From: Kiritimatiellota bacterium
GTDB lineage: Bacteria; Verrucomicrobiota; Kiritimatiellia; RFP12; UBA1067
Direction: 5' to 3'
Assembly (NCBI GenBank): GCA_009778475.1
Contig: WRJS01000004.1
Coordinates: 1 to 61,606, forward strand
DNA: 61,606 nucleotides
Made by a program: the position numbers and the translations under genes. The notes beneath the pieces were generated by a model. The model searched no databases. It worked only from the letters and a program-made list of their open reading frames with translations, and was not told where the DNA came from. Positions 1 through 61,606 of the stretch are shown here, piece after piece (within the stretch, counting starts at the first letter, position 1; each line of letters starts with the position of its first letter).

Positions 1-975
1 GTGCGCGTCGCGCAGCATCGGCAGGTTCAGCAACGCCGCACGGACACGGTCGGCGAACTGTTCCGCGTCGCCGCAGGCCTTGTTGTCGCTATCGTCGTTC
101 AGACGCACCAACAGCGCATCCCTGTCCGCCGCCAGCGTCGCGAGCCACGCGGGCGCCTTGCAGTCGGCGGGCCACTGCTTCGCCATGTCCGCCAGCGCAA
201 GCGCGACCGCCTCGCAGTTGATGTCCGCAAGCCGCCGCGCCAGCGCAAGGCGCGCGCCCGTCAGATTGGATGCGCGGGCGATGCCCCACTTGGCGGAGAG
301 ACGCGCCTCGATGCCCTCGCGCACATCCGTCGGCAACGCGGAATCGTACACCAGCACCTCGGCGATGTCGCCGCAGAAATAACGCTTGTCATTGCCGCTC
401 GGCTCACGGTAATTGCCGAGCGCGGACGGCCAGTTGATTGGCACTGCAGATACGGCCGTGACCACGTGCGCCTCGCCACGCGTCTCCGCATTCGCCTCCT
501 GCTGGATGCCGTTGACGAAGAGCCGCCCCACGTTCCCGTTCCCGCGCGTCCCCGGGAAATCACCCGATGCGCCGGGGTAACGCCAGCAGGTGGTTGACTT
601 CTCCGTGCGAAGCCCATCGTCACCACCCTTCTGCCCCCACACGCTCCCGTGATCCGGGCCGGGGCTGATTCGCGCGACGATGAACACCGTCTGCATCGGC
701 GCGGAAAAATCCGTCGCGAGGCACGTCGAACGCTTCCCCCCGAACGCCACGCCCCCGCGGCCGCCGAACGCATCAGGGTTGAACGCAGGCCGCGCCCCCG
801 CCGCATCCTGCGCGAACGCGACGGCCCGCCCGTCCGCGTCACGCCACACCGCCACGCCACCGCCCTCGACGGCCAGCGACTCCTGCGCCGACGCATCCAG
901 ATGGTAAACGACATTCTGCGCCGCCGCCGCAAAACCGACGAGAGCCAATCCCCCTAATATGATGAAACGTTTCAT
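1..975 (-). CDS. Secreted LamG-domain protein of the haem/HZS-alpha-like type (partial)
   Basis: The reading frame is open for 325 codons from an ATG at 975 and runs off the window start, so the C-terminus is missing. A GAGGGG ribosome site lies 4 nt upstream. Residues 1-19 form a signal peptide ending AAAA before QN, so the protein is exported. Residues 22-230 look like a LamG/concanavalin-A-like domain: they begin VVYHLDASAQ and end with the typical last strands CGDIAEVLVYDSALPTDVREG followed by an ARLSAKWG helix. Residues 235-325 are alanine-rich and helical and match in style the region that precedes the beta-propeller part of the large protein at 40305-43994. I infer that the missing part carries hydrazine-synthase-alpha-like and haem c domains, but this cannot be seen here. 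Confidence 0.75.
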   Translation of the reverse strand, partial: MKRFIILGGLALVGFAAAAQNVVYHLDASAQESLAVEGGGVAVWRDADGRAVAFAQDAAGARPAFNPDAFGGRGGVAFGGKRSTCLATDFSAPMQTVFIVARISPGPDHGSVWGQKGGDDGLRTEKSTTCWRYPGASGDFPGTRGNGNVGRLFVNGIQQEANAETRGEAHVVTAVSAVPINWPSALGNYREPSGNDKRYFCGDIAEVLVYDSALPTDVREGIEARLSAKWGIARASNLTGARLALARRLADINCEAVALALADMAKQWPADCKAPAWLATLAADRDALLVRLNDDSDNKACGDAEQFADRVRAALLNLPMLRDAH

Positions 976-1076
976 ATCGCCCCTCTCAAATCCATTTTAA
1001 CGGATTCGGTTAGTATGCCACAAACGGAAGAGGATGTATAGCGTGTTTTTGGAGGAACATCCTAGGATTCTGTGAA

Positions 1077-1098
1077 GGCTCTTGTCTAGTTAAGGATT
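1077..1098. repeat. Left terminal inverted repeat of the IS
   Basis: 22 bp, perfectly inverted relative to 1769-1790. The outer end is GGCTC and the inner end GGATT, after which the two sides diverge. Confidence 0.95.
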
Positions 1099-1750
1099 AA
1101 ATTTGTAACACATTTTTGCATAGGATGTCAAACAAATCCTGCCCCTTGTTATTGAACCTGAACTCACACTCCTTGAGGTACAGCACGAACCTCGCCGAGG
1201 CGATGCCGTTGAACTTCGCCAGCCGCCGCTTGGCGTAGCTCCAGAAGCTCTCGATGCCGTTGACGTGGCACTTGCCCCGCGCGAACTCGTCCCGCGAGTG
1301 GAACACCCTGTAGTGGTCGTAGCCGTTCAGGATCAGCCCGTCGTACGCGCCCCACCCGTCGGTGTAGACCGTCGCGTTTTCCAGTATCCTGCCTTGGATA
1401 ATGGGCATCAGCTCCTCTTTGGAGCAGCTTCTGACGACGGTCAGGAACACCTGCCCGCCCCGCTTCAGCACGCCGAACACGGGCGTCTTGCCCGCCGCGC
1501 CGCGCCCCCGTTTCCCGCGAACCCTCCTCGCCCCGAAGTAGCTCTCGTCAAGCTCTATCTCCCCGGCAAAGGGCATCAGCGCCTGATGCTGGTACTCCAG
1601 GATGCGCTCGCGGAAAAGGGTGAAATAACGTTCCGCCGTGTGCCGGTTGTATCCCAGCAGCAGCGCCGTCTTGCCCGCCGTGATGTCCACGCAAAAGCAC
1701 ATCAGAATTTTTTTCACCCTGTACCTGCTTAATCGCCAACGTTTTTGCAT
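1097..1750 (-). CDS. IS1595-family transposase (ISXO2-like, IS1016 group)
   Basis: 217 residues. The N-terminal part (to about residue 55) is a helix-turn-helix-like segment with TAGKTALLLGYNRHTAERYF. The ISXO2-like catalytic domain follows: first aspartate D68 in IELDESYFG, second aspartate D131 in VYTDGWGAY, and the third site around N164/E167 in HVNGIESFW with K174 in the following YAKRRL. The N-terminal zinc ribbon of longer IS1595 members is absent, and the short length fits the IS1016 group. The stop codon overlaps the inner end of the left inverted repeat, as is usual for compact elements. All catalytic residues are present, so the enzyme is probably active. Confidence 0.93.
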   Translation of the reverse strand: MQKRWRLSRYRVKKILMCFCVDITAGKTALLLGYNRHTAERYFTLFRERILEYQHQALMPFAGEIELDESYFGARRVRGKRGRGAAGKTPVFGVLKRGGQVFLTVVRSCSKEELMPIIQGRILENATVYTDGWGAYDGLILNGYDHYRVFHSRDEFARGKCHVNGIESFWSYAKRRLAKFNGIASARFVLYLKECEFRFNNKGQDLFDILCKNVLQI

Positions 1751-1768
1751 AGTTTAAGGATACTCCAA

Positions 1769-1790
1769 AATCCTTAACTAGACAAGAGCC
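1769..1790. repeat. Right terminal inverted repeat of the IS
   Basis: 22 bp, perfectly inverted relative to 1077-1098; the transposase start codon is 19 bp inside it. Confidence 0.95.
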
Positions 1791-1794
1791 TCTG

Positions 1795-1840
1795 TGAAAT
1801 ACAAATTTCACTGGAGGGCGAGCGTCCTCCATCGTGAAAT
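1795..1840 (-). terminator. Hairpin terminator after the helicase-nuclease gene
   Basis: Just past the helicase stop (reading leftward) a stem pairs ATTTCAC plus TGGAGG with CCTCCA plus GTGAAAT around an 8-nt loop, followed by TTTGTATTT. The tail overlaps the IS target duplication, so the IS inserted beside this terminator. The GGAGGGCGAG arm is shared with a dispersed palindrome family seen near 26270 and 35600. Confidence 0.6.
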
Positions 1841-1857
1841 CTGTATTTTGCAGGACA

Positions 1858-4800
1858 CTAGATGTCGTCCGTGAAGGCGGCGGCGGTGGGGGAAAGGTCT
1901 TTCAGCTTGCGGCTCGGGGTTGTCTCGACGCTCCGGATGAAGTCCGCAAGGCGCGCCGCCTCCCGGCCGGGGTTGCGCCACCAGTTGGTGCTCCAGACGC
2001 GGTGGAACACGAAGCCGTAATTCTCCAGCATCTTTTTCCGGTGCAGGTCGTAGAGGTAGGCCTCGCGGCAGGAATGGTGCTTTGCGCCGTCGCACTCGAT
2101 GGCGACCTTCGGCACGCCTCTCGTTTGGGGGTCGTAGGCGACATCGATTTTGAACCCGGCGAACTGGAGGTGCGGCGTGAGCTTGTCCGCGCCGAGATGC
2201 GCGGCGAGGCCGCGGTAAACTTCCGCTTCAAACGGCGCCGCGTGTTTTTCCGCGTCGCCCGGCCCGAGCGCGGCCATGGCGGATGCGTTCTCCGCGAGCG
2301 CGGCAAGGACGGCCTGGCGCGAGGCGTCGTCCGAGCCGCTGGTGGCCTTGCAGTAGGCGAGGTAGGCGTAGAGCACGGCCCGTTTGTTGTTGGCGCCTTC
2401 CGCCGCCAGATGCTCCTTGTAGCCGAGGAATACCTGCTCGGGTATGGAGGTGCAGCAATAGACCTTATACTTCGCCCGCGTGACGATCACGTTCAGCAGC
2501 TTGTAGCCTTTGGAGTGGTTGATCGGCCCGAAGCGCTGGGCGAACTTCCCGTCCTTCCCCGGCCCGTAGGTCGTCGAGAGGATGATGACGTCGCGCTCGT
2601 CGCCTTGGATGTTCTCCAGGTTTTTCACGAACAGCCCGTTCTCTTCCATCTCCTGTATCTTGGCGTTGAAGTCCGCGTACGCCGGGGATTTCTGGCGGTT
2701 CAGGATTTTCCCTTTGATCAGGTTGCGTTGCGCGATGTTGAACGTGGCGATGCCGACCGAGGGGTATTTCCCGCTTGGCAGGCGGTGGATGTTCTTTTCA
2801 AGGATCGACAGCACCGAGTCGGCCTCCGCTTCGTTGGCGTGGTCAACGAAAATCCCGTTCACGGGGATGTATTTGACGGGGACGTAATCGAAGGTGCTGG
2901 GGAGCGGGCTCAGCCGCTGGTTGTAAAACGCGTGGTTGGAGAAGTCAATCAGGTACGGGTGGCGCGAACGGTAATGGAAGTCCAGGTGCTGCTTGGTGAA
3001 TTTCAGCTCCAGTCCGAAATCGAGCAGGGACTCGCAGGAGAGCAGGATGTCGTCCTTGTCGATCTTCACTTGGTCGGGCTCTTCCTCGTCCAGGTCGTCC
3101 TCGTCCTCGACCGCGCCGTCGAACACCTTGCTGAAATAGTTGGAGGGCGGCATCTGGTGCTCGTCGCCGGCGATGACGACCTGCTTGCCTTTGAGGATGG
3201 CGGGGAGGTTGTCTTCGATGCGCAGCTGGCTGGCCTCGTCGAACATCACGATGTCGAAGTACCGGTTCATCCCCTTGAACAGGTTGCTCGCGACATCCGG
3301 CGAGGTCAGTATAACCGGGAAGAACGTCGAGAACAGGCCGGGGTCTGCCTGAACCATCTGCCGCAGCGAGAGGCGCTTGAAGCGGTGGCTGCTCCGTTTG
3401 TTGTACAGGTTCTCCACGGTCACGCCGTTGTGCTTCTGCTCGAACTCCCGCGCGGCGTCGATCTGCTTCGAGAACCAAAAGTCCCTGATGAATTTCAGCT
3501 GCTTCTTCCCGATGTCGCCGAGCGCGGCCTCGAGCTGCTGATGCTCCTCGTCGTTTGTCGGCAGGTCCGTTGTGGCGGTGCTGACCAGCAATGCGTTCAG
3601 GTAGAAAATCAAAAACGTTTTCCGCCAGTCCGCCTTTGCCTTTAACGCGTCCACGACGGTCCGCTCGGGTTCCGACAGCCCGTTGTAGAACTGGAGCCAT
3701 CTGAACTCAACCGTGAAGAGGTCTTTGTCCGCGTTGAAATAACCGCGCTTGGCGTTGATGGCGGCCTCCACGGCGTTGACGAGCGCGCGGAAATCCGTTG
3801 CTTTCAGCGCATCCTTCTGCCAGCCGTCCGCATTGGCCTTGGCCTGCAAATCGCCGGCCGCCTTTTGGAGCGCCGGGAGGCTTTTCAATGCGAGCGTGCC
3901 GGGATTGACCCCGAGCAGGTTCATCTGCTGAAACTCGCTTTGGATTTTCGCGTCGAACCCGCTTTTGACGCCATCCATGCCGGCCATCACGGACGCCAAG
4001 GAATTGTGCCTCGCTTCGAGCTTGCCGGTGAACGCAAAGGCATCAAGGTCCTTCGCGCGTTTCAGGTGGTTTTCGAGTTTCAGGAAATCGCCTTGCAACG
4101 CCAGATAGTTGGCGCGGTTCTGCTTCTTGGCCTTTGAGAAGAGCGACTGGAGCAGATAACCGAAACCCGCAATCTTCGCTTCGTCGGCAAAATCCGGCTC
4201 ATCCCTTGCGGTGTCCCAGACGGCGTCTATCCGCGCCTTCATCTGGCGGGCCGCTTCAATCTGCTGATTGAGCTCGTCCTGCCGCAGGGCAACATACTCG
4301 CCCCTGACGACCTCTTCCAGCGCCCTCATCTGCTCAAGCTGTTTTGCGTAACAATCAAAATCGTCGTGTATGGCCTGCTCGATGGCGTAGGGGTTGTCCC
4401 CGGCCAGCTTTCGGGGATTGAGGAACGACATGTTTTCAATCGGCAGGAAGTCCGCATACAGCGGCTGGCCTTTCCGCACAAGGTCGAGGAGCCCGCTTAA
4501 CTCTTGCGCGGAATAGGTGAACGCATGTTTCCCGATGCTTAATGCGCAGTCATCCGCATTCGTCTTCAGCTCCGCCAGCAGGTCCCCCACGACATCCGTC
4601 CACGACTTCCCGCCGAGCAGCGGCTGCGCGAGTTTCCGGTGCCTGGCGTTGATGCTCGTGATGAGGGCTTCCGCCTTCCTGACGATGTTGTCCAGCGGCG
4701 TCTTCGAATACGTGTAGCGCTGCCTCCTGTACTCCGCGTTGTCGATGCGCCCCCGCACGGAATCCACGACCGCCCTGCGGTCCTTCACGATGTCCCGGAT

Positions 4801-5907
4801 CAAGACGCAATGGGTGTCCAGCCCTTTCTCGGCGAGGGCGCTGTGCAGCACCTCGAGCGCGGTGCGCTTCTCGCAGACGACGATCGTCCGCTTGTTGTTC
4901 TCCAGCGCGTTGATGAGGACGGCCGTGAGCGTCTGGCTTTTCCCCGTCCCCGGCGGCCCTTGGATGAGGATGTTCCGCGCGGTCTCCAGCGCATGGAGGA
5001 TGCTCTGCTGCGAGGGGTCCGTCTCCACGGACGAAATCGGCTGGAACGAATGCCCCGCCAAATCATCCAGCGGGAGGTCAGCCGCCGTGAGCGCCATGAG
5101 GCCGTCGTAATCGTCGATGATGTTCTGCTTCTGCACCTCGAAAATCGAGAACAGCCCCGCAAACTCGATGAACGCGTTCGCCGAGTTTGCGAGGAGCCTT
5201 TCGTAATGCGCCTTGTCGCCGATGGGGGCAACGCGCTCCAGCTGCTGCCTGAACGTCCCCGCCAGGTCCTCGGGCGACGTGGTGTTCAGCGTCCTGACGA
5301 GCTTGGCGCAGATTTCGACCAGCTCCTCCTTGCTGATCAGGCCGTCATCCAGCATCTCCCCCGGTATCGGCTCGATCTCCACGCTCAACTCGCTTTGCAG
5401 GTGGTTGACCAGGACCTCGTTGATGTAGATGGGGTCATCCTCGTTCCGCAGGATCTCCCACGTGTTGAACTCGCGCGTCGGCCTGATCCGCAAGCTCCAG
5501 ATCAGGACCGGCGCGACCGCCAGCTTGTTGTCCGCCGTGTCGCGCCGCGCGAGGATGGGGAACCCGAACCCGAACGTGTTGATGCCCTTCTCGGACTCGA
5601 TCGCCTCGGTCTGGTTGATGAGCTCCTCGAACGCCTTGGTGATCTTGACCAGATGGGACTGCTCCTCCTTGGGCAGCGCGCTCAGGTCCGGGACGTTACC
5701 CTTCCACGTGACCTTGAATTTCAGCGGCTGCTCCGAGAGCAACGCGTTGATGAACTTGGCGGGCAGCCCCTCGTCGATGTGAGAGAGCCTGTTCAGGTCG
5801 AACTTGTAGCGCGAGTTGGCAGGGATGGCGTTCAGGTGCACGCCCCTGCGGTTGCCGATTTTCAGCCGCTTCTGAAGTTCCGCCAACAGTTTCCCAGTCA
5901 ATAGCAT
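1858..5907 (-). CDS. Superfamily 1 helicase fused to a C-terminal PD-(D/E)XK/Vsr-like nuclease
   Basis: 1349 residues from the chosen start. Walker A is GPPGTGKS near residue 315, followed by VVCEKRTALEVL (motif Ia). Walker B is FDEASQ near 885, then IAGDEHQMPPS (motif III). Motifs IV-VI are near 1050-1150 (IQGDERDVIILSTTYG, NVIVTRAK). The AAA_11/AAA_12 halves are separated by a long, probably coiled-coil insert. The last 120 residues have FKIDVAY and AIECDGAKHH, the D...ExD core of MTES_1575/Vsr-like nucleases. Helicase-Vsr single proteins are known in phage defence, so this is a defence candidate (inference). The frame is open up to 6036, but 5907 is preferred: GGGGA lies 8 nt upstream, while the region above 5998 is a remnant of another gene. 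5934 is the alternative start. Confidence 0.88.
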   Translation of the reverse strand: MLLTGKLLAELQKRLKIGNRRGVHLNAIPANSRYKFDLNRLSHIDEGLPAKFINALLSEQPLKFKVTWKGNVPDLSALPKEEQSHLVKITKAFEELINQTEAIESEKGINTFGFGFPILARRDTADNKLAVAPVLIWSLRIRPTREFNTWEILRNEDDPIYINEVLVNHLQSELSVEIEPIPGEMLDDGLISKEELVEICAKLVRTLNTTSPEDLAGTFRQQLERVAPIGDKAHYERLLANSANAFIEFAGLFSIFEVQKQNIIDDYDGLMALTAADLPLDDLAGHSFQPISSVETDPSQQSILHALETARNILIQGPPGTGKSQTLTAVLINALENNKRTIVVCEKRTALEVLHSALAEKGLDTHCVLIRDIVKDRRAVVDSVRGRIDNAEYRRQRYTYSKTPLDNIVRKAEALITSINARHRKLAQPLLGGKSWTDVVGDLLAELKTNADDCALSIGKHAFTYSAQELSGLLDLVRKGQPLYADFLPIENMSFLNPRKLAGDNPYAIEQAIHDDFDCYAKQLEQMRALEEVVRGEYVALRQDELNQQIEAARQMKARIDAVWDTARDEPDFADEAKIAGFGYLLQSLFSKAKKQNRANYLALQGDFLKLENHLKRAKDLDAFAFTGKLEARHNSLASVMAGMDGVKSGFDAKIQSEFQQMNLLGVNPGTLALKSLPALQKAAGDLQAKANADGWQKDALKATDFRALVNAVEAAINAKRGYFNADKDLFTVEFRWLQFYNGLSEPERTVVDALKAKADWRKTFLIFYLNALLVSTATTDLPTNDEEHQQLEAALGDIGKKQLKFIRDFWFSKQIDAAREFEQKHNGVTVENLYNKRSSHRFKRLSLRQMVQADPGLFSTFFPVILTSPDVASNLFKGMNRYFDIVMFDEASQLRIEDNLPAILKGKQVVIAGDEHQMPPSNYFSKVFDGAVEDEDDLDEEEPDQVKIDKDDILLSCESLLDFGLELKFTKQHLDFHYRSRHPYLIDFSNHAFYNQRLSPLPSTFDYVPVKYIPVNGIFVDHANEAEADSVLSILEKNIHRLPSGKYPSVGIATFNIAQRNLIKGKILNRQKSPAYADFNAKIQEMEENGLFVKNLENIQGDERDVIILSTTYGPGKDGKFAQRFGPINHSKGYKLLNVIVTRAKYKVYCCTSIPEQVFLGYKEHLAAEGANNKRAVLYAYLAYCKATSGSDDASRQAVLAALAENASAMAALGPGDAEKHAAPFEAEVYRGLAAHLGADKLTPHLQFAGFKIDVAYDPQTRGVPKVAIECDGAKHHSCREAYLYDLHRKKMLENYGFVFHRVWSTNWWRNPGREAARLADFIRSVETTPSRKLKDLSPTAAAFTDDI

Positions 5908-5998
5908 ATCCGAAATCCCCAAGAGTTGATGCATCAATATACCGCAAGGCAGGTCACGCGCACAAGGACAAAAGAAACCGCGCACGGCAAAGGCGTGG

Positions 5999-6058
5999 CT
6001 CGCCGCCAACGCCACCAACATGGCGTGGGCGCTCACCCTGCCGACTCCCGACTCCTGA
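5999..6058 (+). pseudogene. Remnant of an array C-terminal module (last 20 codons)
   Basis: The translation LAANATNMAWALTLPTPDS with a stop at 6056-6058 matches the 3' end of the orphan module at 14388-14447. The rest of the module is missing: homology stops abruptly at about 5997, where helicase upstream DNA begins. This marks the left edge of repeat copy A and shows that the array once extended further or was cut here. Confidence 0.7.
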
Positions 6059-6396
6059 CTCCGAAATGCCCCCTGAAAAATGTGCTTGCATTTCCTTCGG
6101 GGGCAGTGTATCTTTTACACCCTCGCCTCTTTTAAGGCGGGGGCGTAGCGCGGGGCCGGGGGCCATGCTTGCCGTTGTGTTTCAGGTTGTGCATCGCTGT
6201 GTATTGTCGCAGAGTCGGAATAGCCAAGTTGGCGCTTTTTTGAGTGCCTACCATTTTTGATGCGGGAGTATATGGGATGCGCCGCGCTATGTGGCGTATT
6301 CTGTGTCATGTGTTAATAGAGTTTTGGCTAACTCCGATTCTGCATGTGTGAGTATGCCACTTATGGTGAGTGGCGCGTAAAAAAACGGGAGGGGTT
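6059..6396. other. Intergenic leader of repeat copy A
   Basis: No gene is seen. There is a hairpin with arms TGCCCCC (6067-6073) and GGGGGCA (6099-6105). A possible promoter overlaps it: TTGCAT at 6086-6091, 17-nt spacer, TATCTT at 6109-6114. A ribosome site GGGAGGGG precedes the ATG at 6397. The same sequence recurs at 14448-14785. Confidence 0.4.
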
Positions 6397-7254
6397 ATGG
6401 CGGAAAGGTTTATTGCAGTGGCGGAGTCGGTCGGGCGCGGGCTGGCGGTTGCGGGGTATGTGGTGGTGGCGGTCTCGCTGGCGGTGGCCTTCGCGGCGCG
6501 GCTGTGGGAGTCGGGGCTGGCGGGGGAGATGTGGCGGGAGTTCGTCGTGGCGGCGCGGAGGCGGGACGCGTGGGTGTGGGCGCTTATCACGGTGGGCCTG
6601 TCGCTGTGCGCGCAGAAGCGGGGCCCGGCGGAGTGGCTGGAGGAGTGGCGCGAAAGGGCGCAGGGCGGCGGGGCGCAAGCTGAGGGCGGGTTCCCCGGCG
6701 GGCCGCAGAGGGGCGGCGCCGAGGGCGGGGGGCGCGTGGTGTTCCAGTCGGGGGTGCCGCTGGCGGGGCCGCTGCCGGGCGTGGCGGTGCGGTGCGTGAT
6801 GCTCTCCTGCAACGGGGCGGCGGAGGACCTGGCGACGCTGCTGGACGCGCCGGAGGCCGCGCGGCTGAGGATGGCGGCGGAGGGCGGGCTGGAGCCTTGG
6901 ATGGACCCGGCGGAGGCGTCGCTGACGGGGCAGTTCGCGCTGCCGTCCTGGGGGCCTGAGATGTGGCGGGTGGTGACGGTTGACCTCGGGGGCGCCGTGC
7001 CGCTGGGCGACCTGCTCTTCGGGGACGCGGCGGGGCTCGGGGAGTGGGCGCGGCAGTGGCGGGGGGAGATCGCGGAGGCGGTGTTCTTCGACGACATCCC
7101 GGGCGACGGCGCGCGCGCGGGCGTGGCCAACTGGCTGGCGGCGCGGCGGGGCGCGGGGCGGCTCTACCCCGCGACGGCGGCCGAGCGCGGCGCGGCGATC
7201 GCGGCGGGCCTGAACTCCGGTGTTGACTGGGCGACGGTGATTATCGTAAGATAG
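6397..7254 (+). CDS. Membrane-anchored protein with a cryptic LamG/ConA-like domain (copy A)
   Basis: 285 residues. The start is an ATG 5 nt after GGGAGGGG; the frame is open to 6370 but lacks a site there. Two hydrophobic stretches (about residues 12-36 and 58-72) suggest an N-terminal membrane hairpin. Residues 85-115 are Gly-rich. The C-terminal part ends with WRGEIAEAVFFDDIPGDG and a VANWLAARRG helix, which resembles the closing strands of LamG/ConA-like domains, as also seen in the gene at 1-975. I know no named family. The next gene begins 8 nt downstream, so they are probably cotranscribed. It is identical to 14786-15643. Confidence 0.75.
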   Translation: MAERFIAVAESVGRGLAVAGYVVVAVSLAVAFAARLWESGLAGEMWREFVVAARRRDAWVWALITVGLSLCAQKRGPAEWLEEWRERAQGGGAQAEGGFPGGPQRGGAEGGGRVVFQSGVPLAGPLPGVAVRCVMLSCNGAAEDLATLLDAPEAARLRMAAEGGLEPWMDPAEASLTGQFALPSWGPEMWRVVTVDLGGAVPLGDLLFGDAAGLGEWARQWRGEIAEAVFFDDIPGDGARAGVANWLAARRGAGRLYPATAAERGAAIAAGLNSGVDWATVIIVR

Positions 7255-7262
7255 GGGGCGTG

Positions 7263-9545
7263 ATGAAGATGGAATATCCAATATCCAGCACGGAACATCC
7301 AATGTCCAAGTTGAATGCGCTCCGGGTGCGGCCCCGCGCCCGCGCCTCTCACCTTTTACCTTTCACCTCTCACCTTTTACCTTTTACATTTTACCTATTA
7401 CCTATCACCTATCACCTATTACTTCTCACCTGCTCCCTGCCGCCTCTGGCGGCCCTGGCGCAGGGCCTGCCGCAGTGGTACATCGACAAGGGCTGGCCCA
7501 CAGAGGACACCGTGGGCGACGGCATCCCGGACGAGTGGAAGCGGCGCACCTTCGCGCCGAGGGACGCGGACGGCAACTTCCTGCCGAGCGCGCACCTCGA
7601 CCGGGACAACGACGGCCTGACGGACCTGGAGGAGTTCTGGTACGGCAGCGACCCGCGCACCGCCTCGACCATGGGCGACTTCTGGCTCGACTCCGAGAAG
7701 CGCGCGCACGGCCTCGGCGCGTGGGGCAAGGTCACCTCGACCGTCTCCTTCGCGCAGTGGCAGGCGTGGTCCGGCCTTGACGAGGCCGCCTGGCGCCGCG
7801 CCACGCGCCCCTCCGCCGACGGCCTCACCGGCGCGTTCGCCGGCTTCGCCCTCAGCACCCAGCCCTACGCCGCCGAAGCGGGCACCGTGGACTTCTGGCT
7901 CGAGTACCGCGCCGACCGCCACACGCTCCTCACCCTCTCCGACGCGCTCGCGACGAACACGTTCCCGCTCGCCAAGGGCGAGGGCCGCGCGCGCCTGCGC
8001 GTCGCCTACGGCGGCCCCGCCGCGCTCACCATGGACCCCGCCCCCGGCACGCTCGCCGACACCCCCGGCGCCACCAACGGCCTGTGGCTCTGCGAGATGA
8101 AGGTCAAACCCTTCCGCCCCAACACCGTCGTATTCAACGACGGCGACACCCCGCCGCCCCCGCAAGGGGGTTTCGACAGCGTGGACGCCATCATCATCAC
8201 CGCCGCCCCCACCAACGCCGTCCACAGCCTCGAGCCCCCCGAGCCTACGCGCGACGGCCCGCCCACGCGCTGGCCCACCGTCACGCTCCTCCCCGGTTAC
8301 GTATCCCAAGGCGTGACCATGCTCAGCGACGGCTGGTACTGCGTCTCCGGCGACGCCTGCGGCGACTGCGCGTGGCCCACCAACGGCATGATCGAGGCCG
8401 CGGCCGGGATGCCCGCCAGCACCCTCGGCGCGACGCTTCCGGTCATCAGCAAGCAGGCCGCGTGGAATCTCCTCACGACGCCCGAGCTCAAATACGAGGT
8501 CACCGTCACCCAGAAGGTCTTCAGCGCGGGCTACCCGTCCCTCTTCGGCAGCTTCGCCTTCCGCGTCCGCCCCTGCGGCGCCCTCCACCACGGCCCCGAG
8601 GTGCGCGGCGCCGAGCACATCCTCAACCCCACCCACGAGCCCGGCCACTTCCCGACCACCACCTGCGGCGCCGCCGGGTGCCTCTGCTCCGGCGCGTCGC
8701 TCACCCACGTCGGCTTCGACCACGCCAAGGTCAACACGCGCAACCTCAACCACCCCGACGAGTCAGCGGAGGACAAGAAACATCTGCACTGCCTCGGCAT
8801 CATCTACAGCGGCAATACGACCAACCTGCTGGACTTCACCGAGAGTTTCGGGCTGGACATCACCAACCGCGTCAAGTGGGAGGTCAACGGGAAAACGCAG
8901 ACCGGACACACGCTGAAAATAGGCTCAGAACCCAAAGACCTCGACCCAAAAATTTTTCGCATTAAGCTACTGGAGAAAGAGTCGGGCGACGTGTGGGACA
9001 GGTTCATCCTCGTGGTCAACAACCGCAAGACGAAATCCGAATTCGATGGCTGGTATGACGGGAACAAAACGAACACGGCGTGGCTGGCGGAACTGCCTGC
9101 GGCGTATGTGGCGCTTTCGAACCGAGTCGGAAGCACGAGTTTCTATAACCCAGAGCCTTCGACTACAAATTTGTGGTGCGCTCCCGATGAGCCTGGACAA
9201 TATATGCACCATGCAGCAAAATGGCAAATGCGGTCAGAAAAAACACCCGGCAACCATGGACACCAGACATGCTATGATGACGCGGGGAAGATTATCCTTA
9301 ACGGGGTGAGCGCAGGAACGGCAGATTTTAGTTCTCCTAGATGGCATACCTTCAGACCACACGTCCGCGAAGATGTTGACCCCTTTGTCCGCGCCCTTCA
9401 ACTTGACGGAAACCCTTGTACTCGATCTTGGGACGCTCTGACTCATGCACTGATACATGACGGGGAAAACCTCGTCAAGTACCGTGAATGCCGTCCGGCA
9501 GTTCCCAACGATAAACCCATGTTAAATCCGGGGGAACTCCCGTAG
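7263..9545 (+). CDS. Large secreted array protein with C-terminal GHGHQ/RALQLDGNP-type module (copy A)
   Basis: 760 residues. The ATG at 7263 follows AGGGGG; a GTG at 7260 is the alternative. A hydrophobic region encoded by heptamer repeats (7351-7434) ends LAALAQ, a plausible signal-peptidase site. Acidic thrombospondin-type-3/dockerin-like segments follow (DGIPDEW, DRDNDGLTDLEEF, YGSDP), the usual start of secreted PVC proteins. The middle contains Cys-rich SDGWYCVSGDACGDCAW and VGFDHAKVNTRNL. The last 120 residues carry HHAAKWQMRS, NHGHQTCYDD, AGTADF, DVDPFVRALQLDGNP and YRECRP, shared with the orphan modules nearby. GC content drops visibly towards the 3' end. The histidines and aspartates could form a metal site, but no function is established. 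A toxin-like C-terminus is inferred only from the locus layout. Confidence 0.85.
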   Translation: MKMEYPISSTEHPMSKLNALRVRPRARASHLLPFTSHLLPFTFYLLPITYHLLLLTCSLPPLAALAQGLPQWYIDKGWPTEDTVGDGIPDEWKRRTFAPRDADGNFLPSAHLDRDNDGLTDLEEFWYGSDPRTASTMGDFWLDSEKRAHGLGAWGKVTSTVSFAQWQAWSGLDEAAWRRATRPSADGLTGAFAGFALSTQPYAAEAGTVDFWLEYRADRHTLLTLSDALATNTFPLAKGEGRARLRVAYGGPAALTMDPAPGTLADTPGATNGLWLCEMKVKPFRPNTVVFNDGDTPPPPQGGFDSVDAIIITAAPTNAVHSLEPPEPTRDGPPTRWPTVTLLPGYVSQGVTMLSDGWYCVSGDACGDCAWPTNGMIEAAAGMPASTLGATLPVISKQAAWNLLTTPELKYEVTVTQKVFSAGYPSLFGSFAFRVRPCGALHHGPEVRGAEHILNPTHEPGHFPTTTCGAAGCLCSGASLTHVGFDHAKVNTRNLNHPDESAEDKKHLHCLGIIYSGNTTNLLDFTESFGLDITNRVKWEVNGKTQTGHTLKIGSEPKDLDPKIFRIKLLEKESGDVWDRFILVVNNRKTKSEFDGWYDGNKTNTAWLAELPAAYVALSNRVGSTSFYNPEPSTTNLWCAPDEPGQYMHHAAKWQMRSEKTPGNHGHQTCYDDAGKIILNGVSAGTADFSSPRWHTFRPHVREDVDPFVRALQLDGNPCTRSWDALTHALIHDGENLVKYRECRPAVPNDKPMLNPGELP
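7351..7434 (+). repeat. Heptanucleotide array inside the signal-peptide coding region (copy A)
   Basis: Twelve consecutive 7-bp units, consensus ACCTWTY (for example ACCTTTT, ACCTATC). It lies wholly inside the gene at 7263 and encodes the hydrophobic LLPFT/YLLPI/HLL segment. Because 7 is not a multiple of 3, gain or loss of one unit would shift the frame. Confidence 0.9.
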
Positions 9546-9569
9546 CCATTGATGAGAAAGGAAATCACT

Positions 9570-10340
9570 ATGAAACGATTGATTATTCTGTTTTTGCTTT
9601 CGGCGCAATCTGTTTGGGGGCAGAACCCCGTGCCGGATTTGTCTTGGACGTTCCAGTGGGGGACAAATACGGCCGGGATGCTCTTTGAGGACGCCGCTTT
9701 GGCCATGCCGGTCAAAGCGGTCATACGGGATGACATCAAAAGGGTTTACCAGCTTAACCCGCAGTCAAACGCAACATTCCGTTTGTACTTGCCAAGTGAG
9801 GAGGAACATGGGAAATACACAGGCGTTTTCCAGTTCGAGAGGTCAATGGCTTGCCCGAAGGACATCCACAGTTTGGATTACTGCATCTATGGGGGGACGA
9901 ACTATTACGCCATTACGGAATCCATCAGCACTATCTATTCTGAAAAAATAGCATTGACGAACCAGCATCATGCGGCAATCGGGAGCCTTTCCAACTTCCT
10001 GCACACTGTCAACCATGTGTCGGTTGGCAATACCACGCCAGTGGAATTTGCTCAAATGTGGTGGCGGTTCAAGAAAGGACGCGCGGGCGCGTTGGCTGAT
10101 GACACTGTTGAGAGTTTTACGGAGGGCATCCAATCCATGAGCGAAGACCGTTACTATTGCTTGTCGTTGCTTTCGGTTTGGGAAAGGCCGCCGTCATATT
10201 GGAGTGTGCCTTCCGCAAAACCGCTTGTGGTGGGTTGCACCATAAAAGCACTACCCAGAGCTGGCAACGGCAACTCCGACGGGATAGAAATGGATGCCGT
10301 GTATAAGGATGGGCAATGGCGGTTTGTCGCATGGGAATAG
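9570..10340 (+). CDS. Small secreted partner protein, array family (copy A)
   Basis: 256 residues. The ATG at 9570 lies after AAAGGAAAT. Residues 1-18 are a signal peptide ending VWGQ. The N-terminal motif LFEDAALAMPVKAVIRDDI matches the FADTNLT..VKQRIADDL motif of the paralogues at 11197, 12050 and 12817. The C-terminus YKDGQWRFVAWE matches their FYKGKWGFG ending. It sits 24 nt after the large secreted gene and its end overlaps the start of the next module frame. By position it could be an immunity-like or chaperone-like partner, but no named family is recognised. It is identical to 17959-18729. Confidence 0.8.
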   Translation: MKRLIILFLLSAQSVWGQNPVPDLSWTFQWGTNTAGMLFEDAALAMPVKAVIRDDIKRVYQLNPQSNATFRLYLPSEEEHGKYTGVFQFERSMACPKDIHSLDYCIYGGTNYYAITESISTIYSEKIALTNQHHAAIGSLSNFLHTVNHVSVGNTTPVEFAQMWWRFKKGRAGALADDTVESFTEGIQSMSEDRYYCLSLLSVWERPPSYWSVPSAKPLVVGCTIKALPRAGNGNSDGIEMDAVYKDGQWRFVAWE

Positions 10341-11182
10341 AATATCGTCCCAGCCATGCGGAGGAGCAATACCAGAAAACGGAGCATTGCCTCGGCATCG
10401 TGTGGGGCAACGGCGGCTCAACGAACCTCTTCAACCTGCTCTGCACCGACGGCTTCACCGACGACATCCGCACCAACCTCTACTTCACCTCGCAGGTCAA
10501 CGCCAAGGGCGCGAAGGCCGAGGTCGCAAAACACACCCTGCCCTTCGGCGCGAAACCCAAGGACATGGACCCCCGCATTTTCCACGTCGAACTCCGCCAC
10601 CGAGGGAACCCCGGCGAGGTTTTTGACAGGCTGTGGGTTGCCGTCAACGCACCCGAGACACTGGCGAGTTATAACGCATGGGTCGCCGCCAACGCCACCA
10701 ACATGGCCTGGACGCTTACCCTGCCACAGGTGTTTGAATCGATAGAAATCAAGAACGGAGAGGCAGTCCGTCCTGAGCCAAACCGCCCGCGCCAATAGGT
10801 AACCCCGAAAAGACTCAATTCATTCCTCCACCATGATGCCTCATTTGATATACGATCGTATCCCGTGGGTGATGACCACGGGCATCAGGCGACATACGAT
10901 GCCCACGGCAACGTGATCAAAAAGGGCGTTGCCGCAGGGACGGCCGACCGTGTTTCGACGGTGAATGAGGCGGGGTTCTCTGTGCCGAGTTTGGGGCATC
11001 AGACCCAAGACGTGCAACCGTTCATCCGCGCGTTGCAACTGGACGGGAACCCGTGTTTGAGGAAAACCAAGAGTGGGTTCATAGCAGACATAACCCGCCC
11101 CATGATTTATCAAGGAACGAATCTTACCAATTACATCGAGTGTCGCCCTGTGAGTCCTACAGGAATGCGCCCGAGACCATAA
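10316..11182 (+). pseudogene. Orphan C-terminal module, interrupted by an in-frame stop
   Basis: Homology to the large protein and the module at 18705 starts just after the partner stop (SHAEEQYQKTEHCLGIVWG). It continues through KPKDMDPRIFHVELRHR and WVAANATNMAWTLTLP to a TAG at 10796-10798. In the same frame, similarity resumes at about 10826 (LHHDASFDIRS, GDDHGHQATYD, AGTADR, DVQPFIRALQLDGNP, YIECRP) and runs to the stop at 11180-11182. The linker before the TAG reads better in another frame, suggesting two compensating indels. It has no signal peptide. The first ATG (10316) lies inside the partner gene, so separate expression is doubtful. Confidence 0.75.
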
Positions 11183-11196
11183 GGAAGGAGAAAACC

Positions 11197-11943
11197 ATGA
11201 AACGTCTCATATCAGTGTGCTGTGTTAGTTTGCCCCTTTTGGGGTTAGCCCAGACGGCGCAGGTTCATATCGCAGGGAGTGACTATCCCGTTGTGTTCGC
11301 GGACATGAACCTTACAGGCAATGTCAAGCAACGTATCGTTGCTGAAATGACGACAGCCTTTTCACTCGGCTATCCCTTTGACGACCTGAAGGGGCAGGAA
11401 ATAGAAACGGGAGTCTTCCAGCTGAACGAAGACACGGCCATCTTCTGGGAAGAACAAAAGGCGGTTTCCCTTGCGGACAAAGGCAACGGAAAGAGCATAC
11501 AGGTCGGCAAGGCTTTGTCGGACAAATACCTGCAAGCCTTCGCATGGATGGACACCCATTCGAACACGGTTCAAAAAGCGCAGGCGTTTGTGGCGACACT
11601 GAACAGTCCTGACTTACTTTCAAAACCTTTTCCGGTATTGTTGGGCATGTTGCATTTTGACCCGTTATCGGACATGGAAGAGAATGATCCCCCCAGTGAT
11701 TTTAAGATACGGGGTATGTTCCAAAAGGATTTCCACCCTTATAAATATCTTGGAGTTACGGTATCGAGCTTCTATTTTAAACCGGTTCCAGAACTAGGGG
11801 GTAAGGAAATCCCCTTGCTTCTCCTTTTCGCCGTTGATAAATCAGGGCCGGTTCCACCAGCAACGGTATGTCCTCTCCCGATTGGCTTCTACAAAGGGAA
11901 GTGGGGGTTTGGCAACTTCCCTGCCCCGTTCAACATCCCCTGA
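11197..11943 (+). CDS. Small secreted partner protein, array family
   Basis: 248 residues. The ATG follows AAGGAAGGAG, a strong ribosome site. The signal peptide ends LGLAQ. The family motif is YPVVFADMNLTGNVKQRIVAEM; the middle motif HSNTVQKAQAFVATLN and the end FYKGKWGFGNF are shared with 12050 and 12817. It lies 14 nt after the stop of the interrupted module, the same module-then-partner order as elsewhere in the array. It is predicted to be periplasmic or secreted; function unknown. The sequence is AT-richer than the housekeeping genes. Confidence 0.8.
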   Translation: MKRLISVCCVSLPLLGLAQTAQVHIAGSDYPVVFADMNLTGNVKQRIVAEMTTAFSLGYPFDDLKGQEIETGVFQLNEDTAIFWEEQKAVSLADKGNGKSIQVGKALSDKYLQAFAWMDTHSNTVQKAQAFVATLNSPDLLSKPFPVLLGMLHFDPLSDMEENDPPSDFKIRGMFQKDFHPYKYLGVTVSSFYFKPVPELGGKEIPLLLLFAVDKSGPVPPATVCPLPIGFYKGKWGFGNFPAPFNIP

Positions 11944-12037
11944 TTATCTACGCCCTTGCCTGTGTCAAGGCAGTTGCCTTGACCAGTATTTGGAATGCCG
12001 CCCTGCCACACCGACAGGGACACGCCCAAGACAGTAA
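11942..12037 (+). pseudogene. Remnant of a module C-terminus
   Basis: The open frame reads LRPCLCQGSCLDQYLECRP and ends PTGTRPRQ with a stop at 12035-12037. This equals the last 30 residues of a module (compare the end of 11182 and 20510). Everything upstream has been replaced by the preceding partner gene. It shows that a module once preceded the partner at 12050. Confidence 0.65.
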
Positions 12038-12049
12038 AGGAGAAGGACA

Positions 12050-12811
12050 ATGAAGAAACTGCATTATGTTGTTGCCATGCTATGCTTACCCTTTTGGGGG
12101 CAAGCGCAAACAGTACAGGTTCGTATAGCAGAAACAAACTATCCTGCCATATTTACCGATGCTAGCCTGTCGGTAACGAACCAACAGCGTATCGCCGCTG
12201 ACCTCACGCTCGTCTTTTCTCTAGCCTCTTCATTTGATAGGCTGAAGGGGAGGTTGGGAGGCGAGGAAGGGGTTTTCGAGCCGAACATCGACGTGTCGAT
12301 GTTCTGTTTGAGCGAGTGGAACGATGGCATTCTCCTTATTGACCAAGGCAATCAAAAAAGTGTACGGGTACAGAAAACGGCATCGGACTTATACCTTCGT
12401 TCCTTCGCCCTGATAGAGGCTCATTCAAACGCCGTCCGGGCGGCGCATGAGTTTGTGACGATGCTGAACCACACCAACCTGCTCGCACAATCAATACAGG
12501 TACTTCGGAATTTATATCACGTTGCGCCGTTATCGGACATAGAAGAAGAAGATTTTACCGATGATGAAGTCTTGAGACGTGTCGCAGAAAGACAAAATTA
12601 CAAATACCCTGAGATTAGCGTGCGGAATTTCTTTTTACAACGAATTCCCGAGCTCGATGATGCGGAAGTGCTTGTAACATGCCTTTACATGATTGAGAAA
12701 GCAGATCCGTCACTGGAAAAAATCTATGGCATTCCGATTGATTTTTATAAAGGGAGATGGGGATTGGGACGGTCTCCCTTGGACATACAGAGGTCTGAAA
12801 TCGTGGAGTAG
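12050..12811 (+). CDS. Small secreted partner protein, array family
   Basis: 253 residues with a signal peptide ending WGQAQ. A ribosome site AAGGAGAAGG lies just upstream of the ATG. Shared motifs: YPAIFTDASLSVTNQQRIAAD, then HSNAVRAAHEFVTMLN, then PIDFYKGRWGLG. It is roughly as divergent from 11197 as from 12817, so these are old paralogues rather than recent copies. It sits between a module remnant and another partner (5 nt downstream), probably transcribed together. Function unknown; possible immunity-type partner by context. Confidence 0.8.
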   Translation: MKKLHYVVAMLCLPFWGQAQTVQVRIAETNYPAIFTDASLSVTNQQRIAADLTLVFSLASSFDRLKGRLGGEEGVFEPNIDVSMFCLSEWNDGILLIDQGNQKSVRVQKTASDLYLRSFALIEAHSNAVRAAHEFVTMLNHTNLLAQSIQVLRNLYHVAPLSDIEEEDFTDDEVLRRVAERQNYKYPEISVRNFFLQRIPELDDAEVLVTCLYMIEKADPSLEKIYGIPIDFYKGRWGLGRSPLDIQRSEIVE

Positions 12812-12816
12812 CGACC

Positions 12817-13596
12817 ATGAAGAAGCTACACCGTATCGTATTGTTGTCTTGTGCAGCTTTGCCGTTTTTGGGGCAAGCCCAGACCGCACAAGTCCATATC
12901 GCAGGAAGCGCCTACCCTGTGCTGTTCGCAGACACGAACCTTACGAGTAAAGTTAAGCAACGTATTGCTGACGACTTGACCATCGCCTTCTCTCCTGCCC
13001 CTTCGTTTGAGAGGGCAATGGGGGGGGATGAAGTGGAGGCGACAACTCCTTTGCCGGGCGGAGACACTGCCGTCACTAGTTTTATAGGGCGTGATTATTG
13101 GGAAGGGGCTTTCGGACCGAGCCGTAACCATTCCATGCTCTGTTTCGACGAGATTCGGGAGGGTATTTACCTTGTGGACTACAACGGCCAGAAAAGCGTG
13201 CGGATAGATAAGGTCGCGTCCAGTAATTACCTGCACACATTCGCGCTGATGAAGGCGCACTCAAACGCTGTCGCAAAAGCGCATGAGTTTGTGGAGGCTC
13301 TAAAGAACCCCAACCTGGCTTCAGAGCCTCTGCAAGTGCTGAAAGATATGCACCATGCGTTGCCGTTGAAAGAGACGGACGACGACACCTACCGCGGGTT
13401 CGCGAGAGAGACGCAGAAATGCAAAAACCTCGAGCTTTGCGCGCTGAACTTCTCTTTGCAGATGTGTCCCGAACTCAGCGACCAGAAGGTGCTTGTGGCG
13501 GTGCAATTTTCACTGTACCAGTCCGACCCGTCAAAGCTCCACGGTTTTCCGATTATCTTCCATAACGGCAGATGGGGGTTCGGGAAATACTGGTGA
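12817..13596 (+). CDS. Small secreted partner protein, array family
   Basis: 259 residues. The signal peptide ends LGQAQ. The family N-motif is YPVLFADTNLTSKVKQRIADD, the middle HSNAVAKAHEFVEALKN, the end IIFHNGRWGFGKYW. A short insert at residues 70-100 is missing in its neighbours. The preceding partner stops only 5 nt upstream, so the two are translationally close. The following orphan module begins a few nucleotides after its stop. Confidence 0.8.
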   Translation: MKKLHRIVLLSCAALPFLGQAQTAQVHIAGSAYPVLFADTNLTSKVKQRIADDLTIAFSPAPSFERAMGGDEVEATTPLPGGDTAVTSFIGRDYWEGAFGPSRNHSMLCFDEIREGIYLVDYNGQKSVRIDKVASSNYLHTFALMKAHSNAVAKAHEFVEALKNPNLASEPLQVLKDMHHALPLKETDDDTYRGFARETQKCKNLELCALNFSLQMCPELSDQKVLVAVQFSLYQSDPSKLHGFPIIFHNGRWGFGKYW

Positions 13597-13601
13597 CGAC
13601 C

Positions 13602-14447
13602 ATGGGGGCTAAAACCGTGCTCGGCGGCGACGGCTGGTTCTGCATCTCCGACGCCTACTGCGTTTCGGGCTGCTGCGCGTGGCCCACCTACGGCATGATC
13701 GGATGCGACGCGCTCACCCTCTCCATGCACAACCTGCAACCGGCCGACCCCATCATGCCCAAGCAGGACGCGTGGCAGATATTCTGCGACCGCCAGCCCT
13801 GCGCCGAGTGCGTCATCACGCAGACGCTCAGCCACGCGGCCTTCCCCCCCATCTACAGCAAGGTCATCTTCCGCGTCCGCCAGTGCGGCGCGCTAAGCGA
13901 CGGCGTCCGCGGCGCGGAGAGCGACCCCGCCCACACCCCCGCCTACTACCCCCACGCCGCCTGCCACGGCATCCAGTGCGAATGCCTCGGCGCCCCCGTC
14001 TGGCTCGTCGGCTTCGACCACGCAAAGGTCAACACGCGCAACCTCTCCGTCATCGCCAGCCACGCGGAGGAACAATACCAAAACACGAGCCACTGCCTCG
14101 GCATCGTGTGGGGCGACGGCGGCTCGACGAACCTCTTCAACCTGCTCTGCACCGACGGCTTCACTGACGACATCCGCACCAACCTCTACTTCACCTCGCA
14201 GGTCAACGCCAAGGGAGCGAAGGCCGAAGTTCAAAACCACATCCTGCCCTTCGGCGCGAAACCAAAAGACATGGAGCCACGGATTTTCCACGTCGAGCTG
14301 CGCCACCGCGAGAAAGGCGCCAACGTCCTCGACAGGCTCTGGGTCACGGTCAACTCCCTCGAAACGCTCACGAATTACAACAACTGGGTCGCCGCCAACG
14401 CCACCAACATGGCGTGGGCGCTCACCCTGGCGCCCCCCGACTCCTGA
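13602..14447 (+). CDS. Orphan module lacking signal peptide and the final GHGHQ domain
   Basis: 281 residues from an ATG at 13602 (the frame is open to 13572, inside the previous gene). Homology to the large secreted protein begins at GGDGWFCISDAYCVSGCCAW and runs through FRVRQCGAL, VGFDHAKVNTRNL, HCLGIVWGDGGSTNLFNLLC, DMEPRIFHVELRHR to WVAANATNMAWALTLAPPDS, where it stops. The C-terminal GHGHQ domain is missing because repeat copy B starts right after the stop. There is no export signal and only a weak ribosome site. It may be a silent cassette or debris rather than an expressed protein. Confidence 0.55.
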   Translation: MGAKTVLGGDGWFCISDAYCVSGCCAWPTYGMIGCDALTLSMHNLQPADPIMPKQDAWQIFCDRQPCAECVITQTLSHAAFPPIYSKVIFRVRQCGALSDGVRGAESDPAHTPAYYPHAACHGIQCECLGAPVWLVGFDHAKVNTRNLSVIASHAEEQYQNTSHCLGIVWGDGGSTNLFNLLCTDGFTDDIRTNLYFTSQVNAKGAKAEVQNHILPFGAKPKDMEPRIFHVELRHREKGANVLDRLWVTVNSLETLTNYNNWVAANATNMAWALTLAPPDS

Positions 14448-14785
14448 CTCCGAAATGCCCCCTGAAAAATGTGCTTGCATTTCCTTCGGGGGCAGTGTAT
14501 CTTTTACACCCTCGCCTCTTTTAAGGCGGGGGCGTAGCGCGGGGCCGGGGGCCATGCTTGCCGTTGTGTTTCAGGTTGTGCATCGCTGTGTATTGTCGCA
14601 GAGTCGGAATAGCCAAGTTGGCGCTTTTTTGAGTGCCTACCATTTTTGATGCGGGAGTATATGGGATGCGCCGCGCTATGTGGCGTATTCTGTGTCATGT
14701 GTTAATAGAGTTTTGGCTAACTCCGATTCTGCATGTGTGAGTATGCCACTTATGGTGAGTGGCGCGTAAAAAAACGGGAGGGGTT

Positions 14786-15643
14786 ATGGCGGAAAGGTTT
14801 ATTGCAGTGGCGGAGTCGGTCGGGCGCGGGCTGGCGGTTGCGGGGTATGTGGTGGTGGCGGTCTCGCTGGCGGTGGCCTTCGCGGCGCGGCTGTGGGAGT
14901 CGGGGCTGGCGGGGGAGATGTGGCGGGAGTTCGTCGTGGCGGCGCGGAGGCGGGACGCGTGGGTGTGGGCGCTTATCACGGTGGGCCTGTCGCTGTGCGC
15001 GCAGAAGCGGGGCCCGGCGGAGTGGCTGGAGGAGTGGCGCGAAAGGGCGCAGGGCGGCGGGGCGCAAGCTGAGGGCGGGTTCCCCGGCGGGCCGCAGAGG
15101 GGCGGCGCCGAGGGCGGGGGGCGCGTGGTGTTCCAGTCGGGGGTGCCGCTGGCGGGGCCGCTGCCGGGCGTGGCGGTGCGGTGCGTGATGCTCTCCTGCA
15201 ACGGGGCGGCGGAGGACCTGGCGACGCTGCTGGACGCGCCGGAGGCCGCGCGGCTGAGGATGGCGGCGGAGGGCGGGCTGGAGCCTTGGATGGACCCGGC
15301 GGAGGCGTCGCTGACGGGGCAGTTCGCGCTGCCGTCCTGGGGGCCTGAGATGTGGCGGGTGGTGACGGTTGACCTCGGGGGCGCCGTGCCGCTGGGCGAC
15401 CTGCTCTTCGGGGACGCGGCGGGGCTCGGGGAGTGGGCGCGGCAGTGGCGGGGGGAGATCGCGGAGGCGGTGTTCTTCGACGACATCCCGGGCGACGGCG
15501 CGCGCGCGGGCGTGGCCAACTGGCTGGCGGCGCGGCGGGGCGCGGGGCGGCTCTACCCCGCGACGGCGGCCGAGCGCGGCGCGGCGATCGCGGCGGGCCT
15601 GAACTCCGGTGTTGACTGGGCGACGGTGATTATCGTAAGATAG
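14786..15643 (+). CDS. Membrane-anchored protein with a cryptic LamG/ConA-like domain (copy B)
   Basis: Identical to the protein at 6397-7254: N-terminal hydrophobic hairpin, Gly-rich linker and a ConA-like closing motif WRGEIAEAVFFDD. The ATG at 14786 follows GGGAGGGG. It lies 8 nt before the second copy of the large secreted gene, so cotranscription is likely. Upstream, the truncated orphan module ends at 14447. The perfect conservation could reflect recent duplication or ongoing conversion between copies. Confidence 0.75.
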   Translation: MAERFIAVAESVGRGLAVAGYVVVAVSLAVAFAARLWESGLAGEMWREFVVAARRRDAWVWALITVGLSLCAQKRGPAEWLEEWRERAQGGGAQAEGGFPGGPQRGGAEGGGRVVFQSGVPLAGPLPGVAVRCVMLSCNGAAEDLATLLDAPEAARLRMAAEGGLEPWMDPAEASLTGQFALPSWGPEMWRVVTVDLGGAVPLGDLLFGDAAGLGEWARQWRGEIAEAVFFDDIPGDGARAGVANWLAARRGAGRLYPATAAERGAAIAAGLNSGVDWATVIIVR

Positions 15644-15651
15644 GGGGCGTG

Positions 15652-17934
15652 ATGAAGATGGAATATCCAATATCCAGCACGGAACATCCAATGTCCAAGT
15701 TGAATGCGCTCCGGGTGCGGCCCCGCGCCCGCGCCTCTCACCTTTTACCTTTCACCTCTCACCTTTTACCTTTTACATTTTACCTATTACCTATCACCTA
15801 TCACCTATTACTTCTCACCTGCTCCCTGCCGCCTCTGGCGGCCCTGGCGCAGGGCCTGCCGCAGTGGTACATCGACAAGGGCTGGCCCACAGAGGACACC
15901 GTGGGCGACGGCATCCCGGACGAGTGGAAGCGGCGCACCTTCGCGCCGAGGGACGCGGACGGCAACTTCCTGCCGAGCGCGCACCTCGACCGGGACAACG
16001 ACGGCCTGACGGACCTGGAGGAGTTCTGGTACGGCAGCGACCCGCGCACCGCCTCGACCATGGGCGACTTCTGGCTCGACTCCGAGAAGCGCGCGCACGG
16101 CCTCGGCGCGTGGGGCAAGGTCACCTCGACCGTCTCCTTCGCGCAGTGGCAGGCGTGGTCCGGCCTTGACGAGGCCGCCTGGCGCCGCGCCACGCGCCCC
16201 TCCGCCGACGGCCTCACCGGCGCGTTCGCCGGCTTCGCCCTCAGCACCCAGCCCTACGCCGCCGAAGCGGGCACCGTGGACTTCTGGCTCGAGTACCGCG
16301 CCGACCGCCACACGCTCCTCACCCTCTCCGACGCGCTCGCGACGAACACGTTCCCGCTCGCCAAGGGCGAGGGCCGCGCGCGCCTGCGCGTCGCCTACGG
16401 CGGCCCCGCCGCGCTCACCATGGACCCCGCCCCCGGCACGCTCGCCGACACCCCCGGCGCCACCAACGGCCTGTGGCTCTGCGAGATGAAGGTCAAACCC
16501 TTCCGCCCCAACACCGTCGTATTCAACGACGGCGACACCCCGCCGCCCCCGCAAGGGGGTTTCGACAGCGTGGACGCCATCATCATCACCGCCGCCCCCA
16601 CCAACGCCGTCCACAGCCTCGAGCCCCCCGAGCCTACGCGCGACGGCCCGCCCACGCGCTGGCCCACCGTCACGCTCCTCCCCGGTTACGTATCCCAAGG
16701 CGTGACCATGCTCAGCGACGGCTGGTACTGCGTCTCCGGCGACGCCTGCGGCGACTGCGCGTGGCCCACCAACGGCATGATCGAGGCCGCGGCCGGGATG
16801 CCCGCCAGCACCCTCGGCGCGACGCTTCCGGTCATCAGCAAGCAGGCCGCGTGGAATCTCCTCACGACGCCCGAGCTCAAATACGAGGTCACCGTCACCC
16901 AGAAGGTCTTCAGCGCGGGCTACCCGTCCCTCTTCGGCAGCTTCGCCTTCCGCGTCCGCCCCTGCGGCGCCCTCCACCACGGCCCCGAGGTGCGCGGCGC
17001 CGAGCACATCCTCAACCCCACCCACGAGCCCGGCCACTTCCCGACCACCACCTGCGGCGCCGCCGGGTGCCTCTGCTCCGGCGCGTCGCTCACCCACGTC
17101 GGCTTCGACCACGCCAAGGTCAACACGCGCAACCTCAACCACCCCGACGAGTCAGCGGAGGACAAGAAACATCTGCACTGCCTCGGCATCATCTACAGCG
17201 GCAATACGACCAACCTGCTGGACTTCACCGAGAGTTTCGGGCTGGACATCACCAACCGCGTCAAGTGGGAGGTCAACGGGAAAACGCAGACCGGACACAC
17301 GCTGAAAATAGGCTCAGAACCCAAAGACCTCGACCCAAAAATTTTTCGCATTAAGCTACTGGAGAAAGAGTCGGGCGACGTGTGGGACAGGTTCATCCTC
17401 GTGGTCAACAACCGCAAGACGAAATCCGAATTCGATGGCTGGTATGACGGGAACAAAACGAACACGGCGTGGCTGGCGGAACTGCCTGCGGCGTATGTGG
17501 CGCTTTCGAACCGAGTCGGAAGCACGAGTTTCTATAACCCAGAGCCTTCGACTACAAATTTGTGGTGCGCTCCCGATGAGCCTGGACAATATATGCACCA
17601 TGCAGCAAAATGGCAAATGCGGTCAGAAAAAACACCCGGCAACCATGGACACCAGACATGCTATGATGACGCGGGGAAGATTATCCTTAACGGGGTGAGC
17701 GCAGGAACGGCAGATTTTAGTTCTCCTAGATGGCATACCTTCAGACCACACGTCCGCGAAGATGTTGACCCCTTTGTCCGCGCCCTTCAACTTGACGGAA
17801 ACCCTTGTACTCGATCTTGGGACGCTCTGACTCATGCACTGATACATGACGGGGAAAACCTCGTCAAGTACCGTGAATGCCGTCCGGCAGTTCCCAACGA
17901 TAAACCCATGTTAAATCCGGGGGAACTCCCGTAG
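15652..17934 (+). CDS. Large secreted array protein with C-terminal GHGHQ/RALQLDGNP-type module (copy B)
   Basis: 760 residues, identical to the protein at 7263-9545, including the heptamer-encoded signal peptide (15740-15823), the Ca-binding-like DRDNDGLTDLEEF segment and the C-terminal NHGHQ, AGTADF and DVDPFVRALQLDGNP motifs. Starts ATG 15652 or GTG 15649. The two copies would be free to exchange C-termini with the orphan modules by homologous recombination, since module DNA is shared between them. No function is assigned beyond predicted secretion. Confidence 0.85.
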   Translation: MKMEYPISSTEHPMSKLNALRVRPRARASHLLPFTSHLLPFTFYLLPITYHLLLLTCSLPPLAALAQGLPQWYIDKGWPTEDTVGDGIPDEWKRRTFAPRDADGNFLPSAHLDRDNDGLTDLEEFWYGSDPRTASTMGDFWLDSEKRAHGLGAWGKVTSTVSFAQWQAWSGLDEAAWRRATRPSADGLTGAFAGFALSTQPYAAEAGTVDFWLEYRADRHTLLTLSDALATNTFPLAKGEGRARLRVAYGGPAALTMDPAPGTLADTPGATNGLWLCEMKVKPFRPNTVVFNDGDTPPPPQGGFDSVDAIIITAAPTNAVHSLEPPEPTRDGPPTRWPTVTLLPGYVSQGVTMLSDGWYCVSGDACGDCAWPTNGMIEAAAGMPASTLGATLPVISKQAAWNLLTTPELKYEVTVTQKVFSAGYPSLFGSFAFRVRPCGALHHGPEVRGAEHILNPTHEPGHFPTTTCGAAGCLCSGASLTHVGFDHAKVNTRNLNHPDESAEDKKHLHCLGIIYSGNTTNLLDFTESFGLDITNRVKWEVNGKTQTGHTLKIGSEPKDLDPKIFRIKLLEKESGDVWDRFILVVNNRKTKSEFDGWYDGNKTNTAWLAELPAAYVALSNRVGSTSFYNPEPSTTNLWCAPDEPGQYMHHAAKWQMRSEKTPGNHGHQTCYDDAGKIILNGVSAGTADFSSPRWHTFRPHVREDVDPFVRALQLDGNPCTRSWDALTHALIHDGENLVKYRECRPAVPNDKPMLNPGELP
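15740..15823 (+). repeat. Heptanucleotide array inside the signal-peptide coding region (copy B)
   Basis: Twelve 7-bp units, the same units in the same order as 7351-7434. Equal unit number in both copies shows that no slippage has occurred since the duplication. Confidence 0.9.
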
Positions 17935-17958
17935 CCATTGATGAGAAAGGAAATCACT

Positions 17959-18729
17959 ATGAAACGATTGATTATTCTGTTTTTGCTTTCGGCGCAATCT
18001 GTTTGGGGGCAGAACCCCGTGCCGGATTTGTCTTGGACGTTCCAGTGGGGGACAAATACGGCCGGGATGCTCTTTGAGGACGCCGCTTTGGCCATGCCGG
18101 TCAAAGCGGTCATACGGGATGACATCAAAAGGGTTTACCAGCTTAACCCGCAGTCAAACGCAACATTCCGTTTGTACTTGCCAAGTGAGGAGGAACATGG
18201 GAAATACACAGGCGTTTTCCAGTTCGAGAGGTCAATGGCTTGCCCGAAGGACATCCACAGTTTGGATTACTGCATCTATGGGGGGACGAACTATTACGCC
18301 ATTACGGAATCCATCAGCACTATCTATTCTGAAAAAATAGCATTGACGAACCAGCATCATGCGGCAATCGGGAGCCTTTCCAACTTCCTGCACACTGTCA
18401 ACCATGTGTCGGTTGGCAATACCACGCCAGTGGAATTTGCTCAAATGTGGTGGCGGTTCAAGAAAGGACGCGCGGGCGCGTTGGCTGATGACACTGTTGA
18501 GAGTTTTACGGAGGGCATCCAATCCATGAGCGAAGACCGTTACTATTGCTTGTCGTTGCTTTCGGTTTGGGAAAGGCCGCCGTCATATTGGAGTGTGCCT
18601 TCCGCAAAACCGCTTGTGGTGGGTTGCACCATAAAAGCACTACCCAGAGCTGGCAACGGCAACTCCGACGGGATAGAAATGGATGCCGTGTATAAGGATG
18701 GGCAATGGCGGTTTGTCGCATGGGAATAG
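17959..18729 (+). CDS. Small secreted partner protein, array family (copy B)
   Basis: 256 residues, identical to 9570-10340: signal peptide, LFEDAALAMPVKAVIRDDI motif and YKDGQWRFVAWE end. A 3' fragment of a divergent homologue lies at 21624 and a 5' fragment at 22032. It ends inside the start of the following module frame. Confidence 0.8.
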   Translation: MKRLIILFLLSAQSVWGQNPVPDLSWTFQWGTNTAGMLFEDAALAMPVKAVIRDDIKRVYQLNPQSNATFRLYLPSEEEHGKYTGVFQFERSMACPKDIHSLDYCIYGGTNYYAITESISTIYSEKIALTNQHHAAIGSLSNFLHTVNHVSVGNTTPVEFAQMWWRFKKGRAGALADDTVESFTEGIQSMSEDRYYCLSLLSVWERPPSYWSVPSAKPLVVGCTIKALPRAGNGNSDGIEMDAVYKDGQWRFVAWE

Positions 18730-19580
18730 AATATCGTCCCAGCCATGCGGAGGAGCAATACCAGAAAACGGAGCATTGCCTCGGCATCGTGTGGGGCAAC
18801 GGCGGCTCAACGAACCTCTTCAACCTGCTCTGCACCGACGGCTTCACCGACGACATCCGCACCAACCTCTACTTCACCTCGCAGGTCAACGCCAAGGGCG
18901 CGAAGGCCGAGGTCGCAAACCACACCCTGCCCTTCGGCGCGAAACCCAAGGACATGGACCCCCGCATTTTCCACGTCGAGCTCCGCCACCGAGAGAGGGA
19001 AGAGATTTTCGACAGGCTCTGGGTTGTCATCAACGCCCCCGAAACTCACGCCAACTACACCAACCGGGTCGCCATCAACTCTACCAATATGGCGTGGACG
19101 CTCACCCTGCCCCCGCCGTTTGCTTCAATCATAGTTAATGGCAACACCCCTGTCGATCCAGAACCACCGATTGGTTTTTGGAATGATTCTGGCGTTTGGC
19201 ATAAGCCTGAACCCAAGAACACGTATCTTCATCATAATGCTCCGTTTGAAATGCGGTCTAAACCTGTGACAGGAGGACACGGGCATCAGGCAATGTACGA
19301 TACGAACGGTCTCTTAATTGAAACTACCATCGCGGCAGGGACGGCTGATTTTGTTTCGCCTGACGGTCCCAATAGCGCACGGCGTCACAGGAATTTCGAT
19401 GTTTACCCGTACATCCGTGCTTTGCAGCTTGACGGGAATCCAGTCCGGTCGGTAAGTGCCGCCATCGGTCTTGGGGTCGTGGACGCCCCAACCAATCTCG
19501 ACCGCCCCTGCATTTATCAGGGAGATTACACAGACTCATACATCGAAAGACGTCCAGTCTTGCCAACAGGAAAGAGGTAG
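18705..19580 (+). CDS. Orphan C-terminal module with intact GHGHQ/RALQLDGNP domain
   Basis: 291 residues; the ATG at 18705 lies inside the end of the partner gene in another frame, and 18720 is an alternative. Homology starts at SHAEEQYQKTEHCLGIVWG. DNA from 18740 to about 18990 is nearly the same as in the other two modules, then diverges. The C-terminus is intact: YLHHNAPFEMRS, GGHGHQAMYDTNG, AGTADF, DVYPYIRALQLDGNP, YIERRP. There is no signal peptide, so if expressed alone it would stay in the cytoplasm. It may serve as a donor for replacing the end of the large gene (inference). The partner at 19582 follows after 1 nt. Confidence 0.65.
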   Translation: MAVCRMGIEYRPSHAEEQYQKTEHCLGIVWGNGGSTNLFNLLCTDGFTDDIRTNLYFTSQVNAKGAKAEVANHTLPFGAKPKDMDPRIFHVELRHREREEIFDRLWVVINAPETHANYTNRVAINSTNMAWTLTLPPPFASIIVNGNTPVDPEPPIGFWNDSGVWHKPEPKNTYLHHNAPFEMRSKPVTGGHGHQAMYDTNGLLIETTIAAGTADFVSPDGPNSARRHRNFDVYPYIRALQLDGNPVRSVSAAIGLGVVDAPTNLDRPCIYQGDYTDSYIERRPVLPTGKR

Positions 19581-19581
19581 C

Positions 19582-20352
19582 ATGAAAACAAAACCACTAA
19601 CGTTCATTCTTTTTTCAGCCGCAATGATGTTTCACGCCCCGCATTGCGCGGGGCAGAGCAACGTTGTGTATTACGGGGCAAACTCCAACGCGCTAAATGT
19701 CGCATTCGCAGACACGAGCCTTTCCGCAAAGGCGAAGGCCGCTATCACAGCTGACTTGAATCTCTGTTTACGGGAATGGGGGAAAACTAGTGACTTGCGT
19801 CTTGGGGACAAAAACACTGCCGGACAACTTTACAATTGGAAAACAAGCCCGCATTATCCAGAAGGGGTTATTGATTTCCCTGAAAACATTACCTCGGACG
19901 GGGCATCCGGCGTTGCCTTGCAGATAACCAAGGAACTTAGCGATGCCTACACCAATGCGTTCGCGTTTGTTGCTGCAAACAGTAATATTGTCGCCGCCGC
20001 TTATAAGTTTGTGACGCTCATTTCGTCAAACGGCTTTGCCGCCTCTGTCACACCTGCCAGCATAACGGACTATGTCTTGGTGAAAAAGTACAAGCCTCAA
20101 GACTATATTGCCAACTATCAAGAACTCATGGAGGGATGTTTCATTGCACCGAAGTGGCATCAGCCGAGCGTGCTGGGGTTTCGCCATAGCGGGGCAGACC
20201 CTTCCCTTGCAAACTTGTGGCTGGTTATCCCTGCCTATACTCCGCCGGAACCCCTCGCTGGTTCCGTCGGGGAATGGTTGGGATTAGCGGCTATATGGCA
20301 TGATGGGAAATGGAAGCTCTGTTTCTGGGGATGGGACGATAGCCCACGGTGA
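19582..20352 (+). CDS. Small secreted partner protein, divergent array family member
   Basis: 256 residues. The ATG lies 1 nt after the module stop, with AGAGG upstream. The signal peptide ends CAGQ. The family motif is recognisable (VAFADTSLSAKAKAAITADLN), as are ANSNIVAAAYKFVTLI and the end IWHDGKWKLCFWGW, but the middle differs from all other partners. It is the only partner directly coupled to an intact GHGHQ module that is not the repeat copy. Such sequence divergence with fixed position is what cognate immunity proteins show, but no activity is known. Confidence 0.78.
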   Translation: MKTKPLTFILFSAAMMFHAPHCAGQSNVVYYGANSNALNVAFADTSLSAKAKAAITADLNLCLREWGKTSDLRLGDKNTAGQLYNWKTSPHYPEGVIDFPENITSDGASGVALQITKELSDAYTNAFAFVAANSNIVAAAYKFVTLISSNGFAASVTPASITDYVLVKKYKPQDYIANYQELMEGCFIAPKWHQPSVLGFRHSGADPSLANLWLVIPAYTPPEPLAGSVGEWLGLAAIWHDGKWKLCFWGWDDSPR

Positions 20353-20579
20353 ACACTCGAGGCAGGTTGCAACTTGACGGGAATCCATGCTTGCCGAAAA
20401 CAAAGGACATACCCCAAACTCTGTTGCGCCCTTGCCTGTGTCAAGGCGGGCATCTGAACCAATATCTGGAATGCCGCCCTGCCACGCCGACAGGGACACG
20501 CCCAAGACCCATAAGGAGAAAGACCATGAAAAAGCCACATTGTATAGCATCGTTACTGTGTTGCGTCTGCTTAAGCTGA
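20349..20579 (+). pseudogene. Module tail remnant fused to a partner stub
   Basis: One short frame reads RLQLDGNPCLPKTKD, then LLRPCLCQGGHLNQYLECRP, the last part of a module with the middle deleted. It continues in frame into MKKPHCIASLLCCVCLS and a stop at 20577-20579, the start of a partner signal peptide (compare MKKLHRIVLLSC at 12817). It is a collapsed module-partner cassette. Confidence 0.65.
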
Positions 20580-20662
20580 GAACACGATGAACACGAAGAT
20601 GATGACACTCACGCTTGATGTATTATTTCTGATGCTATAACGGAAAATGTGATGGAGGTATT

Positions 20663-21622
20663 ATGAGGAAAACCATGTTGCTTTCTTGGCTGCGGAGATT
20701 TCTTGTCCTGACTGCGTACGGCGTTATCTTTTTCATGTCGTTCTACCATTACTCGCTTGGGCGGACGCATGAGTTTCGTGCCTTTGGGACGACACTGCAC
20801 AATGTGCTGTTCGCGGCGGCGTTTACAGCCGCGACGTTCTTCCCTGCGTGGATTGTCATCCTGTACAGCCTCGTTTCGAAAACCTCACCAACAGGTGTGA
20901 AAATAGGAGGTCGCGTCGGCGTGGCTGTGCTGGCAACGCTTGGGAGCATCTTCCTTCGGCGGCGCCATACGACGTTTGACCTAGCCTGCCCTCTTTATCT
21001 CATCGAGATAGCCGTTATCATCTGCCATGTTGAAATCAACCGCCACCTTAAAACCGTCAAGTCAAAAGCCATTTTGGCGTGTGTGACGGGGGGGCTTGGT
21101 TTTGCGGCCTTTGCCGTGCCTTTCTTGCTGGCATCGGTTAGATGGCCGAATGCCGCGGACAGGGAGGTCTTGGGATATCTATGTATATTTGTTTTTCTCA
21201 TGCTCATGCGAACCTGCCCGCAGATTTTTGCATCGGCATTCCTGGTCGGCAGGAAAATCCCGCAACCCGCACGGGGGCGTCACGCCATTGCTGGATGCTG
21301 CCTGTTTCTGTGCGGGTGCGCGGCATGTGAGACGTGGATAGCGGCTGACGAAGCGCGGTATACCCGCCAACTCAACGAATGGAAAGCGCAGCATACTTTT
21401 CTAACCCCCAGTGAAAAAGAGGCGATTGAGGCGGAATTGAAAACTATCGAGCGCCAGCGAGATAGTGAAAAGTGGGCGCCCAACCCAGAACTTCAAGCCC
21501 GCAGTAGCACATTGCACACGTTGCAATTTCGCGACCACTTCGGGAGAAAACGCGTTTGGCCCAACAGGGACATCACGATAATGTATTGGGTAAACGGGGA
21601 AATACATAACTCGCCCTACTGA
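20663..21622 (+). CDS. Multi-pass membrane protein of unknown function
   Basis: 319 residues. Hydrophobic segments at about 10-30, 45-70, 82-96, 105-122, 133-155, 165-190 and 208-224 suggest about seven membrane helices; the last 95 residues are hydrophilic with a charged helix (PSEKEAIEAELKTIERQRDSEKW). A GGAGG ribosome site is just upstream. No family is recognised. It lies inside the partner/module array, so it may be an integral-membrane partner or an unrelated insertion. AT-richer than the flanking core genes. Confidence 0.65.
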   Translation: MRKTMLLSWLRRFLVLTAYGVIFFMSFYHYSLGRTHEFRAFGTTLHNVLFAAAFTAATFFPAWIVILYSLVSKTSPTGVKIGGRVGVAVLATLGSIFLRRRHTTFDLACPLYLIEIAVIICHVEINRHLKTVKSKAILACVTGGLGFAAFAVPFLLASVRWPNAADREVLGYLCIFVFLMLMRTCPQIFASAFLVGRKIPQPARGRHAIAGCCLFLCGCAACETWIAADEARYTRQLNEWKAQHTFLTPSEKEAIEAELKTIERQRDSEKWAPNPELQARSSTLHTLQFRDHFGRKRVWPNRDITIMYWVNGEIHNSPY

Positions 21623-21623
21623 T

Positions 21624-22025
21624 GTGGCAGTAAACTATCTTGCCAAAATCACGTTGACTAATGCACATCCGACGATGATAAGCGGGTTGTCTAATTTCTT
21701 GGCACAAGTCTCCATTTGTTCGCCAGGCAACACGACGGATGAGGCATTCACAAGCTTGCATTGGTCGCTGGAGAAGAACGCCCCGATGACGATGCAGGAC
21801 TGGGGAGAACGAAGTATCCAAGGGCATAAGACGGACGCGTTAGATGTCACCTACGGATTCCCATCGCTTTTAGATTTTTCCGTGATCAATCTGGAAGGGG
21901 GAGGGACTTTCATTGCTTGCACTTTGCGCCATGCGATTCCCAAGGACAAGCCAACCCAGCCTAAGCTCGGTGACGTTTTCATATATACGGGCAACCAATG
22001 GTATTTCGCTGATTGGAAGTTTTAG
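21624..22025 (+). pseudogene. 3' fragment of a partner gene
   Basis: Reads from a GTG at 21624: KITLTNAHPTMISGLSNFLA and NTTDEAFTSLHWSLEK, ending VFIYTGNQWYFADWKF. It aligns with the second half of the 9570 partner (KIALTNQHHAAIGSLSNFL, YKDGQWRFVAWE). The signal peptide and FxDxxL half are missing; the preceding membrane gene stops 1 nt upstream. Confidence 0.65.
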
Positions 22026-22031
22026 CATATT

Positions 22032-22151
22032 ATGAAAAAGAGAATCATCGTGTTCATCATATTCCCCGTGTGTGTGTCTATGGCGCAAACCAACTGGACA
22101 TTCCAATGGCATGGGCAGGAGAGGGGGATTCTTTTCGCCCAACAAGGATGA
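22032..22151 (+). pseudogene. 5' stub of a partner gene
   Basis: Thirty-nine codons from an ATG at 22032: a signal peptide ending SMAQ, then NWTFQWHGQERGILF and a stop at 22149-22151. It matches the start of the 9570 partner (LSWTFQWGTNTAGMLFED) and breaks off there. Confidence 0.65.
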
Positions 22152-22161
22152 GATCGAGGGC

Positions 22162-22251
22162 ATGATGAGAAAGCACGGCACGGAGGCGAAATGGAAAGAG
22201 CTCCTCAAAAACCCGACCCACCCCGAGTTAGCCAAATACCCGCAGGACTGA
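22162..22251 (+). pseudogene. Short fragment of unknown origin at the array end
   Basis: An open frame gives MMRKHGTEAKWKELLKNP followed by THPELAKYPQD and a stop. Composition is protein-like, and the frame is open upstream (KDEIEG). It looks like the tail of a deleted gene; no family assigned. Confidence 0.35.
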
Positions 22252-22305
22252 CCGCGGGCAAAGGCGACCGCAAAGCACGCAGGGGCATCCGGGAGATCGA
22301 GGCTT

Positions 22306-22369
22306 CCGGGAGCGCAGGGCTTCCGCCCTGCATCTATCATTCGGCAAGGCGGAAGCCTTGTGCTCCCGG
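22306..22369. repeat. Paired inverted REP-like hairpins
   Basis: Left element: GGGAGCG, then the hairpin GCAGGGC-TTCC-GCCCTGC at 22314-22331. An inverted relative (GGCAAGGC, GGAAGCCTT, GTGCTCCCGGC) follows at 22342-22369, so the whole forms a larger palindrome. The same hairpin is at 29217-29234 and 32087-32104. The surrounding 22252-22497 holds no gene. Confidence 0.75.
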
Positions 22370-22497
22370 CATCATACAAAAGTGTTGCGGCTTTAGCCCT
22401 GATCACGCATCAATGAAAAGTCTTTTGGGGCGCTCGGGTTTCAGGACGGGTCATTTAATATTGCAATTTGCAACTTGCCCTGAGGGTCTGGATTTGT

Positions 22498-22527
22498 TTG
22501 ACATCCTGTGAGGAAATGTGTTATAAA
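22498..22527 (+). promoter_or_regulatory. Promoter for the oxidoreductase gene
   Basis: TTGACA at 22498-22503, 18-nt spacer, TATAAA at 22522-22527; about 60 nt of leader before the ATG at 22592. Confidence 0.6.
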
Positions 22528-22591
22528 TTTAACCTTTAACTGGAATATGAGCTTAACGCAGGGAATAAGCGGAAAACAGGAGGAGAGCAGG

Positions 22592-24763
22592 ATGAAGGTG
22601 TTGATCGGTATGGCGTGTGCGTTGGGCGCGACAATCGCGGCGGCGCAGAATGTGCGGGCGGTGAAAACCGGGTCGCGGATTGACGTGACCATCGACGGGG
22701 CGTTTTTCACGAGCTACCGTTTTTCGGCGGAGGAGAAGTACCCGTTCTTCTTCCCCGTGAACGGGCCTTCGGGCGCGGGCGTGACATCGATGCGGAACGG
22801 GGAGTACCCGCACCACAGCTCGCTCTTCTTCGGGTGCGACAGGGTGAACGGCGGCAACTATTGGCAGGAGGGCTTGGAGCGCGGCCAGATCGTGTCCGAG
22901 GGCGCGGTCTTGAAGGAGGCGGCGGGCAAGCGGGTGGTCATCACGGAGACGTGCAACTGGGTGCGCCCGAATGCGCCGTCGCCGTTCCGCGACACGCGCG
23001 TCATCACCATCTCCGCGCCGTCGAAGGCCGTGCGGCAGATCGATTTCGACATCACGATGGAGGCGCTGGTTGACGTGGAGATTCTGGAGACGAACCATTC
23101 GCTGTTCAGCGCGCGCATGGATCCCGATCTGGCGGTCGTGAACGGCGGCACGATGGTCAACGCGCAGGGCGATCTGAGCCAAGCCGGAACGCACGGCGCG
23201 CGCTCGCCGTGGATCGCGTATTACGGGACGCGCGGGAGCGGGAGGTCCGAGGGGCTGGCGATTTTGCAGCATCCGTCGAACCCGTTCTATCCCGAGCCGT
23301 GGCTGACGCGCGATTACGGGTTCATGTCGCCGACGCAGTTCCAGTTCCCGCCGGACAAGAAGTCAATCACCATCAAGCAAGGGGAGAAGTGGGCGATGAG
23401 ATACCGTGTGCTGGTGTTCGAGGGCGATGCCGCGGCGGCGAAGGTCGGCGAGCGTTTCGCGGAGTATGCGGGGCTGCCGAAGATTGGGCTGCTGACGCTT
23501 GACCCCGGTCATTTCCACGCCGCGCTGGTGCAGAAGCAGATGTACCCGCGCCTCGCGCCGGAGGTCAACGTCTATGCGCCCGCCGGGCCGGACGTGGAGA
23601 TGCACCTGAAACGCATCGAGGGCTTCAACACCCGCGCCGACGCGCCCACCGCATGGAAAACCGCCGTCTATCGCGGCGACGATTTCGCGCAGAAGATGAT
23701 ACAGGAGAAGAAGGGCAACGTGGTCGTCACCTCGGGCAACAACGCGAAGAAGGCGCAGTACATTCTCGATAGCGTGAAGGCGGGGTTCAATGTGCTGGCC
23801 GACAAACCTATGGCCATCACCCCTGCGGACTTCGCGCTGCTTCAAGAAGCGTTCAAGATCGCGGCCGAAAAGAAGCTGCTGCTCTACGACATCATGACCG
23901 AGCGTTACGAGATCACCACCATGCTCCAGCGCCACTTCGTGCAATCCAAGGAGCTGTTCGGGACGGTTGACCCCGGCACGCCCGATGACCCGTCGGTCAC
24001 GAAGGAGAGCGTCCACCACTTCTCCAAGATGGTCGCCGGCGCGCCCCTCCAGCGCCCGCCGTGGTTCTTCGACGTGAAGCAGCAGGGCGAGGGCATCGTG
24101 GACGTGACCACGCACCTTGTGGACCTTGTGCAATGGGAACTCTTCCCCGGACAGGTCATCAGGGACGGCGACGTGAAGATGCTGAAGGCGCGGAAGTTCA
24201 ACACCGCCATCACGCCCGAACAGTTCACGCGCACCACCTCCGTGCCGACGTTCCCCGACTACCTGCAAGCGTACAAGGGCGCGGACGGCAACCTGCAAGT
24301 GCCGTGCAACGGCGAGTTCACCTACAGCCTGCGCGGCGTGAACTGCAAAATCTCCGTCATCTGGAACTACGAGGCCCCCGCCGGTGCCGGCGACACGCAC
24401 TACTCGCTCATGCGCGGCACCAAACTCTCCGCCATCATCCGCCAAGGCAAGGAGCAGGGCTACAAGCCCATGCTCTACCTCGAGCCCCGCGCGGGCGTGG
24501 ACGCGGCCGCGCTCGAGGCCCCGCTGCAGGCCGCCGTCGCCGCCGCCGCGAAGATGTGGCCCGGCGTGTCCGCCAAGAAGATTGAAGGCGGCTGGGAGAT
24601 CGTCATCCCGCAGGCCTACCACAACGGCCACGAGGCGCACTTCGGGCAGGTCGCCGAGAAATACATCGGCTTCCTCGACGCGGGCGCGATGCCGTCATGG
24701 GAAGTCCCCAACATGATCCAGAAATACCACACCATCATGGAAGCCTACAAGATGTCGCGGTGA
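22592..24763 (+). CDS. PmoA-like (DUF6807) domain fused to Gfo/Idh/MocA-type oxidoreductase
   Basis: 723 residues. The ATG at 22592 follows AGGAGGAGAG; the frame is open upstream to 22508 without a site. A signal peptide ends IAAAQ. Residues 20-300 match PmoA-like DUF6807 proteins (YPFFFPVNGPSGAGVTSMRNGEYPHHSSLFFGC). From about 300 the Gfo/Idh/MocA part follows (GLLTLDPGHFHAALVQKQM; VTSGNNAKKAQYILDSVKAG; VLADKPMAI), with a putative oxidoreductase C-terminal domain. The classical GxGxxG is replaced by a GLLTLDPGHFHA segment. Such fusions occur in Bacteroidetes and PVC bacteria and are thought to act on sugars in the periplasm; the substrate is unknown. Confidence 0.85.
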   Translation: MKVLIGMACALGATIAAAQNVRAVKTGSRIDVTIDGAFFTSYRFSAEEKYPFFFPVNGPSGAGVTSMRNGEYPHHSSLFFGCDRVNGGNYWQEGLERGQIVSEGAVLKEAAGKRVVITETCNWVRPNAPSPFRDTRVITISAPSKAVRQIDFDITMEALVDVEILETNHSLFSARMDPDLAVVNGGTMVNAQGDLSQAGTHGARSPWIAYYGTRGSGRSEGLAILQHPSNPFYPEPWLTRDYGFMSPTQFQFPPDKKSITIKQGEKWAMRYRVLVFEGDAAAAKVGERFAEYAGLPKIGLLTLDPGHFHAALVQKQMYPRLAPEVNVYAPAGPDVEMHLKRIEGFNTRADAPTAWKTAVYRGDDFAQKMIQEKKGNVVVTSGNNAKKAQYILDSVKAGFNVLADKPMAITPADFALLQEAFKIAAEKKLLLYDIMTERYEITTMLQRHFVQSKELFGTVDPGTPDDPSVTKESVHHFSKMVAGAPLQRPPWFFDVKQQGEGIVDVTTHLVDLVQWELFPGQVIRDGDVKMLKARKFNTAITPEQFTRTTSVPTFPDYLQAYKGADGNLQVPCNGEFTYSLRGVNCKISVIWNYEAPAGAGDTHYSLMRGTKLSAIIRQGKEQGYKPMLYLEPRAGVDAAALEAPLQAAVAAAAKMWPGVSAKKIEGGWEIVIPQAYHNGHEAHFGQVAEKYIGFLDAGAMPSWEVPNMIQKYHTIMEAYKMSR

Positions 24764-24817
24764 TTCGTGGCGGGTGACGCGTCGCGATTCACAAGCCACG
24801 AAGGGAACGGGGGTTTG

Positions 24818-26170
24818 ATGAGAATATGTGTTTTGATGGCGTCGCTCGCGGCGGCGTGTGTTGCGCACGCGCGGCAATTCACAGGGCCGGACGCATGGCA
24901 GCCTGTCCATACGGACGTGATTAAGAAATGGCAGGACGAGCAGGGTAAAGGCGGCGAGGCGCACGTGCGCGTGTGGAACGGCGTGGCTGCCGATGCGCGG
25001 CAACGCACGGTGCGGCTGCTGGCGGAGGCGGTCGGCCACGCCGAGGGCGTGACGACCGAGTTCCTGATTGTCGGCCCGGGCAGCGACCGCGCCTACGAGG
25101 CCGCGGCCGTCACCGTCGCGAAACCGAGCGACATCGTCCTGGCCATGGAGCATATCGGGCTGCCCCGCGGCGGGGGCGTGTACAGCCGCCCGTTCCGCTT
25201 CTGGCCGTGCGGCGAACGCGTGAGCGCGACGGCGCGGCACCTCAGCGACCCCGAGGGGAAAGCGTACCCGTTGCAATCGCTCGTCAAGGACACCAGCGCG
25301 GAGGGCCTGCTCGGCGGCGGCGGGCTTGTGTTCGCGGGCGGGCGCTGGCGCGACGGCGAGTGCCTGGCGGACACGCGGCAGCCGAGCGCGGTCATCTCGC
25401 TCTACAACGAGGCGGAGACCCTTTTCGATGTGCCGTTCCAAGCCTCCCAAGGCGCGGTGTACGGGCGCGTCTCGCTCGCCAAGGCCCTGCCCTACGGCGA
25501 GGTGCTGGAGATCACGCTCGCGCCGCTGCCCTCGAAAGACGGCAAGCCGTGGGTCAAGCAACTGAACGTTTTGGCGGCGCACGAGAACGGGGAATGGGCC
25601 ATCACCTGCTCCGGCACCAATAACGCCGTCCAGCACAAAGGAGACCTCGCAAGCACACTGGCGTGGATGAAGGCCGAAGACGCGGCCGGCCGCGATCTGT
25701 TCGTCACGCTGAACATGCGCGACGACCTGCCGCTGGCGAAGGCCGCCGACGTGGCGCGCGTCTTCTACATGCTCGACGGCAAGGGGATCAAGCTGGACGG
25801 CAAGGGCGAGGGCGGTGTCTATCCGCGCGCGTTCCTGCCGCAAGAGCAATGGCGCGAGCGCGAGGGGCGCACACCCCAGCCGTTCGAGATACACATCACG
25901 CCGGATGCCGCTGGCGGCTTCACGAAAAAACTGACGTTCATCGAAGAGGACTGGACGGTCGAAGGCCTCGACCCCAAACTGACGCCCAAGGACTACCCCT
26001 TCAGCGCGTGGGACGATCTCCCTGCGCTCATCCAGAATGTCGGCGGCGAAGACAGCAAGGTCAACCTGCTGTTTGTCTTCGCCCCCTCCGCCGCCCCCAT
26101 CAAGACGTTCATGCCCGCCATCCGCGCCCTCGCCGAGCGCCTGCCGCTGGTCTATGTCTTCGGCGAGTAG
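24818..26170 (+). CDS. Secreted protein of unknown function
   Basis: 450 residues. The ATG at 24818 lies after GGGGG; the frame is open upstream to 24767. A signal peptide ends AHARQ. The mature part begins FTGPDAWQPVHTDVIKKWQDEQ and holds RPFRFWPCGERV and a single further Cys region (WAITCSGTNN); a late segment FEIHITPDAAGG precedes an alpha/beta-like end (VNLLFVFAPSAAPIKTFMPA). I do not recognise a family. It follows the oxidoreductase by 54 nt and is probably in the same transcript, so it may serve the same substrate. Confidence 0.7.
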   Translation: MRICVLMASLAAACVAHARQFTGPDAWQPVHTDVIKKWQDEQGKGGEAHVRVWNGVAADARQRTVRLLAEAVGHAEGVTTEFLIVGPGSDRAYEAAAVTVAKPSDIVLAMEHIGLPRGGGVYSRPFRFWPCGERVSATARHLSDPEGKAYPLQSLVKDTSAEGLLGGGGLVFAGGRWRDGECLADTRQPSAVISLYNEAETLFDVPFQASQGAVYGRVSLAKALPYGEVLEITLAPLPSKDGKPWVKQLNVLAAHENGEWAITCSGTNNAVQHKGDLASTLAWMKAEDAAGRDLFVTLNMRDDLPLAKAADVARVFYMLDGKGIKLDGKGEGGVYPRAFLPQEQWREREGRTPQPFEIHITPDAAGGFTKKLTFIEEDWTVEGLDPKLTPKDYPFSAWDDLPALIQNVGGEDSKVNLLFVFAPSAAPIKTFMPAIRALAERLPLVYVFGE

Positions 26171-26171
26171 A

Positions 26172-26332
26172 ATGGCGCGGAGGCGCAGAGTTTTTAGACA
26201 GGGTTAACAGGATTGGCAATTTTACGAATCGTCTCAAAATTGAATGGACATGAATTTTGCGGCTCACGAGGACGTTCGCCCTCCATTGCACCCCCGCGTC
26301 TCTGCGCGAAAATAATCTGCTCGAATTACGAA
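26172..26332. repeat. Mosaic of dispersed intergenic repeats
   Basis: Contains GCGGAGGCGCAGAG (26175) and its inverted relative CGCGTCTCTGCGCG (26295), ACAGGGTTAACAGGATTGG (26199), and GCGGCTCACGAGGACG followed by TTCGCCCTCCA (26260-26286). Each of these occurs elsewhere in the window. No gene seen. Confidence 0.6.
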
Positions 26333-26361
26333 TTGTTTTCCGCGCCGTGAACCGCTATACT
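26333..26361 (+). promoter_or_regulatory. Possible promoter for lpxK-murJ
   Basis: TTGTTT at 26333-26338, 17-nt spacer, TATACT at 26356-26361, 27 nt before the ATG. The -10 box is good, the -35 box moderate. Confidence 0.5.
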
Positions 26362-26388
26362 ATTTAATTTTACCTATCGGCAGGGACT

Positions 26389-27579
26389 ATGGCGCGGAGT
26401 AAAATACGAGGCATTGAACGGATCGAGCAGAAGCTCGTCCGGATCATCCAGGAGCCGGGTGCAGACGTGGGCCACCCGTGGCACGTGCGCCTGATGTTGG
26501 GGACGTTGCGCGTCATCTCGCTGGTCTTCGCGGGCATCGTCATCATTCGTCGCGACCTCTACCGCATCGGCATCTTCCGCCGTTACCCGCTCGGGTGCCA
26601 GGTCATCAGCGTGGGCAACATCACGGCGGGCGGCACAGGCAAGACACCCGTGGTCGAAATCTTCGCGCGCGAGCTGCAGAAGTCCGGGCGGCGCGTGGCC
26701 ATCCTCAGCCGCGGCTACCGCAAGCGCGAGCTGCCGTGGTACCAGCGCCTGTTCAAGGAGAATATCGACCCGCCGCGCGTCGTCAGCGACGGAACCCGCC
26801 TGTTGCTCGACAGCGAGATGGGCGGCGACGAGCCTTACATGCTGGCCAGCAACCTGCCGGGCGTCGTCGTGCTGGTGGACAAGAACCGCGTCAAGAGCGG
26901 GCGCTACGCGGTCAAGCGCCTGAAATGCGACACGCTCATCCTCGACGACGGCTTCCAATACTGGAAGCTCCAGCACATGCTGGAGGTCGTGCTGGTGGAC
27001 AAGACGAACCCGTTCGGCAACGGCCACCTGCTCCCGCGCGGCGTGCTGCGCGAGTCCGCCCGCAACCTCAAACGCGCGGACGTGATTTTCATCACCAAGT
27101 CGAACGGCGACTCCGCCGCGCTGCGCGAACAGATCCGCGCCCTGAACGCTAAGGCCGAGATCATCGAGTGCTGCCACAAGCCGCGCTACCTGCAGAACGT
27201 CTATACGGCACGGCACACGCCGCTCGAATGGCTGAAGGGAAAGACCCTCACCACGCTCTCGGGCATCGCCTCGCCGCAGGGCTTCGAGGACTCGCTCCGC
27301 GCCATGGGCGCGAAGGTCATCCACTGCGACCGCTACGCCGACCACCACCGCTACAACGCGCAGGAAATCATTGATGCCGTGAACCGCGCCTCCGACTACA
27401 AGGCCGACGCGCTCGTAACCACCGAGAAGGATGCCGTGCGTTTCCCGCACCTCGAGACGACCCCCGTCCCTGTTTACCACCTGCGCGTGGACATCGAACT
27501 GCTCAGCGGCACGGAGAGCTTCCATGACGCGGTGGAACGCATCTGCTTCCGTAAAAACGCGAGAGACCCGCGACCATGA
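26389..27579 (+). CDS. lpxK: Tetraacyldisaccharide 4'-kinase
   Basis: 396 residues. Phosphorylates the 4' position of the lipid A disaccharide at the inner membrane. An N-terminal membrane helix (about 45-62: [19 protein letters not shown]) precedes the P-loop [14 protein letters not shown]. Family motifs [24 protein letters not shown] and [11 protein letters not shown] follow. The first 35 residues are an extra basic segment compared with the usual ~330-residue family members. A CAGGGA site precedes the ATG. Its end overlaps murJ by 4 nt (ATGA), so the two are coupled. Presence implies lipid A, hence a Gram-negative outer membrane. Confidence 0.95.
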
Positions 27580-29240
27580 GCGCGCCGGAAAAAAGCGAGC
27601 GAGGTCATCATGCGCCCGTGTTGCGGTCGGTGAGCGTCGTGAGCGCGATGACGGCCATCAGCCGCCTTGGCGGCCTCGTGCGCGAGATGGCCATGGCGCA
27701 CTTCTTCGGCACGTCCGCGCTGAAGTCCGCGTTCGACATCGCGTTCACCCTCCCCAACCTCTTCCGCCGCCTCTTCGGCGAGGGGGCGCTCTCGAGCGCG
27801 TTCGTCCCGGTGTTCAGCGAGACGCTGGAGAAGGAGGGGCGCGAGCAGGCGCGGGTGTTCGCCATGCGGGTCATCTCCCTGCTGGCCCTCGCGCTGGGGG
27901 TGCTCACGCTGGGGGGCATCCTGCTCTCCTACCCGCTGGCGCGCGTGCTGCCGCCGGAGAGCCGCTGGCTGCTGCCGTTGCCCATGATGCGCATCATGCT
28001 GCCGTACGCGCTGCTCATCTGCGTGGCCGCGCTCGTGGCGGGGATGCTCAACACGCTGGGCAAGTTCGCGGTGTCGTCGTTCACGCCGTTCCTGCTGAAC
28101 GCCATCTGGATCCTGACGCTCGTGGGCATCTGCCCGTTCCTGCGCGACGACCCCGGTTTCCGCGTCACCGTGCTGAGCTGGATGATCCTCCTTGCGGGGC
28201 TGGCGCAGATCGCCTTCCAGCTTCCCGCGCTCCACCGCCACGGCTTCCGCTTCGGCCTGTGCTGGTCGGGCATCTTCGGCGACCCGCGCCTGCGCCGCGT
28301 CCTCATCCTGATGGGCCCGGCCGCGCTGGGCATGGGCCTGATCCAGGTCAACGTGTGCGTGGACAAGCTGCTGGCGTACTGGGCGGACACCGCCGCGCCC
28401 GCCGCGCTGGAGTACGCCGAGCGCATCGTCTATCTGCCGCTGGGGATGTTCGGCACGGCGTTCATGACCGTACTGCTGCCGACGTTCTCGCGGCAGGCCT
28501 CGCGCGGCGACCACCACGCGATGCGCCAGACCCTCGAGCGCGCCATGCGCAACATGATGCTCATCATGGCCCCCTGCTCGGCGGGCCTGCTCGTGCTGGC
28601 CCTCCCGTGCATCGAGATGATCTACCGCACCAAGGGCGGCGCGTTCGACCCCGAGTCCGCCGTGCTGAGCGCGCGCGCGCTGGCGGCCTACGCGCCGGGC
28701 CTGCTCGTGTTCAGCTTCCACAAGGCCCTCGTGCCGGCCTTCTACGGCTTGCAGGATTTGAAGACGCCGCTGCGCGTGAGCCTCTTCGGGCTGCTGCTCA
28801 ACGTGACCCTGAACGTCACCAGCGTCATCCTCCTGCCGCACGGCTGGAAGCACACGGGCATCGCCGCCTCCACCGTCCTGACCAGCGCGGTCAACGGCCT
28901 CACGCTCGCCGTCATCCTGCGCCGCCGCATCGGCGCGCCCTGCGCCGGGGGCGTGCTGAAGACCTTGGCGAAGGCCGCGGCGGCGGCCGCGCTCGCCGCC
29001 GTCATCGCCTACGCCACCCACACCATGCTCGGCCGCATCCTGCCCGCTCTGGCGGGGGAAGGCGCGGGCAAGCTGACGCAAGTCTGCGCCGTGTCCGGCG
29101 CCGTCCTCGCCGCCGCGCTCGCCTACGGCGCGTTGGCCCTCGCGTTCATGCGCGGCGAGCTCATGGAGATGATCAACGAATTCCGCCACCGCCGCGACGC
29201 AGGGAGCGCAGGGAGCGCAGGGCTTCCGCCCTGCAATTAG
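27576..29240 (+). CDS. murJ: Lipid II flippase MurJ (MviN family)
   Basis: 554 residues. Moves lipid II across the inner membrane for peptidoglycan synthesis. The N-terminus has the family signature SRLGGLVREMAMAHFFGTS, then FTLPNLFRRLFGEGALSSAFVPVF; about 13-14 hydrophobic helices run to residue 520. Start overlaps the lpxK stop. The last residues, GSAGSAGLPPCN, are encoded by a REP-like hairpin (29206-29234) and the stop codon by the adjoining heptamer array, so the native C-terminus has been replaced by repeat DNA. Confidence 0.95.
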   Translation: MSAPEKSERGHHAPVLRSVSVVSAMTAISRLGGLVREMAMAHFFGTSALKSAFDIAFTLPNLFRRLFGEGALSSAFVPVFSETLEKEGREQARVFAMRVISLLALALGVLTLGGILLSYPLARVLPPESRWLLPLPMMRIMLPYALLICVAALVAGMLNTLGKFAVSSFTPFLLNAIWILTLVGICPFLRDDPGFRVTVLSWMILLAGLAQIAFQLPALHRHGFRFGLCWSGIFGDPRLRRVLILMGPAALGMGLIQVNVCVDKLLAYWADTAAPAALEYAERIVYLPLGMFGTAFMTVLLPTFSRQASRGDHHAMRQTLERAMRNMMLIMAPCSAGLLVLALPCIEMIYRTKGGAFDPESAVLSARALAAYAPGLLVFSFHKALVPAFYGLQDLKTPLRVSLFGLLLNVTLNVTSVILLPHGWKHTGIAASTVLTSAVNGLTLAVILRRRIGAPCAGGVLKTLAKAAAAAALAAVIAYATHTMLGRILPALAGEGAGKLTQVCAVSGAVLAAALAYGALALAFMRGELMEMINEFRHRRDAGSAGSAGLPPCN

Positions 29241-29269
29241 GAATTAGGAATTAGGAATTAGAAATTAGG
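29206..29269 (+). repeat. REP-like hairpin plus AATTAGG heptamer array
   Basis: GGGAGCGCAGGGAGCGCAG leads into the hairpin GCAGGGC-TTCC-GCCCTGC (29217-29234), followed directly by five 7-bp units (AATTAGG, one AATTAGA) at 29235-29269. The same hairpin followed by AATTAG is at 32087-32110. Confidence 0.85.
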
Positions 29270-29358
29270 AATCCACTGGAGGGCGCGGAATCCAGTACCA
29301 GAGTCCGCGTTCACGCGGACCGCGAAGCGGGGCCCCGCCCCCGCTTCGCGCTTCGCGC

Positions 29359-29387
29359 TTGCGCTCCGCCGCCGTATGTGCTACGAT
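29359..29387 (+). promoter_or_regulatory. Promoter of the ankyrin gene, possibly giving a leaderless mRNA
   Basis: TTGCGC at 29359-29364, 17-nt spacer, TACGAT at 29382-29387. The ATG at 29397 is only 9 nt past the -10 box and has no ribosome site. Confidence 0.5.
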
Positions 29388-29396
29388 TCTCACACT

Positions 29397-32072
29397 ATGA
29401 AAAAGACACTGCTCGTTTCATGCCTCTGCTGCCTCGCGCTCAGCCCGCTGGGTGCGGCGGAGATGACCGCCGAGGCGCAGGCGAAAGCCGACGCGCTCAT
29501 CGCGAAGCACGGCAACGCCGCGCTCGTGAATTACCTGCTGGGCATCACGCTCGCGTACGTTCGCCTGGAGGACGAGGCGTACAAGAATGGCGCGGAGAAC
29601 GCGGGCAATCTCCCGCAGGAGCCCATCCCCCTCGGCATGGTCGAGTACCTCGTGTCCAAGGGCTCGGACGTGAACGCGGCAGTCGCCGACGCCGACATGG
29701 CGGGCGAGGATGAGAAATGGATGGTCGGCAGCACCCCGCTCTGTTTCGTGGCGGACTGGAAAGGGAGCGCGGATGTCGCCGCGTTCCTCATCGCCAAGGG
29801 TGCGGACGTCAAGGCGGATAACCTGCCGCTCCAGATTGCGGTGGGGCATCGGGGCAACGCCGAGGTCGCCGCGCTCCTCATCGCCCACGGGGCGGACATC
29901 CGCACGAAAGAGGAGGACGGCACCTCCTTGATCCTTATGGCGGCGTGGTACAATCACACCGAGACCGTCAGGCTGCTCGCCGCCAAGGGCGCGGACGTGA
30001 GCGCGAGAGACAAATGGGGCTACACCCCGCTCCATCGCGCGGGGAACGCCGAGATCGCCAAGATCCTTGTCGCTAAAGGCGCGGACGTGAACGCAAGAAC
30101 CGAGGGCGGCGTCACCCCGCTCCATACGGTGGAGGATGCCGGGGTCATCAAGTTCCTTGCCGAGAAGGGCGCGGATGTGAACGCGAAAGACAAGCAAGAC
30201 TACACCCCGCTCCATCAGAGGGCGCACCGGGGCAGCGCCGAAGCCGCCAAGGCGCTCATCGCCCTCGGCGCGGACATCCACGCGGTGAACGTGAACGGGA
30301 AAACCCCGCTCCTCGAGGCGGTGTGGGCTAACCAGCACGACCCCGAGGTCGCCAAGTGCCTCGTGGACGCGGGGGCGGACGTGAACGTGAAGGACAGGCA
30401 CGGCGTCACGCCGCTCCTCTCGGCGGCAGGGGACAAGCCGCTCGAGACCGTCAAATACCTCATCGACAAAGGCGCGGACGTGAATGTGGACGGCGGCTTC
30501 GGCGGGTCTTTGCTCCATCGGGCGGCGCACAATAAGCACACCGACGTCCTCAAATATTTCCTCTCCCGCCCCGGCGCGGACATCAACGAGAGGGGCGGCT
30601 GGGAGGGGCAAACCCTGCTCCATGCGGCGGTGCAGGTCGCTTCATACGATTTCAAAAAAGACAAGAGGGTGGGGCTCATCGAAAACGCGAAGTACCTCGT
30701 CTCCATCGGCGCGGATGTGAGCGCGAAAGACGACGAGGGGCGTACCCCGCTCCATGTGGCGGGGAGCGCGGAAGCCGCCGAGTACCTCGTCTCGCTCGGC
30801 GCGGATATCCACGCGAAGGACAACAACGGCAAGACCCCGCTCCATACGGTGCAGGGCTTGGAAGCCGTCGAATACCTCGTGTCCAAGGGCGCGGACGTGA
30901 ACGCGAAGGACAGCAACGGGCAGACTCCGCTCTGTGATGCGGCAACGGAGAGGAAAGGTCCCGAGGTCATCGCGTTCCTCACGTCCAAGGGGGCGGTGAT
31001 GGGCGCGGACGTCAACGCGATGATTGGCGACAACGGCTTGAAGGAAACCCCGCTCCACAAGGCGGTGGGGCATGGAGGAAACCTCGAAGCCGTCAAGTTC
31101 CTCATCTCCCAAGGCGCGGACGTGAACGCGCCCAACGGCTACAACGGCTACACGCCGTTGCACGAGGCGCTGTGGAACGGTCAGGATGGGTTTGGAAGGA
31201 ATGAAGACCTCGAAATCGTCAAGTACCTCATCGAGAACGGGGCGGACATCCACGCGAAAGATGCGTGGGGCGCACCCCCGATCCACACGGCGGTGAAGGG
31301 GCGTGCCGGTCATAAGGTCGAGATTATCAAGTACCTCGTCTCCAAGGGCGCGGACCCCCTCGCGAAAGACAACTACGGCAACACCCCGTTCCATCATGCG
31401 CATAATGTCGAGGTCATCAAATACCTCGCCACCCTCGGGCAGGATGTCAGCGCGAAGAACAGCAGGGGCGAGACCCTGCTCCATGAGACAGGCACGCTCG
31501 AAGTCGCGCAATACCTCATTGAGCAAGGCGTGGACATCCACGTGCGTGACGACGAGGGGAGAACCCCGCTCCACTGGCTCACGCTCTCGACGTGCTACGA
31601 GCGGGCGGGAATCCTCGCGCTCGCAAAACACCTCGTCGCCAAAGGCGCGGACACCCGCGCGAAAATCAACAACGGCAACAACCTGCTCCACCTCGCGGTG
31701 CAGCGCGGCGACACCGACCTCATCCGCTACATCCTCTCCCTCGGGTTCGACGTCAACGAGCGCAACAACCTCGGCAACACCCCCCTGCACCTCGCCGCGC
31801 GTTACAACGCCGACCCCGGCGTCACCGCGCTCCTGCTCGATCAGGGCGCCGACGTGAACGCCAAGAACCCCAAGGGCGAGACCCCCCTCCACGACGCCGC
31901 CCGCGAGAACAAGACCCCCGGCGTCGCCGCCCTGCTCATCGCCAAAGGCGCCGAAGCCGACGCCCGCGACAACGCCGGCAAAGCCCCCTACGACCACGCC
32001 ATCGACCGCGCCAACACCCCCCTCATCGAATACCTCCGCACCCTCCCCCCGCCCGAGGGGGGAGGGAATTAG
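29397..32072 (+). CDS. Exported ankyrin-repeat protein
   Basis: 891 residues; the start at 29397 gives a clean signal peptide ending PLGAAE. The rest is about 23 ankyrin repeats of the form GxTPLHxA...VAKYLVSKGADVNAKD, evenly spaced to residue 880, then PPPEGGGN. No enzymatic domain is seen, so a protein-binding role in the periplasm or outside the cell is likely. It interrupts a cell-envelope gene run (murJ before, murG after) and has its own promoter. Strong internal repetition in the DNA makes repeat-number change or misassembly possible. Confidence 0.9.
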   Translation: MKKTLLVSCLCCLALSPLGAAEMTAEAQAKADALIAKHGNAALVNYLLGITLAYVRLEDEAYKNGAENAGNLPQEPIPLGMVEYLVSKGSDVNAAVADADMAGEDEKWMVGSTPLCFVADWKGSADVAAFLIAKGADVKADNLPLQIAVGHRGNAEVAALLIAHGADIRTKEEDGTSLILMAAWYNHTETVRLLAAKGADVSARDKWGYTPLHRAGNAEIAKILVAKGADVNARTEGGVTPLHTVEDAGVIKFLAEKGADVNAKDKQDYTPLHQRAHRGSAEAAKALIALGADIHAVNVNGKTPLLEAVWANQHDPEVAKCLVDAGADVNVKDRHGVTPLLSAAGDKPLETVKYLIDKGADVNVDGGFGGSLLHRAAHNKHTDVLKYFLSRPGADINERGGWEGQTLLHAAVQVASYDFKKDKRVGLIENAKYLVSIGADVSAKDDEGRTPLHVAGSAEAAEYLVSLGADIHAKDNNGKTPLHTVQGLEAVEYLVSKGADVNAKDSNGQTPLCDAATERKGPEVIAFLTSKGAVMGADVNAMIGDNGLKETPLHKAVGHGGNLEAVKFLISQGADVNAPNGYNGYTPLHEALWNGQDGFGRNEDLEIVKYLIENGADIHAKDAWGAPPIHTAVKGRAGHKVEIIKYLVSKGADPLAKDNYGNTPFHHAHNVEVIKYLATLGQDVSAKNSRGETLLHETGTLEVAQYLIEQGVDIHVRDDEGRTPLHWLTLSTCYERAGILALAKHLVAKGADTRAKINNGNNLLHLAVQRGDTDLIRYILSLGFDVNERNNLGNTPLHLAARYNADPGVTALLLDQGADVNAKNPKGETPLHDAARENKTPGVAALLIAKGAEADARDNAGKAPYDHAIDRANTPLIEYLRTLPPPEGGGN

Positions 32073-32080
32073 GAATGCCC

Positions 32081-32110
32081 GGGAGCGCAGGGCTTCCGCC
32101 CTGCAATTAG
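32081..32110 (+). repeat. REP-like hairpin between ankyrin gene and murG
   Basis: GGGAGCGCAGGGCTTCC then GCCCTGC, stem GCAGGGC/GCCCTGC at 32087-32104, followed by AATTAG. Same element as at 29217. Confidence 0.8.
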
Positions 32111-32135
32111 AAATCAGAGATTTGGAACAGACCGT

Positions 32136-33215
32136 ATGAACAAACCGAAGAAAATTGTCGTGGCATGCGGGGGGACAGGCGGGCATGTGTTCCCCGGCCT
32201 GGCCGTCGCCAACGAGCTCAAGCGCCGCGGCCACGCCGTGGAGGTCTGGTTCTCCGGCCGCGCCATCGAGGCCGCCACCCACGCCGAATGGGACGGCGAC
32301 ACCTTCGCCACAGGCGCGCGCCAGCTCTCGCTCCAGAACGCGCCCCACATGATCCGCGCGTTCTTCCGCTGCGCCAAGGCCATCAAGGGCAAACGCCCCG
32401 ACGCGCTCCTGGCCATGGGCAGCTACTCCAGCCTCCCCCCCGTGCTGGCGGCCTGGCTCCACCGCGTCCCGGTCGTCCTGCACGAAGGCAACGCCGTCCC
32501 CGGCAAGGCCGTTGACGCGCTCGCGCGTTTCGCGCACACCGTCGCCACCAGCTTCGACGAGACCGCCGCCTGGTTCCCCCGCCGCAGGGTCGTCAAGACC
32601 GGCCTGCCCGTGCGCGAGGCCCTTGCCGGGCAGCCCCCGCTCGACGGCATCCCCGAAGGCGCGTTCACCGTCCTCATCACCGGCGGCAGCCAAGGCGCAC
32701 ACCGCGTCAACCAGCTGACCGCGCAGGCCATGTGCCTCCTGCAACAGGAAGGCGGCGCGGGCGGCCTCTTCGTCATCCACCAGACCGGCGCCGCAGACGA
32801 GGCATGGGTGCGCGAGGCCTACGCCAAGGCCGGCGTCCCCGCGCACGTCTCCGCGTTCATCACCGAGATGGGGCGCGCCTACGCCGCCGCCGATTTCGTC
32901 ATCTGCCGCGCCGGGGTCTCCACCTGCCTCGAGCTCTGCCTGCTGGGCAAGCCCGCGCTCCTGATCCCCCTGCCCAGCGCCATACGCGACCACCAGCACC
33001 TCAACGCCGCCGCGCTTGTCCGCACCGGCGGCGCGGACGAAGGCATCCAGCGCGAGCTCACCGGGCGCAGCATCATGCGCTATGTGCAGAACAAGAGGCG
33101 CAACCCCGCCGCCTTGGAGAAGATGGGCCAAGCCCTGAAAGCCCTCTCCCCCGAAGGCGCCGCCACGCGCGTCGCGGAGGTGGTGGAAAGCGTGACGCAA
33201 ATTCATAATGCATAA
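32136..33215 (+). CDS. murG: UDP-GlcNAc:lipid I N-acetylglucosaminyltransferase
   Basis: 359 residues. Adds GlcNAc to lipid I to make lipid II at the cytoplasmic membrane face. Family motifs: VVACGGTGGHVFPGLAVANEL at the N-terminus, LLAMGSYSSLPPVLAA, VLHEGNAVPGK, LITGGSQGAHRVN, and the donor-site ICRAGVSTCLELCLLGKPALLIPLP. Normal length. The final IHNA and the stop codon lie in a CATAATG heptamer array that starts at 33204, so the tail is repeat-encoded. Confidence 0.95.
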   Translation: MNKPKKIVVACGGTGGHVFPGLAVANELKRRGHAVEVWFSGRAIEAATHAEWDGDTFATGARQLSLQNAPHMIRAFFRCAKAIKGKRPDALLAMGSYSSLPPVLAAWLHRVPVVLHEGNAVPGKAVDALARFAHTVATSFDETAAWFPRRRVVKTGLPVREALAGQPPLDGIPEGAFTVLITGGSQGAHRVNQLTAQAMCLLQQEGGAGGLFVIHQTGAADEAWVREAYAKAGVPAHVSAFITEMGRAYAAADFVICRAGVSTCLELCLLGKPALLIPLPSAIRDHQHLNAAALVRTGGADEGIQRELTGRSIMRYVQNKRRNPAALEKMGQALKALSPEGAATRVAEVVESVTQIHNA

Positions 33216-33259
33216 TTCATAATGCATAATTCATAATGCATAATGCATAATTTCTAATT
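33204..33259 (+). repeat. CATAATG/CATAATT heptamer array
   Basis: Seven 7-bp units from 33204 to 33252 alternating CATAATG and CATAATT, then a degenerate TCTAATT. It overlaps the murG stop codon. The rest of the gap to 33419 holds a GCGCAAAGGCACAAAACCACG stretch resembling other dispersed repeats, and no gene. Confidence 0.9.
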
Positions 33260-33419
33260 TTTATTGATGTGGATGCTCTCGTTAGCGGAAAGCCCGCCGC
33301 ACTCCATATATGCAACAATGTCACCTTAAATCACTATATCTCGCGCAAAGGCACAAAACCACGAAGGATTTTTTGACGAGATTTCCCCTTTGGGGATGCA
33401 CATTGCGCGGCGAACCTGC

Positions 33420-34205
33420 CTACCGCAGCTCGAATTCGACGTTCAAGATGTCATACTGTTTGAGGAAGGCTTGCGTCAGGCCGCGGATGGGCGGGCAGCT
33501 GGCGGCGGCCTTGAGGATGGTCTGGTCGTAATGCGCGTCGCCGGAGGATTTCGTGATGCGGTAGCTGACGATGCGCCCTGTGCCGTCGAGGCGGATCTCG
33601 AGCTTCGCGGTCGGGTTGCCGCCGGCCGCGCCGGGCTGCGCCCATGCGTTATACAGCGCCTGCCGGATGAGCGTGTAACACCGGGAGACCTCGTCTTGCG
33701 GAACCTGATTGCGCACACCTGGCGTTGCGCCTGCACCCATGAGCTTCTTAATCTCCGCCGGGCTGAGCGGCTTTTCGACAGGTGTTAATTTTGAGAAGTC
33801 CGGCTGCTTTTTGTCCGGCGGACGCACGACGCGTTGTCCTCTCTCGAACGGTTTAGGCTCGGGCTTCGGCTGCTCTTTCGGCTTCGGCTGCTCCTTCGGT
33901 TTCGGGTCGGGTTTCTTGTCAACGGCAATCGCGTCTTTCGGCGGCGGCGGCAGGGCGTCCGGCTGCTTCGGCTCGGGCAGGGGCGCGGGAGGTTTCGGCG
34001 CGGGCGGCTCGGGCACCGGGGGCTGGCTGGCGGCGGCAGGCTCGTCCAGGTTCTCCTCCAGCACGACGGTGAACTCCGTGACCACCGGCACCTCGCGCGG
34101 GCGGTACTGCGGCAGGAGCGGGATGATCGCCGCGCTGAACAGCAGCAGGCCGTGCAGGGCGCAGGACCATTTCAGCGAGTAGGCGTTGACCGGGCTTTTT
34201 CTCAT
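33420..34205 (-). CDS. TonB-family energy transducer / TolA-like protein
   Basis: 261 residues. One N-terminal membrane helix (LHGLLLFSAAIIPLLPQY), then a long Pro/Lys-rich periplasmic spacer (residues 50-125, many KPKEQPKPE repeats). The TonB_2-type C-terminal domain includes SRCYTLIRQALYNAWAQP and KLEIRLDGTGRIVSYRITKSSG. Last gene of exbB-exbD-tonB. It would carry proton-motive energy from ExbBD to outer-membrane partners; the TolA-like domain makes a Tol-type role equally possible. Confidence 0.85.
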   Translation of the reverse strand: MRKSPVNAYSLKWSCALHGLLLFSAAIIPLLPQYRPREVPVVTEFTVVLEENLDEPAAASQPPVPEPPAPKPPAPLPEPKQPDALPPPPKDAIAVDKKPDPKPKEQPKPKEQPKPEPKPFERGQRVVRPPDKKQPDFSKLTPVEKPLSPAEIKKLMGAGATPGVRNQVPQDEVSRCYTLIRQALYNAWAQPGAAGGNPTAKLEIRLDGTGRIVSYRITKSSGDAHYDQTILKAAASCPPIRGLTQAFLKQYDILNVEFELR

Positions 34206-34211
34206 GCGCGG

Positions 34212-34625
34212 TTACTCCGTTTGCGTGACCAAGGCCATGCGCGTGATTTTCACCTTGTAGAGGATTTTCACGACGTCCATGATTTTCCCGTAGTCGAGCC
34301 GCTCGTCGCCGCGGATCAGCACGGCGACGTCCGGGTCCTCGGCGGCGAGCACCCCGAGCGTCTGCTCGAGGTCGTCCAGCAGAATCTCCGTGTTGTTCAG
34401 GAACACCTTCCCCGTCACGTCCAGCGAGACGGTGTTCGGCTTTTTATCGGCGGGCAGCACGTCGGACTTTGCCTGGGGCAGGCGCACGGAGATGCCCTGC
34501 TCGATCGCGGGCATGGTGATGATGAAGGTGATGAGCAGCAGGAACGTGAGGTCGATGAGCGACGTCATGTCGATGTTGTTGATGATTTTCGTCTGCTTCT
34601 TACGGCTCAGGCGGTGCAGTGCCAT
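34212..34625 (-). CDS. exbD: Biopolymer transport protein ExbD/TolR
   Basis: 137 residues, normal length. Single membrane helix with the conserved aspartate (MTSLIDLTFLLLITFII), then the periplasmic domain with SVRLPQA and VLIRGDERLDYGKIMDVV. The ATG overlaps the exbB stop as TGATG, so translation is coupled. It works with ExbB as a proton-driven motor for the TonB/TolA-like protein downstream. The frame is open far upstream inside exbB, but this start is set by homology and overlap. Confidence 0.92.
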   Translation of the reverse strand: MALHRLSRKKQTKIINNIDMTSLIDLTFLLLITFIITMPAIEQGISVRLPQAKSDVLPADKKPNTVSLDVTGKVFLNNTEILLDDLEQTLGVLAAEDPDVAVLIRGDERLDYGKIMDVVKILYKVKITRMALVTQTE

Positions 34626-35377
34626 CAGTAGTCCCCCCCCTTGAACTCGCAGGTGATGCGCCCTGTGATCTCGTCCGCGAAGCCCTCCATGTCGTTGTTG
34701 ATCTGGCGGATTTTCCCGGCGAGGCTGTTGTAGAAGATGGCGCTGGGGATCGCGACGAGCAGGCCCGTCACGGTGGTCAGCAGCGCGGCGGAGATGGAGG
34801 GCGCGATGGAGGAAAGCTGCACGGTGTTCTGCGCGCCCATGCTGGCGAACGCGTTCAGCACGCCCCACACCGTGCCGAGCAGGCCCAGCATCGGCGAGAC
34901 CGTCACGACGGTCGCGAGCAGGCCCATGCCGTACTCCACGCGGATCTCCTCCTCCATCACCACGTGCTCGCAGGTGCTGCGCACGAGCTCGATCTCGCTC
35001 GCCGAGAGCGCGGCGCGCTCCTGCCCGCCCTGGTGGCGGCCGATCACCGCGCGGCGCATGTCCGGGTCGAGGAACTTCACGAGGCGCTCGCAGGTGCGGT
35101 CGTAGATCAGCGCCAGCGCCATCATCGCCATCTTCTTGCGCGCGAGGTACAGCGCGAGCACGTCGCCGCCGCCGAGGAACTCCCGCAGGAAACGCTTGTT
35201 GCTGGCGGCGATGCTCGCGAGCTCCTTGTTCTTCCCGATGACGATCGCCGCCGCGATGATGGAGCTGGCGACCTGTATCAGGACGATCGCCTTGCCCATC
35301 ATGTTAGAAATGGCAAACGCATTGGCCAGCGAGGCCATTGGCAAACCTGTCGTCACAAAAAATCCTAATCCCGGCAT
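34625..35377 (-). CDS. exbB: MotA/TolQ/ExbB proton channel protein
   Basis: 250 residues. Helix 1 at about 27-46; the C-terminal pair of helices contains GLLATVVTVSPMLGLLGTVWGV and LLTTVTGLLVAIPSAIFYN, the conserved ExbB/TolQ core. A GGAGGG site sits 6 nt before the ATG. First gene of a three-gene energy-transduction operon. Confidence 0.93.
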   Translation of the reverse strand: MPGLGFFVTTGLPMASLANAFAISNMMGKAIVLIQVASSIIAAAIVIGKNKELASIAASNKRFLREFLGGGDVLALYLARKKMAMMALALIYDRTCERLVKFLDPDMRRAVIGRHQGGQERAALSASEIELVRSTCEHVVMEEEIRVEYGMGLLATVVTVSPMLGLLGTVWGVLNAFASMGAQNTVQLSSIAPSISAALLTTVTGLLVAIPSAIFYNSLAGKIRQINNDMEGFADEITGRITCEFKGGDY

Positions 35378-35505
35378 GAAACCCTCCGTCTCCTTAAAAC
35401 CGTTATAAAGGATGCGCTACTCCCGCCCGGATGTCAATCCCGAAACGCACGGCAAGCGCAAAAACATTGCGCAGGGACGAGAGGGCTCCCTGTTTGGATG
35501 GCGTG

Positions 35506-35667
35506 ATATGGAGGGCGAGCCCATTGGCGCGGCGTGCGACCAATGGGGATGGAGGGCGAGGCAGGGGACCCCCATTGGCGCGGCGTGCGGCCAATGGGGA
35601 TGGAGGGCGAGCGTCCTCGCGAGCCGCAATGTGTTTAACGGCTCGCGGAGACGCTCGCCCTCCATTT
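35506..35667. repeat. Cluster of GGAGGGCGAG palindromes
   Basis: Two near-identical units with arms CCCATTGG/CCAATGGG (35520-35547 and 35571-35598), each followed by ATGGAGGGCGAG. A longer inverted repeat follows: arms 35600-35626 and 35639-35666, 25 of 27 pairs. Related arms occur near 1812 and 26260. No gene is seen in 35378-35691. Confidence 0.85.
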
Positions 35668-35691
35668 GATTCCTAATTAGCAAATAGCCCC

Positions 35692-35721
35692 TTGCTTTTC
35701 AGGGGCGGGGTGGGTTATACT
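35692..35721 (+). promoter_or_regulatory. Promoter of rsmD, near-leaderless
   Basis: TTGCTT at 35692-35697, 18-nt spacer, TATACT at 35716-35721. The ATG is only 11 nt after the -10 box, and no ribosome site lies between. Confidence 0.55.
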
Positions 35722-35732
35722 GGTGGGCATCT

Positions 35733-36296
35733 ATGCGGATTTCAGGTGGAGTGTGGTGCGGGCGGAAATTGAAGGCGCCGGCGGGCGGCGCGGTGCGGCC
35801 GACGCAGGAGCGCGTGCGCGAGGCGATTTTCTCGATGCTGATGGGCGTGGTGCCGGGGGCGTCGTTCCTGGACCTCTATGCGGGGTCGGGGTCGGTGGGG
35901 CTGGAGGCGCTGAGCCGCGGGGCCGGGCGCGTGACGTGGGTCGAGAAGGACGCGCGGAACGTGGCGGTGCTGAAGGGCAACCTGGCGCTGCTGGCGCCGG
36001 AGGCGCGTTGCGAGGTGGCCTGCGCGGAGGTCTTGCGCTGGGTGCGCGGGCCGGGGCGCGGCGGCGGCTTCGGCGTGGCGTTCGCGGACCCGCCGTATGA
36101 GGTGACGCGCGAGCAGGGGTTCGCGGGGCTGATGGCGGCGCTGGCGGAGGGCGGCGTGGTCGCGCCGCAGGGGTTCTTCGCGGCAGAGATGGCGGACGCG
36201 TGCGGGGCGGCGGAGGCGCCGGGGTGGTCGCTGCTGCGCGACCGCACCTACGGGCACACGCGCGTCGCGCTGTACCGGCGCGAGGGGCAGGTTTGA
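35733..36296 (+). CDS. rsmD: 16S rRNA (guanine-N2)-methyltransferase RsmD
   Basis: 187 residues, normal length. Methylates G966 of 16S rRNA (E. coli numbering). N-terminal RISGGVWCGRKLKAP and RPTQERVREAIFSML are the family signature; SAM-binding LDLYAGSGSVGLEALSRGA and catalytic ADPPYE follow. It precedes coaD, a neighbourhood seen in many bacteria. Confidence 0.93.
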   Translation: MRISGGVWCGRKLKAPAGGAVRPTQERVREAIFSMLMGVVPGASFLDLYAGSGSVGLEALSRGAGRVTWVEKDARNVAVLKGNLALLAPEARCEVACAEVLRWVRGPGRGGGFGVAFADPPYEVTREQGFAGLMAALAEGGVVAPQGFFAAEMADACGAAEAPGWSLLRDRTYGHTRVALYRREGQV

Positions 36297-36300
36297 AAAT

Positions 36301-36397
36301 GTTACACAGAGAAACACAGAGAAGCCACAGAGGTTCACAGAGAAAATTAAAAAAACTCTGTGCGTCTCTGCGTCTCCTCCGTGAAACTCTGTGTAAC
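36301..36397. repeat. CACAGAG-type inverted repeat between rsmD and coaD
   Basis: Outer arms GTTACACAGAG (36301-36311) and CTCTGTGTAAC (36387-36397) are perfect; inside are CACAGAG repeats and CTCTGTGCGTCTCTGCGTCTC. The RNA would form a long imperfect hairpin. Related sequence occurs at 56396-56491. Confidence 0.75.
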
Positions 36398-36421
36398 AAA
36401 AAAAACGGAGGTGGGTAAGGC

Positions 36422-36964
36422 ATGAAGAGGACGGCGATTTATCCGGGGACGTTTGACCCGCTGACGCTGGGGCATTTCGACTTGATTGAGCGGAGCGCGG
36501 CGTTGTTCGAGAAGGTCATCGTGGTGGTGGCCGGGGTGTCGGCGAAGGCGACGGGGATGTTCGGCATCGAGGCGCGCATGGCGATGATCCGCGAGAGCGT
36601 GGCGGAGGCGGGCCTCGCGAACGTCGAGGTGGACAGGCTGGACTGCCTGCTGGTGGACTACTGCCGCAGCCGTGGCGTGGGGGTGGTGGTGCGCGGGCTG
36701 AGGGTGTATTCGGATTTCGAGTATGAGTTCCAGATGGCGCTGACGAACCGCAAGCTCGGGCCGGAGGTCGAGACGCTGTTCATGATGCCGAACGAGAACT
36801 ACAGTTATGTGACGGCCAGCACCATCCGCGAGGTCACGCGGTACGGGGGCGACACGCGCGCGTTCGTGCCGGGGGTGGTGCAGCGTTACTTGGAGGCGTA
36901 CAGGAGCGGGCGGGTCCCGCAGTCAGGAGGCGACGTTGGAAACACAGGGGCGTTTGATCGTTGA
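36422..36964 (+). CDS. coaD: Phosphopantetheine adenylyltransferase
   Basis: 180 residues. Adenylylates 4'-phosphopantetheine in CoA synthesis. The nucleotidyltransferase motif AIYPGTFDPLTLGHFDLIER is N-terminal; VVRGLRVYSDFEYEFQMALTN and the ISSSxxRE-equivalent VTASTIREV follow. Slightly long at the C-terminus. The 3' end overlaps yceD by 29 nt. Confidence 0.95.
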   Translation: MKRTAIYPGTFDPLTLGHFDLIERSAALFEKVIVVVAGVSAKATGMFGIEARMAMIRESVAEAGLANVEVDRLDCLLVDYCRSRGVGVVVRGLRVYSDFEYEFQMALTNRKLGPEVETLFMMPNENYSYVTASTIREVTRYGGDTRAFVPGVVQRYLEAYRSGRVPQSGGDVGNTGAFDR

Positions 36965-37415
36965 TCTCGCCCGCCTCGACACGGGGGGCGGGCGGTATGC
37001 GGGCGAGCTGGCGGAGGCGGTGCTGGAGCTGGGCGACAGCGAGGTCCTCGCGCCGCTGGGGGGCATCGCGTATGACGTGTCCGTGCAGCTGCTGGGGGAT
37101 GACGAGCTGCTCGTGCGCGGGCGGCTGCGGCAGCGGCTGCGGTGCGTGTGCGTGCGGTGCGCGGCGGATTTCGAGGGCGAGGCCTCGGACGGGGACTTCA
37201 CGGCCTGCGTCGAAATTCCTAAAGAAATCCAATTCCTAGACTTGACCCAAGAGGTCAGAGAGGCTATTATACTCGCCCTTCCCGGATACCCGGTTTGTCG
37301 CGAGGACTGTAAGGGCCTGTGCATGACATGCGGGGCGAACCTGAATGAGGCGGCGTGCGCTTGCCATCAGGCAGGGCGCGATAACCGGTGGGCTGCGCTG
37401 GACACGTTGATATGA
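36936..37415 (+). CDS. yceD: DUF177/YceD family protein
   Basis: 159 residues. YceD proteins are linked to 23S rRNA accumulation and usually sit before rpmF. The TTG at 36936 follows CAGGAGGCG, which supports this start inside the coaD end. Four cysteines in RCVCVRCAADFEG and CREDCKGLCMTCGANLN match the family, the latter being the C-terminal CxxDCxGLCxxCGxxLN signature. Confidence 0.88.
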   Translation: METQGRLIVDLARLDTGGGRYAGELAEAVLELGDSEVLAPLGGIAYDVSVQLLGDDELLVRGRLRQRLRCVCVRCAADFEGEASDGDFTACVEIPKEIQFLDLTQEVREAIILALPGYPVCREDCKGLCMTCGANLNEAACACHQAGRDNRWAALDTLI

Positions 37416-37450
37416 CCGCGCAAGGATGAACGCATTAGGAGAAATGAGAG

Positions 37451-37630
37451 ATGGCTGTACCAAAGAGGAAGAAATCGAAGATGAGAATCCGCCAGCGCAA
37501 GGGGCAGATTAAGGCCGAGCTGGCGCAAGTGCAGACGTGCCCGAACTGCGAGGCGCCCCAGCGGTCTCACCGTGTGTGCCTGTCCTGCGGGATGTACCGC
37601 GGCCGCCAGGTGCTGACGATTGAGGCGTGA
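37451..37630 (+). CDS. rpmF: 50S ribosomal protein L32
   Basis: 59 residues beginning MAVPKRKKSKMRIRQRKG, with a zinc ribbon CPNC...CLSC and the family end GMYRGRQVLTI. A GGAG site lies upstream. It stands between yceD and plsX, the classic order. Confidence 0.96.
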   Translation: MAVPKRKKSKMRIRQRKGQIKAELAQVQTCPNCEAPQRSHRVCLSCGMYRGRQVLTIEA

Positions 37631-37731
37631 CCGGCCGCGGGCAGGGCCCGCATGGAACCGGACATTCGGAATGAGCCCGACCTCGCCTGACGGCGCGGCG
37701 GGCGTGTTGTCTGCGCGAAGGAGGGCGGACC

Positions 37732-38775
37732 ATGAAGATTGCATTGGATGCGATGGGAGGCGACCACGCGCCGCACGAGATTGTGCACGGCGCGGTGGAT
37801 GCCGCCAACAGGCTTAAGGATGTCTCGTGCATCTTCCTGGTCGGCGACGAGGCCGCCGTCAACGCCGAGCTGGCCAAGCACCCCAAGGTCAACATGGACC
37901 GCCTGAAGGTCGTCCATGCGCCCGAGGCCATCGGCATGGACGAGGCCCCCGCGCAGGCCGTGCGCAAGAAAAAGCTCTGCTCCATCAGCATCTGCATGGA
38001 GATGGTCAAGCGCAAGGAGGCCGACGCGATGGTCTCCGCCGGCAACTCCGGCGCCGTGGCGGCCTCCGCCGTGTTCACGCTCGGGCGCATCCCCGGGGTG
38101 ACGCGCCCCGCGATCGCCACCGCCCTGCCCACGCGCCTGCCCCACCGCCCCACGCTCCTGCTCGACGCGGGCGCGAACACGGACTGCGAGGCCATCTGGC
38201 TCACGCAGTTCGCGGTGATGGGCGCCACCTACTCCCAGGCCGTGCTGAAGCAGCCCGTGCCCGTCGTCGGCCTGCTCAGCATCGGCTCGGAGGACGGCAA
38301 GGGCAACGAGATGACCAAAAAGGCCTTCCAGCTGATGCAGAAGATTGACGTGAACTTCCGCGGCAACGTCGAGGGGCACGACCTCTTCATGGGCGAGATG
38401 GACGTCGTGGTCTGCGACGGCTTCGTCGGCAACGCCGTCATCAAGACGGCGGAGAGCGTGGCCAAGGCCGTGGGGTACTGGATCAAGAAAGAGTTTTTCC
38501 TCGACCCCGTGCGGATGTTCGGCGCGCTGCTCCTGAAGGGAGCCTTGCAGACCCTCAGGAGCCGCATGGACCCTGAGATTTACGGCGGCGCCCCGCTGCT
38601 GGGCGTCCCCGGCACGGTGTTCATCACGCATGGCAGCTCATCGCACCGCGCGATCTACCACGCCATCATCGCCGCCGCCGCGGCCGCCGCGAACAACCTC
38701 ACCGACACCATCACCAAGCGCATCGCCGCCATGGAGGTGATGGTCGCGGATGCGCCGCCCGCACAGCAAGCGTGA
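37732..38775 (+). CDS. plsX: Phosphate acyltransferase PlsX
   Basis: 347 residues. Makes acyl-phosphate from acyl-ACP for phospholipid synthesis. N-terminal MKIALDAMGGDHAPHEIV, then VSAGNSGAVAASAVFTLGRIPGVTRPAIA, DAGANTDC and VCDGFVGNAVIKT are all family motifs. GGAGGG lies upstream of the ATG. No fabH follows; the next gene is an unrelated lipoprotein gene. Confidence 0.95.
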   Translation: MKIALDAMGGDHAPHEIVHGAVDAANRLKDVSCIFLVGDEAAVNAELAKHPKVNMDRLKVVHAPEAIGMDEAPAQAVRKKKLCSISICMEMVKRKEADAMVSAGNSGAVAASAVFTLGRIPGVTRPAIATALPTRLPHRPTLLLDAGANTDCEAIWLTQFAVMGATYSQAVLKQPVPVVGLLSIGSEDGKGNEMTKKAFQLMQKIDVNFRGNVEGHDLFMGEMDVVVCDGFVGNAVIKTAESVAKAVGYWIKKEFFLDPVRMFGALLLKGALQTLRSRMDPEIYGGAPLLGVPGTVFITHGSSSHRAIYHAIIAAAAAAANNLTDTITKRIAAMEVMVADAPPAQQA

Positions 38776-38816
38776 CGCACACGGCTGAGTGTCCCGTAAC
38801 GGCGAAAGGGCAAAGC

Positions 38817-40142
38817 ATGAACTTGGCAAATGTGCGTCGGCTGGGTTGGGTGATGGCCGGGGTCGCGGTGTGCGCGATGGCGTCCTCATGCGCGGTATGC
38901 CGCAAGGCGCAGGATAACGGGATGGAGGGGGCCACCAGCCCTTTTCGGTCGGAGGTGGTGGAGAAGATGAAGGCCATCGTCATCCCCGAGGTCAACTTCG
39001 CCCCGCCCGCCACACTCGTTGACGCGGTGGCGTTCTTCAAGCAGGCCAGCCGCACCCCCCATGACAAGCAAGGCATTGACTTCATCCTGCAACTACCACC
39101 CTGCCGGGCGTATGACGGGGAAGAAGACAGTGATTGCATTTTCAGTGTCGCCAGCGCGAACGGGAAGGGGTACGGCGTTCCTGTCCTGCCCGTCATGAAT
39201 TGCCGTGACATCAGCCTGTACGACGCGCTGAAAAACATCTGTGACGTGACAGGCATGATCATCCGGATTAGCGGGGACCGTGTTCAGCTCATGCCGTTTG
39301 AGGATAAGGATATCTTGTGCGGTGATTTTTTCCCGCACAGTTACAATGTGTCCTTCGACCCTTCGCAGCCCGTCACAGAAGACGACTTGAAAGCGCTCTT
39401 CACGCATATTGGGGGCGTGCAATGGCCCATCGGCACGTCCATCTGCTATCTCTCGGCCATCGGGAAGCTGCGCGTCACGAACACGATAGAGAACCATGAC
39501 ATACTGCGCGAGCTGCTCTCTTACATGAACCATCAACGCGTGCACGCGAGCGTACAGATACTCGCGTTCAGGGTGGGCGACATCGAGAAACTCCAGCGCA
39601 ACGGGGACATGACGGTAAAGGCGCTGATGGCGTTGCGGAAAGCCGGTAAGGCCAAGCCCGTGGCAACAGCCTCCGCCGTGGCGGAACCGGGGAAGGGGGC
39701 GACGATGAAAGCCGTGCAGGACGTCATCTCTCCCGCCACGCCGCAGGATTCCGCCGCACGGGAGCCCGGCATGGTTTTAGAGGTTACCCCCGAGACCTCA
39801 TGGAACAAGCCCTTCATCGATCTGAACGTGCGCGCGCAATGGGTTACGCTGGCGCGGTGGGAAACGCATACGGGGGAACAGGCGGCAGGCAGGCCGCGCA
39901 AGGTGCGCCGGCCTGTGTTCAACGAGATACGTTTCGAGACACGCGCCCGGCTGGAAGACGGCGACACGATTCTGCTCGGGAGCAGCACCACGCCGGACGG
40001 TAAATGGGTGCAGGCCGGGTTCCTGACGGTGAGGCGGCAGGATGCCCAGCCCGGTCTCCTGCGCATCGACTTGGATCGTTTCATCCAGTCCGTGCCCTCG
40101 CGGATGAATGTCCCGCCGCGCGTCCAAGACGAAGAGGACTGA
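38817..40142 (+). CDS. Lipoprotein with secretin N-domain-like features
   Basis: 441 residues. The ATG at 38817 gives a lipoprotein signal with lipobox ASSC at residues 22-25. Residues 45-150 resemble the STN/N0-type segment often found in secretin-related proteins (NFAPPATLVDAVAFFKQASR, ISLYDALKNICDVTGMIIRISGDRVQL). A second similar segment is SICYLSAIGKLRVTNTIENHDILRELLSYM. The C-terminal half has short secretin-like beta segments (ARLEDGDTILLGSST) but lacks a full pore signature. Probably anchored in the outer membrane; a PilQ/GspD-related accessory role is inferred. Confidence 0.6.
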   Translation: MNLANVRRLGWVMAGVAVCAMASSCAVCRKAQDNGMEGATSPFRSEVVEKMKAIVIPEVNFAPPATLVDAVAFFKQASRTPHDKQGIDFILQLPPCRAYDGEEDSDCIFSVASANGKGYGVPVLPVMNCRDISLYDALKNICDVTGMIIRISGDRVQLMPFEDKDILCGDFFPHSYNVSFDPSQPVTEDDLKALFTHIGGVQWPIGTSICYLSAIGKLRVTNTIENHDILRELLSYMNHQRVHASVQILAFRVGDIEKLQRNGDMTVKALMALRKAGKAKPVATASAVAEPGKGATMKAVQDVISPATPQDSAAREPGMVLEVTPETSWNKPFIDLNVRAQWVTLARWETHTGEQAAGRPRKVRRPVFNEIRFETRARLEDGDTILLGSSTTPDGKWVQAGFLTVRRQDAQPGLLRIDLDRFIQSVPSRMNVPPRVQDEED

Positions 40143-40304
40143 ACCCTATTCTCCCCGTAGCGTTCCTGTCTGCCGCAGTTCATTTTGTGCTGCCGTGGCA
40201 CGGGGGCGCACCCCGTTCTGAACGCGGCGGCTGTATGCGCCCCCCAAACAGGGGCGGTCGCGAAACCTCCCCTCCCTTAAACCCCTTGCGGCCGGACCCC
40301 TTTC

Positions 40305-43300
40305 CTAATCCTCGATGATGACGCGGAAGCCGACATCGAAGGGGCGCATCCAGCCGGGGTAGGCCCAGCGCCAGGTGGAGGTGGCGCGGATCTGGCGGGA
40401 GTTCCATGAGCCGCCGCGCACGACCTTTTTCTCGTCCGCCGTCTTGGCGCTGTTGCGCCCGTCGCCGTCCACATACGGGTAGGGGCGGAAGGCGGAGCGG
40501 GTCCACTCGGCGACGTTGCCGTGCATGTCGTGCAGGCCGAAGGCGTTGGGCTTGAACTTGCCGGCCTCGGCGAGGAAGAGGACGCCGTCGTTGAAGCGCG
40601 GGTCGCGCAGCTCGTAGTCGAGGATGGGCGGGGGGTTGGCCATGGGCTGGGGGTTCACGCCGTCAACGGCCAGCTTCTTGCGCTCGGCCCCGGCGAGGTT
40701 GGCGAAGGGCGCGAAGTCGGTGTCGAAGCCGCCGAACGACAGGGGCGTCTCCGTCCCCGCGCGGCAGGCCCACTCCCACTGGGCCTCGGTGGGGAGGGTG
40801 ACTTTCTTGCCGGTCTTCTTGCTGAGCCATTCGCAGTAGGCCATGGCCTTCTCCCACGAGATGCGGATGGCGGGCAGCTGGGTGTCCTGCTGGAGGTTCA
40901 TGTAGTAGCCGCGCTTGACCTGGTCCTTGTAGTGCATGTCGTACACGCCGTTGTCGTGGGCGGGGTCGAAGGCCTTGAACTGGGCGACGGTGACCTCGGT
41001 GGCGCCCATCCAGAAGGGCTTGGCGATGCGCACGCCGCAGAGGGGGAGCTCGGCCGGGGTCTCGCCGGAGGCCCCCATGGTGAACTGGCCGGAGGGGACG
41101 CGGGCCAGCGCCATCTTCACGCCGTTGCCGAGGTCGAGGGCCATCTCCTTCTCGCCGCTGAGCGCATCGACTTTCATGGGCAGCGGGCTCTTGGGCGCGG
41201 GGGGCGGGGGGGCCTTCTGGGGCGCGACGAAATCGGCGGGCTGGTAGGGGTTGACGATGACCTCGGGGTCGAAGTGGTTGTTGGAGTATTTGCGCTCGAA
41301 CTCGCGGCGGCGCTCGAGCCAGCGCTTCTGTGCGCCGCGCTCGGTCCAGGTGCCGAAGTACGGCACGTCGAGGTCGAGCCACATCTGCAGGCGGGACCAG
41401 TCGTCTTCGGAGAGCTTGACGTTGTGGTGGCCCTTGGTGAGCATCTGGATCATCTCGGAGGTGTCGGCGTGGAACTCCATGGGGGTGAGCAGGTGGTAGT
41501 CGCCCTCGGGGCCGTTGCGGCGGAAGTAGGGCTGGAAGGCGAGGTAGGATTTGCCGAAGCCCCACTCGCCGTTGCCGCGCGTGAAGCTGGGGGCCTTCTG
41601 GCCGAGCGCGTTGGTGGCGGTGGTCTCGTCGTTGTGGCAGCCGACGCAGTTGCGGTCGAGGACGTTCTGCACCTCGCGGTCGAACGCGAAGCCGCGGCGC
41701 GGGCCGAACCACGGCTGGATCTGCTGGGCCTTCTTGCGGGAGGCGACGGTGCGCTGGTTGGGGGAGGCGTAGTTCTGCTGCTGGTGGCAGCCGACGCAGG
41801 AGAGCACCTCGCCGGGCATCCCGACGAACCACGAGCGCATCATCTGCATGCTCTTGCCCTCGGCGTCGAGCGGCAGGATGGAGATGGGGAGGTTGGGGGG
41901 GGCCTCGAACATGAACGAGCCGTCGGCCTCGACGTCAACGGTGCCGAGCATGACGCGCGGGTCCCACGGGCCCTCGATGCCGACGGTGTAGTGACCGCCG
42001 ATGTTGCGCGGGGAATACTCGTAGTAGAACACGGCGAGCTTCTTCACCTTGTCCTTGGGGATGCCCGCGAGGCCGGGGCCGTTGTAGATGCTCACGCAGT
42101 TGATGGTGCAGTTGGTCTTGGACTCGTCCACGCGGTCGGGGATCGGCGCGGGCTGCTCGGGCTTCATCACGGGGAAGGGCTCGATGATGTTGAGCTTGCC
42201 GTCGGCCTCGATGGGGAACTGGTTGTCGTAGATGTCCACCAGCGCGAGCATGAAGCGGTTCTGCACGGCCGGGTCCTGCATGGACACGAGGAACAGGTCG
42301 TCCGCCAGCGGGAACGGGTGCAGGAAGAACTGCTTGGCGTCGTTGGCGAGCTCGTCGCGCACATAGACGTAATGCTCGGTGTCGGTGTCGGGCCTCTGCT
42401 GGTCGATGGGCAGCAGCACCACCTTCTTGCCGTAGCCCGGCAGCTGCTGCACCACGCCGTCCACCTCGTGCCGGCCGCGCTCCACGTCGAACAGGTACAG
42501 CCGCCCCTTGCGCGCCACGCCGTGATGCCCCGTGACCACGCCGATGAATTTGGTGGAGGAACCCGGCAGCGGGCGCGCGTAGAACAGCGAGTTGGGCCAG
42601 TACGAGTTCGAGCCGTAATACTCCTGCTGGTCCGTGCCGTCCGGGTTCATCGTCATCAGCACGCGGCTGAAGTAGTGCGCCGTCTCGGTGTACTCCCAGC
42701 GCAGGTACAGGCAGCGCCCGTTCGGCAGCATCACGGGGTACCAGTTGTTGTCCTGGTCATAGCTCAGGCGGCGTATGCGGCCGTCCTCGTAACGCAACAG
42801 CAGGTTGCCCACGTAGTCCGCGCCGCCCACGCACGGCACGCCCTGAAAACCGCTCGACCCCACCATGAACATCCGACCGTTCGGCAGGTACATCGGGTCG
42901 TAATAGTCGATGTCCGCCTCGTCCGGCGTGAGCTCCGTGACCTTCCCCGGCGCGTCCAGGCGCATCTCCGCGATGCCCCAGCCCTTGCCGCTGGCCTTGC
43001 GCGTGGAGAACGCGATCTTCTCCGCCTTGAAGTCGAGGTTGAAGTCGCCCAGGTAATGCTCGCTCGCGTACAGCACCTTCACCTCCGCGCCGTCCTTGCG
43101 GAACAGCGGCGCGCGCACGATGTCGTTCTCGTAACCCGAGACCGGCACCGACGAGTTGCCCTGCCAGTTCGCCGGCATCCCGATGTTACGGTTCGAGCGG
43201 CGCACATACAGCACATCCGAAAACTTCTTCGTCGCCGGGTGCTGGCCATAGACTTTCAGCGACAGGTCATAGACCTTCTGCGCCGCCGCGTCGCGGCTCG

Positions 43301-43994
43301 CGTCCGTGACGCTCGCGGTCGCGGCCTTCACGGCCGCGAGCTCGCCCAGCAGCGCCGCCTTGTTCGGATACGCCTGCGGGTGCTTCTTCGCGAAGCTCTC
43401 GATCGCGCGCTCCATGGCCACGGGGTTGAACAGCTGCAGCGCCGCAAGCTGACGGCGGTTCGCGATCTCCGGCGGCTGGAGCTTGTCGATGTGCTTGCCG
43501 ACGATCGAGTCCTCCGCGCCCGGCTTCACCTCGAACGGGTTCTCCATCTTCGCCTGATTGAGCTGGCCCGTCCAGCGGATGATGCGCCCCTCGTCCATGA
43601 CCAGCACACGCGCATGGTTCAGGCGCCCCTCGTAGCCGCTGCGGTTCCACAGCACCACCTTGTCGATGGGCGCCGCCGCGCCGAGGTCCACCTCCCACCA
43701 CGGGTTCTCGATGTTCTCCTCCGTGTGGGTGATGCTGCCCTTGCCCCAGTCGCCATCCGTATTACCGTCGATGGCCCGCGCCGCGTCGCCGTCCCACGCC
43801 GTGCAGCACTGCGAGGCCTTGCCCTTCCGCGCCACGTTCTCGCCCCCGCTGAATATCTGCACCTCCGCCAGCGACAGCGTTGCCTGATCGCGCGGGATGT
43901 CCACGCGCACGAACCGCCCCTGCACCTGCCCCTGCGACACCCCGGCCGCCAGCGCACTTACCGACAACAGAACCCGACCAAACGTATTCATCAT
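40305..43994 (-). CDS. Secreted discoidin / HZS-alpha-like / dihaem / FGE-like multidomain protein
   Basis: 1229 residues. Signal peptide to about 22. Residues 25-155 are F5/8 type C-like (SQCCTAWDGDAARAIDGNTDGDWG, PWWEVDLG). A beta-propeller-like hydrazine synthase alpha-type region follows (about 250-700; DVLYVRRSNRNIGMPANWQGN, DPMYLPNGRMFMVGS). Two haem c motifs are CVGCH near 731 and 781. After a Pro-rich linker, residues 955-1229 form an FGE/SUMF1-like domain (GQFTMGASG, LPTEAQWEWACRAG, HDMHGNVAEWTRS, VVRGGSWNS). The two catalytic Cys of true FGEs are absent from the last motif, so it is more likely a binding domain. Similar chains are common in PVC genomes; function unknown. Confidence 0.85.
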   Translation of the reverse strand: MMNTFGRVLLSVSALAAGVSQGQVQGRFVRVDIPRDQATLSLAEVQIFSGGENVARKGKASQCCTAWDGDAARAIDGNTDGDWGKGSITHTEENIENPWWEVDLGAAAPIDKVVLWNRSGYEGRLNHARVLVMDEGRIIRWTGQLNQAKMENPFEVKPGAEDSIVGKHIDKLQPPEIANRRQLAALQLFNPVAMERAIESFAKKHPQAYPNKAALLGELAAVKAATASVTDASRDAAAQKVYDLSLKVYGQHPATKKFSDVLYVRRSNRNIGMPANWQGNSSVPVSGYENDIVRAPLFRKDGAEVKVLYASEHYLGDFNLDFKAEKIAFSTRKASGKGWGIAEMRLDAPGKVTELTPDEADIDYYDPMYLPNGRMFMVGSSGFQGVPCVGGADYVGNLLLRYEDGRIRRLSYDQDNNWYPVMLPNGRCLYLRWEYTETAHYFSRVLMTMNPDGTDQQEYYGSNSYWPNSLFYARPLPGSSTKFIGVVTGHHGVARKGRLYLFDVERGRHEVDGVVQQLPGYGKKVVLLPIDQQRPDTDTEHYVYVRDELANDAKQFFLHPFPLADDLFLVSMQDPAVQNRFMLALVDIYDNQFPIEADGKLNIIEPFPVMKPEQPAPIPDRVDESKTNCTINCVSIYNGPGLAGIPKDKVKKLAVFYYEYSPRNIGGHYTVGIEGPWDPRVMLGTVDVEADGSFMFEAPPNLPISILPLDAEGKSMQMMRSWFVGMPGEVLSCVGCHQQQNYASPNQRTVASRKKAQQIQPWFGPRRGFAFDREVQNVLDRNCVGCHNDETTATNALGQKAPSFTRGNGEWGFGKSYLAFQPYFRRNGPEGDYHLLTPMEFHADTSEMIQMLTKGHHNVKLSEDDWSRLQMWLDLDVPYFGTWTERGAQKRWLERRREFERKYSNNHFDPEVIVNPYQPADFVAPQKAPPPPAPKSPLPMKVDALSGEKEMALDLGNGVKMALARVPSGQFTMGASGETPAELPLCGVRIAKPFWMGATEVTVAQFKAFDPAHDNGVYDMHYKDQVKRGYYMNLQQDTQLPAIRISWEKAMAYCEWLSKKTGKKVTLPTEAQWEWACRAGTETPLSFGGFDTDFAPFANLAGAERKKLAVDGVNPQPMANPPPILDYELRDPRFNDGVLFLAEAGKFKPNAFGLHDMHGNVAEWTRSAFRPYPYVDGDGRNSAKTADEKKVVRGGSWNSRQIRATSTWRWAYPGWMRPFDVGFRVIIED

Positions 43995-44020
43995 CCTTCT
44001 CTCCTAAAAACTTTTATGAC

Positions 44021-44049
44021 AGTGTATCAGTCTCATGCGGCAACGTCAA
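44021..44049 (-). promoter_or_regulatory. Promoter of the 40305-43994 gene
   Basis: On the minus strand: TTGACG (44049-44044), 17-nt spacer, TACACT (44026-44021). A GGAGAGAAGG site then precedes the ATG. Confidence 0.55.
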
Positions 44050-44104
44050 CAACAATTTCGAACGTTCACGCAACGCGAAATCTGCGACGCGCGTAAAAAC
44101 AGGT

Positions 44105-44132
44105 TTGCATCTTCCGCTGATTCGTCTATACT
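44105..44132 (+). promoter_or_regulatory. Promoter of the FAD-oxidoreductase gene
   Basis: TTGCAT at 44105-44110, 16-nt spacer, TATACT at 44127-44132; leader of about 28 nt with AGGAGG before the ATG. It is divergent from the promoter at 44021-44049. Confidence 0.55.
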
Positions 44133-44167
44133 AGTGACCTTGAATTTCCAACAGAAAAGGAGGCTGG

Positions 44168-46042
44168 ATGCGTATGAAGCGAAAGGTTGTTTTGTCGGTT
44201 TGCGTGGCACTGTCGGCACTGTCGGCTCGCGCGGTTTCGGCTCCAGAGGCGTTGCTGCTCATTGAGGCGGAGTCGTTCGCGGAGAAAGGCGGGTGGGTCG
44301 TGGACCAGCAGTTCATGGACCAGATGGGGTCGCCGTTCCTGATGGCGCACGGGCTGGGCGTGCCCGTGGCAGACGCCAAGACGCGCGTGGAGATTCCGTT
44401 CATGGGCGCGTACCCTTACCGTGTGCTGGTCCGCACGCGCAACTGGACCGCGCCGTGGGGCACGAAGGACGCGGCCGGCAAGTTCCAGGTGCTCATCAAC
44501 GGCAAGGCGCTCAAAAACACCCTCGGCACGCAGGGCGCGGAATGGGCATGGCAGGAGGCGGGGGAGATGTGGCTCGAGAAAGGCACCGCTGAGATTGCGC
44601 TGCACGACCTGACCGGGTTCAACGGCCGTTGCGACGCTATCATCCTGGTCACGGACAGCAAATTTGTCCCGCCGAATGATGTCAAGGCGCTCGAGGCGTT
44701 TCGCCGCGAGCGCGGGGCCATCACCGCGCCCAAAGGGGACGTGAAGGCCGACCTGCTCGTCATCGGCGGCGGCATCCCCGGCGTCAGCGCGGCGATCACG
44801 GCCGCGCGGCTGGGGCTGAAGGTCGCGCTCGTGCAGGACCGCCCGCTCCTCGGCGGCAACAACAGCTCAGAGGTGCGCGTGCACCTCGCCGGCCGCATGA
44901 GCCTCGGGCCCTACGTGAAGCTGGGCGACACGGTGAAGGAATTCGGCCCTGCCAAGGGCGGCAACGCGCAGCCCGCCTCTCAGTACGAGGACCAGCGCAA
45001 GCTGGACGCCGTGGCGGCGGAGCCGAACATCCAGATGTTCCTCAACACGCGCGGCGTCGCGGTCGAGAAGGCCGGGGCGAGAATCGCCGCCGTCATCGGC
45101 CGCAACATCGAGACCGGCGCGGAGACGCGCTTCACCGCGCCGCTGGTGCTGGACAACACGGGCGACGGGACCATCGGCGCGCTGGCCGGCGCGGAGTTCC
45201 GCATGGGCCGCGAGAGCCGCGCCGAGACGGGCGAGCCCACCGCGCCCGAGACCGCCGACAGCATGACCATGGGCGCCTCCGTGCAGTGGTACTCGCGCGA
45301 GGCCGACGCGCCCGTCGCGTTCCCCGACATCGCCTGGGGCATCCCGTTCAGCAACACCTCCTGCGAGCGCGTCAAGATGGGCGAGTGGACGTGGGAGACC
45401 GGCATGAATAAAAATCAGATCACGGACTTCGAACACATCCGCGACTACGGGATGATGGTGATTTTCTCCAACTGGTCGTTCCTCAAAAACCATGCCCCAG
45501 ACAATGAGGGCTACGCCAAGAGCCGCCTCGACTGGGTCGCCTACGTGGCCGGCAAGCGCGAGTCCCGCCGCCTCATCGGCGACCTCGTCCTGCGGGAGCA
45601 GGACCTCACCGAGCCGAAGATTTATCCTGACGGCACCGCCTGCACGACATGGACGATTGACCTGCACTACCCCGACCCGAAGAACACCGCCAGCTTCCCC
45701 GGCGAGGAGTTCAAGTCCATCGCCAAGCACAAGCCGATCTACCCTTACCCCGTGCCGTACCGCTGCCTCTACTCAAAGAACATCAGCAACCTCTTCCTCT
45801 CCGGCCGCAGCATCAGCACAACGCACGTCGCGCTCGGCACAACGCGCGTCATGCGCACGGGCGGCATGTTGGGCGAGGTCGTCGGCATGGCCGCCGCCAT
45901 CTGCAAGAAGCACAACTGCCTGCCCCGCGACGTGTACATCACGCACCTCGACGAGCTGAAGGCGCTGATGGAGAAAGGCGTCGGCGACGGCAAGACCCAC
46001 CCCCCGCAAGGCTACAACCTCGGCGGCACGTTGATGAAGTGA
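44168..46042 (+). CDS. Secreted FAD-dependent oxidoreductase with N-terminal CBM-like domain
   Basis: 624 residues. AGGAGG lies 5-6 nt before the ATG at 44168; 44174 is an alternative. Signal peptide to about 22. Residues 25-165 look like a beta-sandwich, possibly carbohydrate-binding (LLLIEAESFAEKGGWVVDQQF, VLVRTRNWTAPWG). From about 195 the FAD Rossmann motif is DLLVIGGGIPGVSAAITAARLG, then LLGGNNSSEVRVHLAGR and LDNTGDGTIGALAGAEFRMG, typical of the PF12831 FAD-dependent group. These are frequent in PVC polysaccharide loci; substrate unknown. Confidence 0.87.
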   Translation: MRMKRKVVLSVCVALSALSARAVSAPEALLLIEAESFAEKGGWVVDQQFMDQMGSPFLMAHGLGVPVADAKTRVEIPFMGAYPYRVLVRTRNWTAPWGTKDAAGKFQVLINGKALKNTLGTQGAEWAWQEAGEMWLEKGTAEIALHDLTGFNGRCDAIILVTDSKFVPPNDVKALEAFRRERGAITAPKGDVKADLLVIGGGIPGVSAAITAARLGLKVALVQDRPLLGGNNSSEVRVHLAGRMSLGPYVKLGDTVKEFGPAKGGNAQPASQYEDQRKLDAVAAEPNIQMFLNTRGVAVEKAGARIAAVIGRNIETGAETRFTAPLVLDNTGDGTIGALAGAEFRMGRESRAETGEPTAPETADSMTMGASVQWYSREADAPVAFPDIAWGIPFSNTSCERVKMGEWTWETGMNKNQITDFEHIRDYGMMVIFSNWSFLKNHAPDNEGYAKSRLDWVAYVAGKRESRRLIGDLVLREQDLTEPKIYPDGTACTTWTIDLHYPDPKNTASFPGEEFKSIAKHKPIYPYPVPYRCLYSKNISNLFLSGRSISTTHVALGTTRVMRTGGMLGEVVGMAAAICKKHNCLPRDVYITHLDELKALMEKGVGDGKTHPPQGYNLGGTLMK

Positions 46043-46052
46043 GGAACCCAAG

Positions 46053-46721
46053 ATGAAACGGATCGGAATTATCGGGGCCGGCAGGTTCGGCCGGTCACTT
46101 GTCGAGAGCCTCGCGGAATACGGGGTTGAGATACTGCTCATCGACGAGAAGCGTGATGTCGTGCAGGACTTCTCGCAGTTCGTCACCAAGGCCATCGAGG
46201 GCGACGTCACGAACATCCGCACCCTCATGGAGGCGGGCTTCAAGGAGTGCGACGTGGCCATCGTCGGCATCGGCTCCAACCTCGAGGGCAGCATCCTCGC
46301 GACCGTCAACTGCAAGGACCTCGGCATCCCCAAGGTCATCGCCAAGGCCAACTCCGACCTCCACGGCAAAATCCTCAAGCGCGTCGGCGCGGACACCATC
46401 GTCTACCCCAACCGCGACTGCGCCAAGCGCCTCTGCCACGTCCTGCTCTCCAAAGGCGGGATCGACCTCTTCGAAATCTCCGACGGCTTCAGCATCGCCG
46501 AGATAGACGTCCCCGAACCCCTCCGCAACAAGTCCCTCGCCGAGGCCAGCGTCCGCAACACCTACGGCGTGACCGTCCTCTGCGTCCGCCGCCTCGCCGA
46601 CGACCCCGAGCAACCCCGCACCGTCATCATCCCCACCCCCACCGAGGTCATCCAGCCCGACGACAAGCTCCTCATCTTCGGCGCCAAGAAAAAAATCGAC
46701 ACCATCCTCACCGAAGCATGA
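46053..46721 (+). CDS. trkA: TrkA/KtrA-type potassium uptake regulatory subunit
   Basis: 222 residues, one TrkA_N plus one TrkA_C domain. The NAD-binding motif is RIGIIGAGRFGRSLVESLAE with acidic LLIDEK at the second strand; EGDVTN and VAIVGIGSN follow. The RCK C-domain spans about 140-222. It would gate a TrkH/KtrB-like channel, which is not in this window. It lies 10 nt after the oxidoreductase and overlaps the next gene by 4 nt. Confidence 0.88.
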   Translation: MKRIGIIGAGRFGRSLVESLAEYGVEILLIDEKRDVVQDFSQFVTKAIEGDVTNIRTLMEAGFKECDVAIVGIGSNLEGSILATVNCKDLGIPKVIAKANSDLHGKILKRVGADTIVYPNRDCAKRLCHVLLSKGGIDLFEISDGFSIAEIDVPEPLRNKSLAEASVRNTYGVTVLCVRRLADDPEQPRTVIIPTPTEVIQPDDKLLIFGAKKKIDTILTEA

Positions 46722-47509
46722 GCTACTCCCACATCTTCGGCCCCGTCCCCTCGCGCCGCTACGGCCGCTCTTTGGGCGTTGACCTCTCGACCCCCAAGAC
46801 CTGCACGCTGAACTGCCGCTTCTGTCAGCTGGGCGACACCGCCCAGACGACCGTCACGCGCACGGGCACCCCCCCTATCACGGATGTGCTGAGCGAGCTG
46901 CGCCAATGGCTTTCGACGGCCATCCCCGTTGACTTCATCACCGCCAGCGGCTCCGGCGAGCCGACCCTGCACACGCGCTTCGGGGACCTCTTCCGCTTCA
47001 CCCGCGCCGAGACCCCGTTCTGCTCGCTCCTGCTCTCCAACGGCACGCTCTTCCATCTCCCCGAGGTCCGCCGCGAGGCCGCGCTGGCCGACGTCGTGAA
47101 AATCTCCCTCCACGCCTGGGACCAGGAATCCTTCGAGCGCACCGTGCGCCCGCACCCCTCGCTCCGGCTCGACGCGATCCTCGACGGCTACCGCGCCTTC
47201 CGCGACGCGTTCACGGGCCGCCTCGATCTGGAGGTTTTCATCATGCCCGGACTGAACGACGCGCCCGAACAGGCCGAGCGCATCGCGGCCCTTGCCCGCA
47301 GTTTCAGCCCTGACGGCATCTCGCTCAACACCGCTGTCCGCCCCACGGCCGACAGCCGGATTGCCGCCTGCCCCCCCGAACGCCTTGCGGCGCTAAAAGA
47401 GATATTCGGCGCGACCGCCAGCGCGAGCGGCTCACAGACCGCAATCCCGGACACCCTCTCCCCTGAAGCGCGAACCGCCCTTGCGCTACGGCATCCCGTA
47501 AGGCCTTGA
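46718..47509 (+). CDS. Radical SAM protein (COG0731-like)
   Basis: 263 residues from the ATG at 46718, which overlaps the trkA stop (ATGA). The start FGPVPSRRYGRSLGVDLSTP and the cluster motif CTLNCRFCQLG (CX3CX2C for the 4Fe-4S/SAM site) define this COG0731-like group. FITASGSGEPTLH and LEVFIMPGLND follow. Related proteins are annotated as Fe-S oxidoreductases or wyosine-type enzymes; the actual substrate here is unknown. Confidence 0.88.
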   Translation: MSYSHIFGPVPSRRYGRSLGVDLSTPKTCTLNCRFCQLGDTAQTTVTRTGTPPITDVLSELRQWLSTAIPVDFITASGSGEPTLHTRFGDLFRFTRAETPFCSLLLSNGTLFHLPEVRREAALADVVKISLHAWDQESFERTVRPHPSLRLDAILDGYRAFRDAFTGRLDLEVFIMPGLNDAPEQAERIAALARSFSPDGISLNTAVRPTADSRIAACPPERLAALKEIFGATASASGSQTAIPDTLSPEARTALALRHPVRP

Positions 47510-47635
47510 ACGAAAATGTCCCTCTGTGAACCCCTGTGGAGTCACGGAGACCCCGTTGGCGCAAGCGCGACCCATGCCCAAAAAGCACGGGCTGTATGCA
47601 CCCCTTTAGGGGGGGCTGTGCGTGATTTTCCCCGC

Positions 47636-47655
47636 TGCGGGCAGAAATGCCCGCA
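47636..47655. repeat. Short perfect hairpin with GAAA loop
   Basis: TGCGGGCA-GAAA-TGCCCGCA lies between the convergent radical SAM and lepB genes. It could stabilise or end transcripts, but no U-tract follows on either strand. The rest of 47510-47678 holds only short repeat-like DNA. Confidence 0.55.
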
Positions 47656-47678
47656 CCACCTTGTATTTCACAACAAGC

Positions 47679-48854
47679 CTATTTAATCCTGCCCCAGCGC
47701 GGCGACGTGAAGGGCCAATGCACGAAGGAGGCGGGGCCGAGGAGGTTGCGCTCCGGAACGGGGCCCCAGGCGCGGCTGTCGAAACTGTTAAACGAATTGT
47801 CGCCCATCGCGTAATATTCGTCGGGGCCGAGCGTGACCGTGTCCGCCGAAGTGATCAGCGTCCGCCCCGGTATTCTGCGCTGCCCCAAGACGTTGTTCTG
47901 GTCATACGGGTTAAAGCCTTTGTACGTGTCCCGCTCGCGCACCCAGTCGGCATGTCTCTCCTTGCGCGCGATCTGCCCCACGCGCTCGGGCTCGGTCACC
48001 GCCACGCCGTTGACGAGCAGGTTCGGCGCCTTCGCCTGGAGCGTCTCGTTCGGCAGGCCCATCATGCGCTTGATGTAGTGCGTGCCGGGCTGGTTCAGGT
48101 CCTTCATGCCGGATGTCGAGAACACCATGACCTCGCCGCGCTTGGGGTGGCAGAAATTCCACTTCCAGCGGTTGACGAACAGGAAGTCGCCCGACGTGAC
48201 AATGCCTGACCACAGCACGTCCCCGGCCTTGACGCGCTGAAGGAGTTTCACGCCGCCCCGAAGGCCGTAACTCGTGGGCGAGGAATCGATGACGTCACTC
48301 GGCACAAAATGCGCCACCCCGTTCACGATGACGGGGATGTAGCCGGGCTTCAGGCGGGCGTCGCCGAACGTCACCGTGCCGCTCGCCTTCGCCCGCACCA
48401 CCTTGAAGGATTTCCCCGTCACGAACCACTTGAGCAACTTCAGCGGCTGCCGGTCGAACGCCGTCATGGCGGCCGGGTCGAGAGGCTCAGCGTGGATGCC
48501 GTAGAGCGTGGGCTGCATGGAGCCGGTCGGGATTTGGAACGGCTGGTAGAAATACGCCCTGAACGCCATCGCCACGGAGAAGGCGACGACGAAGACATCG
48601 AACCATTCGCGGCACACGGCCAGCGGTTTCGGCGGGTCGAGCCGCTCGATGCACGCGACCAGCGCGTTGCCCGCCGCCGTCATCTCGTCGATGTCCCCGC
48701 CGGTCCGCGCCTGGCTCGCTTTCGAGATATGCTCGTCGAGAAACGCCAGTTGCCCGGTCGTCATCACATCCTCATGGCCCGCCCGCCAGGTCGCCGCCTG
48801 ATTCAGCACGCTCTTGATCTGCTTCCGTAATTTGCGCCTTTCAAAAAAAATCAT
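47679..48854 (-). CDS. lepB: Signal peptidase I
   Basis: 391 residues. Cleaves signal peptides of exported proteins at the periplasmic face. A soluble N-terminal segment (1-80) precedes one membrane helix (about 86-103). Catalytic Ser112 is in IPTGSMQPTL and the general-base Lys262 in THYIKRMMGLPNE; the C-terminal box is YYAMGDNSFNSFDSRAWG. The distance between Ser and Lys (150 residues) is about 95 more than in E. coli LepB, so a large domain insertion (about 118-245) is present. The gene stands alone on the minus strand. Confidence 0.93.
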   Translation of the reverse strand: MIFFERRKLRKQIKSVLNQAATWRAGHEDVMTTGQLAFLDEHISKASQARTGGDIDEMTAAGNALVACIERLDPPKPLAVCREWFDVFVVAFSVAMAFRAYFYQPFQIPTGSMQPTLYGIHAEPLDPAAMTAFDRQPLKLLKWFVTGKSFKVVRAKASGTVTFGDARLKPGYIPVIVNGVAHFVPSDVIDSSPTSYGLRGGVKLLQRVKAGDVLWSGIVTSGDFLFVNRWKWNFCHPKRGEVMVFSTSGMKDLNQPGTHYIKRMMGLPNETLQAKAPNLLVNGVAVTEPERVGQIARKERHADWVRERDTYKGFNPYDQNNVLGQRRIPGRTLITSADTVTLGPDEYYAMGDNSFNSFDSRAWGPVPERNLLGPASFVHWPFTSPRWGRIK

Positions 48855-48933
48855 GTCCTGTACTCCAACGTTCTTTGCATGAGAAATGAGGGGTCAAAAA
48901 ACACTCATTCCCGATTCCTAATACGTCTCTCTC

Positions 48934-49194
48934 TCACCAGCCCTTGTACGCATCGCGGCGGAGGGTGATGTGACTCACGGTGACCGTCTGGTCATCGACA
49001 ACATAGGCTATGCGCCAGTCGCCGACGCGGAGCGAGCGCATCCCGCTCAGGCTGTGCCGCAGGGGCTTGCCGAAGGAAAACGGTGCGGCGGTGAGGCGTT
49101 CACATATCGCGCGGAGCACCTGCTTCCTGTCGGCGGACGGCATCGCCGCGAGGTCATCGTCGGCCTTCCCGTCAAACACGACCTTATAGGGCAT
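48934..49194 (-). CDS. RelE/ParE-type toxin
   Basis: 86 residues. The fold signature is PYKVVFDGKADDDLAAMPSADRKQVLRAI, then LRHSLSGMRSLRVGDWRIAYVVDD, and a C-terminal RRDAYKGW as in RelE/ParE toxins. It starts inside the end of the antitoxin gene (11-nt overlap), the usual antitoxin-first order. It would cut mRNA on ribosomes or poison gyrase; the sequence alone does not decide between them. Confidence 0.88.
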   Translation of the reverse strand: MPYKVVFDGKADDDLAAMPSADRKQVLRAICERLTAAPFSFGKPLRHSLSGMRSLRVGDWRIAYVVDDQTVTVSHITLRRDAYKGW

Positions 49195-49426
49195 CGTATT
49201 TCCCCATGATCTCTTCGAGCGGTATCAGCACAGTGCTTGTCCTGATCCGCTCGTCGCAGATTGCGGACAGGCGCCTGTCCTCCTCGTCGCTGATCTCGTC
49301 AAGGGCGTCCTCGACGAGGGCGAGGAACGCGCCAGAGAGCGTGGTGTTCCCTGCCTTCGCCCGCCTCGCGAGGAGGTTAGAGACCCTCTTCGGCATCGTT
49401 ATCCTGTGTGTGGCTGTCTCTGCCAT
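49184..49426 (-). CDS. Antitoxin of the RelE/ParE pair
   Basis: 80 residues from the ATG at 49426, which has AAGGAG 8 nt upstream; the longer frame to 49456 lacks a site. The N-terminus THRITMPKRVSNLLARRAKAG resembles ribbon-helix-helix DNA-binding antitoxins; the acidic C-terminus would bind the toxin. Probably autoregulates the operon. Confidence 0.8.
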   Translation of the reverse strand: MAETATHRITMPKRVSNLLARRAKAGNTTLSGAFLALVEDALDEISDEEDRRLSAICDERIRTSTVLIPLEEIMGKYDAL

Positions 49427-49549
49427 CTTAATGACTCCTTCCGTTTTCAAAATCACGTTTCAATAATATCACTTCCGTTATGAGAAATGGAATCGAAAAA
49501 TCTCAGGAGAAGTTATAAAAGTTTTGCGGTGCGCTTCTGCGAGAGCCAT

Positions 49550-51370
49550 TTACTCCTCCTCAGATGTCCCGCGCAGGACGGCGATGAAGGCGGATTGCGG
49601 GACGTTGACCTGCCCGAATTCCTTCATGCGCTTCTTGCCTTCCTTCTGCTTTTTCAGGACCTTCTGCTTGCGCGTCACGTCGCCGCCGTAGAGTTTCGCG
49701 GTCACGTCTTTGCGGAACGGGCGGATGTCCTCGCGCGCGATGATGGTGCGCCCGAGCGCGGCCTGCACGGGTATCTTGAACATGTGCGGGGGGATGGCCT
49801 CGGACAGGGCCTTGCAGATCTGCCGCCCGCGCGCGACGGCCTTGTCCTTGTGCACCATGCAGGAGAACGCGTCCACGACCTCGCCGTTGAGCAGGATGTC
49901 CATCTTCACGATGTCGCCGGGCTGGTAGCCGCACGGCTCGTAGTCCATGGACGCGTAGCCGTGGCTGACGCTCTTGAGCATGTCGTGGAAGTCGATGAGG
50001 ATTTCGTTCAGGGGCAGGATGCAGGTGAGGATCACGCGCTTGGCGTCGAGGCTCTCGGTCGCGCGCACCTCGCCGCGGCGGTCCATCACGATGCGCATCA
50101 TGTCGCCGATGCAGTCGCCGGGGCAGATGATGGTGGCCTTGATGACGGGCTCCTCGATCTGCTCGATGCGCGTGACGTCGGGCAGGTGCACGGGGTTGTC
50201 GATCTCCATGACCTCGCCGTCGCGCAGGACGACGCGGTAGATGACGGCCGGGTGGGTGCTGATGATGTCGAGGTCGAACTCGCGCCGCAAGCGCTCCTGC
50301 ACGACCTCCATGTGCAGCAGCCCCAGGAAGCCGCAGCGGAACCCGAAGCCCAGCGCGACCGAGCTCTCGGGGTGGAACGAGAACGCGGCGTCGTTGAGGT
50401 GCAGTTTCTCCAGCCCCGTGCGCACCTTCTCGTACTCGTCGGTGCTGACGGGGTACACGCCGCTGAACACCATCGGGCGCACGTCCTTGAAGCCCGGCAG
50501 CCGCTCCGTCGCGCCGTCCTTGACCGAGGTCACGGTGTCGCCGATCTTGATGTCCGCCGGGTTCTTGATGGTGCCGACGAGATACCCGACCTGCCCCGCC
50601 TCCAGCACGTCCACGGGCTTCTGCGTGGGGCTGAAGATGCCGACCTCGCGGATGAGCGTCGAGACGCCGCTGCCCATGAACTCCACATTGTCGCCGACTT
50701 TCAGCGAGCCGTCCATCACGCGCACATACGTGATCACGCCACGGTAGATGTCGAACACCGAATCGAACACCAGCGCGCGCAAGGGCGACTTGCCCCCGCG
50801 TGTGGACGGCGGGTGGATACGCGCCACAACCGCCTCCAGCACATCCGCCACGCCCTCGCCCGTTTTCGCGCTGATGTAGAGCGGGCCGGCCATGGGGATG
50901 CCCAGCACCTCCTCAATCTGGCGCGTCGTCTCCTCGATGTTCGCGCCCGGCAGGTCCACCTTGTTCAGCACCGGGACGATCTCCAGATTATTGTCGATGG
51001 CCAGGTACGTGTTCGCGACGGTCTGCGCCTCCACGCCCTGCGCCGCGTCCACGACCAAAATCGCGCCCTCGCACGCGCCCATGCTGCGCGACACCTCATA
51101 CGAGAAATCCACGTGGCCCGGCGTGTCGATGAGGTTGAAGCGGTACGTCTTGCCATCCCGCGCCGTGTACATCATCGAGACGGGATGCGACTTGATGGTG
51201 ATACCGCGCTCCCGCTCCAAGTCCATCGCGTCCAGCGTCTGCTCCCGCAGCTGCCGCAAATCAATCGCCTTCGTCGCCTCCAAGATGCGGTCCGACAGCG
51301 TCGTCTTACCGTGGTCAATGTGCGCGATGATGCAAAAATTCCGAATATGGTCCAGTGTGACTTCGTCCAT
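49550..51370 (-). CDS. lepA: Elongation factor 4 (LepA)
   Basis: 606 residues, normal length. Ribosome-bound GTPase. G1 is IIAHIDHGKTTLSDRILE; the switch region holds DLERERGITIKS; G3 is DTPGHVDFSYEVSRS; G4 is NKVDLPGAN. The LepA-specific C-terminus includes AALGRTIIAREDIRPFRKDVTAKLYGGDVTRK. It has its own promoter at 51396-51424. Confidence 0.97.
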   Translation of the reverse strand: MDEVTLDHIRNFCIIAHIDHGKTTLSDRILEATKAIDLRQLREQTLDAMDLERERGITIKSHPVSMMYTARDGKTYRFNLIDTPGHVDFSYEVSRSMGACEGAILVVDAAQGVEAQTVANTYLAIDNNLEIVPVLNKVDLPGANIEETTRQIEEVLGIPMAGPLYISAKTGEGVADVLEAVVARIHPPSTRGGKSPLRALVFDSVFDIYRGVITYVRVMDGSLKVGDNVEFMGSGVSTLIREVGIFSPTQKPVDVLEAGQVGYLVGTIKNPADIKIGDTVTSVKDGATERLPGFKDVRPMVFSGVYPVSTDEYEKVRTGLEKLHLNDAAFSFHPESSVALGFGFRCGFLGLLHMEVVQERLRREFDLDIISTHPAVIYRVVLRDGEVMEIDNPVHLPDVTRIEQIEEPVIKATIICPGDCIGDMMRIVMDRRGEVRATESLDAKRVILTCILPLNEILIDFHDMLKSVSHGYASMDYEPCGYQPGDIVKMDILLNGEVVDAFSCMVHKDKAVARGRQICKALSEAIPPHMFKIPVQAALGRTIIAREDIRPFRKDVTAKLYGGDVTRKQKVLKKQKEGKKRMKEFGQVNVPQSAFIAVLRGTSEEE

Positions 51371-51395
51371 ACGCTCTTTCAGTTAAAAGCCAAAC

Positions 51396-51424
51396 AGTAT
51401 AGCGGTTTTAGACCGGTTTGTCAT
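51396..51424 (-). promoter_or_regulatory. Promoter of lepA
   Basis: On the minus strand: ATGACA (51424-51419), 17-nt spacer, TATACT (51401-51396), 25 nt before the ATG. Confidence 0.6.
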
Positions 51425-51574
51425 GTGAAAATTCTAAGATTAAACGAACCTGCGTTGCGCCGCCGCATCACCCCAGCATACGCCCGTCTCTCTTCCTTTG
51501 GTATGTCCATCTCCCTGTTTTTGATGTCATGAATGATGACGCAACGCGACCGATCCCTAATGTTTAATTCTTAA

Positions 51575-51603
51575 TTGTATTTCTGCTGATGTTGCGGTAT
51601 GAT
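51575..51603 (+). promoter_or_regulatory. Promoter giving a likely leaderless mRNA
   Basis: TTGTAT at 51575-51580, 17-nt spacer, TATGAT at 51598-51603. Only 8 nt separate the -10 box from the ATG at 51612, so transcription should start at or next to the start codon. Confidence 0.5.
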
Positions 51604-51611
51604 GTTGCATT

Positions 51612-54401
51612 ATGAAATCGAGTATTCTTTTTTTCGTTGCGCTAATCCCTGCGTGGGGCGCAGTGTCGGCAATGCCGGAGAACCTTGCGCCGAAGGCGCA
51701 GGTGTCCGCGGATTCGGAGTACAGCGCGGATTATCTCGCGCGTTTCGTCACGAACGGGAAAATCGCGGACGAAGGCGGCCGCAGCGACCTCAAGCAGGCG
51801 TGGGCGGTGAACGGCCAGACGCACAAGGCGGGCGCGTCGCTGTCATTCCGCTGGGACGCACCCGTGGAGGTGCGCGAGGTGCTTTACTTCGGCCGCACGG
51901 CGTGGTTCGTGGAGGAGTGCTGGTCGGCTTGCGACGTGTATTGCGATGACGAGGCCGCGCCCGTGGTGTCCGTGCCGCTGGAGGCGAAGCACGGTCCGCA
52001 GCGTATCACGCTGCCCGAAGCGAAGGCGGTCACGCGCTTGCGCCTCGCGTTCAAAAACGGCGGCGGTCCGAATCCGGGCGCGTCAGAGATTATGGTGTTT
52101 GCGTCGCCGGTCTCGGAGCAGGATTTCGCGCGGTTCACGAGCGCGTACGCCAGCGAGGTGTCCGGGAGCGAAGCCTCCCTACAGGCGCAGGCCCGCATGA
52201 AGTCGGGGGGGCTGGGCTTCACGCAGGTGGTGCTGATCCAGCGCAGGCCGCTCAACCCGTCGCACGTTTACACCTATCATGTGGAGGGGCTGGAGCGCGG
52301 CGGCGGGCTGTACGCGCTTGCGGTGGGCGACGCGTCCCTGCACCAGCTTGTGGATGCGTCGGAGGGCATCATCCTCGATTGCCAGGTGTCGTATGACGGC
52401 TCGCAGATTCTGTTCAGCTGGAAGCGTACGATGGACGCGCCGTTCGAGATCTGGCGCATCCGCGTGGACGGCACGGGGCTGACGAAAGTCCTCGCCGACG
52501 CGTCGAACAACATGAACGCGTGTTGGCTGCCGGACGGCGGCATTGCGTTCATGTCCGACCGCAAGCCCGCGTTCGCGTACTGCTGGACAAGCACCTCGCC
52601 CGTGCTGTACCGCGCCGACGGCGACGGGCGCAACATCGTCAAGCTCTCGGCGAATTACCTGACGGACTTCACGCCGTCGGTGATGGCGGACGGGCGCGTC
52701 CTGTTCAGCCGCTGGGAGTATGTGGACCGCCCCGCGATTCCGATCCAGTCGCTCTGGGCGATCAACCCGGACGGCACGTCGCTGGCGGGGGTGTTCGGCA
52801 ACCGTGCCATCTCCCCCGCGACGTTCATGGAGGCGCGCGACCTCCCCGGCCAGCCCGGCCGCATCCTCTGCGTGATGACCAGCCACAACGGCCCGTGCCG
52901 CGGCGCCATCGGCCTACTCGACCTCACCAAGGGCGGCAACGCGCAGGACGCCATCCGCAACCTCACGCCCGACGTGCGCGTCAGGCCCGTCGGCGAAGGC
53001 GACGGCAACGACGTGGTCGGCCCCTACGAGAACCCCTTCCCGCTCGACGGCTCGCACTTCCTCGTCTCGCGCAAAGGCACGGTGCTGTTGCGCGACTACG
53101 ACGGCGCCGCCGACGTCGCGCTCTGCGAGCCGAAGGGCGGCCTTGGCTTCTACTCGCCGCAGCCCATCCGCGCGCGCGCCCTGCCGCAGTCGCCGCGCCC
53201 CCACCGCGTCGATCCCGCCGCCGCGCCGTGGGCCGACATCGTGATGCACGACGTGCGCATCGGCCTCGGCGACGCGGTCAAGCCCGGCGAGGTCAAACGC
53301 CTCGCGGTCGTGCAAGAGATGGAGAAAGACATCCGCTCCGACGTGTCCCAGCGCCAGTTCGGCTTCCAGTTCCCCGTCGTCTCCTGCGGCGCGACCTACG
53401 CACCCAAGCGCGTCATCGGCTTCGCCACCGTCGAGGCCGACGGCTCCGCGCACTTCAAAGTCCCCGCCGGCATCCCCGTTTACTTCCTGCCCCTCGACGC
53501 GGAAGGCCGCGCCGTCCAGCGTATGCGGACGTTCACGCACTTCATGCCCGGCGAGCAGCAGAGCTGCATCGGCTGCCACGCCGACCGCAACTACGTCTCA
53601 CCCACGCAGGTCACCCGCGAGGGCCGCTCCATCGCCGCCGCCCGCCCCGCGCAAGACCTCGCGCCGCCCGAGTGGGGCAGCAAGGACGGATTCAGCTTCG
53701 CGCGCGTCGTCCAGCCCGTGCTCGACAAGCACTGCGTGAAATGCCATTCGGGCAACCACAAGCTCGACCTCAGCCCCGACCGCACCGACTACTTCAACGT
53801 CGCCTACGAACACCTCGCCCGCCAAGGCACGCAGGCCGAGCACGGCAACGACGCGCACGGCGGCATGGCCCACTTCGGCAAGAACCCCTACACCTCATGG
53901 ATACCCTCCTTCAACGGCTGTGAGTCCAACATCCTCCAGATTGAGCCCAAGAGCTGGGGCTCGCCCGTCAGCAAGCTCGCCGATGTCATCATCAGTGGCC
54001 ACCCCAACAAGGACGGCAAGAACCGCGTCGCCCTCGCCGACGGCGAACGCCTCAAGATACTCATGTGGATTGACCTCGACGTGCCCTTCTACGGAACCTC
54101 CCAATCGCTCCAGCCCGAGCTGCGCGGCTGCCGCAAGATCGTCCCGCCCAACTTGGACGCGACCCTGAAAGAGGTCGCCGAGCGGCGCGGGTTCGACCTC
54201 CCCCGCACCTTCTACGTCCGCCTCGACAATCCCGAGCGCAACCCCTTCCTCGCCGTCCCCCTCGCCAACGGGCAGTTCGTGTCCAAGGACGACCCCGACT
54301 ACAAACGCATCCTCGCCTGCTTCGACGGTGTGCAGGAAGCCCTCGACAAACGCATCGACGTGGACTACCGCCAGGTGATTTGGGAAGTGGCCAAGGAATA
54401 G
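51612..54401 (+). CDS. Secreted discoidin-like / HZS-alpha-like / dihaem protein
   Basis: 929 residues. A short signal peptide ends VSAMP. Residues 22-170 are an F5/8 type C-like domain (ENLAPKAQVSADSEYSADY, VTRLRLAFKNGGGPNPGASEIMVF). A hydrazine synthase alpha-like propeller region follows at about 195-600 (LVDASEGIILDCQVSYDGSQ, WEYVDRPAIPIQSLWAINPDG). Haem c motifs are CIGCH near 651 and CVKCH near 707. Paralogous to the 40305 protein but without the FGE-like domain. The last region (WIDLDVPFYG) is shared with it. Presumably periplasmic; electron partner unknown. Confidence 0.85.
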   Translation: MKSSILFFVALIPAWGAVSAMPENLAPKAQVSADSEYSADYLARFVTNGKIADEGGRSDLKQAWAVNGQTHKAGASLSFRWDAPVEVREVLYFGRTAWFVEECWSACDVYCDDEAAPVVSVPLEAKHGPQRITLPEAKAVTRLRLAFKNGGGPNPGASEIMVFASPVSEQDFARFTSAYASEVSGSEASLQAQARMKSGGLGFTQVVLIQRRPLNPSHVYTYHVEGLERGGGLYALAVGDASLHQLVDASEGIILDCQVSYDGSQILFSWKRTMDAPFEIWRIRVDGTGLTKVLADASNNMNACWLPDGGIAFMSDRKPAFAYCWTSTSPVLYRADGDGRNIVKLSANYLTDFTPSVMADGRVLFSRWEYVDRPAIPIQSLWAINPDGTSLAGVFGNRAISPATFMEARDLPGQPGRILCVMTSHNGPCRGAIGLLDLTKGGNAQDAIRNLTPDVRVRPVGEGDGNDVVGPYENPFPLDGSHFLVSRKGTVLLRDYDGAADVALCEPKGGLGFYSPQPIRARALPQSPRPHRVDPAAAPWADIVMHDVRIGLGDAVKPGEVKRLAVVQEMEKDIRSDVSQRQFGFQFPVVSCGATYAPKRVIGFATVEADGSAHFKVPAGIPVYFLPLDAEGRAVQRMRTFTHFMPGEQQSCIGCHADRNYVSPTQVTREGRSIAAARPAQDLAPPEWGSKDGFSFARVVQPVLDKHCVKCHSGNHKLDLSPDRTDYFNVAYEHLARQGTQAEHGNDAHGGMAHFGKNPYTSWIPSFNGCESNILQIEPKSWGSPVSKLADVIISGHPNKDGKNRVALADGERLKILMWIDLDVPFYGTSQSLQPELRGCRKIVPPNLDATLKEVAERRGFDLPRTFYVRLDNPERNPFLAVPLANGQFVSKDDPDYKRILACFDGVQEALDKRIDVDYRQVIWEVAKE

Positions 54402-54437
54402 TGCCGGGAGCGTAGCAAAAAAACTTCTAAATTCCCA

Positions 54438-54466
54438 TTGACTTTGCACAGCAAAATTGGTATGGT
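54438..54466 (+). promoter_or_regulatory. Strong promoter of the RRM gene
   Basis: TTGACT at 54438-54443, 17-nt spacer, TATGGT at 54461-54466; transcription would begin about 54473, leaving a leader of about 244 nt. Confidence 0.65.
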
Positions 54467-54472
54467 ATCAAA

Positions 54473-54716
54473 TACAAATTGCGAGAAGTGTTTGTTTTCG
54501 CGGTTGAGGATTCGCTGAGGTCAGCGGAGGGCGCATTTTTTTCAGGGTCGGGCGTCGAAGGTCGGAACGCCCGGGAGGAGGATTCTTGAGGGGCTGTTTG
54601 GTTTGCGTGTGCGGATCGGGCGGCATAGGCGGGTTGCCTACACAACTGGGTTTGCCATGGGGCTCGGTTCTGCCTGGTACACGGTAACATGGTATGGTTC
54701 AAGTGAAGGATAGAAA
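54473..54716 (+). other. Long structured 5' leader of the RRM gene
   Basis: About 244 nt with no gene. Contains a stem GGGCGT (54550-54555)/ACGCCC (54567-54572), a T7 run near 54537 and several short GC-rich stems. It may be an untranslated regulator of the RNA-binding protein or a small RNA; no known class fits by eye. Confidence 0.4.
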
Positions 54717-55070
54717 ATGGACATCTATGTGGGCAATCTTGCCTATTCAACGAATGATGAGTCCCTGAAAGAAGCGTTCTCGCCTTACGGCGAAGTGGCC
54801 TCGGCTCGCGTCGTTACGGACCGCATGACCGGTCGCTCGAAGGGCTTCGGCTTTGTCGAGATGCCGGACCGCACCCAGGCGCAGGCGGCGATTGACGCGC
54901 TGAACGGCAAGGACTTGGATGGGCGTGCATTGCGCGTGAACGAGTCGCAGCCGAAACCGCGCGAGGAGCGTCGCGGCGGCGGTGGTGGTGGCGGCGGCGG
55001 CTTCGGCGGCGGCCGTGGCGGGCGTGGCGGCGGCGGCGACCGCCGCGAGCGTCGCGAGACCCGTTGGTAA
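54717..55070 (+). CDS. RRM-domain RNA-binding protein, Gly-rich tail
   Basis: 117 residues. One RNA recognition motif: RNP2 IYVGNL at residues 3-8 and RNP1 KGFGFVEM at about 42-49. A Gly/Arg-rich tail (residues 83-117, with RGG-like motifs) follows. It resembles bacterial cold-induced Rbp proteins, which bind RNA. It follows a strong promoter and long leader and ends in a good terminator, so it is a monocistronic, probably highly expressed gene. Confidence 0.92.
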   Translation: MDIYVGNLAYSTNDESLKEAFSPYGEVASARVVTDRMTGRSKGFGFVEMPDRTQAQAAIDALNGKDLDGRALRVNESQPKPREERRGGGGGGGGGFGGGRGGRGGGGDRRERRETRW

Positions 55071-55105
55071 TCAGCGCGTTCGTTTTACGAATCGATTGAT
55101 TGTGA

Positions 55106-55143
55106 CGAGCCGCCCCTGCCGGGGACGGCTCGTTTTCGTTTTC
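55106..55143 (+). terminator. Rho-independent terminator after the RRM gene
   Basis: Stem CGAGCCG-CCCC / GGGG-A-CGGCTCG with a TGCC loop (55106-55132), followed by TTTTCGTTTTC. Confidence 0.85.
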
Positions 55144-55157
55144 ACGCAAGGAGCGTT

Positions 55158-56108
55158 ATGTTTCATTTTCTCGCGCAGCAGCCGGCGGCCGCCACGGAAG
55201 AGGTCGCCAACCACATGGTGAAAGTCGTCCAGAAAGAGGTCAACAACGTCCAGAAAATGACGGAGACGATTATCGAGTGGTTCGTGAAGAACAGCGCGCA
55301 GTTTTTCCTCGACGTGCTGATCGCGTGCGTGATTGCCCTCGTCGGCGCGTACCTGATTCGCCTGCTGACCTTCTCGACGCGCAAGTTGCTCCAGAAAAGC
55401 CACCGGGTCAACGAGCTCATCGAGGTGTTCATCTGCAGCGTCGTGCAGAAGGTGGCCTGGGGCATCCTGCTGATGCTGATCCTGCAGCGGTTGGGCATCA
55501 ACGTCGCGCCGCTCATCGCGGGCGTCGGCGTGATGGGGTTCATCATCGGCTTCGCCTGCCAGGAGTCGCTCGCGAACCTCGCGGCGGGCATGATGATCGC
55601 CCTCAACCAGCCCTTCAAGGTCGGCGACTTCGTCCTGGCCGGCGAGGTGCAGGGCTCCGTCACCGAGCTCAACATGATGGCCACCACCCTGCTCACGCCC
55701 GACTACAAGAAGATCACCGTCCCCAACAAGGTCATCTGGGGCAGCCCCATCACCAACTACTCCGCCATGGGCCGCCGCCGCGTCGAGATCACCGTCGGCA
55801 TCGCCTACAGCGCCAGCATCGAGAAGGCCAAGCAGGTCGCCCTCGACACCCTCCGCGCCAACCCGCTGGTCCTCACCGACCCCGCCCCCATCGCCGAGGT
55901 CGTCTCCTTCGGCGACTCCTCCGTCAACTTCGTGCTGCGCCCCTGGTGCAAGCCCTCCGACTACTGGGCCGTGCACTTCGCGGTCACCCGCGCCATCAAA
56001 GAGGCCTTCGACAAGAACGGCATCGAGATCCCCTTCCCCAACCGCACCGTTCACCTGCTCCAAGGCACCGCGCCATCCCCCGTGCACGACGGCGACCGCA
56101 CGCTCTGA
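55158..56108 (+). CDS. Small-conductance mechanosensitive channel (MscS family)
   Basis: 316 residues. Three membrane helices at about 50-72, 92-112 and 118-142; the pore helix and start of the beta domain read GVGVMGFIIGFACQESLANLAAGMMIALNQPFKVGDFV, the family core. The cytoplasmic part includes ITVPNKVIWGSPITNYS. AAGGAG lies upstream. It releases solutes during osmotic downshock. Confidence 0.93.
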   Translation: MFHFLAQQPAAATEEVANHMVKVVQKEVNNVQKMTETIIEWFVKNSAQFFLDVLIACVIALVGAYLIRLLTFSTRKLLQKSHRVNELIEVFICSVVQKVAWGILLMLILQRLGINVAPLIAGVGVMGFIIGFACQESLANLAAGMMIALNQPFKVGDFVLAGEVQGSVTELNMMATTLLTPDYKKITVPNKVIWGSPITNYSAMGRRRVEITVGIAYSASIEKAKQVALDTLRANPLVLTDPAPIAEVVSFGDSSVNFVLRPWCKPSDYWAVHFAVTRAIKEAFDKNGIEIPFPNRTVHLLQGTAPSPVHDGDRTL

Positions 56109-56683
56109 CGGGGAGGCGTCCACGCATAAACAAGCGGGTCATCCATCAACTGGGTTGGCTGGCTCCCTGACGGTGGTCTGCCTGACGGCATCCTCCTGCA
56201 AACTGCCCCGCGCGCCCCTGCCAGCAGGGCTCGACTTTTCCGGTTTCGGATTAACAGGATATTTTTTTTCACCACAAAGGGCGCAATGGATTGCACAATG
56301 GACACAATGCAATACCTTGAAACTAGTGCCCATTGTGCATCCTATTGTGCCCATTGCGGTTAAATTAAACGGAGGTTTATTTTAGACAGGGTTGTTTTCG
56401 CGCAGGGACGCAAAGGCGCAGAGATTTTTGCATGGTCAACTTCTGAAAAAAAACTCCGCGTCTCTGCGCCTCTGCGCGAGAAAAAACGGAGGTTTATTTT
56501 TGACAGGATGAACAGGATTTTACAGGATTGTTGTTTAATCTGTGAAATCTGTGTCATCTGCGGTTAAATGAAAACAGACGAATACTATCTCACACGGAGA
56601 CGCAAGGATTTTCTGACAGGGTTACTCCTTATTCCCGCCTCCTTGCTGCTTCCCTGCTATCCTTTCTGTCCCTCTCATTGCGC
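56109..56683. repeat. Gene-free stretch of dispersed repeats
   Basis: Holds direct and inverted copies of CGCAGGGACGCAAAGGCGCAG (56401) and CTCCGCGTCTCTGCGCC (56453-56469), GACAGGATGAACAGGATT (56507), ACAATG/CCCATTGTG repeats (56285-56355) and two copies of AAACGGAGGTTTATTTT (56367, 56485). No convincing coding frame is seen. Confidence 0.6.
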
Positions 56684-56711
56684 TTGATTTCCACGGCGCA
56701 CGCTGTATAAT
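56684..56711 (+). promoter_or_regulatory. Promoter of the agarase-like gene
   Basis: TTGATT at 56684-56689, 16-nt spacer, consensus TATAAT at 56706-56711. AAAGGAGG lies 6 nt before the ATG. Confidence 0.65.
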
Positions 56712-56769
56712 GGTATCCCACTGTGTGGATTCGGTTTCACAGGGGAAAACCAATTAAAGGAGGTTCGGG

Positions 56770-59556
56770 ATGTGGCGTTTGTTTGGGGTGTTTCTGGCGG
56801 TGCCGCTGGCGGTCGCGTCGGCGGCGGAGGTGAGGCTGTCGGCGGATGAGTGGATAGGCGATCCGCTGGTGTGGAGGGTGCGCGCGGAGGGGGTTCATGT
56901 GGCGCACACGAACGGGGATTCGGTGCTGACGTATGAGGCGGGGGCGTTGTCGGATGAGGTGTGCGTGAGGGCGTCGCTGACGGTTCACGCGGGCGGGCGG
57001 CGCGAGTGGGACTTGGCGGGGGTCGCGATCGTGGATGACGCGCGTAACTTCTGGCATCTGGCGATCGGGCGGGGTCCGCCGTCGCAGGGCTATAAGCCGT
57101 TCATGGAGCTGTGCGAGATGCGCGGGGGGGAGTGGCTGGCGCAGCGTAACCTCACGTTTGAGCATGGGGGCGGCAAGGGGCAGGGCTGGGAGTTCGGCAA
57201 GCCGTACACGCTGGAGCTCCGCATGGACAAGGGCGGGGTGTCGGGCAAGGTCACGGATGCGGGCGGTGAGGTGATGTTCAGCCAGCGGTATGCGTTCTCC
57301 GCGCCGGCGGTGACGCGCGGGCGGGCGGCGTTGCGGGTGCGTAACGCGTCGTGCGATTTCGCGGCGGTGGATGTCGCGTCGGGCGCGGCGCTGGCGGAGA
57401 AGGCGGCGGTGTTCCCGCCGTATGCGGGGATGGATCGTGCGGTGTCGGGTGTGAGGTCGGGGGCGACGGGCTTCTTCCGCGTGGAGCGGGGGGCTGACGG
57501 GCGTTGGTGGGCGATCGACCCGCTCGGGCGCGGGGTGGTGCTGCTGGGCGTTGACCATGTGACGTTCGGGGGGCATTGGTGCGAGAAGCTGGGCTACGCG
57601 CCGCACGGTCGCAAGAATGAGAAGAGGTACGCGGACAAGGGCGAGTGGGAGGCGGAGGCGCTCGGGCGGCTGAAGGCGTGGGGCTTCAATATGCTGGGCG
57701 CGGGGTGCGCCCCGTCGCTGAACCACAGGGGGCTGGTGCATACGGAGTTTCTGAGCATGGGCAACCACCTCGCGGGGCTGGGCGACGAGTATGACATCAC
57801 GCCCGATGAGCACCGCCCCTGCTCGGCGTTCCCCAACGTGTTCCACCCGGACTTCGAGGCGTTCTGCAATTACCGCGCGCGCCAGAGCTGCGCGCCGAAC
57901 AAGGGCGACCCGTGGCTGCTGGGGTACTTCATCGACAACGAGCTGGCGTGGTGGGGGAACGGGTCGTGGGACGCGCAGGACACGGGGCTCTTCGACGCGG
58001 TCATGAAGAAGGGCGCGGCGCACACCGCGAAGCTCGCCTTGCGCGACGCGCTGAAGGAGCAGGTGGGCGGCGACCTCGCGCGGTTCAACGGCGTGTGGGG
58101 GACGGCGCTCAAAGGCTTCGACGACATCCTCGCGCTCACCGCGCTGCCGCACGACACCGCGACGCGGCGGGCGCTGAAACTGGAGTTCCTGCGGCTCGCC
58201 GCCGACCGCTATTTCGCCGTCACGACCCGCGCCATCCGCGCCGCCGACCCGAACCACCTCGTGCTGGGCGCGCGCTTCGCGGGGACGGGCGGGGCGCACC
58301 CGGAGGTGTGGAAAATCAGCGGCAAGTATTGCGACATCGTGACCTTCAACTGCTACCCCATGGCGGACTTGAACGAGGGGCGTGTGTACACCGACTTCGG
58401 GCGCAAGGGCGAGCTGGTCTCGACGCATTTCGCGACGTATTACGACTATGTGAAACGCCCCATGCTCGTCACCGAATGGTCGTTCCCCGCGCTCGACGCG
58501 GGCTTGCCGAGCGTGCACGGCGCGGGGCAGCGGTTCTTCACGCAGGCGGAGCGCACCGACGCCACGCGCCTCTTCGCGCGCTCGATGCTGAGCCTCCCGT
58601 TCCTGCTCGGCTACGACTACTTCATGTGGGTGGACGAGCCAGCCCTGGGCATCAGCACACCCTTCCCCGAGGACTCCAACTACGGGCTCATCAACGAGGA
58701 CGGCAAGCCCTACGAACTGCTGACCGCAATGTTCACCGACCTTCACCGCGAAGCCCCCGCATGGCGGCTCAAGCCCGAGCCGGAAGCCGCGAGCAAAACC
58801 CCCGCCGCGCCCCTGACCGCGCTGGAGGTGGCGAAGAGAGGCGCGGTGAAAAATGCCCCTCCCGCGCTCTTCGTGCAGGGCGGGGTTGACAACGGCGTCA
58901 TCAAGCTGAACGGGAAAGTCGCGCCCGGCAGGATGGTTCAGGAAGTGACGGCGGGCGGCAAAACGTTCGGCGCGTACAACGCGATGCTGCACGTCTCCGT
59001 CAACGGGCAGAGCCGCTGGATCGACGCGAACCACGTGATCGCCGTGGACGGGGAGGTCGAGCGCAACGGCATTGCGGTCATCGACCTCACCTCTTCCGCG
59101 AGCGACGGCGACACCACGTTTGAAATCACGCACCGCCTCCACCTCCCCCCCGGTGCGCCGTGGTTCGTGAGCGAGTTCGTCTCCGCGAAAAACACCGGCA
59201 CGAAACCGCTCCACGTCAAAGGGATTTACTTCCGCCTCTACAGCCCGTTCAGCGACACCCCCGAGGCGTTCCCCCCGAACCTGTGGGGCGTGCCGGCGGC
59301 AGGGTGCTGGATGGACAAGGCGGACGGGCGTTTCTTCGGCGCCGCAGCCGGGCGCCAGTCCGGCATCCGCGTCGATTTCTGGACGGACGGGACGCACCGC
59401 TCGCAACACCCCGACGCGCGCCTCGAGGTCGATGTGCAGATCGCCCCCGGCGACACCTACCGCCCCGACGCGCCCGTCCACGTCATCTGCGCCACCGGCA
59501 CCGGCGACACCGCCACATGGACGGAGCTGCTGAAATCACTGGCTGCGTTCTTTTGA
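56770..59556 (+). CDS. Secreted agarase-like glycoside hydrolase
   Basis: 928 residues. Signal peptide ends ASAAE. Residues 20-205 are a LamG-like beta domain (RREWDLAGVAIVDDARNFWHL). Residues 230-660 are a TIM-barrel hydrolase resembling GH50/GH42-type agarases: GRWWAIDPLGRGVVLLGVDHV, LKAWGFNMLG, GYFIDNELAWWG with candidate acid/base E391, and LVTEWSFPALD with candidate nucleophile E569. The C-terminal 220 residues form an unassigned beta domain. It would cut beta-linked galactan-like polysaccharides outside the inner membrane; the exact substrate is not established. Confidence 0.85.
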   Translation: MWRLFGVFLAVPLAVASAAEVRLSADEWIGDPLVWRVRAEGVHVAHTNGDSVLTYEAGALSDEVCVRASLTVHAGGRREWDLAGVAIVDDARNFWHLAIGRGPPSQGYKPFMELCEMRGGEWLAQRNLTFEHGGGKGQGWEFGKPYTLELRMDKGGVSGKVTDAGGEVMFSQRYAFSAPAVTRGRAALRVRNASCDFAAVDVASGAALAEKAAVFPPYAGMDRAVSGVRSGATGFFRVERGADGRWWAIDPLGRGVVLLGVDHVTFGGHWCEKLGYAPHGRKNEKRYADKGEWEAEALGRLKAWGFNMLGAGCAPSLNHRGLVHTEFLSMGNHLAGLGDEYDITPDEHRPCSAFPNVFHPDFEAFCNYRARQSCAPNKGDPWLLGYFIDNELAWWGNGSWDAQDTGLFDAVMKKGAAHTAKLALRDALKEQVGGDLARFNGVWGTALKGFDDILALTALPHDTATRRALKLEFLRLAADRYFAVTTRAIRAADPNHLVLGARFAGTGGAHPEVWKISGKYCDIVTFNCYPMADLNEGRVYTDFGRKGELVSTHFATYYDYVKRPMLVTEWSFPALDAGLPSVHGAGQRFFTQAERTDATRLFARSMLSLPFLLGYDYFMWVDEPALGISTPFPEDSNYGLINEDGKPYELLTAMFTDLHREAPAWRLKPEPEAASKTPAAPLTALEVAKRGAVKNAPPALFVQGGVDNGVIKLNGKVAPGRMVQEVTAGGKTFGAYNAMLHVSVNGQSRWIDANHVIAVDGEVERNGIAVIDLTSSASDGDTTFEITHRLHLPPGAPWFVSEFVSAKNTGTKPLHVKGIYFRLYSPFSDTPEAFPPNLWGVPAAGCWMDKADGRFFGAAAGRQSGIRVDFWTDGTHRSQHPDARLEVDVQIAPGDTYRPDAPVHVICATGTGDTATWTELLKSLAAFF

Positions 59557-59620
59557 CAGGATTAACAGGATTGCTTGAAAAACCAGAAACTAGAAACTAA
59601 AAACTGTAAACTAAAAACTT
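59553..59620 (+). repeat. ACAGGATTAACAGGATT repeat and AAACT heptamers
   Basis: TGACAGGATTAACAGGATTG follows the stop of the hydrolase gene. Five 7-bp units with an AAACT core occupy 59586-59620, directly before the next start codon, where a ribosome site would be. Confidence 0.8.
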
Positions 59621-59624
59621 CTCT

Positions 59625-60356
59625 ATGAGCTGGCGCGGAAAAATCATGGGTGGGTATCTGGGGTCGCTGCTGGGACCGTGGGGAACGGTCGCGGGCGCGG
59701 CGGTCGGGCATTTCGCGGTTGACCGCAAAGCCCCAGCCGTCCAGCGCAAACAGGTCATGCGCCTGCTGGCGGTCGCGGCGGGGGCGCTCCACGATCTCGC
59801 GTGCTGCGACGGGAATTACACCCACGCGAAGGCGAACGTGATACGGGCAGTCCTGAAAGACCTGAACGCGACGCTCGGCAACCCGCTGAAAGAGGCGGAC
59901 GTGTCGTTCCTGATGGATGGCGCGACGCGCGTCGATCACGGGGTCATGCGGCTCGCGGAGATGGTGCGCGGTCATCAGCAGCTGGGGTGCGCGGCATTGT
60001 CGTGGTTCTGGCAGATCGCCGTGTGCGGCGGCGAGCCGTCCGCCCGCGAGGAGGATGTGATCGACCTGTTCACCGTTCACGCCGGGATACCGCCGCAGGA
60101 CGCGCAGTTCGTCGCCAGCCACTTCGTGCGGAGACCTGCCGGGGTTGGTGGGGGCGCGAACAACCGCCATGCCGCGTGTGACACCCTCGGTGTTCCCTAC
60201 ACGGCGACGCTCGAGGAGGTCAAACGCGCCTACCGCGCACTGAGCCAGAAATACCACCCCGACAAACACGCCGACCTCGACCCCGACATCCGCGCCCTGA
60301 CGGCGGAGAAGTTCGCCCAAGTCAAACGTGCCTACGACATCCTCTGCGATGAGTAA
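59625..60356 (+). CDS. TerB-like/J-domain co-chaperone (DjlA-like)
   Basis: 243 residues. The N-terminus has Gly-rich GGYLGSLLGPWGTVAGAAVGHF, as in DjlA-like proteins. Residues 40-155 look like a TerB-type helical domain with ACCDGNYTHAKANVIR. The J domain fills the last 70 residues: DTLGVPYTATLEEVKRAYRAL, KYHPDKH with the essential HPD, and FAQVKRAYDILC. It would stimulate a DnaK partner. No ribosome site precedes 59625 because a heptamer array abuts it; 59646 is an alternative start. Confidence 0.85.
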   Translation: MSWRGKIMGGYLGSLLGPWGTVAGAAVGHFAVDRKAPAVQRKQVMRLLAVAAGALHDLACCDGNYTHAKANVIRAVLKDLNATLGNPLKEADVSFLMDGATRVDHGVMRLAEMVRGHQQLGCAALSWFWQIAVCGGEPSAREEDVIDLFTVHAGIPPQDAQFVASHFVRRPAGVGGGANNRHAACDTLGVPYTATLEEVKRAYRALSQKYHPDKHADLDPDIRALTAEKFAQVKRAYDILCDE

Positions 60357-60397
60357 GCGGGGAGGGCTGGCGTATTCTTGTCCGTTGAAGAAACACC

Positions 60398-60426
60398 TTG
60401 ACGCTAGAATCCAGAATACCTATACT
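60398..60426 (+). promoter_or_regulatory. Promoter of trpC-trpF
   Basis: TTGACG at 60398-60403, 17-nt spacer, TATACT at 60421-60426. The short leader can fold into a hairpin (CGATG-TTTCTT with AAGAAA-CA-GCATCG, 60431-60460). No Trp-rich leader peptide is seen. Confidence 0.7.
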
Positions 60427-60478
60427 GCACGATGTTTCTTTTTGAAGAAACAGCATCGTTGCGGATGAAAACAGAACC

Positions 60479-61231
60479 ATGAATTTGAATCGTTTTAAGA
60501 TTGCGAAGGCGAGCGAGATTGAGCGGTTGCGTGGGCAACCGATGCCGTTACCGTTGGATACGCCGCGCACACGTTTCCTTGCGCCTCGTTCGGTGGGGGG
60601 ACGTGTGCGCGTGATTGCGGAGTACAAGCGTGCGTCGCCGTCGCGCGGCGTCATCAGCGAGCAATACACACCAGAGGTGATTGCGGATATCTACACGCGC
60701 GGTGGGGCATCCGCCATCTCGGTGCTCACGGAGGAGACTTATTTCAACGGGCATCTCGATTTCCTGCGGCGCGTGGCGGCACGGACGGCGTTGCCGCTGT
60801 TGCGGAAGGATTTCATTTTCGACGAGGCGCAAATCCGCGCGACCGCCGCGACACCCGCGAGTGCGCTGCTGCTGATTGTGGCGCTCACGCCGGACGTGGC
60901 GCACTTGCGCGGCCTGCGTGTGCTGGCGGAGTCGTTCGGCATGACGGCGGTGGTCGAGGTGTTCGATGAACGTGAACTGGATATTGCGCGCGCTGCTGGG
61001 TCGAGCGTGATACAGGTGAACAACCGTAACTTGGAGACGCTGGCGGTGGATGCGTCGGTCACGCGACGGCTGGTGTCGCGGCGGCTGGTGGGCGAGCGCT
61101 GGATCGCGGCGAGCGGTTACGAGTCGCGTGCGCAGCTTGACGCGCTTGACGGGTACGATGCCGCGCTCGTGGGTACGGCGCTGATGGCGAGCGCCGACCC
61201 AGAGGCGACGTTGAGGGCGTTGACGCGATGA
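60479..61231 (+). CDS. trpC: Indole-3-glycerol phosphate synthase
   Basis: 250 residues, normal length. Converts CdRP to indole-3-glycerol phosphate in tryptophan synthesis. Motifs: VIAEYKRASPSRG, ISVLTEETYFNGHLDFL, LLRKDFIFDEAQI with the catalytic Lys, IQVNNRNLETLAVD and AASGYESRAQLDAL. The stop overlaps the trpF start (ATGA), so the two are coupled. Confidence 0.96.
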   Translation: MNLNRFKIAKASEIERLRGQPMPLPLDTPRTRFLAPRSVGGRVRVIAEYKRASPSRGVISEQYTPEVIADIYTRGGASAISVLTEETYFNGHLDFLRRVAARTALPLLRKDFIFDEAQIRATAATPASALLLIVALTPDVAHLRGLRVLAESFGMTAVVEVFDERELDIARAAGSSVIQVNNRNLETLAVDASVTRRLVSRRLVGERWIAASGYESRAQLDALDGYDAALVGTALMASADPEATLRALTR

Positions 61232-61606
61232 CCAACGGGTTACTGATAAAAGTCTGCGGCATCACACGCCAAGGCGACGCGGAGGCGTGTGAGGCGTCGG
61301 GCGTGGATTTCTGCGGGTTCGTGTTTCACCCGCCGAGTCCGCGCAACGTGTCGGCGGCGGATGTGGCGCGTATCCGCACGGGAGAGATGCGGCGCGTGGG
61401 TGTGTTCACGACGCACGACACGGATGACATCCTCCGCACGATGGACGTGGCGCGGCTGGACTACGCGCAGCTTCACTCGGATCAGGGCGAGGCGTGTGCG
61501 GAGGCGATCGGTGCGGGGCGTGTCATCCGCGTGTGCTTCGCGTTGCCGGAGTCGCCGCGCTGCGCGACGTTCCTGCTCTTCGACAAGCCGTTCGACTGGC
61601 ACGATC
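61228..61606 (+). CDS. trpF: Phosphoribosylanthranilate isomerase (partial)
   Basis: 126 residues visible, cut by the window end. The start LLIKVCGITRQGDAEAC carries the family KxCGIT motif with its catalytic cysteine. FCGFVFHPPSPRNVSAADV, RVGVFT and YAQLHSDQ follow. The end would include the catalytic Asp region, outside the window. Confidence 0.94.
   Translation, partial: MTNGLLIKVCGITRQGDAEACEASGVDFCGFVFHPPSPRNVSAADVARIRTGEMRRVGVFTTHDTDDILRTMDVARLDYAQLHSDQGEACAEAIGAGRVIRVCFALPESPRCATFLLFDKPFDWHD

What the first reader, a model, noticed from the sequence alone, without database searches (positions are those of the whole stretch)
1858..5907. Helicase-nuclease gene beside a mobile element and a variable array
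An SF1 helicase with a C-terminal Vsr/MTES_1575-like nuclease (ECDG core) resembles single-gene helicase-Vsr defence proteins. It lies between an IS and the putative effector array, a typical accessory-island position.
Basis: partly seen in the sequence, partly recalled or inferred. Interest (0 to 1): 0.5.

Follow-up and report, generated by a model that had tools for sequence, protein, structure and literature searches.

The report
Helicase-nuclease that lost its polymerase dock
This is a horizontally acquired bacterial gene for a nucleic-acid-unwinding enzyme fused to a DNA-cutting enzyme, probably an anti-virus protein; most of its close relatives carry an extra GreA-like end piece that in other proteins holds RNA polymerase, and this copy lacks it.

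Summary
In detail: 1858-5907 (minus strand) is an intact 1349-aa gene, a Upf1/Sen1-like SF1 helicase with a C-terminal Vsr-type MTES_1575 nuclease, beside an intact IS1595 element. It is accessory: full-length relatives (up to about 67% identity) occur in Bacteroidota, Ignavibacteriota and Cloacimonadota, but in none of 386 other genomes sampled from its own phylum. It scores far below the cut-offs of the anti-phage families Hhe and ProA; the best profile is PADLOC's candidate PDC-S37. Relatives have no fixed partner gene, and their neighbours include known defence genes.

New here: 55 of 64 relatives have a further C-terminal tail of at least 90 aa, and where checked it is a GreA/GreB C-terminal domain, the part that binds RNA polymerase in Gre factors. 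The window copy stops exactly before it. Its nuclease has drifted more than the rest of the protein, though proposed catalytic residues remain. The family also has a coiled-coil stalk that grows in paired repeat units.

Best reading: a stand-alone helicase-nuclease defence protein, docked on RNA polymerase in most relatives and undocked here. Defence and docking are inferred, not tested. A known kind, a new variant; ten literature searches returned no description of it.

The parts
1858..5907 (-). helicase-nuclease gene, 1349 aa plus stop codon
   Evidence: homologues cover residues 1-1349
5398..5646 (-). residues 88-170, DUF4011-like N-terminal region
   Evidence: Pfam 20.2 bits, below its cut-off 22.2, in the window; above cut-off in 6 of 6 relatives scanned
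4624..5016 (-). residues 298-428, first helicase domain (AAA_11) with Walker A at 317
3838..4392 (-). residues about 506-690, coiled-coil stalk inserted between helicase motifs Ia and II; one repeat unit here
   Evidence: predicted long helices; unit counts
3229..3240 (-). Walker B DEAS, residues 890-893
2458..2838 (-). residues 1024-1150, second helicase domain (AAA_12)
1936..2232 (-). residues 1226-1324, MTES_1575 Vsr-type nuclease
   Evidence: the same domain of relative L021 folds like I-Bth0305I, Z 12.4
1858..1861 (-). CTAG holding the stop codon; the gene ends here, one residue before relatives go on into the GreA-like tail
1066..1857 (-). dispersed hairpin repeat (MITE-like) directly after the stop, interrupted by the IS
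   Evidence: 112 terminal motifs and 117 hairpin cores in the genome, reversed-pattern controls 0
1077..1790 (-). IS1595-family element with 8-bp target duplications 1069-1076 and 1791-1798

Best explanation
A stand-alone, horizontally acquired helicase-nuclease of the DUF4011/SF1-helicase/Vsr-nuclease kind, most likely an anti-phage protein. Shown: a Upf1/Sen1-like SF1 motor, a long coiled-coil stalk and an EDxHD/Vsr-fold nuclease in one chain; scattered distribution; no constant partner gene; relatives with a GreA/GreB C-terminal tail, which this copy lacks. Inferred mechanism: the motor moves along single strands of invading (transcribed, replicating or damaged) nucleic acid and delivers the nuclease, which cuts. 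In most relatives the GreA-like tail docks the enzyme on RNA polymerase, so it acts at transcription complexes. The window copy has lost the dock and would act without RNA polymerase, or less well.
For: Domains and motifs. Helicase model resembles Upf1 (Z 17.3), Ighmbp2 (16.9), Sen1 bound to RNA polymerase II (15.4) and Dna2 (15.1); sequence hits SMUBP-2, Upf1/NAM7, Sen1. Nuclease model: I-Bth0305I Z 12.4, 3hrl 12.0. PDC-S37, Hhe and ProA profiles. Accessory distribution. No conserved neighbour: largest family in 7 of 64 loci. Nearest neighbours (104 of 200 ORFs scanned) match 71 PADLOC families; the 25 shown include type I RM, type IIG, Zorya, Dazbog, Tmt; 0 of 60 control neighbours of stand-alone greA match. 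Tail: 55 of 64 relatives; Pfam GreA_GreB over cut-off in 5 of 6 and in 29 of 30 host genomes; profile hits Gfh1 4e-7; fold Gfh1 Z 12.0, GreA 11.8. Review passages: the C-terminal globular domain of Gre-type factors is the RNA polymerase-binding part (PMC4598747). Window copy keeps 384 of 397 near-invariant residues.
Against: No experiment here or found in print for this subfamily. PDC-S37 is only a candidate family. Far neighbours (>6.5 kb) match as many PADLOC families (72) as near ones, so the gene is not shown to be at the centre of the islands, and the control has redundant, cut-off proteins. Window neighbours show no defence gene: 0 of 3 scanned. The lost tail and the drift of the nuclease (9 of 52 near-invariant positions changed against 10 of 392 elsewhere) could mean decay. 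That the tail binds RNA polymerase is inferred from fold and sequence; some FKBP folds unrelated to polymerase also match (Z 6-7).
Confidence: 0.6

Rival explanations
1. The window copy is a decaying remnant: an acquired defence gene that lost its C-terminal domain, its nuclease is drifting, and repeats and an IS are piling up at its 3' end.
For: Tail absent with no trace downstream and only one GreA_GreB match elsewhere in the genome, in a 720-aa open frame. Nuclease changes enriched 9/52 against 10/392, p 8e-5 for one sequence of 54. Repeat and IS right after the stop.
Against: A 4-kb frame without stop or frameshift; 384 of 397 near-invariant residues kept, tenth lowest of 56 but within the range of relatives; proposed catalytic residues E1227, D1255, E1271, D1273, H1278, D1287 all present; GC3 0.86 like host genes, so long resident. 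Two other relatives with cut tails exist (L035, L068), and L068 shows no nuclease drift (0 of 52).
Confidence: 0.25
2. It is a DNA-repair or RNA-metabolism helicase-nuclease (Dna2- or Sen1-like) and not a defence protein; in relatives the GreA tail couples it to backtracked RNA polymerase at collisions with replication.
For: Fold closest to Upf1, Sen1, Dna2; GreA-like tail.
Against: Patchy, cross-phylum distribution; kinship with Hhe and ProA; defence genes among neighbours of relatives.
Confidence: 0.15

Closest known systems
Hhe (NCBIfam NF042953; PADLOC Hhe)
   Same: DUF4011, SF1 helicase and MTES_1575/Vsr nuclease in one anti-phage protein; alignable over the second helicase half and nuclease
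   Different: Profiles are about 1800-1900 positions long; 354 bits against a cut-off of 2000; no stalk-repeat or GreA tail match seen
ProA (NCBIfam NF058533, 'anti-phage protein ProA')
   Same: Best NCBIfam profile, 432 bits over three stretches
   Different: Cut-off 1500 not reached; 1903-position model
PDC-S37 (PADLOC phage defence candidate, PDLC05009)
   Same: Best PADLOC profile for the window (447 bits) and for six relatives scanned (429-482 bits)
   Different: 1550-position model; the best stretch of the six relatives ends at or before position 1384, so the GreA tail is not covered; function untested as far as I know
MTES_1575-type giant proteins with SF1 helicase and Vsr nuclease (PMC3710099, passages read)
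   Same: Proposed to cut invading DNA without a modification partner
   Different: Those carry HEPN, transglutaminase and wHTH (DUF3320) domains; this family has a GreA-like tail where they have wHTH
Hachiman HamAB (PMC12278908, summary and passages read)
   Same: Sensor helicase that unleashes a nuclease
   Different: Two proteins, another helicase family; mechanism comparison only
Gfh1 / GreA / Rnk
   Same: C-terminal domain fold and sequence of the relatives' tail
   Different: Free small factors with their own coiled coil; here fused to a helicase-nuclease, and missing in the window copy

Membership tests
Hhe (NF042953) | curated whole-protein score of 2000 bits | tested here: not met
   353.6 bits
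ProA (NF058533) | curated whole-protein score of 1500 bits | tested here: not met
   432.2 bits
PDC-S37 (PADLOC) | match to PDLC05009 over most of its 1550 positions | tested here: inconclusive
   446.9 bits, best stretch 843-1346, two stretches; no cut-off shown
SF1 helicase, Upf1-like | AAA_11 and AAA_12 above gathering score, SF1 motifs, Upf1-like fold | tested here: met
MTES_1575 nuclease | PF18741 above gathering score with catalytic core | tested here: met
   75.9 bits, cut-off 38.2; core residues present
DUF4011 proteins | PF13195 above gathering score 22.2 | tested here: not met
   20.2 bits in the window; met in 6 of 6 relatives
GreA-tailed helicase-nuclease subfamily (named here) | PF01272 GreA_GreB domain at the C-terminus | tested here: not met
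   absent in the window; relatives 29 of 30 genomes over cut-off; window nests inside this clade
Anti-phage defence system | protection against phage | not testable with these tools
   needs experiment
IS1595 | NF033547 over cut-off, terminal inverted repeats, 8-bp target duplication | tested here: met
   157.9 bits, cut-off 75; ends read

The most novel reading that the evidence does not exclude
The relatives form an unrecognised transcription-coupled immune enzyme: a GreA-type tail rides on RNA polymerase, an adjustable-length coiled-coil stalk sets the reach, a Sen1/Upf1-like motor loads on the strand exposed at the polymerase, and a Vsr nuclease cuts actively transcribed invader DNA (or R-loops). 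The window protein is a natural tail-less, RNA polymerase-independent version.
Probability: 0.3. Interest if true: 0.8.

Novelty: new variant of a known kind. Interest (0 to 1): 0.5.

Why it matters
Helicase-nuclease proteins are a large class of bacterial defences whose trigger is often unknown. A GreA-type polymerase-binding domain fused to one suggests a trigger, the transcribing polymerase, that can be tested directly by deleting the tail. Nature already provides tail-bearing and tail-less forms (the window copy, L035, L068) for comparison. The stalk, which lengthens in paired units, gives a further handle on how the parts are spaced.

Tried and rejected
IS or repeat as the carrier or cutter of the gene: rejected. 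The IS has its own 8-bp target duplication, so it inserted separately. The hairpin repeat probably targets CTAG (25 of 35 copies listed are preceded by CT before the terminal AG; my note said 28, which counted only the T). CTAG lies at both flanks of the window copy, so the stop codon TAG probably existed before the repeat arrived. The far end of that repeat copy is degenerate, so this is likely and not proven.

The tail moved elsewhere in the genome: one GreA_GreB match only, on another contig, in a 720-aa open frame, so not found.

A phage carrier: viral contigs gave no relative; phages gave one distant record at 29.7% identity; plasmids gave 386 records, all under 60% identity, none covering 80% of the query. 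The best plasmid hit (Flammeovirga, 35.9%) ends about ten codons after the match, so it has no room for the tail.

A conserved partner gene: not found. Tail loss causing nuclease drift: not general, since tail-less L068 has 0 of 52 nuclease changes; L075, with a tail, has a weaker excess (20/57 against 94/421, p 0.046); one search prints only sequences with eight or more changes.

A consensus sigma-70 promoter upstream: none found in 5850-6300. The hairpin after the stop folds well as RNA (z -5.4) and could end transcripts, but it has no clear T-run and was not pursued. Host taxonomy was not established.

Literature (ten searches; open-access library only): no description of a GreA-tailed helicase-nuclease in the listings. 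searched 'grea' as a word start, so one search was swamped by 'great'. Gao et al. 2020, the source of Hhe as I recall, was not read. Papers listed but not opened were not used.
Full report
What is there. The minus-strand gene 5907..1858 encodes 1349 aa without interruption. Pfam finds AAA_11, AAA_12 and MTES_1575 above their cut-offs and DUF4011 just below. PADLOC ranks PDC-S37 first (4.6e-134) and Hhe second (1.4e-79). NCBIfam ranks ProA (432 bits, cut-off 1500) and Hhe (354 bits, cut-off 2000), neither reached. PDB sequence search finds only SMUBP-2, Upf1/NAM7, senataxin-like and Sen1 helicases, by the first helicase domain. An AlphaFold2 model of residues 255-1349 (mean pLDDT 73.9, pTM 0.43) is closest to Upf1 (Z 17.3), Ighmbp2 (16.9), Sen1 on RNA polymerase II (15.4) and Dna2 (15.1).

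Accessory status. The genome holds one copy. Of 58 other related genomes, 22 have any match at 1e-3, at 23-54% identity and in partial stretches of proteins that often run to 1900 aa. In 387 genomes drawn from the phylum only the window's own passes 1e-80. By contrast genome contigs returned 67 loci, most of them full length at 49-67% identity and most from Bacteroidota, with two Ignavibacteriota and one Cloacimonadota. A quick tree puts the window protein beside Parapedobacter (SH-aLRT 91) inside the Bacteroidota clade; it is a long branch with odd composition, so the exact place is unsure. Its GC3 (0.86) is like that of neighbouring genes, so the acquisition is old or came through a GC-rich donor.

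The missing tail. Of 64 relatives scoring over 350 bits (of 67 loci), 55 continue at least 90 residues beyond the point where the window protein stops; 9 do not: L035 (30 aa) and L068 (27 aa) are cut short, L065 has a gap of unknown bases but ends in the tail's last residues, L071 lies at a contig end, L074 ends after 5 residues, and L078, L079, L080 and L082 are more distant tail-less relatives. The tail is GreA_GreB C-term: above cut-off in 5 of 6 relatives scanned, L055 below. In 30 host genomes that I picked from full-length loci, the helicase-sized frame carries it in 30, 29 over the cut-off, and each genome also has a stand-alone greA-sized gene. A profile of 18 tails finds Gfh1 (4e-7), a GreA/Gfh1 chimera and weakly Rnk in the PDB. 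The model of the L021 C-terminus (pLDDT 74, tail 78-89) gives Gfh1 Z 12.0, GreA 11.8, Rnk 8.1, and for the nuclease I-Bth0305I 12.4. A review says that the C-terminal globular domain of these factors is responsible for binding RNA polymerase (PMC4598747, passages).

How the window copy ends. The last shared residues are AFTDDI; the next codon is TAG. Directly after it lies a copy of a dispersed hairpin repeat present about 112-117 times in the genome, itself split by the IS1595 element. Other copies show CTAG as the usual target (25 of 35), and CTAG flanks this copy on both sides, so the stop probably predates the repeat. No tail remnant lies beyond, and the genome's only other GreA_GreB match is on another contig.

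State of the protein. It keeps 384 of 397 near-invariant positions. With two fragmentary rows removed, changes at near-invariant positions are 9 of 52 in the nuclease and 10 of 392 elsewhere (odds ratio 8, p 8e-5, best of 54 rows looked at). The residues I take as catalytic (E1227, D1255, E1271, D1273, H1278, D1287; recalled from Vsr/EDxHD enzymes and their conservation) are intact. L068, also tail-less, shows no such drift, so a causal link is not established.

The stalk. Between motifs Ia and II lies a long predicted coiled coil. Relatives differ here by paired changes on both arms. Profiles of the rising (A) and returning (B) unit, built from 35 one-unit members, find none in five short forms (L059, L061, L063, L070, L073), one each in the window and one-unit forms, two of each in nine forms of 1603-1624 aa, and in L055 (1752 aa) two weak A and three B hits; L072 (1759 aa) shows only one of each. 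Order A-A-B-B means that a unit was nested into the tip or that both arms were duplicated separately.

Context. No neighbour family recurs in more than 7 of 64 loci. Nearest neighbours (104 of 200 ORFs) match 71 PADLOC families at 1e-15; the 25 shown include type I RM, type IIG, Zorya, Dazbog, Tmt and candidates. Far neighbours (80) match 72 families, including Avs2, Gabija and CBASS parts. Neighbours of stand-alone greA (60 of 126 ORFs) match none. The number of matching proteins is not printed, so no rate is given. In the window itself, the three array proteins scanned match no PADLOC family.

Mechanism and verdict. I read it as a stand-alone helicase-nuclease defence protein in which, for most relatives, a Gre-type tail brings the enzyme to RNA polymerase. 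The domains, folds, distribution and tail loss are shown; defence, docking and substrate are inferred. The kind (DUF4011/SF1/Vsr single-gene defence) is known, partly from the giant HEPN/Vsr proteins in PMC3710099 (passages); the GreA tail and unit-built stalk make this subfamily a new variant, as far as ten literature searches can tell.

Noticed in passing
window 5999-10605 and 14388-18994: A 4.6-kb stretch is repeated at a spacing of 8389 bases, with mismatches only at its left edge; its left end lies about 90 bases upstream of the helicase start, so the sequence beyond those 90 bases is array DNA.
   Followed up: partly
window 1066-1857; genome-wide: Dispersed MITE-like hairpin repeat with terminal TGTCCTGTAAAATACAG, likely CTAG target, 112-117 copies in the genome.
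   Followed up: partly
window 22483-22544: A 62-bp fragment, 84% like the 3' end of the IS1595 element, at the far side of the array; several other fragments elsewhere in the genome.
   Followed up: no
L048, L049, L050, L053, L056, L058, L064, L066, L069 (two units), L055 (about three): Coiled-coil stalk inside the helicase grows by paired, nested repeat units on both arms.
   Followed up: partly
G000:C109:11780-12001 (L098): The genome's only GreA_GreB domain lies in a 720-aa open frame, unlike the 160-200 aa greA genes of the Bacteroidota hosts.
   Followed up: no
L032 and L047: Identical helicase proteins with like neighbours in two genera (Flagellimonas, Allomuricauda), a recent transfer or a naming matter.
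   Followed up: no

Follow-up and report, generated by a model that had tools for sequence, protein, structure and literature searches.

A predicted toxin-immunity array of AMOP-like tips and secreted partner proteins in a Kiritimatiellota genome

Introduction

The C-terminal position of RHS toxins is the site of their toxic tip. In Neisseria, mafB-CT pieces, some of which lack a start, are each followed by a mafI gene (PMC4287609), and in polymorphic toxin loci strings of immunity genes are described as leftovers of replaced tips in the part of the survey drawn on here (PMC3482391), which also covers immunity families that adopt an NTF2 fold, Imm-NTF2 and Imm-NTF2-2.

Here we describe a locus on a complete contig of a draft genome of a Kiritimatiellota bacterium (GCA_009778475.1, WRJS01000004.1), the whole 61,606 nt of which form the window that we analysed; its closest named relative, in the same genus, is the Kiritimatiellaeota MAG WRML01000109.1 (G001). 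A sequence-only reading had proposed that the window encodes a new family of secreted partner proteins shaped by diversifying selection or repeated import. The secreted new family stands, selection over whole genes is not supported, and the large secreted protein that the family accompanies, here called BIG, had gone unseen together with its 3′ fragments. We consider it probable that these genes form a MafB-like polymorphic-toxin locus, in which an AMOP-like tip with predicted toxicity would act on the envelope and secreted partners would serve as immunity proteins.

Results

The accessory, BIG and partner features of the locus all lie on the forward strand, in a 5′-to-3′ series that opens with an accessory gene (6370..7254) whose product has an N-terminal membrane segment and which sits directly 5′ of BIG, in a MafA-like position. 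BIG (7260..9545) encodes a 761-aa secreted protein comprising a leader, a TSP3-like repeat, an Ig-like domain and an AMOP-like C-terminal domain (9033..9527), the predicted toxin tip, and is followed after 24 bp by secreted partner 1 (9570..10340), a predicted immunity protein. Next come a BIG 3′ fragment, found by tblastn and genome search, with a partial Ig-like domain and an AMOP-like tip interrupted by a single internal TAG (10346..11182), partner 2 (11197..11943), a sliver of the extreme BIG C-terminus visible in six-frame translation (11951..12037; 83% DNA identity to 20427-20541), partner 3 (12050..12811), partner 4 (12817..13596) and a BIG fragment covering aa ~352-613 by tblastn that ends ahead of the AMOP-like tip (13614..14447). 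The accessory gene (14759..15643), BIG (15649..17934) and partner 1 (17959..18729) then recur as second copies, those of BIG and partner 1 being identical to the first, followed by a BIG 3′ fragment that sequence comparison shows to carry an intact but different AMOP-like tip (18732..19580) and, 1 bp after this tip, by partner 5 (19582..20352). The series closes with a second C-terminal BIG sliver, also recognised by sequence comparison (20367..20510), a partner-gene stub consisting of the leader alone and then a stop (20527..20580), a membrane protein, a decayed partner gene of which the C-terminal half is left (21582..22025) and an N-terminal partner stub identified by match and translation (22032..22139). 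The membrane protein (20663-21622; 319 aa, no family match) occupies the place of a partner gene's missing N-terminal half and may be an insertion. The accessory protein has no Pfam match; over 175 aa it shares 51% identity with the product of the gene directly 5′ of BIG in another genome (L087), and its homologues also adjoin the system in L089, L072 and L150, giving at least five loci overall. Elsewhere in the window, an IS1595-type transposase lies near the left end (1097-1750), and 29376-32072 encodes a leader-bearing 898-aa protein built from ankyrin-like repeats, the DNA itself being internally repetitive.

The recurring accessory, BIG and partner 1 genes belong to a 4.7-kb duplication (5996-10736 and 14385-19122) that is 99.07% identical overall and 100% identical across 6047-10530 (4.48 kb), with its differences crowded at the ends, a break inside homologous BIG sequence and a mosaic end at 10531-10736. 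Unequal recombination in the very recent past may have produced it, or else the exact duplication of ~4.5 kb may be an assembly error; our conclusions do not rest on it. Five of the partner genes in this array are complete, the other partner copies being remnants or stubs. The downstream BIG pieces comprise one with a whole tip, one with the internal TAG, one without a tip and two slivers of 30-50 codons. An antidote kept after its weapon is lost is typical of polymorphic toxins, and by this analogy the window appears to match the pattern.

Structure and sequence agree on the nature of the BIG tip. PF18884 (TSP3_bac) matched BIG below threshold. An alignment of the C-terminal 284 residues of BIG to 21 relatives was modelled with AlphaFold at a mean pLDDT of 92.8. 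In this model, residues 1-112 (BIG ~478-590) are Ig-like, with many folds near VIA Z 5-6.7, and residues 115-279 (BIG ~592-756) match the AMOP domain of human isthmin-1, 131 residues being superposed with an rmsd of 3.0 and a VIA Z of 11.7 against 6.7 for the second-best match. Foldseek likewise returned isthmin-1 (9c6t, E 8.5e-5, prob 1.0), whose two chains were the only matches with E < 0.001, and the profile of the tip alignment finds the same entry in the PDB at E 5e-4. Pfam AMOP (PF03782) was matched weakly by 4 of the 22 tip members (best 0.0036), and all BIG tips score below 25 bits, under the gathering cut-off; the animal AMOP cysteines are mostly replaced in the alignment. We therefore describe the C-terminal ~165 residues of BIG, which have the AMOP fold of 9c6t on the predicted model, as an AMOP-like domain and not as AMOP by the Pfam rule. 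The bacterial tips and isthmin have RS, Y, AGT, H and DV.P in common, a conservation that may have purely structural reasons.

Among 95 relatives, the N-terminal half of BIG occurs essentially with AMOP-like tips and was not found with an unrelated one; tip variation in BIG-type genes falls within one domain family. Known toxin enzyme folds are missing from the structure matches of the tip, though this does not count as evidence of absence, and PADLOC returned nothing for the tip in anti-phage defence. Viral contigs hold no relative of the BIG tip and plasmid records no match for a BIG-type tip; as an RHS AMOP tip, described below, was also unmatched in phage and plasmid records, we rejected a viral origin. 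Three acidobacterial AMOP-like proteins (L100 6001-6519, L102 1316-1834 and L099 5038-6585), of which two are short and have a membrane segment, lack a partner gene. The domain can therefore occur where there is no immunity protein, and these versions may be harmless derivatives. At the other end of BIG, about twelve copies of a heptanucleotide of the CCTTTTA/CCTATCA type (7345-7430 and 15734-15819) encode the hydrophobic core of the signal peptide, and arrays of the same type, of 4-28 units, occur at many other sites in the genome. Since the 7-bp unit shifts the reading frame, phase variation of BIG is possible.

The partners form a single family, as the sequence-only reading had proposed: an iterated profile built from the five window proteins only and run over 2,286 open frames from the window and related loci gathered 60-61 members. 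Each full window partner was recovered with an E-value between 1e-51 and 1e-56, and the fragment at 21624 with 4e-23. The six complete proteins originally counted reduce to five, because the genes at 9570 and 17959 are the two copies of the duplication and encode the same protein, and the fragments at 21624 and 22032 proved to be decayed remnants of the family, to which the leader stub at 20527-20580 is a further addition. Pairwise identity is 44% for 12050/12817, 40% for 11197/12050 and 26-30% for 19582 against these, and the 21624 and 22032 pieces match 9549 at 28% (E 3e-8) and at 36% over 39 residues (E 0.018), respectively. A hydrophobic leader begins 30 of 32 partner-family genes, in agreement with the signal peptide proposed as common to them. 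Divergence is large (mean column identity 21% among 31 aligned sequences), and the W of the C-terminal YxxGxW, a motif already picked out from the letters, is the sole invariant column, with F116 and P68 near-invariant; the HSNxV motif exists too, but in part of the family only. A profile search that could have placed the partners in a known family gave only scattered matches at chance level in Pfam, NCBIfam, PHROGs and PADLOC, none of them convincing, and we rejected such an assignment; the family thus remains new. Partner-family proteins also occur in another gene context at L148 6949-8418 and L149 7350-8150 (genomes G237 and G291), where we found no AMOP-like tip, possibly reflecting a different use of the fold.

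The selection proposed to explain the spread of similarity among the partners found no support at the level of the whole gene, which is what our measurements address: dN was well below dS in every measurable pair, with whole-gene dN/dS of ~0.14-0.4 and dS often saturated. Diversifying selection over whole genes is neither needed nor shown, although it may act at individual sites, and the spread is better explained by tip and partner cassettes exchanged as units.

In an AlphaFold model of partner 3 (pLDDT 89.0, pTM 0.87), an N-terminal alpha/beta part precedes a C-terminal half with a resemblance to NTF2-like proteins. The proposal of NTF2-like ends made from sequence thus provides the best structural lead for this half, but the match to NTF2/ketosteroid-isomerase folds is too weak to settle it (VIA Z 4.5-5.7 over residues 105-229, with many NTF2 folds tied; best Foldseek E 0.05), and on this model the half is perhaps NTF2-like. 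None of the 31 partner members had a Pfam match to Imm-NTF2 or Imm-NTF2-2, to which a remote relationship is nevertheless possible.

Partners follow either the end of BIG (7260-9545 and its copy 15649-17934) or a cut-off 3′ BIG piece, starting -4 to +38 bp from the tip stop in the 18 pairs measured. The system is patchily distributed (19/388 genomes), and a partner is present in 9/9 genomes with a strong BIG tip as against 14/388 overall (P 4e-15). Tip and partner identities are correlated over 22 pairs (Mantel r 0.62, reached by 0 of 10,000 permutations). When partner paralogues were reshuffled within the three multi-pair genomes, the mean r was 0.365 and the true pairing was the best of 864, and the correlation is therefore not just shared species history. 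Across genera, proteins like partner 5 go with one tip class and proteins like partner 1 with another, and divergence is greater among partners (9-67% identity) than among tips (31-75%). At the sequence level, these results show that tip and partner move as a unit, although co-inherited neighbours also correlate and the correlation by itself is no proof of binding. Orphan tip cassettes lie 3′ of the full gene here (10346, 18732 and the slivers) and at L063, L070 and L071; L091 and L095, two contigs of one genome, contain extra tip and partner cassettes and rows of partners, and L152 has three partners in a row.

Within the phylum Verrucomicrobiota, AMOP passes the Pfam cut-off in 5 of 376 genomes. 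We assembled nine RHS-AMOP proteins, comprising the AMOP of four of those five genomes and five weaker ones, and AMOP was the last domain of an RHS-repeat protein in all nine. TIGR03696 was detected in every one of the nine scanned and exceeded its cut-off in eight; the tips of L158, L159 and L160 meet the PF03782 cut-off, and in L158 and L160 both models exceed their cut-offs in the same protein. In each of the nine, the next gene is small, encodes a lipoprotein or a membrane protein and starts -19 to +39 bp from the stop. Its location and product are those that one would expect if it gave immunity to a toxin acting on the envelope, and the leader-bearing partner of BIG fits the same logic. 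The lipoproteins of L159 and L160, the two tested as candidate partner-family members, are not detectably related to it by sequence. A search with one RHS AMOP tip also matches BIG-type tips (G081 and G248).

Discussion

From the arrangement of the genes, the tip would be a weapon of the bacterium, with the partners as antidotes. In the mechanism that we propose, BIG would be exported by its signal peptide and either held at the surface or released, and its AMOP-like C-terminal domain would be a toxic tip passed to neighbouring bacteria and active in their envelope, in the periplasm or the membrane. The leader-bearing partners would be immunity proteins in the periplasm, each binding and blocking the tip encoded just upstream. 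New tip and immunity cassettes would enter by recombination within the 3′ part of the BIG gene, and displaced tips would decay while their immunity genes persist, leaving the array.

BIG has a leader and a distinct C-terminal domain of predicted toxicity. Several hallmarks of polymorphic toxins are present: the C-terminal domain is also the tip of recognised toxin scaffolds (RHS), orphan tip cassettes lie 3′ of the full gene, and a small gene directly 3′ of the tip gene co-varies with the tip, as expected of an immunity protein. Another hallmark, a constant N-terminus with unrelated tips, was not found, and our claim is therefore that the locus works like a polymorphic toxin. Counting against the proposed mechanism are the single tip family in all BIG-type genes, the partnerless acidobacterial proteins, the weakness of the NTF2-like match of the partners and the fact that no delivery apparatus was identified. 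To our knowledge, animal AMOP domains are also not known as toxic, which weighs on the same side.

In an alternative reading, BIG would serve adhesion or recognition by binding a surface ligand through its AMOP-like tip, the partner would be a co-receptor, chaperone or assembly factor and the array would diversify binding specificity or kin recognition. Animal AMOP is an extracellular adhesion-associated domain (MUC4, isthmin), BIG carries TSP3-like and Ig-like surface domains with one tip family throughout, and its partner is secreted; we nonetheless think this reading unlikely, as AMOP also sits at RHS tips beside neighbours from unrelated families, and the partner genes outlast the tips and form rows without a whole BIG, unlike a dedicated chaperone. 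It is more improbable still that BIG undergoes antigenic variation by gene conversion from the tip fragments as silent cassettes, with the partners carried along. The fragments do lack leader and N-terminus, and the exact 4.5-kb duplication with its mosaic end points to recombination within BIG, but it is the fragments that decay, down to an internal TAG and slivers, and the partners that stay whole, the opposite of what an archive needs. The scantest chance goes to an enzyme and inhibitor pair not aimed at bacteria, for example a secreted hydrolase with a periplasmic inhibitor serving nutrition or development: the invariant R, Q, Y, D, H, D and N of the tip would suit a catalytic site and the acidobacterial version does without a partner, yet a patchy distribution and cassette arrays are unlike housekeeping functions. 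A toxin with secreted immunity proteins remains our preferred reading.

If this reading is right, it adds a new toxin tip family and a new secreted immunity family to the polymorphic toxins, from a poorly studied phylum, and a puzzling animal domain gains a bacterial toxin relative. It would also provide a testable claim on the AMOP of tumour-associated mucins and isthmins, whose bacterial relatives would possess an activity open to selection and would bind proteins as their natural ligands. More tentatively, and with the balance against it, AMOP could have been originally a bacterial toxin tip, present in at least two scaffolds (RHS and TSP3/Ig) with envelope-located immunity, which animals captured for MUC4, SUSD2 and isthmin; a comparable capture has been proposed for teneurins and RHS-type toxins. 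Were this true, AMOP would have its first natural set of binding proteins in the secreted partner family. Our literature search returned no paper tying AMOP to bacterial toxins or RHS proteins and none naming RHS-AMOP proteins as such, and AMOP is absent from the portion of the main catalogue of polymorphic toxins considered here.

Compared with the AMOP domain (PF03782; MUC4, SUSD2, isthmin), the BIG tips share the fold and the motif RS..CY....LI...AGT...H..DVlP, but they are below the cut-off, have most cysteines replaced, are bacterial and come with a partner gene. The partners may share an NTF2-like fold with Imm-NTF2 and Imm-NTF2-2, as far as the portion of the survey used here describes these (PMC3482391), and have a conserved W and a position next to a predicted toxin in common with them; they differ in having no detectable sequence match, a leader of their own and an extra N-terminal alpha/beta part. 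In the AMOP-tipped RHS-repeat proteins (among them L078 and L158-L160), AMOP is the last domain and a small envelope-protein gene lies directly 3′, an arrangement like that of BIG and its partner, but the scaffold is RHS in place of TSP3/Ig, the neighbours, which are lipoproteins or polytopic proteins, show no detectable relation to the BIG partners, and some of the tips retain the animal-type cysteines (C..RS..GQQCCYD) that BIG tips have largely lost. With MafB/MafI of Neisseria (PMC4287609), the locus shares a signal-peptide toxin, here predicted, a surface-associated gene upstream and a cognate small gene directly 3′, followed by 3′ toxin pieces, some startless, each with its own small gene; it differs in that the MafB and MafA family models are unmatched here, the tip is always AMOP-like and the partner has its own leader.
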